Positions 1 to 40,857 of a stretch of DNA of 40,857 nucleotides are shown in pieces. This stretch comes from a virus. The position numbers and the translations under genes were made by a program. Under the pieces are notes generated by a model that was given only the letters and a program-made list of their open reading frames with translations, ran no database searches and was not told where the DNA came from. The DNA lies in IMG/VR virus record IMGVR_UViG_3300021438_000028, positions 1 to 40,857 of that record; one strand, written 5' to 3'. The first letter of the stretch is position 1. Each line of letters opens with the position of its first letter.

Positions 1-129
1 CTGTTCAAACAGGTAAAACGAACACATCTGACTAAAATATTTTTAAAAGGCCTGCTCAGGCCTATATATTGCCCCCTAAATATAATATAACAGAAAATTA
101 TTATGGGATACTATATACGCCCCTCGGGC
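1..129. repeat. Left copy of terminal direct redundancy
   Basis: This segment recurs at 40729-40857. The only difference is base 13, G here and A at 40741; the other 128 positions agree. It either marks a circularly closed assembly or is a genuine short terminal repeat of the virion DNA. It begins with an interrupted palindrome (CTGTT-CA-AACAG) and contains the hairpin at 48-63. Confidence 0.9.
48..63. terminator. Hairpin inside the terminal repeat
   Basis: AGGCCT-GCTC-AGGCCT gives a perfect 6-bp stem with a 4-base loop. Read leftward it is followed by TTTTAAAAATATTTT, so it could stop leftward transcription. The copy at 40776-40791 is identical. A role in end recognition is equally possible. 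Confidence 0.45.
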
Positions 130-154
130 GAGATTTTAAGGATATGGGGTCAAA

Positions 155-242
155 GTAGATAAATCGACATATAGATTTATAGATTTGTCGACAAATAGAC
201 ATATAGATTTAGCGTTAAATAGATTTATAGATGAGTCGACTA
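155..242. repeat. 8-bp-period tandem array
   Basis: Eleven consecutive octamers can be laid end to end from 155. ATAGATTT occurs exactly at 171, 179, 203 and 219, with variants GTAGATAA (155), ATCGACAT (163), GTCGACAA (187), ATAGACAT (195), ATAGATGA (227) and GTCGACTA (235); only the unit at 211 diverges strongly. The tract is AT-rich and non-coding. It resembles iterons of a replication origin or a cooperative operator; which one cannot be told from sequence. Confidence 0.6.
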
Positions 243-250
243 TCTCCCCA

Positions 251-418
251 TGTCTTAAATGTCCGATTTGGGGGGCTTGTCTTATTTTGTAATAGTTTAT
301 TCCATATTGCCCGCTATGTCGGTAATGCCCACTATGTCCTACTTGTCCATATTGTACCCTATATTCGGTGTGACCTAAATCACAGGGGTAATGTCCGACA
401 TGTCCGAATTGTCCCCTT
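251..418. repeat. 9-bp-period TGTCC array
   Basis: A TGTCC-like pentamer recurs every 9 bases in three phased blocks. Starts are at 251, 260 and 278; then 308, 317, 326, 335, 344, 353 and 371; then 392, 401 and 410. The last units abut the -35 box of the first early promoter. The reverse strand reads as a Gly-His/Gln-X tripeptide repeat, but that frame has only a TTG start inside a promoter, so I treat the array as non-coding protein-binding sites. Confidence 0.6.
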
Positions 419-445
419 GACAAGCGTACCGAAAGGTGGTTAAAT
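417..445 (+). promoter_or_regulatory. Early promoter P1
   Basis: TTGACA at 417-422 and TTAAAT at 440-445 are separated by 17 bases. It directly follows the 9-bp array, so a protein bound there could control it. It is the first of four promoters about 85 bp apart pointing at the early operon. Confidence 0.6.
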
Positions 446-501
446 ACTCCTTATCAAGACAAGCAACACCAAAAGCGCGACACGCCGAAAGTGTGCAAGA
501 C

Positions 502-529
502 TTGACAAGTTGGGAAAGTGTGATATACT
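502..529 (+). promoter_or_regulatory. Early promoter P2, extended -10
   Basis: TTGACA at 502-507 and TATACT at 524-529 are 16 bases apart, with TG at 521-522 forming an extended -10. Its -35 box is exactly 85 bases after that of P1. Transcription would start near 536, just before two hairpins. Confidence 0.75.
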
Positions 530-540
530 TACACCAACAA

Positions 541-574
541 GCCACCGAAAGGTGGCAACCCGCAGATAGGGTTG
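541..574 (+). ncRNA. Paired hairpins after P2 (possible small RNA or leader)
   Basis: GCCACC-GAAA-GGTGGC (541-556) is a 6-bp stem with a GNRA-type tetraloop, followed at once by CAACCC-gcagata-GGGTTG (556-574, sharing base 556). They lie a few bases after the expected P2 start and before P3. There is no U-tract after them, so they do not look like a simple terminator. No known RNA family is recognised. Confidence 0.4.
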
Positions 575-586
575 GTACTACTGCAC

Positions 587-615
587 TTGACAAGTGAATA
601 AGGATATGCTAGACT
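587..615 (+). promoter_or_regulatory. Early promoter P3, extended -10
   Basis: TTGACA at 587-592, 17-base spacer, TAGACT at 610-615 with TG at 607-608. It lies 85 bases after P2 and belongs to the same tandem series. Confidence 0.65.
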
Positions 616-630
616 AGGTACTAGAAGCAG

Positions 631-655
631 CGGGTCGCCCGTGGTATCACTACCA
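631..655 (+). ncRNA. Paired hairpins after P3
   Basis: CGGG-tcg-CCCG (631-641) and TGGTA-tcac-TACCA (642-655) are back to back, starting about 9 bases after the predicted P3 start. The promoter-then-two-hairpins plan repeats that of P2 with different stem sequences, so the shape rather than the sequence appears to be kept. Confidence 0.35.
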
Positions 656-667
656 TATTCTTATGAC

Positions 668-696
668 TTGACACGCGGTGCATACTATGGTATGCT
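668..696 (+). promoter_or_regulatory. Early promoter P4, extended -10
   Basis: TTGACA at 668-673, 17-base spacer, TATGCT at 691-696, TG at 688-689. It is the last of the tandem promoters and the likely main start for the gene at 757. Confidence 0.7.
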
Positions 697-741
697 TAGG
701 GCTCACGACCCTACACCGCACTAGCCTTGCACCGTGCAAGG
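697..741 (+). promoter_or_regulatory. Hairpins in the leader of the first early gene
   Basis: TAGGG-ctcacga-CCCTA (697-713) overlaps the expected P4 start. CCTTGCA-CCG-TGCAAGG (725-741) is a perfect 7-bp stem ending just before the ribosome binding site GAAAGGA (743-749). The second hairpin could influence translation or mRNA stability of the gene at 757. Confidence 0.45.
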
Positions 742-756
742 TGAAAGGATACCGAT

Positions 757-1035
757 ATGACCTACAACCCTTTCGGGGGTAGTGGTAGTATCGTAGTTAC
801 ACCGTCACGCCCATTAGTGACTAGCCGTAGGCTAGGCTCAAGCGGGTGGAGATTACACGACACGCCAAACGGTCGCGCCTACAAGCGCACCCGCAACGGT
901 AAAGTGACAAGTAATCGAAACAAGGTGGAACGCGTACTGCCTACCCTTGACGACGACACCGCACTAGCATTAGTGGCTAAGTTGGCAACCACCAACGACA
1001 CCACCGCACCTAACCTTAACATACACGACAAGTAG
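757..1035 (+). CDS. Early protein of unknown function, 92 aa
   Basis: First gene of the rightward early operon. The ATG follows GAAAGGA by about 7 bases, and the gene is served by promoter P4. The protein is basic in its first 60 residues, with Arg/Lys around residues 24-55, and has a more acidic C-terminal third; a nucleic-acid-binding role is possible but only a guess. No membrane segment or Cys motif is present and no family is recognised. Its position right behind four tandem promoters suggests it is among the first and most strongly made phage products, where host-takeover proteins usually sit. Confidence 0.7.
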   Translation: MTYNPFGGSGSIVVTPSRPLVTSRRLGSSGWRLHDTPNGRAYKRTRNGKVTSNRNKVERVLPTLDDDTALALVAKLATTNDTTAPNLNIHDK

Positions 1036-1091
1036 TATGTAGTCGCGCCTAGCACTAGGCTACGCTGGCTCACGCCCAAGCGCGACACGAC

Positions 1092-1120
1092 TTGACAACC
1101 TGTCGGGTCTATGCTATACT
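1092..1120 (+). promoter_or_regulatory. Early promoter P5, extended -10
   Basis: TTGACA at 1092-1097, 17-base spacer, TATACT at 1115-1120 with TG at 1112-1113. It closely matches the bacterial consensus. Because an ATG at 1121 abuts the -10 box, that ATG lies upstream of the expected start of transcription and cannot open the next gene. Confidence 0.8.
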
Positions 1121-1147
1121 ATGGCATATCAACGGAAAGGTAAGCAT

Positions 1148-1303
1148 ATGTCTGCAACGCAACGCCTCATGGCGGAATTGCGGGCTAGTGAGTGGCTAGA
1201 AGCGAAAGAGAGTGCTAAGGCACTATTCCAAGCGAACCTACTCGCAACGCCATGGCAACCCGCCACCAAGCGCACCACGCTCAAGGGGTTACAACGACCA
1301 TGA
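1148..1303 (+). CDS. Early protein of unknown function, 51 aa
   Basis: I place the start at ATG 1148 rather than the in-frame ATG at 1121. The upstream ATG touches the -10 box of P5, and GGAAAGG at about 1134-1140 is well spaced for 1148. The protein is Ala/Leu-rich with alternating Glu and Lys/Arg in the first half, consistent with an amphipathic helix, then a short basic tail. Its stop codon overlaps the next start (ATGA at 1300-1303), so the two are probably co-translated. No family is recognised. Confidence 0.6.
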   Translation: MSATQRLMAELRASEWLEAKESAKALFQANLLATPWQPATKRTTLKGLQRP

Positions 1304-1437
1304 CTAATCTAGATATGCTCGCTGTAATCATAGCACTAACAACCTCGATTACACTCGTAATCACGACCGCACTAGCGAACGCTAGACTCACCCGCAAGGT
1401 TGAGTACCTACAACTACAACTTAACCGTAAGGGGTAA
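1300..1437 (+). CDS. Small single-span membrane protein, 45 aa
   Basis: ATG 1300 overlaps the preceding stop as ATGA and is preceded by AAGGGG. A longer reading from 1252 would overlap the upstream gene heavily, so I reject it. Residues about 5-27 are a hydrophobic helix rich in Ile, Val, Thr and Leu, followed by a basic and amphipathic tail likely facing the cytoplasm. It could alter the host membrane early in infection, for example in superinfection exclusion, but nothing in the sequence identifies the function. Confidence 0.6.
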   Translation: MTNLDMLAVIIALTTSITLVITTALANARLTRKVEYLQLQLNRKG

Positions 1438-1440
1438 GGC

Positions 1441-1665
1441 ATGGCTAAGAAGTTGCCCACACTCGAAGAGTACCTAGCAAGTGATGACTGGGAAGAATTC
1501 GCAGACAGACTTGACAAGGCTACCCTAGATGAACTAAAATTACACCTAATCGAAGTCGATAAGTGGGAGAGTCAAATCGAAGATGAAGACTCGCCCGACT
1601 TTGATGATGTAATCATGTACGAAGCAGACCTAATCGACCTCATATCCTTGAGAGAGAGTATGTAG
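1441..1665 (+). CDS. Highly acidic early protein, 74 aa
   Basis: Starts four bases after the upstream stop. Roughly a third of its residues are Asp or Glu, spread along the whole chain, with few basic residues and no Cys. The pattern suggests a small helical protein. Strongly acidic small phage proteins sometimes mimic DNA to block host nucleic-acid-binding proteins. That analogy rests only on composition and early position, and no family is recognised. Confidence 0.65.
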   Translation: MAKKLPTLEEYLASDDWEEFADRLDKATLDELKLHLIEVDKWESQIEDEDSPDFDDVIMYEADLIDLISLRESM

Positions 1666-1667
1666 TT

Positions 1668-1841
1668 ATGAACGAGAACCTGCTACTAGACCTAACCCCA
1701 AGAGAGGTTGAGGTTATCCGCATGGCTTTACGCCAAGCACAAGAAGCGCACAAGCGCAACGATTTTAAGGTGTTGGAATTGGAAATCGCAGACTTGCGGT
1801 CGAGAATATCTGACGCCATTATGGACTTGACAAGGGTTTAA
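1668..1841 (+). CDS. Small coiled-coil-like protein, 57 aa
   Basis: ATG 1668 lies two bases after the upstream stop and the frame runs to TAA at 1839-1841. The product opens MNENLLLDLTPREVEVIR and is helical, with Leu/Ile at heptad-like spacing across residues 16-56. The segment LTPREVEVIRMAL resembles the start of helix-turn-helix domains of the LuxR or sigma region 4 kind, but it is too short for a full domain. The last codons contain the -35 box of promoter P6, so the gene and the next promoter are nested. Confidence 0.55.
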   Translation: MNENLLLDLTPREVEVIRMALRQAQEAHKRNDFKVLELEIADLRSRISDAIMDLTRV

Positions 1842-1855
1842 GTCTATGCTATACT
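1827..1855 (+). promoter_or_regulatory. Early promoter P6, extended -10
   Basis: TTGACA at 1827-1832, 17-base spacer, TATACT at 1850-1855, TG at 1847-1848. Its layout is essentially that of P5. It lies inside the end of the previous gene and drives the amidoligase gene, giving that pair its own strong promoter. Confidence 0.8.
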
Positions 1856-1889
1856 ACACCTACAACATACAGGAAGGGGGTGAGTAAAT

Positions 1890-3212
1890 ATGGAAGAAGA
1901 GACAGAACCTATCGTATGTGTTCTATGCAACGACACGGTAGATGAAGATGATGTACGCCGTTTCGCTGACGGTCGAACCGCTTGTGAGAATTGTACCGTA
2001 TGGTGCGAGTCTTGCGAAGACTTGACCGCTAGTGATGAAGCAATAAGTGACCACAACGCTTCATACTGTGGTAATTGCGGTTGGTATTGCGACCATTGTC
2101 GCGGTGCATACTCTAATGACTCGAACTATGTAAGTGGTGAGTCATGGTGTGACGGTTGCTACGAGAACGACTCGTTCTACTGTGAGCCTTGTGGCGAAAG
2201 TTACAGCGACCGATACGATTACTATTCCGTAGAGGGTGACACTTGGTGTCAAGACTGTATGGAAAGTAGCGCATGGTACTGTGATGAGTGCGGTGAATAC
2301 TACCGTGACGATAACGAGTGCGACTGTGGCAATACTGCCAACGGTGCACCGCCTGTCGCGGGTCGCAACTGCAACTGTCGCCGTATCATACATGAGTACT
2401 CATGCAAGCCATCTCTAGTATTCCACGGTGTATCTAACCGCAGACTCTATATGGGGTTCGAGTTAGAGACACAAATCCGTGGCGGTGACTTGGAAGGTGC
2501 TTCTATATTTACCGACACAGCACTAGCAACCGACAAGGTTGGTATCATTAAGTATGATGCCAGCATAGGTCGTGACGGCTATGACGGCTTCGAGATAGTG
2601 ACACAACCACATACTCACTTGCACTATCGTGAGAATAGTGCTTCACTATGGGATACTATCGACAAGTTACGCACGCAGTATGGTGCTAGGTCATGGGATA
2701 CCAAATCCTGTGGGCTACATATCCATATCTCTCGCGCTGGCTTCTCAAGTGGTGCGCACATGCACCGCTTCATATCGTTCGTGTATTCTAACGCAGAATA
2801 CATGATGAAGTTTGCTGGTCGCAAGTCAGACTATGCAAGGTTCAATGATGTCTATACCTTTAACGAGTATGACCAGCCAGTCAAGTCGTTCAAGCACAAG
2901 GTAGCAGACCCACGCCGTAGCAGTACGGAAAGATATTCTGCGGTCAATACGCAGAACCGTGACACGCTAGAACTACGGTTCTTCCGTGGCACAATGAACA
3001 CCCGCACAATTCTATCAGCACTTGACTTAGCGCAAGCCATGGTAGAATATACTAGAGACCTACGCCTTGACGAAGTCAAGTTAGGTGCGCTAGACTGGTC
3101 ATGGTTCGCCGATTATGTACGAGATAACAACGGACTATACCCAGACCTTTACAACCGACTCGACAAGGTGTCGAGTACCAACCTAACCAACCCTACACTA
3201 GAGAACGCATGA
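1890..3212 (+). CDS. Predicted amidoligase with multi-zinc-ribbon N-terminus, 440 aa
   Basis: Residues 180-440 match the pattern of the phage/bacterial Amidoligase_2 family, a COOH-NH2 ligase fold related to glutamine synthetase. I see GFELE at 189-193, KYDAS at 221-225, GFEIVT at 233-238, CGLHIHIS at 274-281, RYSAVN at 348-353 and ELRFFRGT at 361-368. Such enzymes are predicted to use ATP to join a carboxylate to an amine; the substrate is unknown. Residues 10-165 carry about ten CxxC knuckles, so several zinc ribbons precede the catalytic part. The start ATG follows GGAAGGGGG, and promoter P6 lies just upstream. The downstream amidotransferase starts nine bases after the stop, which suggests a two-component system. 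Confidence 0.75.
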   Translation: MEEETEPIVCVLCNDTVDEDDVRRFADGRTACENCTVWCESCEDLTASDEAISDHNASYCGNCGWYCDHCRGAYSNDSNYVSGESWCDGCYENDSFYCEPCGESYSDRYDYYSVEGDTWCQDCMESSAWYCDECGEYYRDDNECDCGNTANGAPPVAGRNCNCRRIIHEYSCKPSLVFHGVSNRRLYMGFELETQIRGGDLEGASIFTDTALATDKVGIIKYDASIGRDGYDGFEIVTQPHTHLHYRENSASLWDTIDKLRTQYGARSWDTKSCGLHIHISRAGFSSGAHMHRFISFVYSNAEYMMKFAGRKSDYARFNDVYTFNEYDQPVKSFKHKVADPRRSSTERYSAVNTQNRDTLELRFFRGTMNTRTILSALDLAQAMVEYTRDLRLDEVKLGALDWSWFADYVRDNNGLYPDLYNRLDKVSSTNLTNPTLENA

Positions 3213-3220
3213 GGTGATGT

Positions 3221-4075
3221 ATGTGTATCCTTGTAGTATGTGAGCCTAACAGCACACCTACCAAGACAGACCTGCATAACGGTGCATGTAGTAATCCACA
3301 CGGTTATGGCTTCGCCATTATCGCTGGTGACACTATCATATCTGAACGCAGTATGTCCGCCAAGAAATCTATTGCACGGTTCTTAGAACTGCGCAAGCAA
3401 TATCCTAACGGCTATGCCATGTGGCACGCACGATACGCCACGCACGGTGTCAAGAACGAAGCCAACTGCCACCCCTTCAAGGTCGGCGGTTCTGACTTGA
3501 CATATCTAGCACACAATGGTATCCTAGATGTAACAATTGAGAAGTCAGACAAGCGTAGTGACACTAGAGTATTCGCAGAGGATACCTTACCACTCATGGG
3601 TGGCGTGTCGGTACTTGACAATGACACGGTATGGACTATGGTTAGCAAGTGGGCTAGCGGTAGCAAGATATGTATCCTTACCTTAGACCCTACTGCCAAG
3701 CACCAAATCTACCTAGTCAATGAGAACTTAGGTACATGGGATAACAACGGTATATGGTGGAGCAACCAGTCGCACAAGCGCAGTACCTATACTGCACCAG
3801 CGCAGGTGTGGCAACCACCAGCAAGAGACTTAGACAAGGCAGAGTCATTAGCCTATGACTATGCTATTGCCCACTACTACGAAGAAGAAGCGGAAGAAGT
3901 ATTAGATATCTGCCCTGCGTGTGAGACGCTTGTAGATATGTACGAGAATCCGTACTACTGCACCATGTGTGAGACATGCTTCGACTGTGATACCAGTATC
4001 ATAGACTGCATGTGCTACACACCCAGCAGGAATTGGTCAAGCAAGCGTGACTATGACCTGTTCAACCAACTATAA
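3221..4075 (+). CDS. Class II glutamine amidotransferase with C-terminal zinc cluster, 284 aa
   Basis: The protein begins Met-Cys, placing a Cys nucleophile at the mature N-terminus as in class II (Ntn-type) glutamine amidotransferases. Other family signatures are HARYATHG at 69-76, NCHPF at 82-86 and LAHNGIL at 96-102. The family hydrolyses glutamine and hands ammonia to a partner; here the obvious partner is the amidoligase encoded just upstream. The last 60 residues carry several CxxC pairs like those in the amidoligase N-terminus, hinting that both proteins dock by similar zinc modules. The start is fixed by the Cys2 requirement and the GAGGTGAT binding site at 3211-3218. Confidence 0.8.
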   Translation: MCILVVCEPNSTPTKTDLHNGACSNPHGYGFAIIAGDTIISERSMSAKKSIARFLELRKQYPNGYAMWHARYATHGVKNEANCHPFKVGGSDLTYLAHNGILDVTIEKSDKRSDTRVFAEDTLPLMGGVSVLDNDTVWTMVSKWASGSKICILTLDPTAKHQIYLVNENLGTWDNNGIWWSNQSHKRSTYTAPAQVWQPPARDLDKAESLAYDYAIAHYYEEEAEEVLDICPACETLVDMYENPYYCTMCETCFDCDTSIIDCMCYTPSRNWSSKRDYDLFNQL

Positions 4076-4077
4076 TT

Positions 4078-4101
4078 CCACATGGGCTACAACCTATGTG
4101 G
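4078..4101 (+). terminator. Hairpin after the amidotransferase gene
   Basis: CCACATGGG pairs with CCTATGTGG around the loop CTACAA, giving nine pairs with one G-T wobble, three bases after the stop codon. No T-run follows, so it is more likely an mRNA-stability or attenuation element than a strong terminator. Confidence 0.4.
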
Positions 4102-4145
4102 GGTAACACAAGCACAACCAAACAACCAACCAACGAGAGGAACAC

Positions 4146-4415
4146 ATGTCAGCAACACAAATTCAGGTAATCGCAGATGAGATTTCTGCACTAGCTTCAG
4201 AGGTAGCGTACCTTGCGCTATCAGTAGACACATCTTCAGAGTACCCTAAGCGTGGTACTATTGTGAGAGCGTTGCCTACACAGAATCGTTTCAAGGCCAA
4301 GTCAATGTGGGTATCACTGGGCGACGGTACATACAAGCACTTGACTGGTAGCAAGGGTCTCATCACCACCCATGCACGCCTTGACGGTTACGTCTCGACT
4401 GTATTCGAGGCATAA
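4146..4415 (+). CDS. Early protein of unknown function, 89 aa
   Basis: ATG 4146 is preceded by CGAGAGGAAC, a good ribosome binding site. The first 28 residues are helical and acidic. The rest looks like beta-strand-rich sequence with basic residues (RTQ-type and KSMWVSLGDG segments around 42-70), reminiscent of a small SH3-like or PAS-like barrel. No catalytic or metal motif is visible and the family is not recognised. It follows the hairpin at 4078-4101 and begins a second set of small early genes. Confidence 0.65.
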   Translation: MSATQIQVIADEISALASEVAYLALSVDTSSEYPKRGTIVRALPTQNRFKAKSMWVSLGDGTYKHLTGSKGLITTHARLDGYVSTVFEA

Positions 4416-4475
4416 CCAACTGACCTGAGCATGTCATTAAACTGCTCACCATTATTATCAACGAGAGGATATATG

Positions 4476-4619
4476 ATGACAGAACGCACCGTATTATGGC
4501 AGGCTACAGTCTATGATAAAGATGTAGCCAACATGAGTGACGACAGGATTAAAGAGTTTAGATTAGAACTAAGCAAGGCTGTATATGAAGTCTGCTGGAA
4601 CTACGGAGTACACAACTAA
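4476..4619 (+). CDS. Small protein of unknown function, 47 aa
   Basis: Two adjacent ATGs (4473 and 4476) follow the binding site GAGG at 4465-4468. I choose 4476 for its better spacing, though 4473 is possible. An upstream ATG at 4431 would place the binding site inside the gene. The product is a soluble, mixed-charge peptide with a WQATVYD strand followed by a helix. Its stop codon shares a base with the next start. No family is recognised. Confidence 0.5.
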   Translation: MTERTVLWQATVYDKDVANMSDDRIKEFRLELSKAVYEVCWNYGVHN

Positions 4620-4759
4620 TGGCAAAGTATGTAGTGATATGCGAGGCAGACAACTGCGAAGCAGAGAACGAGGACTGGGAAGATGACGGCTCAACATACT
4701 GGTTCACATGCTCAACATGTGGATACGACAACGAGGTGGTGCATTCACCATGGAAATGA
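4619..4759 (+). CDS. Small zinc-ribbon-like protein, 46 aa
   Basis: ATG 4619 shares its A with the preceding TAA. The chain has Cys at residues 8, 13, 31 and 34. The CSTCG knuckle with two upstream Cys is the layout of a minimal zinc ribbon, separated by an acidic stretch (residues 14-24). The stop overlaps an ATG of the following WhiB gene (4756-4759). It is one of several Cys-rich mini-proteins in this operon; DNA, RNA or protein binding is plausible. Confidence 0.6.
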   Translation: MAKYVVICEADNCEAENEDWEDDGSTYWFTCSTCGYDNEVVHSPWK

Positions 4760-5094
4760 GTAACATGACTGGACTATGTACAACACACCCTAACCCCGAC
4801 CTATGGTTCGAGGACTCAGGTGACTTGTTCGAGAAGCGTTTAGGTAGTAGCAACCCTAACATTAAGTTCTTAGAACGCCGTAAGAATATGCTTATTGCTA
4901 TGGAGATATGTACTAAATGTCCGATTCGTACCAATTGTCTATCCGAGGGCATGAAAGAAGAGAACCTAGACTATGGTATATGGGGTGGCTTGCTGCCAGG
5001 TGAGCGTATTGCACTTGCCGACACGGCTAAGGCTTCGACTGACAGGAAAGCACGCATGACTACAGCCCGTAACATTAGGAGTCTTATCAAATGA
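4750..5094 (+). CDS. whiB: WhiB-family transcriptional regulator, 114 aa
   Basis: WhiB proteins are actinobacterial iron-sulphur transcription factors that bind the primary sigma factor. The four cluster cysteines are C10, C54, C57 and C63 (the last three in C-x2-C-x5-C), followed by the family turn GIWGG at 76-80 and a basic C-terminal tail for DNA contact. I start at ATG 4750, behind GAGGTGG at 4733-4739; ATGs at 4756 and 4765 are also possible, and 4708 would overlap the upstream gene too far. The stop overlaps the next gene as ATGA. A phage copy could redirect host transcription or act as dominant negative, as the WhiB protein of mycobacteriophage TM4 is known to do. Confidence 0.9.
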   Translation: MEMSNMTGLCTTHPNPDLWFEDSGDLFEKRLGSSNPNIKFLERRKNMLIAMEICTKCPIRTNCLSEGMKEENLDYGIWGGLLPGERIALADTAKASTDRKARMTTARNIRSLIK

Positions 5095-5480
5095 AATCAA
5101 TATTCTTCTTGCTATTCGTAATGGTTAGCATATTTCTGTTCACCCCTTCATCGGAAGCACCCACGAAAATACCAACGGTGACTGTCACATGGAGTAAGGC
5201 GGACAGTAAAGCATATGCAAGAGACCAACTTGCGGTATGGCAGGAAGAACAATGGTCATGCCTTAGCAACTTGTGGGGCAAGGAATCCGCATGGAATCCT
5301 AAAGCCTATAATAAAGTCAGAGTTATGGGGAAGAACGCTGGCGGTATTCCACAGTTGCTAGGGCTTGACCCTGCTACACCAGCTACGCTTCAGATAGACC
5401 GAGGCTTGGCTTATATATACTATAGGTACGGCACGCCATGTGAAGCATGGCGCTTCTTCAAGAAACATGGGTGGCACTAA
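5091..5480 (+). CDS. Secreted lysozyme-like transglycosylase, 129 aa
   Basis: Residues 1-22 form a signal peptide or membrane anchor (one Lys then a hydrophobic run). From residue 55 the sequence follows the lytic transglycosylase/goose-lysozyme-like pattern common in actinobacteria: LWGKESAWNP with the likely catalytic Glu65, AGGIPQLL at 83-90, QIDRGLAYI at 101-109, and the closing YGTPCEAW and GW. It would cleave the glycan strands of peptidoglycan outside the membrane. Its place in the early operon, overlapping WhiB, is unusual for a lysis enzyme. Local wall remodelling, superinfection exclusion or a growth-promoting (Rpf-like) effect are alternatives to lysis. Confidence 0.75.
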   Translation: MKSIFFLLFVMVSIFLFTPSSEAPTKIPTVTVTWSKADSKAYARDQLAVWQEEQWSCLSNLWGKESAWNPKAYNKVRVMGKNAGGIPQLLGLDPATPATLQIDRGLAYIYYRYGTPCEAWRFFKKHGWH

Positions 5481-5701
5481 TGATGACCAAAGATGATAAG
5501 GTTATGTGTGACTCATGCCATAAGGAAATCAAAGATGAAGTAACAGTTGTAAAGACTAATGGAAAAGGTTGGGCTAATAGATTCAAAAGCGAAAACCATT
5601 TCCATCGCACACCACTTGACTGCGCAAATGCAGTTGAGCCAATAAAGATACAATCACGATATGCTATGCACGCAAACGAGAGAAAGAGACGGAATGGCTA
5701 A
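5480..5701 (+). CDS. Small putative zinc-binding protein, 73 aa
   Basis: I start at ATG 5480, which shares its A with the upstream stop; ATG 5483 is equally possible, and 5447 would lie deep in the upstream gene. CDSCH near residue 9 and a later HFHRTPLDC segment supply a Cys2 plus His/Cys set that could hold one zinc. The rest is basic and hydrophilic. No family is recognised. It continues the overlapping run of Cys-containing small genes. Confidence 0.55.
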   Translation: MMTKDDKVMCDSCHKEIKDEVTVVKTNGKGWANRFKSENHFHRTPLDCANAVEPIKIQSRYAMHANERKRRNG

Positions 5702-5918
5702 ACATATTACAGAGATGAAACCTGATTACACCAAGGCTATGGACATACGCGGTAAGCCAACTGCGGTGTGCCCATGTGGGTGTGAGATATGGAATGTCAA
5801 GTGTAAGTTCGATGACTTCGGTGACATAGACATGTACTTCTTGGACATGGAATGCGCTGAGTGTGGTACACTAGCTACTGCACCAACACCAGTAGACTTG
5901 GAGACGGACGATGACTGA
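5694..5918 (+). CDS. Zinc-ribbon protein, 74 aa
   Basis: ATG 5694 overlaps the end of the previous gene by eight bases. A CPCGC knuckle (about residues 27-31) and a CAECG knuckle (about 54-58) are joined by a strand-rich, acidic segment, the usual two-knuckle zinc-ribbon layout. Similar small zinc-ribbon proteins are common in actinophage early regions, with no assigned function. The C-terminus is acidic (ETDDD). Confidence 0.65.
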   Translation: MAKHITEMKPDYTKAMDIRGKPTAVCPCGCEIWNVKCKFDDFGDIDMYFLDMECAECGTLATAPTPVDLETDDD

Positions 5919-6057
5919 GTTCTTGCATGAACTAATCAAGAAACAGACAATGAATCAAGTCATAAGTGAAATGGTCGAAGAGTTCTCTGACCCTTGGAGA
6001 TACTCTGAGCCACCACCATGGCCCTTAACATTGGAGAACAACGATGCCAACGTATGA
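5911..6057 (+). CDS. Small protein of unknown function, 48 aa
   Basis: ATG 5911 overlaps the previous gene's end by eight bases and follows GGAGACGG. The frame runs to TGA at 6055-6057. The first 25 residues look like an amphipathic helix (FLHELIKKQTMNQVISEM), then comes a Trp/Pro-rich segment with PPPWPL. It overlaps the start of the FmdB-like gene by 14 bases, in keeping with the tight packing here. No family is recognised. Confidence 0.5.
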   Translation: MTEFLHELIKKQTMNQVISEMVEEFSDPWRYSEPPPWPLTLENNDANV

Positions 6058-6226
6058 GTTTCAATGCCCTGATTGTGGCGAGAAACGAGAAGTTAACATC
6101 AAGCACAGCGAGTATGAGAAGTACCAAGTTATGTGTAGCAACGGACATTACAAGCCGATGATACGCATATACTCAGCACCAGCAATTAAGTTCAACGGCA
6201 CAGGATTCTATTCGACTGGAGGATAA
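6044..6226 (+). CDS. FmdB-family zinc-ribbon protein, 60 aa
   Basis: The opening MPTYEFQCPDCGE is the hallmark of the FmdB-type putative regulatory zinc ribbon; a second Cys (MCSNGH, about residue 31) follows, and the short Gly-rich tail GTGFYSTGG is also typical. Family members in bacteria and phages bind zinc and are thought to act in regulation. It is the last gene of the rightward early operon. Only eight bases separate it from the stop of the convergent sigma-like gene, with no clear terminator between. Confidence 0.75.
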   Translation: MPTYEFQCPDCGEKREVNIKHSEYEKYQVMCSNGHYKPMIRIYSAPAIKFNGTGFYSTGG

Positions 6227-6234
6227 TGGAATCT

Positions 6235-6963
6235 TTAAAGAGTTTCTTCTTCGCCTTCATCGGTGCTAGCATATTGTTCTTCGGTGTCATCGGTATCTAC
6301 CGATTCACTTGGTTCATTGCTGGCTTTATCGGTGGTGTCTAAGTCTAACCATGGCTTCATACCACCCATTAGTTTGACAAGTTTGCGTATTACTCTCGTT
6401 GTACGCATGCGAGTAGCGTCAGGGCTAACGAGCTCAAGCTCCTTGGCTATGTCCGCATACTCCATAGACTCTGCATATCGTAGGAAGAGTAACTGTTTAT
6501 CTTCAGTGCTTAACTTACGGTATGCGGAGTCTACTTCCACCATCATAGCCTGAAGATTACCACCTTCACTAGGTGCGCTAGGACGTCCTGGCCTACCAAG
6601 ATTAAGTTTATGAGTCACGCCCCACTCATCACGCAAGACAGCAGGAAGCAACGCTTCCACCACTACTGGGTCATAGTAATATAAATCAGAGACATCATAG
6701 CCAAGAGACTTGGCCTTCTGATACTGACAATAATCAAGAGCGTAGTTGCGAAGACTGCGATAAATAAGGTTCTTCGCGTCCTTACCACCCATCTCATTCC
6801 ATTCCATAAACTTATTCTCATGGGCAGGAAACCATTCATATAATGTCTGACGAATATCGTCAAGCTCAAGCATCTTAAACTTTCTATGATACTCGCTAGC
6901 TACATGGGTTACTGCATATTCCCAAGGTTCAATTAGTTTCCAGTCCATCATCAACTTTCTCAT
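6235..6963 (-). CDS. Sigma-70-like RNA polymerase factor, 242 aa
   Basis: The segment around residues 145-200 (LSTEDKQLLFLRY...YADIAKELE...RTTRVIRKL) reads as sigma region 4, a helix-turn-helix for the -35 box. The first 85 residues (DDIRQTLYEWF, YRSLRNYALDYC) resemble a diverged region 2. The last 35 residues are an acidic tail. It would let the phage direct RNA polymerase to its own promoters, perhaps the AT-rich late ones. The start at 6963 overlaps the upstream gene by 35 bases and has no clear binding site; ATGs at 6951 and 6948 are alternatives. It is the last gene of the leftward replication operon. Confidence 0.6.
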   Translation of the reverse strand: MRKLMMDWKLIEPWEYAVTHVASEYHRKFKMLELDDIRQTLYEWFPAHENKFMEWNEMGGKDAKNLIYRSLRNYALDYCQYQKAKSLGYDVSDLYYYDPVVVEALLPAVLRDEWGVTHKLNLGRPGRPSAPSEGGNLQAMMVEVDSAYRKLSTEDKQLLFLRYAESMEYADIAKELELVSPDATRMRTTRVIRKLVKLMGGMKPWLDLDTTDKASNEPSESVDTDDTEEQYASTDEGEEETL

Positions 6964-7342
6964 TCTTATACTTGCGTGTCATGGTCAGTAAATCTTCTAC
7001 AGTAATTAGATAACCCTTGCTTTTATTAGGCGGTATCTCGCATGATATTTCTCTACCCAATTCCTGCACACCCTTCTTAAGGATATGTGTTGGCACAATA
7101 ACAACTGACTGCTCTAGCACGAACGCCCAGTATGCAGCCTCAGTCACCATCAAACCTGACGGCTCCCATGATTTAGACTTATTGAACCAGCACTCAACCT
7201 CAATGTAAAGGTTATTAGTAATCCACCATTTCCTGTCGCGTTTTACTTCGACAGTCTTGCCACCAGTTAGTAGTTCTTCTACCAACCTTTCGCCCTTACG
7301 GCCGTATCCAAAATCTAAATCAAAAGAACTCTTGCTAGTCAT
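6929..7342 (-). CDS. PD-(D/E)XK nuclease-like protein, 137 aa
   Basis: The order GxxGE (residues 14-18), VEVK (31-34) and a later IEVE followed by PSG matches the PD-(D/E)XK restriction-endonuclease fold, with E18 and the Glu-x-Lys of VEVK as likely metal and catalytic residues. Relatives with this layout occur beside primase and resolvase genes in actinophages. It could process recombination intermediates or degrade host DNA. It overlaps the upstream gene by eight bases. The fold is fairly likely; the exact activity is open. Confidence 0.55.
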   Translation of the reverse strand: MTSKSSFDLDFGYGRKGERLVEELLTGGKTVEVKRDRKWWITNNLYIEVECWFNKSKSWEPSGLMVTEAAYWAFVLEQSVVIVPTHILKKGVQELGREISCEIPPNKSKGYLITVEDLLTMTRKYKNEKVDDGLETN

Positions 7343-7706
7343 TAGGCCACTTTCCTCGCAGTACTAGCAACCCGATGATTGCGTAGTTCGCCATATCTTT
7401 GAATGAATCCTCAAGTGATTCGTGCTGTGGCTCTTTGCCACTATCTATTAAGTTGTTGATACGTGCGAACTTATCCCACATGCGTACACGCAAGCCATTG
7501 ACTGGCCCGCCTGGGCTACGAGATATGTTAGTCGGACCATAATCGTTGTGCTTGCTAAGCAATAAGTCTGCTAGTTCTTGAAAGGTAGATGCTACGTCTG
7601 AGGCAAAGTCAATGGAACCCTTATCTCTAGTATCAGCTGATGGTTCTCCGTGCGCACTTGCGTCACCGTAAAACCTTGACTCGCCAAATGTTTGGAAACC
7701 TGCCAT
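7335..7706 (-). CDS. DUF1599/Nmad1-like protein, 123 aa
   Basis: The core HNDYGPTNI, then RMWDKFARINNLI, then EDSFKDMANYAIIGLL is the pattern of DUF1599, also named nucleotide modification associated domain 1. It is an all-helical MazG-like fold seen in phages next to nucleotide and DNA metabolism genes. The biochemical role is not settled; nucleotide hydrolysis or handling of modified nucleotides is proposed for the family. About 45 residues of polar N-terminal extension precede the domain. It lies between a nuclease and a small zinc-finger gene. Confidence 0.65.
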   Translation of the reverse strand: MAGFQTFGESRFYGDASAHGEPSADTRDKGSIDFASDVASTFQELADLLLSKHNDYGPTNISRSPGGPVNGLRVRMWDKFARINNLIDSGKEPQHESLEDSFKDMANYAIIGLLVLRGKWPND

Positions 7707-7712
7707 ATTAAT

Positions 7713-8048
7713 TCACTCTCCACCTTCGAGTAGTTCTTTGAGTTCGTCATCTAATCCTGCCATGCTGGAACCTACAATCATTTCTTCGATGACTTCGACA
7801 ACCGTTGATGGTTCCATCTCGACAGTAAAGAGAGTCATGTACGTATCTTGTGCAACATCTTTAATCTTTTCAGGGTCATCAGCATAGCGATAGAAGCAAC
7901 GCAACAACGAACCAATCATAAGACGATAGCCGTTAGGTAGGATAAGTGCTGGGTCGAACTCTTCGTCTTCTTCCAGCAGGTGGTCAGTTGCTTCGAATAC
8001 ATTCTCGAATTGCTCACCACATTCAGGACATGGTTTAATCGGCTTCAT
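7713..8048 (-). CDS. Small C2H2-like acidic protein, 111 aa
   Basis: CPECGEQF at residues 7-14 followed by TDHL gives Cys2 and a His that may bind zinc near the N-terminus. The remaining 85 residues are helical and acidic, ending ELKELLEGGE. It overlaps the primase TOPRIM gene by 14 bases, so translation is probably coupled. No family is recognised; a replisome accessory role is suggested only by location. Confidence 0.6.
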   Translation of the reverse strand: MKPIKPCPECGEQFENVFEATDHLLEEDEEFDPALILPNGYRLMIGSLLRCFYRYADDPEKIKDVAQDTYMTLFTVEMEPSTVVEVIEEMIVGSSMAGLDDELKELLEGGE

Positions 8049-8667
8049 TGGTTAGTCCTGCTTTCTCTCTGATATATTCCGCACCGAACTTGACGTAGAT
8101 AGAATTGACATCTTCGCCTTCTGGCATGGAGACGATAGTAACTGGAAGTTCGCGGGCAAGTCCCGCTGCAAATTCTTTGCCAGGTTGGTCTCCATCAGCG
8201 AATACAAATACTCTTTCAAAATCTGCGAGTAATCTTGTGTAGTGTTTTTTCCATGAATTCGAACCTGGAACTCCAACGCAAGGGATACCGACACATCTGC
8301 TGAGTGTGATAGTATCAAGCTCTCCTTCACATACGCCAATCCAATCACCTGCCCTTTCGATATCTAGTACGTTGTACATCTTGGTATCACTACCAGTCAT
8401 GCCCATGTACTTAGGCTCAACTGCTGGATTCAAACTTCTAAATCTAATATCAACTACGCCACTCTTAGTTACATACGGTATGGACAACCGCCCAAGGTAT
8501 GCTTCATGTCCTGTCTCAGGCTCCTCGACTACGCCTAATCGCGCCAGCCGTGCTACTTCTATTGGAATGCCCCGACTTGCTAGGTAATTTTCGGCCTGAT
8601 AAATGCTTTCCTGGTACTTGCGAGTTGCTTGTCCCAGCAAATCCTTCTGCGATTCTTGATGCCTCAC
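8035..8667 (-). CDS. DNA primase, TOPRIM catalytic part, 210 aa
   Basis: The chain carries the DnaG-type core: a helical KYQESIYQAENYLASRGI entry, the TOPRIM Glu motif CEGELD (113-118) and the acidic FADGD motif (156-160). It synthesises RNA primers together with the zinc domain encoded just upstream in another frame. The start is GTG 8667, with AAGGAG about nine bases before it, inside the zinc-domain gene. Relative to that gene it lies in the +1 frame. It overlaps the next gene by 14 bases. The catalytic residues are present, so I expect it to be active. Confidence 0.85.
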   Translation of the reverse strand: MRHQESQKDLLGQATRKYQESIYQAENYLASRGIPIEVARLARLGVVEEPETGHEAYLGRLSIPYVTKSGVVDIRFRSLNPAVEPKYMGMTGSDTKMYNVLDIERAGDWIGVCEGELDTITLSRCVGIPCVGVPGSNSWKKHYTRLLADFERVFVFADGDQPGKEFAAGLARELPVTIVSMPEGEDVNSIYVKFGAEYIREKAGLTNEAD

Positions 8668-8890
8668 GTATGTTAACTCCTTCCTGCTGTGCTATGATTT
8701 GTAAACTGTTACCTTGCACTCCACATGCAAAGCATATGAAGATATTTTTATCTAGATTAACTGTTCCAGACTGGTGACTATCACCATGGAACGGACACCT
8801 TAAGTTGGCTTGGCCATGGTCACGACGCAGCGTTGCACCATAGTGCTCGAGTACAGCCTTGATTGAAGGCAAGTCACTCACCAAAGACAT
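8516..8890 (-). CDS. DNA primase, CHC2 zinc-binding part, 124 aa
   Basis: Residues 30-60 hold the primase zinc motif CPFH and CFACG (C32, H35, C53, C56), which recognises template DNA. Homology-like sequence ends near residue 84; the last 40 residues are Ser/Arg-rich and look like unselected read-through over the next gene. A normal DnaG would continue into the TOPRIM part, which sits in the +1 frame from 8667. Either a real two-gene primase or a one-base indel explains this. The ATG is almost flush with AGGAG, so TTG 8884 or GTG 8881 could be the true start. Confidence 0.75.
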   Translation of the reverse strand: MSLVSDLPSIKAVLEHYGATLRRDHGQANLRCPFHGDSHQSGTVNLDKNIFICFACGVQGNSLQIIAQQEGVNIREASRIAEGFAGTSNSQVPGKHLSGRKLPSKSGHSNRSSTAGAIRRSRGA

Positions 8891-9245
8891 CTCCTAGCCT
8901 TAGTACTAAATACGAATCGGCTATTGCTTTTCCTCTAGCCTTGATAACGAGTGCAGGTAGAACCACTTCTTGTTCCAGCGTTCTTGCTTCCGCATAATTC
9001 TTTGCTTCTGTTTGCGCTTCTTTCGTCCAGCCGCTGAGGTCAATGGCGTTGCCTGCTCCTGGTGCTTTACACTCGATGATACCGATGGTTCCGCCAATGA
9101 AGTCTGAGCGGACAACAACATCGCCCTCATCTTTGCTACCTCGTCTTGCAAGGCGTTCAGCGTCGTATCCAAGTCCTCTAAAATATTTCGTGATGTCGAC
9201 TTCATATCCTGCTCCTCTCGCTTTATGCGATTTCCTAGTTGTCAT
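8874..9245 (-). CDS. Holliday-junction-resolvase-like PD-(D/E)XK nuclease, 123 aa
   Basis: GYEVD near residue 13, KDEGDVVV with D42, and GIIECKA with E58 and K60 follow the archaeal-resolvase type of PD-(D/E)XK nuclease. The protein has the usual size for a phage resolvase. It would cut branched DNA made during replication or packaging. It lies between the methyltransferase and primase genes, overlapping both. An alternative is a VRR-NUC-type nuclease; the fold call is more secure than the substrate. Confidence 0.65.
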   Translation of the reverse strand: MTTRKSHKARGAGYEVDITKYFRGLGYDAERLARRGSKDEGDVVVRSDFIGGTIGIIECKAPGAGNAIDLSGWTKEAQTEAKNYAEARTLEQEVVLPALVIKARGKAIADSYLVLRLGDVFGE

Positions 9246-9792
9246 TTTTGCGTATCCAAACCTGTTCGTTAATCACTAACTTCTCATACTCATCTGCGTG
9301 ACGAGCAAGAAACAAATCAATCCCTAGTGCTGGTGTTAACTCAGGTGCTGAGTCACCGCCCCATGTATAGTCATCGAATGCCATGATACCACCATGCTTT
9401 AGTAAAGGCCAGGATAGTTCAGCATCCATTAATACACCTACGGTTGTATGGTCTGCATCGATATAGATAAAGTCAAACAAGCCACCTGAACCATATTGCT
9501 GAGCAAGATAGTTAGTTGTAGTGGTGCGCTTTACATTTACTTTGTAACCTTTAATCTTATCCATGTATGTTTTATATACATCATCAAAGTCCATGGCTTT
9601 ATGTTCTTCTTCATTGCTGCCTCGCCATGTATCAACATCAGTAAGCTTTATATTACTGAGGTTCTGCAACATCCAAACGCTTGCATCGCCAGTAAAGACA
9701 CCTAGTTGTAGGCATATTGCACCGTCCTGCAACTTGAGAAACTTCTCGAAGTTAGGCTTGGCAAACTGATTAAACCAATTAGGATACATCAT
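9235..9792 (-). CDS. SAM-dependent class I methyltransferase, 185 aa
   Basis: LQLGVFTGDAS (about residues 29-39) is the SAM-binding glycine loop, and FDFIYIDADH (about 107-116) is motif IV of the Methyltransf_24 type, followed by GGIMAFDDY. These enzymes usually methylate small molecules or sugars rather than DNA, and there is no N-terminal target-recognition domain. The ATG overlaps the helicase stop (ATGA at 9789-9792), so it is translated with that gene. The substrate is unknown. Confidence 0.75.
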   Translation of the reverse strand: MMYPNWFNQFAKPNFEKFLKLQDGAICLQLGVFTGDASVWMLQNLSNIKLTDVDTWRGSNEEEHKAMDFDDVYKTYMDKIKGYKVNVKRTTTTNYLAQQYGSGGLFDFIYIDADHTTVGVLMDAELSWPLLKHGGIMAFDDYTWGGDSAPELTPALGIDLFLARHADEYEKLVINEQVWIRKNDN

Positions 9793-10571
9793 GCGTTCTC
9801 TGGGATGTCATCGATGAACATGTACTCAGGGTTAAACGCAACCCAAGTCATCAGTCCTCCGCCTGCGTCTGCTCTGCCATAACGGTTCTTGACAGGCGCA
9901 ACTCCCATACTTGTCCCGACAACTCCAAGCGTACAGATGAGTGCGGGTAACTGCGCAACCTTTCCTTGGATAGCACTTCGAGGTTGGCATGGAGAGCCTT
10001 GGATAGCTTCCGATGTGTGATGTAAGACAACAACTGCTGCATTGGTCGCTCTAGCAAGATACTTCAACTCCTTCATAATCGCACGCATTGATGCGAACTC
10101 TTCGCCACCATCGGTGGCTACGTCCATAAGGTTATCTACTACAATAAGAACTGGAGGACAACCCCATAGTTCTTCGAATGCTTGTACTTCTTCATCGATA
10201 TCTTGCAACGATGGTGCTGATTCAAATGACCAAACAATATGTGAACCGCGTGCAAGTGTTGCCTTGGTCCAACCGTGGTCAGTATTCATGAGTGACTCTA
10301 CGTCACCTTGTGACTTTCCTGAAATCATTGAGGCTAGTCGCATAGCCATAGTGTGTGCGTTGGTATCTGCCGAGATATAAAGTGTTGGCACTCTCATCTT
10401 CAAGGCTAATGCTAATGCTAGGGTTGACTTACCTACACCTGGCGCTGCTGCAAACATCGAAACTTCGGAGCGACGTATGATAATCTTATTGGATTCAAAC
10501 GCCTTGAAGCAACTAGGGAGCGGTTCTCCACCGATACTAGCACGGCCAACGCTTCTGACAAGTGTACGCAT
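9789..10571 (-). CDS. RecA/DnaB-fold replicative helicase-like ATPase, 260 aa
   Basis: AAAPGVGKST at 41-50 is the Walker A motif and VLIVVDN at 141-147 the Walker B. LHHTSEAIQGS resembles the downstream sensor/loop of the AAA_25 (RepA/DnaB-like) group. With about 260 residues it is just the ATPase core, lacking the DnaB N-terminal domain. It most likely unwinds DNA at the phage fork together with the split primase. The start is preceded by AAGGGA. A hairpin in the gap upstream may moderate its expression. Confidence 0.75.
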   Translation of the reverse strand: MRTLVRSVGRASIGGEPLPSCFKAFESNKIIIRRSEVSMFAAAPGVGKSTLALALALKMRVPTLYISADTNAHTMAMRLASMISGKSQGDVESLMNTDHGWTKATLARGSHIVWSFESAPSLQDIDEEVQAFEELWGCPPVLIVVDNLMDVATDGGEEFASMRAIMKELKYLARATNAAVVVLHHTSEAIQGSPCQPRSAIQGKVAQLPALICTLGVVGTSMGVAPVKNRYGRADAGGGLMTWVAFNPEYMFIDDIPENA

Positions 10572-10598
10572 GGTTCATTCCCTTCTGTAAGGAAAGAA

Positions 10599-10633
10599 CG
10601 TAGCCACCATTGCGGTGTGTAACGATGGCTACG
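10599..10633 (-). terminator. Attenuator-like hairpin before the helicase gene
   Basis: CGTAGCCA (10599-10606) pairs with TGGCTACG (10626-10633). Read leftward it is followed by TTCTTTCCTT, so it can act as a partial terminator between the ssDNA-binding candidate and the helicase gene and set different levels for the two. Confidence 0.45.
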
Positions 10634-10645
10634 CTCAATCATATC

Positions 10646-11065
10646 TTAGTTAACTGGCTTGCATTGGTCAGGTGTGCCCTGCGGTGTCGGACATGCCCAG
10701 AATGCGTAAGGCTTCCCACTTGTCTTGCTCACTCCCTGTCGGAAGATTCTTGCCCCGTGGATGCACGTCGGGCTCGCTGTTCCTGCTGGTGTAACTGCTG
10801 ACGGTGGTGCTCCAACGGACGCTGCTGCCTGCTGGATTGGTGCGGAGAATTGCGATTGCGTTGTGCCTGCTGTTGAACCAGTGGTCCCCAAAGGGGCTAC
10901 GTTGTATGCACCAACAATCAATCGTTGGACAGCTGCAACTTGTGATGAGTAATCTCCGATGCCCTCAAGCAACACGCTTAATTCGTCGGCCGTATTGGCA
11001 CGCACGTTAATCATGTCACCAGCTGGTGTCTTATAGGAGACTTGTAGTTTCCAGTCTTCGTTCAT
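10646..11065 (-). CDS. Putative ssDNA-binding or zinc-finger replication protein, 139 aa
   Basis: Residues 1-55 look like a small beta/alpha domain. Residues 58-100 are a Gly/Ala/Thr/Gln-rich linker of the sort found in phage SSB-like proteins. The C-terminus has CIHGARIF, SGKPYAFWACP and QCKPVN, a Cys/His zinc-ribbon pattern also seen at the ends of actinophage DNA-binding proteins. Its position between the exonuclease and the helicase supports a DNA-binding role. ATG 11065 follows AGGAT. SSB is inferred, not proven. Confidence 0.5.
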   Translation of the reverse strand: MNEDWKLQVSYKTPAGDMINVRANTADELSVLLEGIGDYSSQVAAVQRLIVGAYNVAPLGTTGSTAGTTQSQFSAPIQQAAASVGAPPSAVTPAGTASPTCIHGARIFRQGVSKTSGKPYAFWACPTPQGTPDQCKPVN

Positions 11066-11067
11066 CT

Positions 11068-11673
11068 TTATCCTATCTTAGTTGAGAACTGACAATGTGC
11101 TGTCAGCCCACACTTGTATTGGCAATTGTTTGTGTTCGGCAAGAATATACCCGCCTTACGTGCTTTGTCAAATCCTGCTACTAAGTACTCCAGTTTCTCC
11201 TCTGTGTACTGTTCAAGGCTGACCATCGGTGACACGCCATGCTGACGTGACATGAAGTATGTTCCCCACTTAACATCTATGCCAAAGGTTTTCTGCAAAC
11301 CAATCTTATAGAAGCCAAGCTGTAGTGTATTGGAAGGAGTATTCTGTGATGTCTTTAGGTCAACGATAACTAACTCACCGTTAACTTCGAACACCCTGTC
11401 AAGAATCATCTTGACTGGTACACCAGCAAACTCGGGAAGCATTTCGAGTTCGATGGCTGGGACACCTTGCGGTGTCTTCCATATCTTCCAATCGGTATTG
11501 GCTTGTCGCCATTCAATGTAGGCCTGTACCCAACGAGGACCAGCTTCGTGCCAGAAAGCTTCGTTCTCTTTGTTAGGATTAGCTTTGGTTGCCCTGCCTC
11601 CAACACGTGCGTTGGTTAAGTCAGTATCGCCAAGCTCTTCAGCCCATGCTTTAGCCCATAGTTCCTGTATCAT
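11068..11673 (-). CDS. RecB/Cas4-like exonuclease, catalytic part, 201 aa
   Basis: The RecB nuclease core is visible: ILDRVF with D92, VDLKTS with D105 and K107, then LQLGFY. C184, C188 and C194 near the end could be three of the four ligands of a Cas4/AddB-type iron-sulphur cluster. The start ATG at 11673 overlaps the stop of the N-terminal part as ATGA and has GGAG just upstream, so translation is coupled. A longer start at 11691 would overlap the neighbour further. This half begins exactly where the other ends; together they make one ordinary Cas4/RecB-like protein. Confidence 0.7.
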   Translation of the reverse strand: MIQELWAKAWAEELGDTDLTNARVGGRATKANPNKENEAFWHEAGPRWVQAYIEWRQANTDWKIWKTPQGVPAIELEMLPEFAGVPVKMILDRVFEVNGELVIVDLKTSQNTPSNTLQLGFYKIGLQKTFGIDVKWGTYFMSRQHGVSPMVSLEQYTEEKLEYLVAGFDKARKAGIFLPNTNNCQYKCGLTAHCQFSTKIG

Positions 11674-11858
11674 GCATTCTCCAAATCCCACAGTTCAGTT
11701 GCTCGGTGAAATGCCGAACCACCTACCGACCAAACCGAAGGTTCTTCTGGTACCATCAGTAATCTACCAAGGTAGTACTGATAGCCACAGTCGACGTAGG
11801 TCGAGAATGCTGAGTATGAAACATGCTCGGGTAATTTATATTCTCCAAGTTGTATCAT
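11670..11858 (-). CDS. RecB/Cas4-like exonuclease, N-terminal part, 62 aa
   Basis: SYSAFSTYVDCGYQYYLG near residue 15 and VGGSAFHRATELWD near residue 46 are the N-terminal motifs of RecB/Cas4-like nucleases: a possible iron-sulphur Cys and the conserved His. The catalytic Asp and Lys residues lie in the next gene. I start at ATG 11858, not 11879, because the latter falls inside the predicted -10 region. Transcription would begin only about three bases before 11858, so the mRNA is nearly leaderless, as often in actinobacteria. It heads the leftward replication operon. Confidence 0.65.
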   Translation of the reverse strand: MIQLGEYKLPEHVSYSAFSTYVDCGYQYYLGRLLMVPEEPSVWSVGGSAFHRATELWDLENA

Positions 11859-11867
11859 CGTGGGTGT

Positions 11868-11895
11868 AGTGTAGCACATCCATGGTGGTGGTCAG
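11868..11895 (-). promoter_or_regulatory. Leftward promoter of the replication operon
   Basis: On the minus strand, CTGACC (11890-11895), a 16-base spacer and TACACT (11868-11873) preceded by TGC form an extended -10 promoter. The expected start is near 11861, three bases before ATG 11858. Confidence 0.5.
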
Positions 11896-11927
11896 GTAGG
11901 CTGCTTACCTATGGGGGTCAGAATCTG

Positions 11928-11936
11928 TGGTATAAT
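11928..11936 (+). promoter_or_regulatory. Possible rightward extended -10 (TGgTATAAT)
   Basis: TG at 11928-11929 and a perfect TATAAT at 11931-11936 form an extended -10, but no TTGACA-like box lies 16-18 bases upstream. It could drive the small gene at 12014, though a hairpin at 11958-11976 would be transcribed first. Confidence 0.35.
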
Positions 11937-11957
11937 TATATATAATAATATAATATA

Positions 11958-11976
11958 AAGACCCCGAAGGGGTCTT
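11958..11976. terminator. Bidirectional hairpin terminator
   Basis: AAGACCCC-GAA-GGGGTCTT is a perfect 8-bp stem with a three-base loop in an AT-rich tract. Leftward it is followed by TTATATTATATT and rightward by ATATATATTAT. It probably stops leftward read-through before the replication operon. Confidence 0.6.
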
Positions 11977-12013
11977 ATATATATTATATAATATATATAT
12001 TATAGGGGATAAG

Positions 12014-12166
12014 ATGACTGAAGTAATTCTAGGTTCGCTAGCTGCGCTAGCAATCCGTGATATCGTATACGAAGCAGTTAACCGATATAATCAGTACCGA
12101 CGCAACAAGGACTTCCAGGTATTCGTGGACCTGCTTGAAGACATTGATGCTGAGGACGATGATTAA
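12014..12166 (+). CDS. Isolated small rightward gene, 50 aa
   Basis: The ATG follows AGGGGAT by a few bases and the frame runs to TAA at 12164-12166. The product has a hydrophobic-amphipathic helix (residues 3-22), a basic centre (NQYRRNK) and a strongly acidic end (EDIDAEDDD). It is the only rightward gene among leftward neighbours and is bracketed by hairpins at 11958-11976 and 12186-12223, so it is its own transcription unit. It might be a membrane-associated regulator; no family is recognised. Confidence 0.6.
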   Translation: MTEVILGSLAALAIRDIVYEAVNRYNQYRRNKDFQVFVDLLEDIDAEDDD

Positions 12167-12185
12167 TATCTAGAAACGACAAAAG

Positions 12186-12223
12186 GACCCCCTTCCATAG
12201 CAGTGATGCTAGGGTTGGGGGTC
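12186..12223. terminator. Bidirectional terminator between lysis operon and small gene
   Basis: GACCCCC (12186-12192) pairs with GGGGGTC (12217-12223); an inner TAGCA-gtga-TGCTA stem fills much of the loop. Leftward the stem is followed by CTTTTGTCGTTT, rightward by TTCTTGTCTC. It ends the long leftward structural/lysis transcript and the small rightward gene. Confidence 0.75.
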
Positions 12224-12265
12224 TTCTTGTCTCTATGGCCCAGCTAAGGGCCTATATGAGGTGGT

Positions 12266-12460
12266 TTACTTCTTGCTTCCGATGCCAAATTCCTTGGCCT
12301 TAGGGTCTAGAGCCTTCCAGATTGGCGCAATAAACGCTGAGAGGAAAGCATAAACCAAAGCTTTAGGGTCTGTGGTTCCTGATGCATAGAGCGCTACCAC
12401 TGTAGGTACTGCTGCACGTGCATAGGTTGTCACGATTGCTGTGAGTTTTTCTGTATTCAT
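12266..12460 (-). CDS. Small membrane protein, holin candidate, 64 aa
   Basis: One or two hydrophobic stretches (about residues 14-26 and 33-48) are followed by the ending KALDPKAKEFGIGSKK. A close sequence pattern, an Ala-rich helix followed by a Leu/Asn-Pro-Lys and Phe-Gly tail, is typical of small actinophage membrane proteins annotated as holins. It lies directly after the CHAP endolysin and is the last gene of the leftward late transcript. ATG 12460 is preceded by AAGGAG. Which of the small membrane proteins here is the true holin cannot be decided. Confidence 0.55.
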   Translation of the reverse strand: MNTEKLTAIVTTYARAAVPTVVALYASGTTDPKALVYAFLSAFIAPIWKALDPKAKEFGIGSKK

Positions 12461-12468
12461 GTATCTCC

Positions 12469-12978
12469 TTAGGATTTAAAGACAGGCTTACCGAATCCCA
12501 CGATGTACACAGGTAGTGACTTCTTGAGAGCAGGGCCGTTCTTTACTTTGTAGGCACGCTTCTTGAGGCAGACTTCTCCTCCGTTGCGCTGGTCGCCCTT
12601 CTTGTCTGGGCTTGTGTTTCCTTCGATGCAGATGACTGTTCCGTCACCGTTATCTCGGACCACGATTCCAACATGACTAATGCGGTCAATGCCATCATTG
12701 GGAAAGTCAAAGAAAACAATATCCCCAGGGAGAGGAGTTGCTTCATTTACTTTTTCCCAAGCATTCTTTTTAATGAACGCTTGAGCTCCCGCCAACGTGC
12801 TGACCACATTAGGAATCTTAAGTCCCACTTCATTTGCACACCACATTACGAACGAGCCACACCAAGGTAGGAAGTTAGCCTTAGTGAAAGCACCGTACTT
12901 TGTCTCGTTATCTTTAGGTCCTTCGATGACACCGACTTCCTCACGTGCCACTTTAATAAAGTCATTACGTTGACCCAT
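12469..12978 (-). CDS. CHAP-domain endolysin, 169 aa
   Basis: A single CHAP (Cys, His amidohydrolase/peptidase) domain covers the protein. C40 in FLPWCGSFVMWC is the nucleophile, H102 in ISHVGIVV its partner, and E119/N121 in IEGNTSP completes the site. It should cut peptide or amide bonds of peptidoglycan at the end of infection. There is no signal peptide, so it needs a holin. No separate cell-wall-binding domain is obvious, although about 30 basic residues follow the core. It is flanked by small membrane proteins, as in a lysis cassette. Confidence 0.85.
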   Translation of the reverse strand: MGQRNDFIKVAREEVGVIEGPKDNETKYGAFTKANFLPWCGSFVMWCANEVGLKIPNVVSTLAGAQAFIKKNAWEKVNEATPLPGDIVFFDFPNDGIDRISHVGIVVRDNGDGTVICIEGNTSPDKKGDQRNGGEVCLKKRAYKVKNGPALKKSLPVYIVGFGKPVFKS

Positions 12979-12980
12979 AA

Positions 12981-13223
12981 TTAGTCCGCCTTCTTTGAAT
13001 CTACCTTAGCAAAGGCAGCATTGATTTCATCTGCATCTAGCTTACCATCAGCAAGGAAGAAACGAGCTAACGCTTCAACTACTGTGGCTGCACCAAGTGC
13101 GCCTGCTAGTACTGCTGCTTGCCATACTTCAATACCGACTAGGGAGCCAGCACCGATGACGCCAAGAGATTCGGCTGCAATTACTGCAACGATTCTCATC
13201 ATTACATTCTTGAATGTTTCCAT
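12981..13223 (-). CDS. Membrane protein, holin candidate, 80 aa
   Basis: Hydrophobic Ala/Gly/Val-rich stretches cover residues 10-30 and 34-52, followed by a polar end FLADGKLDADEINAAFAKV. This composition and the DGKL-D-EINAAF tail are typical of small actinophage proteins beside endolysins, often annotated as holins. ATG 13223 shares its A with the upstream stop and is preceded by GAGGA. It sits between the endolysin and another two-span membrane protein. Confidence 0.6.
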   Translation of the reverse strand: METFKNVMMRIVAVIAAESLGVIGAGSLVGIEVWQAAVLAGALGAATVVEALARFFLADGKLDADEINAAFAKVDSKKAD

Positions 13224-13393
13224 TATTCGTCCTCTGTGTTTCTTAGTTTGTATGTAACTCCCCAGATAATTGAAGAGATGCCAATGGCATACCCGACAAC
13301 TGTCTTGGCAGAACCGTCAAGGACTACCCAGGCAATGAACATGCCGAGGAGAGTCCACAATTGATTTGCTATGTCTGAAAAGAACTTCTTCAT
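13223..13393 (-). CDS. Two-span small membrane protein, 56 aa
   Basis: The minus-strand frame from ATG 13393 opens MKKFFSDIANQLWTLLG and contains two hydrophobic spans (about residues 12-25 and 31-46), ending in a charged tail KLRNTEDE. The start overlaps the upstream stop as ATGA, and its stop shares a base with the next ATG. Size and topology fit a holin or antiholin. It is one of four small membrane proteins in this cassette. Confidence 0.65.
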   Translation of the reverse strand: MKKFFSDIANQLWTLLGMFIAWVVLDGSAKTVVGYAIGISSIIWGVTYKLRNTEDE

Positions 13394-14775
13394 GGTTTCC
13401 TCCGATAAGCTGCAGCGCCAGCAGCAGCGGTTACTGCAGCCTGTCCAGCAATTTGGCCTACGATAACAGCAGCAACAACAGTCTTCTCAGACTCTGCTCT
13501 TTCTTCGGGACTCATGTCCGCTCCAATAGAGCCTAGTGCTAAGAGTGCTTGCGCTGGGTCAGTAAAGATTGCGTTGATTAATTCCGCTGGGTTCTCAAGA
13601 ACTACCAGCGCAGCAGCAACTTCTGCTGTGATAACAACTTCGTTTCCGTTCTCATCTTGACGAACTTCAACTGGTGTTGCAGGTGGTAAGTCAGCATAGG
13701 TAAGCCCAGCTTCCTGGATTGCCTGTGCAGTTACTGGCTCACCATGTGCTTGTTCAATGATTGCTTGTGCTACTACCTGCTTCTCTGCTTCGGTAGCGTT
13801 CTCGCTTACCTTGAGAGGTGGTTCTTCTGGCTGTACAATTGGCTTAACCATAGGAGGTTCAGGTGCAATATCAACTACAGGTTCTATCTCAGGCTCTGGA
13901 GCAGGTTCTGGCGCAGGCTCAGGCTCTACTGCGGGCGGTTCCTCAGGAGCTGGTTCAGTCTCAGCTACGGGTGGAGATTCTGGCTCAGGAGCTGGAGCGT
14001 CTTCAGCGACAGGCTCTGGCGGTAGAGGTGTTTCTTCTTGAGGAGGAGCGACAGGTTCTGGAGCAGGGGCAGGAACTGGCTCAGCGACGGGCTCAGGCTG
14101 CGGAGCAGGCTCGGGCTGTGGAGCTGGTTGCACAGGAGCTGGAGTTGGTTGAGGTTCCACCGCAGGAGGGGCTGGCGGTGCTACAGGTACAGGTTCAGGA
14201 GCAGGAGTAGGCTTTGGAGTACTGGTATCTACTACTGCTGTTACCGTCTGTTGCGTTACTGTTGATGTGTCTATTGTTACAGTCACGGTCTCAGTACTGG
14301 GAGTACTGGTTTCAACGGGCGATTGACTTGGGGCACTTACAACTGTCGGACTATCAACAACTACGGTTGGAGAATCAACAGTTGGAGAAGGACTTGGCTC
14401 AGGCGAAGGCGAAGCTGAAGGAGCAGTACTTGACTCTGGAGTGGGACTCACAATAGGAGTAGGTGCTATTCCGTTGTAGTACCATGTACTCTCAGGTGCA
14501 GTAGTACTTACAAAAGTTTTCCATTGCCCTTGTGTAGCAATAGAACAAAAGAGCGCAGCAATATTACCTTTGCCTTCAAAGAAACTGGTTGTGTTATCCC
14601 AGCCAACTCTGAAGTCTTTAGATTCGCCAGCATCGTTGGCACATACAACAGTTATGGGTCCAGTCTGTTCAGCTTGAGCTGATGGACTCCAGAAAAATGA
14701 TGTTCCTAATACTAGAAAAAGTACTGCTAGTTTGTTACTTGTCTCTCTCGCAAAGAAGGAGATAAATTTGGTCAA
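13390..14775 (-). CDS. Pro-rich secreted protein anchored at both ends, 461 aa
   Basis: Residues 14-36 form a signal peptide ending near SAQA. A folded part of about 70 residues with three Cys follows, then about 240 residues of Pro/Glu/Ala/Val/Thr-rich linker with PAPEP-type repeats. A helical domain (about 345-425) comes next, and a final Ala/Val-rich membrane helix ends in AYRRKP. The only plausible start is TTG 14775, behind GGAAGA. The layout is that of a protein crossing the wall from membrane to surface; the tail is not an LPxTG sorting signal. It may act as a spanin-like lysis factor or a surface exclusion protein. No family is recognised. Confidence 0.65.
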   Translation of the reverse strand: MTKFISFFARETSNKLAVLFLVLGTSFFWSPSAQAEQTGPITVVCANDAGESKDFRVGWDNTTSFFEGKGNIAALFCSIATQGQWKTFVSTTAPESTWYYNGIAPTPIVSPTPESSTAPSASPSPEPSPSPTVDSPTVVVDSPTVVSAPSQSPVETSTPSTETVTVTIDTSTVTQQTVTAVVDTSTPKPTPAPEPVPVAPPAPPAVEPQPTPAPVQPAPQPEPAPQPEPVAEPVPAPAPEPVAPPQEETPLPPEPVAEDAPAPEPESPPVAETEPAPEEPPAVEPEPAPEPAPEPEIEPVVDIAPEPPMVKPIVQPEEPPLKVSENATEAEKQVVAQAIIEQAHGEPVTAQAIQEAGLTYADLPPATPVEVRQDENGNEVVITAEVAAALVVLENPAELINAIFTDPAQALLALGSIGADMSPEERAESEKTVVAAVIVGQIAGQAAVTAAAGAAAYRRKP

Positions 14776-14935
14776 CGCGTTCTTCCAATCGGTTCACTTG
14801 GTCTTTCACGGAACCGCCCCCATTTGGTTTCAATTCTGATAAGTAGTGTTTAACTAGCCACTTAACGAATCCAGCAAACCCTGCTGCTATTGTCATCATC
14901 GAGACAGCAAAAGCTGCCCATTGCATTGCAGTCAT
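14735..14935 (-). CDS. Small membrane protein with coiled coil, 66 aa
   Basis: Residues 5-27 are a membrane helix, followed by basic WLVKHYLSELK, a Gly-rich turn and a coiled coil (VKDQVNRLEERVDQIYLLL). Proteins of this plan occur in many actinophages next to the lysis genes. ATG 14935 shares a base with the upstream stop and the gene overlaps the next one by 41 bases. A holin regulator or spanin-like role is possible. Confidence 0.65.
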   Translation of the reverse strand: MTAMQWAAFAVSMMTIAAGFAGFVKWLVKHYLSELKPNGGGSVKDQVNRLEERVDQIYLLLCERDK

Positions 14936-16944
14936 TATACCGTCCTGATTGTGATTTGGATTACACCACCGAATCCGCTAAAGCGTTTGTCGGGTGGTGT
15001 TGCTCGGCTGAATGTAACTTGTTCGATTACAGCTTGACGCGTTTCGCCAGTTGTCAGGTCTTGCCATGTTAGCACGTCACCTGACTGTTCAATTTCTTCT
15101 AGTGCTAATACTTTCTCAAAGGCCTTGCCTTCGTAACCAACCATAGAATTATATCTATCTGTTTCTAAGTCATAACAATATACTGGGAACTGGATGATGC
15201 GCTGACGTGGAGTAGCAATGGTTGCTTTAATCTGATAGCCTTTGAACTTAGGACCCTTAGTTGTATCAGTGCTGTCACGATATAGAATAAACTTATAAGC
15301 TACATATTCTTGCGCTGTAGATGGGGAAGAAGTTGTCACTTCAACTGGATTAATGGTTGCGTCATATGAGATGTGGTCATATTCAGTACCATTCTTATCT
15401 ACAGTTTCCATGGTCATAGACCCATAAGTAAAGTCACCGCGTCCAAGAAGACGCTTGAAGTTTTTAGGCTCTAGCGTTCCAAAGCGGATATTGCCAGTAG
15501 TTAGATACCCTGATGTTCTAAGAGTAGAAGTATCTTCAACGTATACTGCACCATTTGTCGAAGATGCATATGCTGTTGAGAACATAATTCTGTCGGCGAC
15601 TGAAGGGTCTGTGTTACCATTAAAGCAAACGGCTGTTGTTACATGTCCCGTTGCTTCGTCTTTGTATACATCGTTAGCATAAGCAAAACGCAGTTGCTGT
15701 AGTTCGTTGGATAAATCAATTCGAATTACACCAGCTTCACCAGCTACACCAGTAGCGCACCAAATATAATGGTCACGTGCAGCAAAGTCATAGCATGGCT
15801 GTGTTGTTTCTACAATGAGTGGGCCATAGCTGATTGAACCATCTTGGTCGGATACGGTAGCTGCACGCACACCCTTGTTTGTGCCAATCATCATGTATCC
15901 AAGGTAATAGTGAATCTTGTGGATGATTTCACCAACAGGCATCTCAGCTGAAATTACTGCAGATGTAAGAGTTGGCATAACACCAGCCGTAGATAGTGTA
16001 TACTTCTCAATAGTAGACTGAGCTCCATTGTATCCAGCAATATAGATAGCTGCACCTGATGCGGTAATACTTGTATATACATGAGCAGAAGATGGATTTG
16101 TATAGACAAGGTTTGGTGTTGCAGCTGCGGCTGCAGCTACTTCATACACTTTATTGTCAGCACATACAACTAAACGTTGTTTTACATAATCAATTGTAGC
16201 ATTAGTCACTACTTGGCTATTATCAAATATCTTAAATTCATCAGAAGTGTTTGATGAGTCACCAGTTAATGGCTTGCCATACACAGTAAACTTTGTTGTT
16301 GCACCTGATGTTTTATTGGTAGCCCAGTATGCGTTAGTTCCGTCATCACAAATTGAATACACTGGGTAGACGCCAACCCCGGCATTGTAATCAACAAAGT
16401 GAACTGGGTTGCTTGGGTCATTGACTTTAATTTTATCTACATCGTAGTAGTCATGTAGCAACGCTCCAGTAAATGTGCTCCACTTAATAGAACGCATGTG
16501 TTGCTGTGGCTTACCATTGTCAGCAATAGGACCAGTAGTAATGTGTCCAGTTGTGCAGTTATTAAGGAGAGTTACCTCTCCCTTTTCCCATACATTAACA
16601 CCTTTGGATTCAGTAAATCGATAGTGCCCATTCTCATCAGTGGTGCCTGGGTCATAGAACTTAATACCTGCGCCAGAGTGGAACGATGACTGACTACGAA
16701 TCCACCAACCAGTCAGGGATTGCTCGCCTGGTTCTGTTTGATTGTCAAACTGTTCCTTCTTAAAGGGTGCAGTCTGACGAAGATATGGACGCGAGTCATT
16801 GATTGCATAGAAGAACGGTAGCCCACCAACAGCTACGTCGTAAGACATATTGGTGTTCTGCCAGATAGCAGTAGATGAGACTACACCTACGTCAACTGCG
16901 ATAGACCTATTGGCTCTACCTTCGGTTATATCACGACCAGCCAC
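14935..16944 (-). CDS. Minor tail or spike structural protein, 669 aa
   Basis: The chain is rich in beta-strand, Gly, Thr and Asn, with repeated Asp/Gly turns and YAxxN/Tyr-rich blocks that suggest a propeller-like or beta-sandwich body. N-terminal segments such as FHSGAGIKFYDP and VNVWEKGEVTLLNN match a type of actinophage minor tail protein. It lies between the lysis cassette and the S74 fibres. The start is GTG 16944 behind AGGGAG. It is probably part of the receptor-binding apparatus; no enzyme motif is visible. Confidence 0.6.
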   Translation of the reverse strand: MAGRDITEGRANRSIAVDVGVVSSTAIWQNTNMSYDVAVGGLPFFYAINDSRPYLRQTAPFKKEQFDNQTEPGEQSLTGWWIRSQSSFHSGAGIKFYDPGTTDENGHYRFTESKGVNVWEKGEVTLLNNCTTGHITTGPIADNGKPQQHMRSIKWSTFTGALLHDYYDVDKIKVNDPSNPVHFVDYNAGVGVYPVYSICDDGTNAYWATNKTSGATTKFTVYGKPLTGDSSNTSDEFKIFDNSQVVTNATIDYVKQRLVVCADNKVYEVAAAAAATPNLVYTNPSSAHVYTSITASGAAIYIAGYNGAQSTIEKYTLSTAGVMPTLTSAVISAEMPVGEIIHKIHYYLGYMMIGTNKGVRAATVSDQDGSISYGPLIVETTQPCYDFAARDHYIWCATGVAGEAGVIRIDLSNELQQLRFAYANDVYKDEATGHVTTAVCFNGNTDPSVADRIMFSTAYASSTNGAVYVEDTSTLRTSGYLTTGNIRFGTLEPKNFKRLLGRGDFTYGSMTMETVDKNGTEYDHISYDATINPVEVTTSSPSTAQEYVAYKFILYRDSTDTTKGPKFKGYQIKATIATPRQRIIQFPVYCYDLETDRYNSMVGYEGKAFEKVLALEEIEQSGDVLTWQDLTTGETRQAVIEQVTFSRATPPDKRFSGFGGVIQITIRTV

Positions 16945-16952
16945 GTTGCTCC

Positions 16953-18404
16953 CTACTTAGACTCTAGTGCTGCAACCTTTGCAGAAAGTTCTTGAATTGC
17001 TTTAACAAGTACAGGAATCAAACGACCCTGTGTTGCTTCCAACTGGTCAGGGTTATCACGGTAGGTAAGTTGCAAGAAATCTGCAACGTTTTCTTCATCT
17101 TCTACTGCCATAAGTTCCTGTGCAATAAAGCCTGCATCAAGGATGTCTACTTTACCGCCATCGCGCATATCCCAAGTGAACTTAACTGGGCGTAGTTTGT
17201 TAATGAACTCTAAACCAACTGGAAGGTCAACTACATCCTTCTTATCACGGGCATCTGATAGTGCAGTGATTGATGTAACTTGACAACGAAGCGTTGCAAT
17301 AGATGAGTTACCAAGAGTAATAGTATTGGATACAGAAGCAGATGAAACAGAAGCAGCAAAACCAATAACTATATTGTTGCTTCCAGTAGTCAGGTTATTA
17401 GTTCCTGAATATCCAGCATTTGTTCCAACCATAGTATTGTCAATGCCAGTGGTAATAGCACGACCAGCGCCCGCACCTACTCCAACATTTTCATAACCCG
17501 TAGTACAAGAACCTAAAGTAACTGAACCTATTGCTGTATTTAGTGCACCAGTTGCAACATTCAGTGCTGCATATCCAATAGCAGTCGCTTCTTGACCAGT
17601 TGTTATTGATGCTAATGCCGCTGCACCAACTGCTGTATTGTAAGAAGCAGTTGTAGCGGCATTCAATGAATCTCTTCCAACTGCTGTATTGTTAGAACCA
17701 GTTGTATTTGTATATAGTGCAAGACGACCAACTGCAACATTGCCAGTACCTGTAGTGTTATTATACATAGCAACACGACCAACTGCAACATTGTTTATAC
17801 CAGCAGTATTTGTAAATAATGCTCCAGCACCCACTGCGGTATTTTCAACGCCCGTTGTATTAGAACCCATTGCTGTCCAACCAAGCGCAGTGTTATAATT
17901 ACCAGTTGTATTAGTATATAATGTGTAGTAACCAAAACCAGCATTACCAACAGCATTTGTGTTTGAGTTCAATGAATAAACACCTACTGCTGTATTTTCA
18001 TAGCCTGTTGTATTTGTAATAAGGGCGCTGAAACCAACAGCCGTATTGTTATAACCTGTTGTATTTGCTTGTGACGCAAAGGCCCCGACAGAAGTATTAT
18101 TAACACCAGTGGTAGTATTTAATAATGCATTTGAACCAATAGCAGTATTATTATTAGCATTTGTTTGATAGTAAAGAGCATATGCGCCTACTCCTGTGTT
18201 ATTATTTCCAGTAGTATTCGTAAGTAATGCACCATTTCCTACGCCAACATTTGCTGCACCAATTGTATTTAATTTTAAAGCAGCATATCCAATGGCTACA
18301 TTGTTAGTACCTGTTGTGTTAGATGATAATGCAAGTGTTCCAATAGAATCACTTCCATTGGCATCGCTGTTTACAACGCCTGCTAAGTCTCTACTTCTAG
18401 TCAT
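16953..18404 (-). CDS. Tail fibre with 17-residue repeats and S74 chaperone domain, 483 aa
   Basis: After about 20 residues the protein is built of about 18 copies of a 17-residue unit of the form xNNTAVGxxALxxNTTG, expected to form a long trimeric beta shaft. From about residue 385, ALSDARDKKDVV, RPVKFTWDMRDGG, GFIAQEL and QGRLIPVLVKAI mark a peptidase S74 intramolecular chaperone. In this family a Ser/Lys pair (here in SDARDKK) cleaves the domain off after trimerisation. The C-terminus closely matches that of the fibre at 19052-22771. It overlaps the glycosyltransferase gene by eight bases. Confidence 0.85.
   Translation of the reverse strand: MTRSRDLAGVVNSDANGSDSIGTLALSSNTTGTNNVAIGYAALKLNTIGAANVGVGNGALLTNTTGNNNTGVGAYALYYQTNANNNTAIGSNALLNTTTGVNNTSVGAFASQANTTGYNNTAVGFSALITNTTGYENTAVGVYSLNSNTNAVGNAGFGYYTLYTNTTGNYNTALGWTAMGSNTTGVENTAVGAGALFTNTAGINNVAVGRVAMYNNTTGTGNVAVGRLALYTNTTGSNNTAVGRDSLNAATTASYNTAVGAAALASITTGQEATAIGYAALNVATGALNTAIGSVTLGSCTTGYENVGVGAGAGRAITTGIDNTMVGTNAGYSGTNNLTTGSNNIVIGFAASVSSASVSNTITLGNSSIATLRCQVTSITALSDARDKKDVVDLPVGLEFINKLRPVKFTWDMRDGGKVDILDAGFIAQELMAVEDEENVADFLQLTYRDNPDQLEATQGRLIPVLVKAIQELSAKVAALESK
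17400..18340 (-). repeat. Degenerate 51-bp repeats in the smaller fibre gene
   Basis: About 18 tandem units encode the 17-residue motif ending in NTTG. The units differ at many third positions, so they are old rather than freshly expanded. Boundaries are approximate. Confidence 0.7.
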
Positions 18405-19059
18405 TGGTCATACCTTTCAGGGCAGTCATCCACTGTTCAAAATTGCCAGTGAACTTAAGGGGTCCGATATGGGCACAGGTCAGAGCAGGGTCAAGATAAA
18501 TCTTGAATCCACCATCTGCCAGTTTCTTGCAGGCAAGCACATCCTCAGAGATGATGTCGCCGTCTTGAATCTTTACTTCAAATACCCAGCGCTTATCTGC
18601 GCCGTTGTGTGTGTATGGCTCGCTAACATCCCATAGATGTTTAAACGCAGCCTTGCTCATACGAAGGAAGCCTGTGCCTAGCGCTTCTACCTCAATCAAA
18701 CCTTTGTCATTCTTGACTAGGTTCTCAGGCTTGCACTTAACCACATAGGATTCTTCAATAGACTTGCGAGGTGCTGTGCCACCGACTACATCTTCTTCGT
18801 AGGCGAGCAACTTAAGTAGCCACTCTGGGTTCCACTCCATATCAGAGTCAATCCAGATGATATCATCAAAGTTGTTCTCTACTGCAATAGCCAATAAATC
18901 GTTACGAGCACGCTGTACTAGCGCGTCGTAAGACATATAGACTGGTTGGAAGAAGATGTCGTTAGCCAACCCTAAGCGGATTGATTCCGCTAGGGAGTTG
19001 GCATACCACACATCAATTCTTCCATCGTAAGATGGTGTAGCAATTAGTACTTTACGCAT
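18397..19059 (-). CDS. Glycosyltransferase, GT-A fold, 220 aa
   Basis: The protein starts [12 protein letters not shown], and the sequence [12 protein letters not shown] contains the metal-binding DSD (71-73) of GT-A glycosyltransferases. [11 protein letters not shown] later fits the acceptor-side acidic motif. It transfers a sugar from a nucleotide sugar. It lies between the two Asn/Thr-rich fibre genes and overlaps one on each side, so fibre glycosylation is a reasonable inference; modifying a host surface polymer is the alternative. A second, diverged enzyme of this type is encoded at 23989-24702. Confidence 0.75.
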
Positions 19060-22000
19060 TTATTTGTCCCTTTAGTTCGTCTACCTGTGCTGCCAAGTCT
19101 TGGATAGCCTTGACAAGAATTGGAATGAGTCTACCTTGAGTAGCCTCTAGTTGGTCTGGATTGTCACGGTAAGTCAACTGCAGTCTATCAGCCATATCAA
19201 TAGCATCTTCGGCAGCCATTAAATCCTGAGCAATGAAACCAGTATCAGGTACATCTACCTTGCCACCGTCACGCATATTCCAGTCGAATGTAACTGGCTT
19301 CAATCCTTTGACAAATTCAAGACCCACAGCCAATGGCTGGATGTTCTTCTTGTCACGCTCATCAGATAGGGCGGTAATTGCGGTTACCTGGCATCGTAGG
19401 GTTGCAATGCTTGAGTTACCTAGCGTAATTGTGTTGGATACGGTGGCAGATGAAGTAGCGGCGGCGTTACCAATTAAAGTATTGTTGCTACCAGTTGTAA
19501 GATTATTGGTTCCAGTATTTCCAGCGCCGTAACCAAGTCCTGTATTGTTTGAACCTGTTGTAACGGAATATAAAGCATTTGCGCCTATGGCTGTATTTGT
19601 TGCACCAGTTGTGGTTGAAAATAACGCATAAGCGCCTAAAGCAGTATTACCTGCGCTATTTGTACTTGTAACTAATGCTTGACGACCAATGGCAATATTG
19701 TCTCCGCCAGTAACATTTGCATATAAAGCGCCTTCGCCAATACCAATATTGTTCAAACCAATAGTGTTTTTATTTACAGCATTTACACCAATAGCAATAT
19801 TGCGTTCGCCTGTGGTATTTTCATAAAGTGCAAGACCACCAACTGCAATGTTTGCACTACCAGTTGTTGTTTTATATAATGCATTATGACCAACAGCGGT
19901 ATTATATGTTGCCACTGTGCTTGATTGTAAAGCACTTGAACCAATAGCCTGATTATTAAGACCAGTTGTATTGGAAATTAAAGCATTAACCCCAATAGCC
20001 TGATTATCAGAGCCAGTTGTAGTTCCGTTCATTGCGCCTGAACCAATAGCAATGTTTGAATTTCCAGTAGTCAAAGTTTCTAATGGTGAACCAACAACTC
20101 CACCAACATAGGAACCAATAGCAATATTTAGTTGACCAGTTGTATTTGATACTAATGCTCTTTTACCTACAGCAATGTTTCCGTTGCCAGTTGTATTAGC
20201 AAGAAGAGCGTTAAATCCAATAGCGGTATTAGCATTACCAGTTGTGTTGGAATATAAAGCGTTTACACCAATAGCAGTATTTTCAACACCTATTGTGTTT
20301 GTTTGCATAGCGCTTGCGCCAACGGCAGTATTGTTTCCACCAGTTGTGTTAGATGCAAGTGAATAATACCCAACCGCAGTGTTGGAATTACCAGTAGTAT
20401 TGCCTACTAAGGTATAGTAACCTACACCAGTATTGTTTCCACCAGCAGTATTTGTATATAGTGAAGCGCGCCCAACGGCAGTGTTATTTACACCACTAAT
20501 ATTAAGACCCATTGCATATACGCCAATTGCAATATTATCAATACCAGTTGTATTTGCCTCAAGAGCGCTAGTGCCTATAGCAACATTGCGTGAGCCAGTA
20601 GTATTGGCTTTTAGAGTACTATTTCCAACAGCAGTATTATTAGTGCCAGTAGTGTTAGCATTAAGGGCAGTAGTTCCTAAAGCAGTATTGCTTGAAACAG
20701 AACCAGCACCCAAACCAACTTTGACTGTATTAATAAGTTGGTCATTAGTAAATGTGTTCTGTGCATCAGTCATTGCTGAGTTGATTACAGAGAAGGCTGT
20801 AAAGGTAATTACTTCAAGTACATCGCTTGCCACAAGAGCAGCAAGAGATGTGATGCTTGTTCCGTTAGTTGCTGTGTAATCTGTACCACGAACTAAAAGT
20901 ACACCGTTGAGGTATACCTGCTCTTTACCAGCAAGGTAAGAAAGTGTTGCACCGTTTGAGTCAGTTCCAGATACTGAGGTTTCTCCGCCAGTTGCAATAA
21001 ACTTATAGCGTGAGATGGCAGCAGTAGATGCAATAGACGCCCAGGCAGAACCTGACCAGGCATACATAGCATTGTCTGTTGTATTCCAGTAGATAGCACC
21101 AGTAAGAAGGGCGTTGCCATCATTGTCTACAGACGGAGCAGATGACTTAGCACCTAGGTAACGGTCATCAAAGTTGTCGTAAGTTGTAGCAGCAGCGGCG
21201 GCGCTTGCTGCAGCAGCAGTGGCAGAACCAGCAACAGCATCTACATACTGCTTAGTAGCAGCACCTAGGTTAACTGATGGGTCAGCATTGAGGACCAACG
21301 CTCCAGTCATTGTTGAACCAGACTTTAGAACCATTGCATCGTAAACAGAACCACCAGCAGAAATTGCTGTTGCAATCTCACCAAGGGTATCAAGTGTTGA
21401 TGGTGCTGAGTTAACTAGGTCTGCGACCTTTGTATCTACGTAAGCCTTGGTTGCTGCATCTGTGTTAGATGTAGGTGTAGCAAGGCTTGTAATCTTTTGG
21501 CTGTTTACAGATACTGCAGAAGTTGGCGCAGCCATCTGGTCTAAACGAGATGTGCGGACCTGTGTATCAAAGTCTGAGATAGTTGATGCTGTCTGTGTGC
21601 CTGTGTGATTTGCGCGAGCATAAGGGTCAGATACCATTTTTGCTGCAGTAATAGTACCGTTGGCAATATCTCCAGCAACGATAGTTCCATCTACAATATC
21701 TGCAGAGGTGATAGTTGCATTAAGGTCCAATTTAGTTTTAGCAATAGCAGCAGTTGCTGAGATGTCACCATTAACAATAGTTGCGTCAGCAATCATTGTG
21801 CTAGTTACTGTTCCAGTATCGCCAGTAGTTACGACTGTTCCAGTTACGTTAGGAAGAGTAATTGTACGGTCTGCTGTTGGGTCAGTTACTGTAAGAGTAG
21901 TTTCAAATGCATCTGCGGTTGCACCTTCAAAAACAATGCTTGAGTCGTTAAGGGTAAGGCCAGTAACTGTTGGGCTTGTAATTGTTGGTGTATCAATTGT

Positions 22001-22771
22001 TGGGCTTGTGCCGAATACTAGAGAACCAGAACCTGTCTCATTGGTAATTGCTGAGGCAAGGTTTGCGCTAGATGGTGTGGCAAGGAATGTTGCTACGCCT
22101 GTGCCAAGACCTGAGATACCAGTAGATACTGGAAGACCAGTTGCATTGGTCAGTGTAACTGAGGTTGGTGTACCAAGAACTGGAGTAACAAGAGTTGGGC
22201 TAGTTGATAGCACATTGTTACCTGAGCCAGTAGATGTTGTTACACCAGTACCGCCGTTGGCTACTGGAAGAGTTCCAGTCACACCTGTTGTTAATGGCAA
22301 GCCAGTAGCATTAGTCAGGGTTCCCGATGCTGGTGTTCCAAGTACTGGTGCTGTAAGAGTTGGCGAAGTTAAAGTTTTGTTTGTAAGAGTCTGAGTATCT
22401 GTTGTTCCAACCAATGTGCCAGAAACACCATGAACAGCAGAAGATGCTTCGATGTGGTTGTTGGCTTCTTGGTAGTCACGGCCGATAGCCATGTGGCGAA
22501 CTACTGCTCCAGCTGAGTGAGACTGCCCAGTTGAGCCATCAATGTTACGAGTAATTGTAAGGGTATTGCCAGATGAGTAGACCGTTACGTCTACAATTTC
22601 TTCAAGGGCTGTATCTGGGTCAATAACAACTGTATATGTTTCTGAACCACTGAGTGTCTTTCCACCCATAAGAGCTGAACCAGATACAACTGACATTGTT
22701 GTTGCTGTAGAGTTCAACGCTGATGTCAGGGTTGTCTGCTGTGAGCGTGAGGAGTATTTTCTAGTTGTCAT
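19052..22771 (-). CDS. Large tail fibre with 17-residue repeats and S74 chaperone domain, 1239 aa
   Basis: Residues 1-110 look like a virion attachment domain. Residues 125-300 repeat [10 protein letters not shown] and GTPxSxTLTNATG motifs, and residues 420-520 include [11 protein letters not shown]-type phage fibre segments. About 24 copies of the same 17-residue unit as in the smaller fibre follow from about residue 690 to 1100. The last 105 residues are an S74 chaperone with [10 protein letters not shown] and GFIAQDL. The DNA encoding the repeats is a degenerate 51-bp array, a likely site of unequal recombination. This is probably the main receptor-binding fibre. Confidence 0.85.
19480..20720 (-). 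repeat. Degenerate 51-bp repeats in the larger fibre gene
   Basis: About 24 tandem units of the same 17-residue motif as in the smaller fibre. Similarity between the two arrays would allow recombination between the genes. Boundaries are approximate. Confidence 0.7.
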
Positions 22772-22780
22772 TAATGGTCC

Positions 22781-23716
22781 TTATCGGCGGGAGTAGTGAA
22801 TGCGAGGTGGGAAATTATTCTGTTGAGCATCAATTTCTTCCTTTAGACGCTGCGTATATAGTGCGTACAGTTGTTTCGTTGCACTCTGTGATGCACCATA
22901 CGGGCGCTTGGAGTCAGTCTCATCCGCCTGTGGACTAACCTGTGCTGCACGTGCTGGGTCGAGATATGCAAGGAGTCGGTAAGAAGCTCCAAGGATTACC
23001 ACATCTCGAGTTGATTCTGTCAAACCAGTTACGGTTGTGTAAACATCTGAGTTGTTTGTGAAAGGGTGTGGAGTTGTGGCATACATAACCTTGACTGTAC
23101 GTCCAGCAATTGGGGCTTCGCCCAATGTGATTGTTTGAACTGTATCAACGCCAGTTGTATATCCAAATGCTTCAGGATTAGCTGAAGGGTCAAAGTCATA
23201 GCGACGAATTGGAACCCATTCTTTAGATGGACCAATTGATTGCCATGATATGCTGAGGATATTCTTAATGCTCAAGTTTGCAAGTGCATATGTTGATACG
23301 GCTGCATTGAATGTAAAGTTGTATGTCTCTACAGCATAGATGCTAGAACCGATTGCTCGGATTGTATCGTTGATTGCTTTCTTGACAACGTACTTTGGGA
23401 AGGTTGGTGAGATAGATACCTTTGACTCGGAAGCATGTGTTGCTGCGGTAGTACCTAGATATCCACGTCCATATGGTGAGACAACTGCTGTGTTAGCAAC
23501 ACGGTCATACGAGTCAACCCACATAAGTTCTTCGTCAATCTCGAGGATTCCTTTGCCAACCGAATCAGTTGAACCAAGGTTCAAGATTGTTGGAGAAGCA
23601 ATAGAAGATGTGGTTGTTGTAACTGCTGATGTGAGATATGTACTTCTGTCCTGCTGGAATGTATATCCAGCCAGGTTGATGAGAACTTCATCGGTCATCT
23701 GTGCAAATGTTGTCAT
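22781..23716 (-). CDS. Head-tail adaptor or neck structural protein, 311 aa
   Basis: A helical opening (FAQMTDEVLINLAGY) is followed by a beta-rich part with GKGILEIDEELMWVDSYD and GRGYLGTTAATHA, then a helical end with ASYRLLAYLDPARA and a long polar helix. Proteins of this type lie downstream of the capsid gene in actinophages and are annotated as adaptor, stopper or tail-tube-like parts. In a short-tailed phage it would link portal and fibres. It starts at 23716, sharing a base with the upstream stop. The family assignment is uncertain. Confidence 0.5.
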   Translation of the reverse strand: MTTFAQMTDEVLINLAGYTFQQDRSTYLTSAVTTTTSSIASPTILNLGSTDSVGKGILEIDEELMWVDSYDRVANTAVVSPYGRGYLGTTAATHASESKVSISPTFPKYVVKKAINDTIRAIGSSIYAVETYNFTFNAAVSTYALANLSIKNILSISWQSIGPSKEWVPIRRYDFDPSANPEAFGYTTGVDTVQTITLGEAPIAGRTVKVMYATTPHPFTNNSDVYTTVTGLTESTRDVVILGASYRLLAYLDPARAAQVSPQADETDSKRPYGASQSATKQLYALYTQRLKEEIDAQQNNFPPRIHYSRR

Positions 23717-23985
23717 TACATGTTCACCCTTCTAAGTGCTTCTGCTGGCCCTAGGCCAACCGTTCCAGCGATTGCATTGCAAGCACCTTGTAGGTCTTTC
23801 CATTGGCTGATAGGTAGACCAGCGTATATGTTACATGCGCCAGTAGCGGAAAGACCAGTTGTGCCAGCAAGCTTATTTGCTGCACCTTCGTCATCTAGAA
23901 ATTTATCCATGGTTGGATATGTTCCGCCATTGGCAAGACGATTTAGTTCTGCAACTAACGTTGTGCCTGCTCTACCTGTTGCCAT
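23716..23985 (-). CDS. Small virion-region protein, 89 aa
   Basis: A Gly/Ala-rich helical protein (LVAELNRLANGGTYP, LDDEGAANKLAGTTGL) with a central Cys and a basic end. ATG 23985 follows AAAGGG. It sits between a glycosyltransferase and the adaptor-like protein and is probably structural. No family is recognised. Confidence 0.6.
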   Translation of the reverse strand: MATGRAGTTLVAELNRLANGGTYPTMDKFLDDEGAANKLAGTTGLSATGACNIYAGLPISQWKDLQGACNAIAGTVGLGPAEALRRVNM

Positions 23986-23988
23986 TGC

Positions 23989-24702
23989 TTACCCTTTCGG
24001 TAATATTAAGTTCGATTTCTTTTCTACTCCGCCAAAGAAGGCGCCGTAGTAATGTTCATCAAATGAGAATCTCTTCATATGTTGGACAGTCGCTGACGTG
24101 TCACACCATACTTCGACCCCTGCTTTGCCACATAGGGCAAAGAAATATATATCTTCTCCGATGAAAGTCTTTTCGCTTCCAGCTTCCAAGAACATCGGAG
24201 TATCTGGGACTGACTCAATAATCTTATCGACTATGCTGCGGTGCATCAGGACGAATCCCATGCCAGCGGCATCTACTCGAATAAACTTATCCTTTGGCAT
24301 TGGATGCACTGGCTGGATATTAACTGAGCCATCCTTTTGTTCTGTGAAGTTAAAGATTGTAGGCAGAGGAATCATCAAAGGTTCTTCTGGAGTCTTTGTT
24401 GTAAAGTAAACACCAGTAACAATAGGGTGCTTATCTTTGTCTTTCTTGTTCCAAAGCTTCAGGAACTTTTCTGGGCTGATGACTACATCTGAGTCTACCC
24501 ATAGTAACCAGTCCGACTTGCCCTTTTCATACCAGTGGCGAATCACAAACTCACGCTGTCGGGCAATCTGATTACCACAACTGCGGATAGTAGATTCAAA
24601 CTTAATTCCTGATTCAAGAAGTACGTTTGCCACGCCATGCATGAACTTTCCATCTACATTTCCATTATCGCACCAGGCGAGTGAAACTGTTTCTTGCTCC
24701 AT
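23989..24702 (-). CDS. Second glycosyltransferase, GT-A fold, 237 aa
   Basis: SDWLLWVDSDVV holds the DSD metal motif (70-72), preceded by QIARQREFVIRHW, which parallels the [10 protein letters not shown] segment of the enzyme at 18397. FIGEDIYFFALCGKAG fits the distal acidic motif. It ends with a partly basic tail. The protein would add a sugar to an unknown acceptor. Having two such enzymes among tail genes points to virion glycosylation. The ATG at 24702 follows the leader GTAGGGGACA, also found before two other genes in this window. Confidence 0.7.
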   Translation of the reverse strand: MEQETVSLAWCDNGNVDGKFMHGVANVLLESGIKFESTIRSCGNQIARQREFVIRHWYEKGKSDWLLWVDSDVVISPEKFLKLWNKKDKDKHPIVTGVYFTTKTPEEPLMIPLPTIFNFTEQKDGSVNIQPVHPMPKDKFIRVDAAGMGFVLMHRSIVDKIIESVPDTPMFLEAGSEKTFIGEDIYFFALCGKAGVEVWCDTSATVQHMKRFSFDEHYYGAFFGGVEKKSNLILPKG

Positions 24703-24716
24703 TGTCCCCTACTTTC

Positions 24717-24848
24717 TTACTTAGCTCTTGTATCTTTTGCTGGGCGTGGTACTACTGGCCCAGGTGTAACCTTAGGTTGCTTTGCAACAATGCCCATCTT
24801 TACTAGATTGACTTTGATACGCTTACCCTTTGGGATATTAAGTTTCAT
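24717..24848 (-). CDS. Tiny basic protein, 43 aa
   Basis: Read from ATG 24848 the product is MKLNIPKGKRIKVNLVK followed by a Pro/Lys-rich tail. A longer frame upstream would overlap the 85-aa gene completely, so I use the short start. It is strongly basic and likely binds DNA or the capsid interior. It is the last of five small lysine-rich genes. Confidence 0.5.
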   Translation of the reverse strand: MKLNIPKGKRIKVNLVKMGIVAKQPKVTPGPVVPRPAKDTRAK

Positions 24849-24852
24849 TATA

Positions 24853-25110
24853 TTACCACTTAACCTTGTCTGCCCAGTATGCTGCAGACATCTTGCCCTT
24901 GGCAATGTTCTTTGCGTGACGAGCCTTGAATGCTTTGTTGCGTGCTGAACCGTCAGGTGAACCGTGAACACCCTGTTGACCAAAGCGAATAGTCTTTACT
25001 TTATCGCCTTCTTTAGCCACAACAACATGTGACTTGGTTGGGTGATTTGGTGTAGCCTTTGGCTTATTAAAGCCTGATACGCCTACTCGCTTTAGTCTTG
25101 GGTCAATCAT
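24853..25110 (-). CDS. Conserved small basic phage protein, 85 aa
   Basis: The core NKPKATPNHPTKSHVVVAKEGDKVKTIRFG is the type found in small hypothetical proteins of many environmental phages, with a C-terminal ARHAKNIAKGKMSAAYWADKVKW. Both halves are basic with aromatic residues. The ATG overlaps the upstream stop (ATGA at 25107-25110). The function is unknown; co-location with capsid genes suggests a virion or DNA-packaging role. Confidence 0.65.
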   Translation of the reverse strand: MIDPRLKRVGVSGFNKPKATPNHPTKSHVVVAKEGDKVKTIRFGQQGVHGSPDGSARNKAFKARHAKNIAKGKMSAAYWADKVKW

Positions 25111-25274
25111 TTTTTCTTCGCTTTCCCTGCCTGGCTAAGAGCTATTGCAATAGCCTGCTTCTTGCTCTTAACAATCTTTGCTTTCTTGGGACCCTTTGGG
25201 TCTATGCCTGCATGAAGAGTTCCTCGCTTGAACTCGCCCATAACTTTGGCGACTTTCTTATCAGCCTTCTTCAT
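25107..25274 (-). CDS. DUF6496-like basic protein, 55 aa
   Basis: The minus-strand frame from ATG 25274 begins MKKADKKVAKVMGEFKRG and ends in a Lys-rich tail after QAIAIALSQAGKAKKK. The order of a VM.EFK.G.L segment, a GPK segment and KQAIAIALS is that of the DUF6496 family of small basic proteins. It shares start and stop bases with both neighbours (TAATG and ATGA). DNA binding is plausible. Confidence 0.65.
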   Translation of the reverse strand: MKKADKKVAKVMGEFKRGTLHAGIDPKGPKKAKIVKSKKQAIAIALSQAGKAKKK

Positions 25275-25462
25275 TAGTTGGTACCGTAGTTAGGCCACAT
25301 GCCAGTCTTCTTTGAGACTTCTGCACGCTTCTTCATTAAATCTTTTAGAGCCTTATCTTGCTTCTGCTGCTCAGTCATTGGCAGTGGAGCAACGCGTGCC
25401 TTAAGTGTAGGTGTAGGAAGCGGAGTCCTTGGGCCAATCTTTCTTTCGTTAGATGATGCCAT
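25274..25462 (-). CDS. Small basic protein, 62 aa
   Basis: The N-terminal half is Pro/Arg-rich (KIGPRTPLPTPTLKARVAPLP), followed by a Lys/Gln-rich helix and the ending GMWPNYGTN. It starts at 25462, sharing a base with the upstream stop. No family is recognised; it belongs to the basic-protein run downstream of the capsid gene. Confidence 0.6.
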   Translation of the reverse strand: MASSNERKIGPRTPLPTPTLKARVAPLPMTEQQKQDKALKDLMKKRAEVSKKTGMWPNYGTN

Positions 25463-25611
25463 TACTTCTTCTTACCCATCTTCTTCATGACAGCCTTCTT
25501 AGCCATAGCTTTCTTAGGACCGTATTCCATCATACGCTCTTTCTTGCCTTCTGACTTTTCGTGCTTTTTCATTGCTGACTTTGATGCGTACTTCTCGCCC
25601 TTAACTGACAT
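25462..25611 (-). CDS. Tiny lysine-rich protein, 49 aa
   Basis: The frame from ATG 25611 begins MSVKGEKYASKSAMKKHEK and ends MKKMGKKK. About a third of residues are Lys, with no acidic cluster, as expected of a DNA-condensing or RNA-binding peptide. Its start shares a base with the upstream stop. It is the first of the basic run. Confidence 0.6.
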   Translation of the reverse strand: MSVKGEKYASKSAMKKHEKSEGKKERMMEYGPKKAMAKKAVMKKMGKKK

Positions 25612-26039
25612 TATACTGCTCCTATTTCCTTTAGTACTTCGGTTGTCTTCTTGTTGATATCTTTTGCCTTAGGCATTGTCTCTGAGTTATAGGCTTTGCC
25701 TAATGCTTCAGAGGCACTGTAAGCTTCCTCAATATGCTTGCGGGTTGTGCCCGCTGGTTGCATACCTTGTTCCCTTGCATTGCGATAAGCCTGGAGTTCA
25801 CTCGTCCATTTCTTATCAGGAATGTCACGGGTTGTATCTCCAGTATTTAGCTGAAGGCCTTTGGCCTTGCAACCGAAACAATCTTCTCCACATTCATTGT
25901 GGTTAATCTCCACTTCCTCTTCATTTGGAAATGGTGTTGGGTTAGTCTCGTCACATAAGACGCATCCCCAAAGTGTTGCTTGGAAGTCGTGCTCTGGGGT
26001 AAAGCCCCACTCAAGCACTTTGCTAACATGACTGTGCAT
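25611..26039 (-). CDS. Conserved actinophage structural-region zinc protein, 142 aa
   Basis: Residues 26-60 hold CVLCD, a His, then CGEDCFGCKAKG, a Cys-rich zinc-binding unit. From residue 60, LNTGDTTRDIPDKKWTSELQAYRNAREQGMQPAGTT followed by a helix is a recurring pattern in actinophage genomes near the capsid gene. The function is unknown; a head-associated or assembly role fits its place. The ATG is preceded by GTAGGGGACACT. Confidence 0.65.
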   Translation of the reverse strand: MHSHVSKVLEWGFTPEHDFQATLWGCVLCDETNPTPFPNEEEVEINHNECGEDCFGCKAKGLQLNTGDTTRDIPDKKWTSELQAYRNAREQGMQPAGTTRKHIEEAYSASEALGKAYNSETMPKAKDINKKTTEVLKEIGAV

Positions 26040-26047
26040 AGTGTCCC

Positions 26048-26317
26048 CTACTCTGCTGTAAAGTTTGCCTCAGTTACTCCGACACCGCCTGCTATGAGAG
26101 CAGCCTTTGTTGCTTCTGATACTGAGTATTCGTGCCCACCTTGATAATACTCCTCTGCTCCTGCAAGATATGAATCTTGTGGGTAGCGCACGGTTGAATA
26201 AGTTCCAGAGTATTTTACAATACTCACACCTTTATTCATCCGTCTGAAGTAGAATAATCTGTGATTACCTGTCGGTCCTTCAGAGACTGTTGGTGTCTTA
26301 AATCTGTAAGTAGCCAT
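26048..26317 (-). CDS. Small head-region protein, 89 aa
   Basis: I start at ATG 26317 behind TAAGGAG, not at 26338. The N-terminal part is beta-rich with Tyr/Arg (YRFKTPTVSEGP, FYFRRMNKG), and the C-terminal half is a small helical segment. Position just after the major capsid gene suggests a head completion or decoration protein. No family is recognised. Confidence 0.6.
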   Translation of the reverse strand: MATYRFKTPTVSEGPTGNHRLFYFRRMNKGVSIVKYSGTYSTVRYPQDSYLAGAEEYYQGGHEYSVSEATKAALIAGGVGVTEANFTAE

Positions 26318-26344
26318 AGTTCTCCTTAATGAACTCACTGATGA

Positions 26345-26362
26345 GACTAGGTTTCCCTAGCC
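26345..26362 (-). terminator. Hairpin after the major capsid gene
   Basis: On the minus strand GGCTAGG-gaaa-CCTAGTC forms a 7-bp stem (one G-T pair) with a GNRA tetraloop. No T-run follows, so it probably stabilises the capsid mRNA end or causes partial termination. Confidence 0.45.
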
Positions 26363-26377
26363 CCACCCGTCAATCAA

Positions 26378-27334
26378 CTAAGATGCGATTGATGAACCTG
26401 ATTCGATTCGGTATAGAGCTTCTTCACGGTAGCGTGCAAAGCCGAGTACGCCGTACCAACCCATTGGGCGGTGACGCATCAACTTGTCAACGACTGGTCC
26501 GATGACGACATGTGGCTCTTCAGCAACAGCTTCAGCAAGTGCCTGTGCTCCCGCTACGATTGTGCGGTAAACGCGTGCAGATGATGCACCGTCAGTTGCG
26601 TTGTAGAGACGTGGAGATTCTACGAAGAATGCGCCTTCGTAGTTTCCGATTTCTCCAGCCCAGATGCGGTCCTGTGTAGCACCGTACTGGTTAGGAAGTA
26701 GCCATCCAGCTGAACCTGTTTCAGCGCGGAGGTCATGTGAAACTTCTGGGTGTACACCAGCCCAGTAGAGTGAGCCCTTGCGAGCAACTGCGTTGCCTGC
26801 GCGGAGCTTAGCTACAGCCTTGCGGATGTTAGCTGATGAAAGTGTAGCAGCTGCAGTAACTGTAGCTGTTGATGTAGCAGTTGAACCTGAGTAGATTACG
26901 TTTGAACCACCACGAAGTGTTGCCATTGCAACCTTATCGATTGAGTCAGCAAGGTTGAATGCGATGATGTTAGCGATAGCTGGGTCAACATCTGCAAGTG
27001 AGAAGAGCTCAAGTGCACGTGTTACGAGAACTGAGTTACCGTACTCTGCAAGAGTAATGGTGACAGATGTTGGTGTAGACAATGCTACTGCATCTGGGTC
27101 AGCATCTTCTGTAAGTGTTGATGTTGCTGCTGTTAGGTCTTGGTAGCGCTGAAGCACTACTGTTGAACCTGGGATTGACTGGTTAGCTGGGCGCTTGTCG
27201 GCTACTGAACGAATGAGTGGTTCTGCACGAAGTGCGAACTCCAAGAGACGGTCATAAGCCTTCTGTACCAAACCAGCTGCACCAACTGTACCGCCCAGTG
27301 AGGACGAGCCTGTTGTTGTATATGCGTTTGCCAT
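26378..27334 (-). CDS. Major capsid protein, N4-gp56-like, 318 aa
   Basis: The sequence follows the N4-gp56-type major capsid family (HK97 fold): an N-terminal helix AYDRLLEFALRAEPLI, the strand block VTITLAEYGNSVLVTRALE, and the diagnostic YWAGVHPEVSHDLR...WAGEIGNYEGAFFVESPR near residues 190-240. It forms the capsid shell. It sits after the scaffold gene as expected. There is no obvious N-terminal delta domain rich in coiled coil; scaffolding is supplied by the separate upstream protein. Confidence 0.85.
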   Translation of the reverse strand: MANAYTTTGSSSLGGTVGAAGLVQKAYDRLLEFALRAEPLIRSVADKRPANQSIPGSTVVLQRYQDLTAATSTLTEDADPDAVALSTPTSVTITLAEYGNSVLVTRALELFSLADVDPAIANIIAFNLADSIDKVAMATLRGGSNVIYSGSTATSTATVTAAATLSSANIRKAVAKLRAGNAVARKGSLYWAGVHPEVSHDLRAETGSAGWLLPNQYGATQDRIWAGEIGNYEGAFFVESPRLYNATDGASSARVYRTIVAGAQALAEAVAEEPHVVIGPVVDKLMRHRPMGWYGVLGFARYREEALYRIESGSSIAS

Positions 27335-27360
27335 TTAGGTTATTTTCCTTTGATTAGAAA

Positions 27361-27843
27361 CTATGATTTTTGTTGTGAGAAGATTAGATTAATGAGCTCT
27401 TCCGAGTTTTGCGCTTGGTCGATTCTCATGCTCATGTCTTCTGCTCTGTCAGGTGTTAATGCACCCTGTGTGACAATGTCTTGCTGGCGTAATGCAGCTT
27501 TATTAATGTCACTTGATTCAGGCGCTTCCTGGCTTTGCTGAATCCCGAACAAGTCTCCGTTATCTTCAAGCCAGTTATTCACTGACTCTTCGTTAACTTC
27601 GTCTAGGTCCTTTAGGATTAGTCGTACTGCCTTAGGATTGACACCCTTCTTTTCTAAGACTTCCTTGACGGTGCGCTCACGCTGTCCCTTGGATAGTGTC
27701 TCAAGTTGTTCTGTGAGTTCCTTAATACGTTTCTCATCGGCACGCTTAGCCTTCCGCAACTGCTTTAGCAGATTGCTTCCGTCGCCTACCTGTGTTTCTG
27801 TATCGAGGTCATCGTCTTCTTCGTCCCAGTAGTTGTTGCTCAT
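27361..27843 (-). CDS. Scaffolding protein, 160 aa
   Basis: Acidic start (NNYWDEEDDDLDTETQ) followed by a charged coiled coil (residues 25-60, LKQLRKAKRADEKRIKELTEQLETL) and a Gln/Glu-rich helical end. This is the composition of phage scaffolds, and the gene lies directly before the capsid gene. I use ATG 27843, preceded by GAAGGGTGG; an upstream start at 27888 has no such site. It should guide prohead assembly and then leave or be degraded, possibly by the HslV-like hydrolase. Confidence 0.7.
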   Translation of the reverse strand: MSNNYWDEEDDDLDTETQVGDGSNLLKQLRKAKRADEKRIKELTEQLETLSKGQRERTVKEVLEKKGVNPKAVRLILKDLDEVNEESVNNWLEDNGDLFGIQQSQEAPESSDINKAALRQQDIVTQGALTPDRAEDMSMRIDQAQNSEELINLIFSQQKS

Positions 27844-27963
27844 AGCAACCACCCTTCTCTCTTGTTTGTAGTTCGCAGGCCACAACACATACTCGGGGAA
27901 GTATGCTGGCTCCTACTCTCGGTCTATTACACTGCACGGGGCCGATGGGTCCGTGTCAGGAAT

Positions 27964-29301
27964 CTAGAATTGTCCTGCGTTTGTTGGCTTGTTTAGATAG
28001 CCAGTAGAAAATGCTCCCTTGGCTGCTCCTGATGAGCCGCTGAATGCAGCGATTTCTGTTTCGCTTAGCTTCTTGCGGGTGCGCTGCGCTGAGGCAAGTT
28101 GATTGAATACATCTTGCTCCGCAGTAGACTGGTCATACTGACCAACCTGTCCGTAAATCTGGCTAAGCTTCTCAGCTGTTGGAAGGTAGTCAGCAATAGT
28201 TGCGTAACCCTTCTGTGCCATAGCTTGGTCAATACCTTGTGCAGCAAGCTGTTCAGATACTGCAACATCGGAACGCAGTCCTTGCTTAGCAGCAGCAACT
28301 CCAACTTCAGCTGCAGCAACTTGGCGTTGAATCTTTGTAATCTGCTGATTAGGGTCAAGCATATAAGCAACAGCATCCTTTGGACCAATGCCATAGTATG
28401 ACTGAAGCTGACTTAGCACCGCAGGGTCAGCGTTCTGTACACGTTGTGTCGCAATTGAAACTCTATCAGAGAGTTCCTTTGCTGATACATCGTTAGCAAT
28501 AAACTGCTGAACATAATCATCAGTTGAAAATTGTGTGAGGCCATAGCTTCGCAGAACCTGACGGTATCCGTCTTCGAGGTTGAGATACTCAGCTGGCTGT
28601 AGGACTTGAAGTCCCGCCTTGATGCGAGCATCGTTAGCTTTAAAGCGCATCTTATACTCATCGGTAGCTTGTAGACCAAGAGTAATAGTTGCTTCAGTTG
28701 CACCGTCTACCGCAAGTTCTTTAATCTTTGAAGCTAGAGAACCAAGGCCGTAAGCAGCAAATCGTGCAGTAACTACATCAATAGCAGACTGACGTGCTTG
28801 TTGTTTAGCAAGCGCATCAGCTGAAGCCTTCTGTTGGGCAGCAATTGTTGCAGCATTATTTGATGCAGTTAGTGCAGCTCTTGCTGCTGCAGCATCTTGT
28901 TCTGCTCGTACTCTTGCTGCATTTGCAGCTGCAAGTTCTTCTGCTGTCTTTGCTTTTGCTGCATCTGCTTCTGCCTTTACTCTTGCAGCTTCTGCTGCAG
29001 CGGCGGCTGCTTGCGCATCCCCTGCTGCTGCATATGCATTTCCTGCAGCCATGCTTCCAGAAACATATGGTTCTTGATAGTCTGGAGTATTACCAGAAAG
29101 TGGATTGTAAGGTGCAGGTACTGGGCTCATGTTGAGCAAGGCACGCTCTGTGTTGTTTAAGGTACCACCTGATGTAAGTTTTCTAAGTGCATCAGAAGCT
29201 GCGTTTACCGAAGATGCCTCTTGTGCTGCGCGAGCAGCTGCTGCTGCTTTTGCTTGGGCAACAAGCTTAGCATCTGATGGGTCAATGTCTGGAATTGCCA
29301 T
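27964..29301 (-). CDS. Alanine-rich coiled-coil virion protein, 445 aa
   Basis: ATG 29301 shares its A with the upstream stop; the frame open to 29316 has no better start. Residues 75-170 are an Ala/Glu/Lys coiled coil. Later segments (ITLGLQATDEYKMRFKAND, FIANDVSAKELSDRV, YYGIGPKDAVAYMLDP) form helical repeats resembling those in the two upstream proteins. It belongs to a block of large helical proteins between portal and scaffold, possibly ejected internal proteins. Confidence 0.65.
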   Translation of the reverse strand: MAIPDIDPSDAKLVAQAKAAAAARAAQEASSVNAASDALRKLTSGGTLNNTERALLNMSPVPAPYNPLSGNTPDYQEPYVSGSMAAGNAYAAAGDAQAAAAAAEAARVKAEADAAKAKTAEELAAANAARVRAEQDAAAARAALTASNNAATIAAQQKASADALAKQQARQSAIDVVTARFAAYGLGSLASKIKELAVDGATEATITLGLQATDEYKMRFKANDARIKAGLQVLQPAEYLNLEDGYRQVLRSYGLTQFSTDDYVQQFIANDVSAKELSDRVSIATQRVQNADPAVLSQLQSYYGIGPKDAVAYMLDPNQQITKIQRQVAAAEVGVAAAKQGLRSDVAVSEQLAAQGIDQAMAQKGYATIADYLPTAEKLSQIYGQVGQYDQSTAEQDVFNQLASAQRTRKKLSETEIAAFSGSSGAAKGAFSTGYLNKPTNAGQF

Positions 29302-30125
29302 TACGCTAGTCCCCAATCTCTAAGAACTTTGAGCGATAGCGTGTCCATTGTATCGCGTGCATTGTTTGTGTATTCCCATTCTTTGGAACTACGAAGTTCC
29401 TTTTCGAACTGCCAGATTGGCTTGACGTACGGCTTGCCATCTGGGCCAACATTCTGCAAAGCTTTGCGTAAGAATGGGTTGTTATAATCCACGGAGTCTG
29501 CATCAACCTCAAGGATATTTGCAATCGATGTACGATATGCTGATGCTAGAGAATCAAGGGAAGTACCCTTCATAATCTGGTCAGCGTATGCTGGGTATGC
29601 AGATGCGGCATCCGTTTTTACTTTGTCCTTCAAGTCATCAATTGTTGTATTGCCACTAAAGATATCAACTGACCACTTATCATATTGAGATGGGCTATAT
29701 GTCATTCCAAATGAATTAGCAAAAGTCTTAAGAGCATCTGCTGTTCCCAGAGCATCTCCACCTAGCGGAGTAGTTCCCTTGCCAGCCAATGCTTTAATAT
29801 CAAGTTGGTTGTCATCCCATCCACCGAGGTATGCTGCCTCTAGTGTTGCATCATCGATGTTCTTAATGCCAGCTGTAGTCAAGCGCTTGCGCTGTTGAAG
29901 CTTGTACTTCTCTAGATTATTGGCATAGATGCCAGGCTGTGATTCTTTCTGCAGCGTTCTATCACTAGATGTTACAGAGATATTCTTGTAATAGTTTGTT
30001 TGATAGTACTTTAACTTTGCTTCAGCTTCGTCCTTATTAGGACCATAGAGCAAGTCATATACTTCTTGTAGTTCAGGATACGCTTTGATGAGCGCAGCTG
30101 ATAAACCGAATGTTGTATCGGCCAT
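29301..30125 (-). CDS. Helical virion protein, 274 aa
   Basis: The C-terminal part (AYRTSIANILEV, PFLRKALQN, WQFEKELRSSKEWEYTNNAR, LSLKVLRDWGLA) is a pattern I associate with actinophage structural proteins near the tail or internal core. YKNISVTSSDR and LEAAYLGGWDD occur earlier. It starts at 30125, behind AAGGGGAT and overlapping the upstream stop. It probably forms an internal or portal-associated complex with its two neighbours. No enzyme motif is visible. Confidence 0.6.
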   Translation of the reverse strand: MADTTFGLSAALIKAYPELQEVYDLLYGPNKDEAEAKLKYYQTNYYKNISVTSSDRTLQKESQPGIYANNLEKYKLQQRKRLTTAGIKNIDDATLEAAYLGGWDDNQLDIKALAGKGTTPLGGDALGTADALKTFANSFGMTYSPSQYDKWSVDIFSGNTTIDDLKDKVKTDAASAYPAYADQIMKGTSLDSLASAYRTSIANILEVDADSVDYNNPFLRKALQNVGPDGKPYVKPIWQFEKELRSSKEWEYTNNARDTMDTLSLKVLRDWGLA

Positions 30126-30856
30126 TATCCCTTACCCCACTTTGCTAGTGTATCCGCAAAATCAATACTGTTTGCTTGCTGGATATCTGTTTGAACAGCG
30201 GCTCCGCCTGTTTCAATCTTCTTGTTAACTGCGGCCTCAAGGCGTGTCTGACTAAACTGTGGCGTATACTCAGAAGTCTTGCCAGTAGTCTTCTGTACTT
30301 GACCAGCATTAATCATCTTCTCTGCAAGCGCACGGGTCTCAGCTAGTTCATTAGCATTTGGGTCACGCTTGAGTTTTGCTTGATAGATAGCACGAATGCT
30401 TGCATCAATAACCAATGGGTCTTGCTTGAGAACTGTCTTGCTTGGACCAGTTGATGTTGTATCTAGGCCAGGAATTATATCTGCAGAGATACCCTTGTAC
30501 AGGTCCTGAAATGTCTTTGATGTATTGTAGATGTCGCCGTAGTCTACCGTCAAAACAGTCTTCAAATCTGTCTGAGTTTTAACTGACTTGCCAAGTTTCT
30601 TCATTAGTTTAGCAAGGACTGTCTTCTCTGAATTGGTAAGTCTGTCATATATTTCAGTTCCAGCACCAGGAAGGATACCTTGTGTGATTACATCTGTACC
30701 AGATACATTACGCTTTTCAAGGCCTGCTTTGATTTCATCAATCATCTGCTGATATGTCTTATCAGTTCCAGCGCCAGGCTTAAGGACTGTGTTTGTTCCT
30801 AGGGGAACTGATGGTACAGACGCAGTCTTACCTTTCGGACCTACTCTGTCAGTCAT
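30125..30856 (-). CDS. Helical virion protein, 243 aa
   Basis: Mixed Gly/Thr/Lys-rich N-terminus, then helices such as LTNSEKTVLAKLMKKLGK and IDASIRAIYQAKLKRDPNANELAETRALAEKM. The RDPNANEL segment resembles helical repeat units in other actinophage tail-associated proteins. It starts at 30856, sharing a base with the stop of the 1600-residue protein and preceded by GAGGGAG. The function is unknown beyond a likely structural role. Confidence 0.6.
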   Translation of the reverse strand: MTDRVGPKGKTASVPSVPLGTNTVLKPGAGTDKTYQQMIDEIKAGLEKRNVSGTDVITQGILPGAGTEIYDRLTNSEKTVLAKLMKKLGKSVKTQTDLKTVLTVDYGDIYNTSKTFQDLYKGISADIIPGLDTTSTGPSKTVLKQDPLVIDASIRAIYQAKLKRDPNANELAETRALAEKMINAGQVQKTTGKTSEYTPQFSQTRLEAAVNKKIETGGAAVQTDIQQANSIDFADTLAKWGKG

Positions 30857-33800
30857 TATTCTCCCTCGTAAACATAATCAAACTTGTCTTTAGCGAAGTA
30901 TCTATCATAGAACTTTGCAAAGTTAGTGTCTTGTAATTTGAATTGTGCAACCTTCGAACGCACCTGGTCCTGTAACCATGCTGCACGCTTTGAGTCAATC
31001 GTAGTTCCCATGGCATCAAGCTGTGCCTTGACTTCGTAACGGTAGTTAAGATAGTCAGTAATGACATGCCAGCGTGGATTCTTTGACAAATCCTTCCACA
31101 TGTTATCATCGTTAACAGCAATAGTAAGAGCGCGGACTGTAGCTGCCTGACGGCTAGCTGCGCCACCAAATGACTGTGCCTGGTATTCGTTGTACCACAT
31201 CTGATTAGCAGTCTTCTGGGCAGCAACATATTTGTCTTGCCACTGTGAGATGAGAGCTGAACCGTACTTATCAAGCGGGTTAATACCAGCCTTCTTAAGT
31301 GATTCAGTTACCACTGTCTCTACGGCAAAGAAGTCATTCCATCCCTTGGATACAATAGATGAACGGCTAGACTGGAAAGCATCTGCCACATCCTTGTACT
31401 TCTTATTAGTTCCAGGAATAGTTTTTGTCTGCAAGTAAGCCTGTGCTGCACTAGAGAATGCATAGTTATCATCGTTGAATACTGCACCAAGTACAGAGAT
31501 ATTCTTTTCGCCAACTGATGCTGCAATCTGCTGGACAACGTTTTCATTCTTACGAAGAAGTTCGGTTGCCGTAGCATCGCTTCGGACACCTGATGTGTTA
31601 TCTGTCAGTCTATCTGCAAGCAAGAAGTACTCAGGGAAATCTTCTATAAACTTCTCTTCGCCTTGGTCTCCAAACTTATCGTTATACTTGTTAAGTGTAT
31701 CTGCATAAGCTGAGATTGCTGTAGTATATCGTGGCTGTAGTGGCAAGAACATCGAAGAAGCAAAACGTAGAATCGCTAGTTGTAGTGACATTCTTTGAGC
31801 ACGTGGAGTAATGTTCTTTGCAAAGTATGCATCGCTAGGTTGGATGCCGTATTCTTTGGTATACTCTACACGTAACTGCTTATTAAACATATCTACATCT
31901 TTGTTGAACTGGTTTGGACCGCTCATCTTAAATGATGCAGCGAATAACTGGCCAGCTCTACGAGCAGTATTAAACGTAATGGCGTTTGTGCTGTTAGCCT
32001 GTACTCCAAATGGGAGCAACATCTGAGTCACTGAGTTCTCAATGTTTGTCTTCTTGGCAAACTCATTGAACGCAGCTGAGCCAATAGGTCCTAAAGATAC
32101 GATGTTTCCGCCAGTTGGGTTGTCTGGATTGAACCAGTCAAGTGGTAGACGGGCATCAAGACCAAGCATTGGCAGACCAACACTGATAGTCTTATTGCCA
32201 AACGCGTCTTCTTCTACGCTAGATACCTGCTCTGGTAGCGCTGCTACCTTGAGCTTCTTCATGATGAACTCTGGGTTCTCCATGGTAATACGTCCGTATG
32301 CGCGGAACTGCTCAATGACAGCAGGGAAGAATGCCATTAGGTAGTTAATAATACCGTTGTAGTTCATATCACGATGGAAAGAGTTAATCTTTTCACGGTA
32401 TTCTTTGAGCGCATATGCACGTGCATTGCTTTCAAAACGAGCCTTATCGGCCTGTGTTAACGTACGCTTGCTAGCGTTTGCCAACCATATCTGAGCCTGA
32501 AGTTCTTGTTCGTACTTAGCTGCGAAGTATGGGTTATTAGCAAGGAATGATGTTGGCTTTGTAGCAAGCCATGTAACACCGTTCTTCGTCATGCTACGGA
32601 AGTTTTTAGCGTACTCGCTGGTAGCCAATCCATCTTTAATCGCATCAGTAAATACTGGTGGACGAGTCTGGATATCTGGATAAAGCTTTTTTAGCTCTAG
32701 GATTGTAAGCTTATCTTCCAAGATTAACTTGGCAACCTGAGGGTTGGTAACATACATATCGACATATGCCTTGACTCTGTCATACACTTCAGGTGCATGA
32801 CGCAATGAGTCAGTAAATCGGTCTATGTAATTAAAGTTTTCTTTCTTGCGGAGCCATGCGACTCCTTCTTTCTTTGACTTGCCAGCGAGAATCTCTCGAG
32901 CTAGACCATCAAAGCGAATCTCATTATTGAGGATTGACTCCCACTCTTGCAAGTGGAGTTGTTCTTCCTGTGGTAGAACTGAGCGACTGTTACCACGAAG
33001 ACGCTTCTCGTTTGCAATTGCAAGTTCTTTTGTGCTAGCAAGAGCACGGCGAAGGTCAGAGTTCATGCTGACTTTCTGACGGAAGATATATCCAAAGCGT
33101 CCTTCTAGAGCGCCCTCGAATTCAACACCATCAACTTTAATCTTCTTGCTACCAACACGTGGCTCTTTGATGTCTGCAACCAAGTTAGCTTCTGTAGCAC
33201 GGAGCTTTGCAAGTTCCTGTGAGATAGCTTTTCTTGCTTCGACAGCATCTAGTACGTTATCTGGAATCTTCTTAGGTGGATTAGCAGGGTCATATTTAGC
33301 ACGCTTAAGCTGCTTATCTAATGATTCAAGTACCATTTCTCGGTCTTTAATACCCTGTGTAATAACTTTCATATTCTTACTAGGGTTAACCATGGCGCCA
33401 GCTAACTTGCGCACTCTGGCGACTGAAGGTTCAGCCTTATTCAATGACATAACTGTGTCATGACCTAGGTTCTTAAGCATATCGAATAGTACTAAATCTC
33501 CCCATCCACGGATGTAAGAGTCGCGTACAACGTTAATTGGGAAACCAGTACGAAGAAGCGTACCTGTACGCCACATAGAGTTAACTTCATCAGCAAGCCA
33601 GCTTACGCCGTCCTTAGCCATGTCAACGCCATCGATAACCTTTCGGGCTACTGGAACCTTTGAGACTGAGCCTAAGCGTTCTTTATATTCCTTGAATGCT
33701 GTATCTACAAACTTCCAGTCAGGTAGGAATCCACCGTTAGCAAGCTGTGTGATAAGTTGAGGGTCACCAATTACTGGACCAGCTGGATTCTGAGGGTCAT

Positions 33801-35658
33801 TCATGTAACCCTTTTTAGTTTCCTTAGATATTGCAGCTTCGTTCTTAATAAGTCTATGGTTGTTATTGTACTTCTGAATGATTTCTTCTACGATTACGCC
33901 AGGAAGTTCATACTTCTTACCAATAAGGCGCATGCCTTCTGCAGCATATGACTCAATAACATTGAGTTTGTCAACTTCTAGTACAGCACGTGAGTATTCA
34001 TTTGCAACCTTGAGGTTTAACTCAGGGATTGTAGCTCCATACTTCTCAGCCTGGCGTAAACTAGACTGAAGTCGTGTAGTTGCTACGATTGGGTCATTAA
34101 AGTTAATTAGTTGCTTAGGGGCATCATCTGTAATTCGGTCAATAAAGCGAATTGGTACAGATAGTGGGCTCTTCTGGTAGAATGTATTGTAGATTTTACC
34201 TACACCAGTCTCAAGAGCTGCAGTTCCTCGCTGTGCCAGTTTGCGTTCTGTAGCAACTTTAGCAAAGTCGTTGCGAATCTTCTCGACATAAGCCCAACGT
34301 GACACAGTACGGTCTTTAAGTTGGCTGTCTACTTCAAGTGCCTGGTCTAACCAACGAACTTCTTTGCGGAGTGAATCAATTTCTGCTTCAACTAACTTCT
34401 TGTTGTCAGTAAACTTTTTAGATGCTAGTAAAGTTTTACCATCAAACTTAAATGATGCAATTCCATCCTTTTCAAAGTATGTCATTGTATCTTCAAGGCG
34501 TGAAAGTTCTGCAAATTTAGCAGTGCTTTTTTCTGCTAGCTCATTTAGTGCTGCTGGGTCGCCATATCCTACGCGGTATAAAAGACCGAGGTCTTCTTTT
34601 GTGGCTCCAGCAAACAAATGTACTGATGCTTGACCAATTTCGCTGTCAAATTCTGGGCGACGGGCTGCAGTTACTGGGTCAGTATTCTGCAAAAAGTCAA
34701 ATACTGGGGTCATTGGTGTTTGTTCACCAGCAACGGTACGCTTGACCATGTCAATAGCTTGTGCCTGGCGCTCAGCTACACGTGTGATTTCACCTTCACC
34801 TGCAAACACTTTAGAAAAACCATGAATTGGTTCAGTGATTGGCTTAGTTAATAGTTTTGTGCGAGCAATGCCAGCAGTTTTAAATGCTGCCATATCTGGT
34901 CCGACACCAACTTCAAGAGCAAAGTTAGAAAGTCCCGAAACGATTGCACCGATACCCTTGGTATTATCGCCAAGAGTTTCCCATCCAGTAATGTGACCAG
35001 CAAGGTGGACTACATCGTTTCCAAAATTATATTTTTCTTGTCCCTGTTTTGTACTTGCATACTTAGCTGACTTGTTTAAGTCCTTGCTAATTTGCTTTCC
35101 AACGTCAGATGCAAGAGCTTTGCGCTCCGCTCCACCAAGTGCTGCTGCGCCTAGAGATGCTCCTGGCAATACACCAAGAGGTCCAGCTATTGCAAATCCA
35201 GCAACACCACCAGCCACTGCACCAAGTGCAATATTAAGACCAGCTAAAAAACCAAGACCAGCATTCTTATCGGCAACATCACGAACAAATGCATAGTTTG
35301 AACGTACTTCTTTTGCTCCTGCTTGAAGCAACTTGCTTGCTCCACCATTTGTGTGGTTGTCAATCGTGCGAACTGTAAGTCCTGCACCAACACCAGCTAC
35401 AGCCCCTACTGGTCCACCGACCATGAAACCCAAAGTTCCAGCAAGAATTTCTGGATTAGCTCCAGCAACATTTACAACAGTACTACGAACATCTTCGACT
35501 GTATTGTTCCAACCTCCAGGGTTGGCGGGAAGGTTGCTAGTCATGTCAAGATTAGCACCAAACTTCAACCCCTTCTGTAGAGAGGTATCATTTGGCGAGA
35601 CATTTGGAAGTGCTCCAAAGATTTTGTTGGCTCTCGCCATTGAGTCCCATAATGTCAC
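30856..35658 (-). CDS. Very large internal virion or ejection protein, 1600 aa
   Basis: The start is GTG 35658, overlapping the previous stop as GTGA and preceded by GAGGT. Residues about 60-185 contain three Gly/Ala-rich hydrophobic segments (FMVGGPVGAVAGVGAGL, GFLAGLNIALGAVAGGVAGFAIAG type) able to insert into membranes; the rest is mainly helical and polar. Size, membrane-active N-terminus and absence of a tape measure suit an internal protein ejected with DNA in short-tailed phages. I see no lysozyme or RNA polymerase motif. It is the largest gene in the window, between portal and scaffold. Confidence 0.6.
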   Translation of the reverse strand: MTLWDSMARANKIFGALPNVSPNDTSLQKGLKFGANLDMTSNLPANPGGWNNTVEDVRSTVVNVAGANPEILAGTLGFMVGGPVGAVAGVGAGLTVRTIDNHTNGGASKLLQAGAKEVRSNYAFVRDVADKNAGLGFLAGLNIALGAVAGGVAGFAIAGPLGVLPGASLGAAALGGAERKALASDVGKQISKDLNKSAKYASTKQGQEKYNFGNDVVHLAGHITGWETLGDNTKGIGAIVSGLSNFALEVGVGPDMAAFKTAGIARTKLLTKPITEPIHGFSKVFAGEGEITRVAERQAQAIDMVKRTVAGEQTPMTPVFDFLQNTDPVTAARRPEFDSEIGQASVHLFAGATKEDLGLLYRVGYGDPAALNELAEKSTAKFAELSRLEDTMTYFEKDGIASFKFDGKTLLASKKFTDNKKLVEAEIDSLRKEVRWLDQALEVDSQLKDRTVSRWAYVEKIRNDFAKVATERKLAQRGTAALETGVGKIYNTFYQKSPLSVPIRFIDRITDDAPKQLINFNDPIVATTRLQSSLRQAEKYGATIPELNLKVANEYSRAVLEVDKLNVIESYAAEGMRLIGKKYELPGVIVEEIIQKYNNNHRLIKNEAAISKETKKGYMNDPQNPAGPVIGDPQLITQLANGGFLPDWKFVDTAFKEYKERLGSVSKVPVARKVIDGVDMAKDGVSWLADEVNSMWRTGTLLRTGFPINVVRDSYIRGWGDLVLFDMLKNLGHDTVMSLNKAEPSVARVRKLAGAMVNPSKNMKVITQGIKDREMVLESLDKQLKRAKYDPANPPKKIPDNVLDAVEARKAISQELAKLRATEANLVADIKEPRVGSKKIKVDGVEFEGALEGRFGYIFRQKVSMNSDLRRALASTKELAIANEKRLRGNSRSVLPQEEQLHLQEWESILNNEIRFDGLAREILAGKSKKEGVAWLRKKENFNYIDRFTDSLRHAPEVYDRVKAYVDMYVTNPQVAKLILEDKLTILELKKLYPDIQTRPPVFTDAIKDGLATSEYAKNFRSMTKNGVTWLATKPTSFLANNPYFAAKYEQELQAQIWLANASKRTLTQADKARFESNARAYALKEYREKINSFHRDMNYNGIINYLMAFFPAVIEQFRAYGRITMENPEFIMKKLKVAALPEQVSSVEEDAFGNKTISVGLPMLGLDARLPLDWFNPDNPTGGNIVSLGPIGSAAFNEFAKKTNIENSVTQMLLPFGVQANSTNAITFNTARRAGQLFAASFKMSGPNQFNKDVDMFNKQLRVEYTKEYGIQPSDAYFAKNITPRAQRMSLQLAILRFASSMFLPLQPRYTTAISAYADTLNKYNDKFGDQGEEKFIEDFPEYFLLADRLTDNTSGVRSDATATELLRKNENVVQQIAASVGEKNISVLGAVFNDDNYAFSSAAQAYLQTKTIPGTNKKYKDVADAFQSSRSSIVSKGWNDFFAVETVVTESLKKAGINPLDKYGSALISQWQDKYVAAQKTANQMWYNEYQAQSFGGAASRQAATVRALTIAVNDDNMWKDLSKNPRWHVITDYLNYRYEVKAQLDAMGTTIDSKRAAWLQDQVRSKVAQFKLQDTNFAKFYDRYFAKDKFDYVYEGE

Positions 35659-36104
35659 AGAATGGACCTCAAATACGCAGCGTATTCTTTAGTGGTATCA
35701 CTTACGCCAGGTTGGTTTGCCCAGAATTCAATGGTCGGAAAATAATCACGAATCATTGCTTCTTCAGGGTCTGAAGCTTTTGCTTGAACTGGAAGATTTA
35801 AATCATTTGGGTTATTAGGCTGACCATATGGTGTTAAGCCAGCAAGTACGTTTTCTTCAGGGTTTGCTGTTTTATCCGTAATAGGAGTTACAGGAAGTGG
35901 TGTAACTGTGCTCGTAGCTCCAGGCGTAGATGCTGTTGACTTAACAGCTTTGTCACCTTCGCTGATTTGTGCATTGATTTGCTTGTTCTGCCCATAAGCA
36001 AAACCTTTATACTGACCAGATTGTCCAGCTCCGCCAGTACCTGAAACATTGGCAGGATTGTTCTGTGGTGCTGTTGGACGCATTCCTCCGCGGTTCTCAG
36101 CCAT
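35655..36104 (-). CDS. Low-complexity structural-region protein, 149 aa
   Basis: The first 110 residues are Gly/Asn/Gln/Thr/Pro-rich and likely unfolded. The last 40 (AMIRDYFPTIEFWANQPGVSDTTKEYAAYLRSIL) form a compact helical end, a plausible binding peptide for the portal or the giant neighbour. ATG 36104 follows TAGGAGGAACT. No family is recognised. Confidence 0.6.
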   Translation of the reverse strand: MAENRGGMRPTAPQNNPANVSGTGGAGQSGQYKGFAYGQNKQINAQISEGDKAVKSTASTPGATSTVTPLPVTPITDKTANPEENVLAGLTPYGQPNNPNDLNLPVQAKASDPEEAMIRDYFPTIEFWANQPGVSDTTKEYAAYLRSIL

Positions 36105-36112
36105 AGTTCCTC

Positions 36113-36682
36113 CTACTTAGTAAATTGTATTTTAGTAATGATTGGGCCACTTGTATAAATGTCCCACTCTGTTGCAATCTCGATTGCTTTGCGAATTAGC
36201 CTTTCAGCTTGAGCAGCATTTTGTACATCATCGATACCAAGTGCAGCCATAGCCCCAAGAGCAATCGTGCTACCAGAGCCAGCGTAATAGATACCACGTA
36301 TATCGCGGTCCCAAGAGTAATCCTCAAAGATAGGATAAACAGTTCCACGAATGCTGACAAGAAATTGCGAATCATGTGAAGCGGCGTCCCCGTCCTCTTT
36401 CATATCATACCCTGCATCAATGAATGCTTGACGCATTGATGGTATAAATTTTTGTGTCATAAAGACATCTAGGTTTTCGTTTGCTGTAGGCTTAGGAGCT
36501 TTCCATCCAAACTGTAGTATGTTTGAACCTCTGCCTGCGCCAGAGCCAGCAATAAGAGCTCCATTGTTTTCAACAATTTTATGTGTGGCCATGTTCATTG
36601 GACGGCCATCTTCGTCAGAGCTACGAGAATCGCAACCCATTACAACCCAGCCATCGCCTTGGATAGCAGCTAATGTTGTCAT
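36113..36682 (-). CDS. HslV/proteasome beta-like Ntn hydrolase, 189 aa
   Basis: After removal of Met1 the N-terminus is TTLAAIQGDGWVVMGCD, close to HslV: Thr1 nucleophile, D17 at the exact HslV position, and K34 beside the usual K33. AGSGAG and YYAGSGSTIALGAMAALG match the conserved Gly loops, and EIATEWDIYTSGP matches the HslV end. No HslU-like ATPase is encoded nearby. It lies between the portal and the large virion proteins, where phages normally encode a prohead protease, so a capsid-maturation role is plausible. A modifier of host proteolysis is the alternative. ATG 36682 follows GTAGGGGACA. Confidence 0.8.
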   Translation of the reverse strand: MTTLAAIQGDGWVVMGCDSRSSDEDGRPMNMATHKIVENNGALIAGSGAGRGSNILQFGWKAPKPTANENLDVFMTQKFIPSMRQAFIDAGYDMKEDGDAASHDSQFLVSIRGTVYPIFEDYSWDRDIRGIYYAGSGSTIALGAMAALGIDDVQNAAQAERLIRKAIEIATEWDIYTSGPIITKIQFTK

Positions 36683-36696
36683 TGTCCCCTACCTAA

Positions 36697-38466
36697 CTAT
36701 CGACGACGAATAGTACGTACGCTTGCTGTTGGTGTTCCTCCGCCAGAAATACCAGATAGCAAACTCATGACATCAGGTGGTGCTTGTTCTGGTGCCATAG
36801 GGGAAGCGCCTCCTGCTGGAACGCCTTCAGGAGCAGGGGACGGTTGCTCAACCGATTGTGGTGCCCCAGCAGGAGGAACTGGTTGCTGCTGTGGGGCGAA
36901 GATGTCTGCGACGACTTCCTCTATTGCCTGTCCCTTTTGGCGTGCCTTGATTACAGCAGCAATCTGACGCACTACTTCAGAAGCGTCCTGGCCTTGCATT
37001 GCCATCTGTGGTATCGCTTGAGAGAGTGCAGTAATGGAACCAAGAAGTGAATCTCTCATCTTCTCGATTTCAATCTTTTCTAGTTCTTGGGTTACGTTAA
37101 CCGTGAATGGAAGTTCACGCATTGCCATATCCTTAGAAATAAGCCCTCCGCCAAGAGCCTGAAGCATAAAGATAAGTCCTTGTGCAGGGTTTAATCCTGC
37201 CAACATTCCGTAACGCACATCAGCAGAATAGTCCTGCTTGATATCCTTAGAAGGCTTATAGACAACTTCGTATGGTGAACCTGAGTCCACACCGCGAATT
37301 GTCTTTTCTTCTGGGTAAATCATTTCGTCAACTTCAAAGCAGAGCTTAATTACATCACGAAGTGACGCAGCAAAGATAGCTTGAGCTGACTTGACCTGTG
37401 TATCAAATGCTCCCATTAGAGCTTGTACACCTTGGCCTGTAACGATAGATGCATTTACGTTACCTGTACGAGATTCAGGATAACGAGCACCAACGCGAAG
37501 TTCTTGGTTGAGCAATGTCTGCTCAGTGAATGCGCCTTGTGGTAGGTTAAGGTCTACACGGCGTACGCCAGCTGGGTTCGCTGTACGAATGACAGCGTCT
37601 CCACCGAGCTGAAGTTCTTGTACATCTTGTGGAAGTACGATTGGAGCTTGTACAGATTTCTCTGCAGCTTCCATAGCAAGCAACGCGAAGCGGTTGCGAA
37701 GAAGTTGAATACCGAGTACATCGTCAAACTGACCACGAAGTTCACCATCGATAGATGGTTTACGTGCAACAACAACCATCATCTTGCCGAGTGGATTCAT
37801 AGCTCTAGATAGAACTAGGTCATTCTTTGACGGAATGTAAATGACAGACTGGTCTTTATCGTAGTAACGAATCAGTTCAATCTGCGCATTTAAGTCCTGC
37901 TTGTAACCTTGAGGTCCAAGCAGTTGGCTATCGTACTCTGGGAACTGTGTGCACAATTCTCCAAGAGTCATCATGTAGCGCTTAGCAAATGCAACACAAC
38001 GTCCATAGCGGTCGAACTCTGGGTAAGCACCCACTGGGTTTTCTATGCGGATACGCGGTAGCTTTGCTTCCTCATCCAGTTCAATCATGAACGGAAGGAA
38101 ACCATATGTCAAGTACCAGTCAGCACCTGAGTACATTTGTACTGACAGGTCTGAGTGCTGGAAATAGTTAGATGCAATACGAGTGCGCTTGTCAGCAAAC
38201 TGGCGTGCTCTATCAGATGTCTGGTTGGCAGCTGAGCAGTTTACTGCTGGAAGCGGTGCCATAACTTCAGACAAGTCGCGGGCGACAATGTCAATGAAGT
38301 TTGCAACTACGTTAGCATCGACTCCTGATGGAAAGAAGTCAGGATATACTTCTGCAATTTTACCTTTACGGACAGCAAGAACATCAAGGTTACGTGCATC
38401 GCGTTCGTGGTTACGGTAGCGCAGCGATTGAACGCGAGCTGCAACCTGTTCCATTGATAATGCCAT
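36697..38466 (-). CDS. Portal protein, 589 aa
   Basis: Size, position after the terminase and sequence features fit a portal. The N-terminal part carries NHERDARNLDVLAVRKG and a wing region with YLTYGFLPFMIELDE. The central stem helices follow LLRNRFALLAMEAAEKS. A TGQGVQALMGAFDTQVKSAQ segment comes next, and a Pro/Gln-rich tail ends the protein. It forms the dodecameric DNA gate at one capsid vertex and docks the terminase. ATG 38466 shares a base with the upstream stop. The disordered last 90 residues (PPAGAPQ) are an extra tail. Confidence 0.85.
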   Translation of the reverse strand: MALSMEQVAARVQSLRYRNHERDARNLDVLAVRKGKIAEVYPDFFPSGVDANVVANFIDIVARDLSEVMAPLPAVNCSAANQTSDRARQFADKRTRIASNYFQHSDLSVQMYSGADWYLTYGFLPFMIELDEEAKLPRIRIENPVGAYPEFDRYGRCVAFAKRYMMTLGELCTQFPEYDSQLLGPQGYKQDLNAQIELIRYYDKDQSVIYIPSKNDLVLSRAMNPLGKMMVVVARKPSIDGELRGQFDDVLGIQLLRNRFALLAMEAAEKSVQAPIVLPQDVQELQLGGDAVIRTANPAGVRRVDLNLPQGAFTEQTLLNQELRVGARYPESRTGNVNASIVTGQGVQALMGAFDTQVKSAQAIFAASLRDVIKLCFEVDEMIYPEEKTIRGVDSGSPYEVVYKPSKDIKQDYSADVRYGMLAGLNPAQGLIFMLQALGGGLISKDMAMRELPFTVNVTQELEKIEIEKMRDSLLGSITALSQAIPQMAMQGQDASEVVRQIAAVIKARQKGQAIEEVVADIFAPQQQPVPPAGAPQSVEQPSPAPEGVPAGGASPMAPEQAPPDVMSLLSGISGGGTPTASVRTIRRR

Positions 38467-38705
38467 TAATTACGTCCTTGCTTTCTAATGCGTTCCATCT
38501 CACGTGCTCGGTCTTTTACCATGCGACGTGCCACTTCTTGTGGGTCTGGCTGCGCTGCTTTAAGTGCTTTGCGTGCATCGGCTATAGATTGTTTTGCCGA
38601 TGGAGATAGTTCTCTGTATGTAGGATTAACGTTGCGTCCGCCAGCTCCGCCAATGCCGCCGACACCACGGGCGCTTGAGCCACCCATGTCCTTTGACATT
38701 GCCAT
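38466..38705 (-). CDS. Small basic protein between terminase and portal, 79 aa
   Basis: I start at ATG 38705; an upstream start at 38744 would overlap the terminase. A Gly-rich opening (GGSSARGVGGIGGAGG) is followed by a basic helix (ARKALKAAQPDPQEVARRMVKDRAREMERIRKQ). It could be a connector or packaging accessory. It does not resemble a small terminase subunit. No family is recognised. Confidence 0.6.
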   Translation of the reverse strand: MAMSKDMGGSSARGVGGIGGAGGRNVNPTYRELSPSAKQSIADARKALKAAQPDPQEVARRMVKDRAREMERIRKQGRN

Positions 38706-38712
38706 AGTAATC

Positions 38713-40593
38713 CTATCCGTAGTTTTGAACCCATTGCTCTGCAAAGGCTTCGTCTAAATTGATTGAACCGCGAGACGACATCTGATGACGCGTAGCCCAT
38801 CGGTTTGATTGGTACTGGCCAACTCTTGATGTGTTCTGCATTAACTCGCGTACACGAATGATTGCAAACCACAGAGCCATTACAGTATCTGTAGGGTTCT
38901 TTGTGTCAGGCTTCCAAGTAATCAGTTGCTGTACAAGGGTCTTGATTCCCTCAGAGCCTTCGTTACTTGGTATCTCCATGATGTTGTTATCTTGGAAACG
39001 GCCGTCACGTGTATTACCAAACAGCATAGCCATAGATGCTACACCGAAAGAGGTGTCCCACTTATTCTTGCCAGTAAAGTGTGAGTTTAACTGGCAGCCA
39101 TATGAGGCTAAAAAGTTTCTTAAGTTCTCATCCAGGGCGTAAGCCTTCTGGTGAGCGTTGATTTCAATACGCAGTTCCTGAGGACGGTACTTCTCAACCC
39201 AGTCCTCAATCAAATGCTGAATTTTGTCAGGTGATGGCTCAGTCATATTGACGCAGTCAAGAATATAAATTTTGCCGTCAGCCTTGTTGTATGTAACTAC
39301 AACTGCACCTGTTGCTCCCTGCATAGCAGGGTCAAGTCCCATGATTGTATAACTACCATCGACAGCTTTAGGATGTCCAGGTGCGCCAGGCTTTAACGGT
39401 CCACGTTTACGCATTCCGTTGACGCTTCCTGCAACGCAGGTTGGTGAGAAGATTGAATCTTCTGTGACGTCTTCTTGCTGGTAGACCATAGCCCATACTG
39501 ACGGAGAGACCTGAGAGCGACGCTTAGAGAGCGAGGGTCCATCCCACTTGGGGTAGTTCCCATTGGGTAGTGGGTCATCTTTTGCATTTTCCTGTTGGTC
39601 AGATTCAGGCCAAAGTGTTTTCCACTTCTCTGGCTTTTCGTCAAATTCTAAAACTGCTGGCATAGCGCAATATGTGAAAGGCGCTACTCCACCAGACCAC
39701 TGACCTGGGTCGCGGAGCATCTTGTAGAGGTCCACGGGCGCGACACGGGTTCCTACGATAATTAGTTTTCCGTGCCGCCCCAGGCGTGTGATAACTTCCT
39801 TTTGGAGCCACTCGAGTTGTTTTTCCCACTCATGGGCGTTAGCTCCCATCACGGCGTCATCAACGATAATTAAGTCAGCGCGAGCACCGTAAATCTGAGA
39901 ACCCATACCAAGGGCTTGAACGGTAGGGTCTTTCTCGCCTGAGTCACGTCCCGTACCTAGGTAAATCATATCAGCAGACCATTGTGTTGCATCGGCCTTG
40001 TATCCGCCGTTAGGACCGAAGGCCGTCTGCAACTTAATATATGCTGGGTGTGAAAGTCTTGTCTTAATCGCCCCAAGGAACTTGCGGGCCATACCTTGCG
40101 TCTTAGAGACGATGATGACTCGCATGTTGGGGTTGGTCACGATTTTGTAGGTGACATAGTTTGTGGTGATGGTAGTCGACTTGGCGTGCTCAGGTGGCAC
40201 GTTAATCAAGACTCTGTCAGGTTCGCCTGGCTCGTAGGTCATACCAGCTGGCATCCAGCGTGGCTCTAGGCCTTCCATCATGTCCAGCCAGTTGAGCTGG
40301 TGGGGGAAGAGCTTTGAATCTAGGAACTGCTCACAGAAGGAGACGAAGTCGATATCTTTGAGTTCAGCTAAGTCAGTCTTGACGCCTTTGCCTTCCAGGC
40401 GGGCCTTGTCGGCTCGCTCCTTGAAGTCGGCATCTGAGGCGCACCATTGACGGAAAGTCACGTCATTGCGGCCCACGGTACCCATAGCGGTAATTACGGT
40501 AGCACCCTGTGCTAGCGCCATCAGGACGCGCTCTTGGGCCTCGCTCTTAGGGATGTCTTGTTTCCCTGGCTTTCTACCCATCAGTTGTCCCAT
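38713..40593 (-). CDS. terL: Terminase large subunit, 626 aa
   Basis: The ATPase motifs are PPEHAKST (133-140, Walker A) and LIIVDD (241-246, Walker B with catalytic acid). The nuclease part shows IMGLDPAMQG, LRIEINAHQK and a final Asp in TDTVMALWF, the RNase-H-like triad. It packages and cuts phage DNA. Residues 15-65 (QERVLMALAQGATVITAMGTVGRNDVTFRQW) look like the DNA-binding helix-turn-helix of small terminases, and no separate TerS gene is visible, so both roles may be fused. It is the first gene of the leftward late operon; ATG 40581 is a possible later start. Confidence 0.9.
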   Translation of the reverse strand: MGQLMGRKPGKQDIPKSEAQERVLMALAQGATVITAMGTVGRNDVTFRQWCASDADFKERADKARLEGKGVKTDLAELKDIDFVSFCEQFLDSKLFPHQLNWLDMMEGLEPRWMPAGMTYEPGEPDRVLINVPPEHAKSTTITTNYVTYKIVTNPNMRVIIVSKTQGMARKFLGAIKTRLSHPAYIKLQTAFGPNGGYKADATQWSADMIYLGTGRDSGEKDPTVQALGMGSQIYGARADLIIVDDAVMGANAHEWEKQLEWLQKEVITRLGRHGKLIIVGTRVAPVDLYKMLRDPGQWSGGVAPFTYCAMPAVLEFDEKPEKWKTLWPESDQQENAKDDPLPNGNYPKWDGPSLSKRRSQVSPSVWAMVYQQEDVTEDSIFSPTCVAGSVNGMRKRGPLKPGAPGHPKAVDGSYTIMGLDPAMQGATGAVVVTYNKADGKIYILDCVNMTEPSPDKIQHLIEDWVEKYRPQELRIEINAHQKAYALDENLRNFLASYGCQLNSHFTGKNKWDTSFGVASMAMLFGNTRDGRFQDNNIMEIPSNEGSEGIKTLVQQLITWKPDTKNPTDTVMALWFAIIRVRELMQNTSRVGQYQSNRWATRHQMSSRGSINLDEAFAEQWVQNYG

Positions 40594-40640
40594 CTATTAT
40601 CGCTGTTATAACGGTACCCGTCTAGCGATATAACTCTCCC

Positions 40641-40669
40641 ATTATATATAATAATATATATAATATATA
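40641..40669 (-). promoter_or_regulatory. AT-rich leader, likely late promoter region
   Basis: Leftward, this tract ends in TATAAT (40641-40646) about 48 bases before the terminase start, with no TTGACA-like box 17 bases further out. The 18-base tract at 40641-40658 recurs exactly at 11935-11952, upstream of the other leftward operon. A late promoter using the phage sigma-like factor or an AT-rich activator site is inferred. Confidence 0.4.
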
Positions 40670-40700
40670 GGAGTCGCGGAGTCTTAAACGGAGCGACTCC
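40670..40700. terminator. Hairpin next to the terminal repeat
   Basis: GGAGTCGC (40670-40677) pairs with GCGACTCC (40693-40700) around a 15-base loop that itself repeats GGAGTC. It lies between the AT-rich late leader and the terminal repeat. It may block transcription entering from the repeat side or mark a processing site. Confidence 0.5.
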
Positions 40701-40728
40701 GTATGTAATTCATTACATATTAGATAAC

Positions 40729-40857
40729 CTGTTCAAACAGATAAAACGAACACATCTGACTAAAATATTTTTAAAAGGCCTGCTCAGGCCTATATATTGC
40801 CCCCTAAATATAATATAACAGAAAATTATTATGGGATACTATATACGCCCCTCGGGC
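40729..40857. repeat. Right copy of terminal direct redundancy
   Basis: Matches 1-129 except for A at 40741 against G at 13. In this copy the flanking C at 40728 lengthens the left arm of the opening palindrome to CCTGTT, while the right arm ends in A. About 40,728 bases of the window are therefore unique. Confidence 0.9.

Follow-up and report, generated by a model that had tools for sequence, protein, structure and literature searches.

Organization of the head module

The window, meaning the whole 40,857-nucleotide stretch of DNA analysed here, is a 40.9-kb virus record (IMG/VR IMGVR_UViG_3300021438_000028) from a freshwater actinobacterial phage, with portal and capsid proteins 81-88% identical to those of LanE43AprE7 and LanE43AprF5 (E7 and F5 below), cultured phages of 'Ca. 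Planktophila' (PMC10202952). The window also encodes a WhiB-like regulator (4708-5094, plus strand) and a sigma factor (6235-6963, minus strand), which are marks of freshwater actinophages. The packaging and head genes are as follows:

38713-40593, minus strand: terminase large subunit (phrog_38, E = 7.6e-66)
36697-38466, minus strand: portal protein (phrog_104, E = 1.4e-30)
36113-36682, minus strand: proteasome-fold N-terminal-threonine hydrolase, 189 aa (PHROG 1040)
35655-36104, minus strand: p3, 149 aa, directly after the hydrolase gene (phrog_8200)
30856-35658, minus strand: putative internal/ejection protein, 1600 aa, so assigned from its size and position
27361-27888, minus strand: putative scaffold protein (strong match to phrog_7813, weak match to a scaffold family)
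26378-27334, minus strand: major capsid protein, N4-gp56 family (TIGR04387, E = 4e-35; phrog_1357, E = 6e-80)

The hydrolase gene, the limits of which were confirmed exactly, follows the portal gene and precedes the scaffold and N4-gp56-family capsid genes. PHROG and Pfam scans gave no meaningful family match for the 1600-aa protein, the size and place of which are common to Beephvirinae; homologues of p3 also occur there, with profile hits in 71 Beephvirinae-like loci. The putative scaffold gene occupies the same place as the annotated scaffold gene of phage Dennebes.

A sequence-only reading of the window had noted the absence of HslU or any other unfoldase, and of any recognisable prohead protease (U9, U35 or ClpP-like). 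Both observations stand: among the window proteins scanned, no HslU-like or AAA+ unfoldase was found, the sole AAA-type ATPase being DnaB/AAA_25-like, and no U9, U35, S14 or other known prohead protease was detected, in the head module or beyond it. The sole other peptidase domain among these proteins is a self-cleaving Peptidase_S74 chaperone domain, located in the first of two long repeat-rich tail proteins with similar ends (16953-22771, minus strand; the second was judged by eye). Elsewhere, at 1890-4075 on the plus strand, the gene for a 440-aa amidoligase (PF12224) has directly behind it one for a 284-aa protein resembling class-II glutamine amidotransferases. The latter is itself a hydrolase of the Ntn type, and the two form a possible peptide- or protein-modifying pair.

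Family, active site and predicted fold of the hydrolase

The hydrolase belongs to PHROG 1040, 'peptidase HslV family' (E = 1.5e-21, residues 1-184), and scores narrowly above the threshold of the Pfam Proteasome family PF00227 (23.4 bits, cut-off 22.4). The family name HslV does not hold, as the protein falls far below the HslV equivalog cut-offs of NCBIfam (NF003964 and TIGR03692; 23.2 bits against 137, and 22.4 against 157.75), and among solved folds BPH is nearer than HslV. Searches of genome contigs with two alignments gave no match to cellular kin. The translation start and the residues of interest are encoded as follows:

36686-36690, minus strand: Shine-Dalgarno motif AGGGG, inside the 14-nt gap between the portal stop codon and the hydrolase start codon
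36677-36679, minus strand: Thr1 codon, the residue being exposed once the start Met is removed; kept in 232/232 full-length relatives
36629-36631, minus strand: Asp17 codon; kept in 232/232
36578-36580, minus strand: Lys34 codon, aligned with catalytic Lys33 of HslV and the proteasome in profile alignments to BPH and HslV; kept in 232/232
36539-36541, minus strand: Gly47 codon (oxyanion hole, a role taken from PMC8665760); kept in 232/232
36371-36415, minus strand: acidic loop AGYDMKEDGDAASHD, after the second helix, at the BPH/proteasome pore-loop position as assigned by topology

The active site described from the sequence alone (Thr1, Asp17, a Lys at position 34 beside the usual Lys33, and Gly loops, which are in common with HslV) is therefore intact. 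T1, T2, D17, K34 and G47 are all kept in the 232 full-length relatives from the same slot, and D17 and K34 are invariant across distant phage homologues as well, so that the loss of catalytic residues named beforehand as a refuting observation was not seen. When a profile of the relatives is aligned over its full length with BPH and HslV, Thr1 and Asp17 match their counterparts in position, and Lys34 pairs with the catalytic Lys, offset from Lys33 by one loop residue. A Shine-Dalgarno motif lies near the hydrolase start in 225 of 227 relatives, with a portal-hydrolase spacing of mostly 14-15 nt, and the median dN/dS is ~0.12, indicating purifying selection. Given this value and the complete active site, the hydrolase appears to be active and under selection.

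Structure prediction, proposed as a check, gave a confident proteasome fold for the monomer (AlphaFold, pLDDT 86.6, pTM 0.84). The best solved fold in a Foldseek search was BPH (5ovs, TM 0.75-0.77), with HslV next, and a profile of the hydrolase relatives matched BPH 5ovu over its full length (E = 1.9e-11). Helices are predicted at residues 50-59 and 71-89, followed by a low-pLDDT loop, which corresponds to the acidic loop and has a mean charge of -4.1 across the class. The prediction for a class-2 enzyme (see below) was too low for use (pLDDT 56.6).

A fold of this kind need not imply degradation. Monomeric ligases such as connectase are known on proteasome-like folds (Fuchs et al. 2021, PMC8665760), and standard substrates elicited no activity from purified BPH (PMC5777263), so the phage protein could be a specific processing enzyme or ligase. 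However, it is devoid of the insertion that connectase carries between its third and fourth strands, and its predicted structure contains both pairs of helices, like the homologues that form barrels. A non-degradative function is considered improbable.

A fixed slot behind the portal gene

The position directly after the portal gene, noted from the window alone, proved to be general in its clade. The 80 closest enzyme relatives in IMG/VR, chosen by the enzyme, all have the gene directly after the portal gene (80/80), and the same holds for 75 of 78 loci chosen by the portal and having enough sequence. The slot is nearly invariant across portals down to 68% identity. The main text of papers on freshwater actinophages makes no mention of HslV or a protease; phage proteasome homologues as such have already been described, and it is the fixed position of the gene, together with the exchange of alleles there, that is new. 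A small acidic protein of 72-86 aa and no known family lies just behind the enzyme in 78 of 222 loci, covering all three enzyme classes (e.g. L231:2540-2800, L232:4886-5146, L109:1106-1345); it is missing in the window, and is retained where the enzyme is lost.

Within the window's clade the gene is fixed behind the portal gene, whereas homologues in other isolates lie outside the head genes, next to whiB, thyX, dhfr or phoH, and none of 82 Beephvirinae-type loci has the enzyme (see below). The closest relative in an isolate, that of DSL-LC01, is 38% identical and adjoins whiB.

The near-invariant place beside the portal suggests a tie to morphogenesis, and is a point against an accessory role. 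It is in line with the proposal of the sequence-only reading that the enzyme may be a maturation protease acting on scaffold and capsid, and with the wider one of a protease in the U9/U35/S14-type slot that trims or degrades scaffold, capsid or large internal proteins during head assembly, since the gene sits between the portal gene and the internal-protein, scaffold and capsid genes, in a head module where no other protease was found. The comparisons below bear on this proposal.

Exchange of enzyme classes within the slot

Three enzyme classes, mutually 30-48% identical, occupy the slot beside portals up to 94% identical, and the portal tree requires at least 14 class changes. For example, loci L015 and L133 share 93% identity in the portal, 94% in the scaffold and 92% in the capsid protein, and only 29% in the enzyme. 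Swap breakpoints lie at the edges of the enzyme gene: L191 and L197 are 85.6% identical in DNA through the portal gene to 24 nt inside the enzyme gene, and the similarity returns over the final ~20 nt of that gene. In the cultured phages E7 and F5 the enzyme is of another class than in the window.

Raw correlations between enzyme class and neighbouring genes track overall relatedness and were for this reason set aside, only portal-corrected values being used. After correction for portal identity, the class showed no covariation with TerL, capsid, p3 or the large protein, and weak covariation with the scaffold (+1.3 identity points; permutation p 0.026, uncorrected), a point in favour of a prohead protease. 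At the level of sequence, coupling of the enzyme to scaffold or capsid substrates is thus not apparent. A promiscuous chamber protease, on the other hand, need not covary with its substrates, so the free swapping leaves capsid components possible as substrates of such an enzyme.

The region from p3 to the scaffold (27361-36104, minus strand) is highly mosaic in the window and its relatives; the large protein alone shows 13 classes in 71 dereplicated loci, with p8 and p9 close behind in variability. This mosaicism of adjacent genes would suit a neutral cassette that brings no steady benefit. Such a cassette is already largely refuted, and can be regarded as very improbable, by the dN/dS value, the complete active site in all 232 relatives and the presence of the enzyme in 75 of 78 loci.

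Free swapping would also fit host-directed cargo that is packaged alongside the adjacent internal proteins and enters the next host by ejection, there to degrade early host or defence proteins; by position and size, p3 and the ~1600-aa protein resemble internal or ejection proteins. Yet the enzyme class shows no covariation with the large protein, no packaging signal is seen, and a ring of ~12-14 subunits may be too large for ejection unless it passes as monomers, making this route unlikely.

Loss of the enzyme, and relatives without it

In three loci (L231, L232 and L233) the portal gene is followed directly by a gene for an 86-aa protein, and the enzyme is absent from the slot. They form one clade nested inside enzyme-bearing loci in the portal tree. 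The 86-aa protein was considered as a replacement and rejected, since loci of all three classes commonly have it next to the enzyme on the downstream side, and the three loci therefore show a deletion. The 30.5-kb record G002, which contains L232, has no PHROG 1040 match; because it is a fragment, the enzyme could lie in the unsequenced part of the genome. Its capsid protein is 89% identical to that of the window from residue 1 to 317 of 318 aa, full length with the N-terminus included; its scaffold is 71% and its terminase 79% identical.

Among more distant relatives are the Streptomyces Beephvirinae, which build the same kind of head. These phages, with portals ~40% and capsids 52-54% identical to those of the window, have small ORFs between portal and p3; the enzyme was found in none of 82 Beephvirinae-type portal loci and in none of the nine whole records checked. 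Abafar, which belongs to this group, is viable as a virulent podovirus (PMC11536984). In Bacillus phage Pascal, whose capsid protein is a more distant member of the same family, none of the genes from portal to capsid is annotated as a protease. The enzyme is accordingly not kept wherever the cognate capsid is kept, as seen in the G002 fragment and in Beephvirinae.

These observations weigh against a prohead protease. The enzyme is swapped and lost with the capsid protein unchanged, the capsid protein of the relative without the enzyme keeps its N-terminus, and in Beephvirinae and Pagevirus, sharing the same capsid family, no protease was seen in the head module; the contexts of the isolate homologues outside head genes point the same way. 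An obligate prohead protease is disfavoured, and a morphogenesis protease remains a minority reading, rather unlikely though less so than ejected cargo.

Proposed role

Because its class is swapped or dropped while the capsid proteins stay unchanged, the enzyme is favoured as an accessory one and not the capsid's own maturation protease. The reading adopted, held with about even confidence, is that of an ATP-independent, BPH-like threonine peptidase, with host or defence proteins as likelier targets than the capsid. The alternative offered by the sequence-only reading, that of a phage component altering protein turnover in the host, would agree with all the observations.

In the proposed mechanism, the protein would work like BPH as a group-I proteasome homologue: a threonine peptidase of small size, whose Thr1 is exposed and whose pore loop is acidic. 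It would be translated from a late packaging/head operon, right behind the portal protein, would probably self-assemble into a ring chamber, and would act as a peptidase independently of a dedicated ATP-driven unfoldase. Its most likely targets would be host or anti-phage-defence proteins, or else unfolded proteins cleared late in infection. Recombination in the conserved genes on either side would pass classes between phages that circulate together. A role late in infection or facing the host, perhaps directed at host or defence proteins, is suggested by the place in a late operon and by the diversity that has been maintained.

A more far-reaching and tentative proposal is that selection driven by hosts or rivals maintains three anciently diverged alleles at a single locus in an abundant phage clade, and that these encode an ATP-independent degradation chamber for counter-defence or host takeover, made late and possibly present in the virion. 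A fixed and widespread context comes together at this locus with alleles swapped in nature and one natural case of loss, and the phages concerned are those of a dominant order of freshwater bacteria. Since E7 and F5 share the slot and their host is in culture, what a viral proteasome homologue does becomes open to experiment.

Comparison with known systems

BPH (PDB 5ovs, 5ovu; PMC5777263) provides both the best solved fold and the best full-length profile match. Both proteins begin with Met-Thr and have no propeptide, their Asp17 and Lys are in register, and both have a longer acidic loop at the pore-loop position and no partner unfoldase; the last two features make BPH the best working model. 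By contrast, BPH is chromosomal and located in stress-linked operons, and the two are just 16-21% identical in structure alignment. Hallmarks of BPH are a tetradecameric double ring and a Thr1 that reacts with epoxomicin; for the phage enzyme, ring assembly is a proposal. HslV shares the catalytic Thr1/Asp17/Lys, the Gly loops and the compact group-I fold, but has HslU as its partner and a shorter loop than the acidic loop of the hydrolase, which also scores far below the HslV cut-offs.

Prohead proteases of the U9, U35 and S14 types share the head-module location with the hydrolase; they have another fold, and the hydrolase is not conserved along with the capsid protein. AAH and PPH were described by Fuchs et al. 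(2021) as group-I proteasome homologues in phages, without a known AAA+ partner; no AAH was reported in actinobacterial phages, and the genomic context of the new homologues gave no hint at function (PMC8665760). PPH has ~140 residues and is missing helix H2, and the hydrolase, with 189 aa and both predicted helices, is not a member by length or helices. Phage counterparts are the PHROG 1040 proteins of DSL-LC01, pT24, Geobacillus phage E3, Moorella phage MTATph1 and Vibrio phage 166E36-1, which have the same family and active-site residues; their genes lie outside the head genes, whereas that of the window is fixed behind the portal gene.
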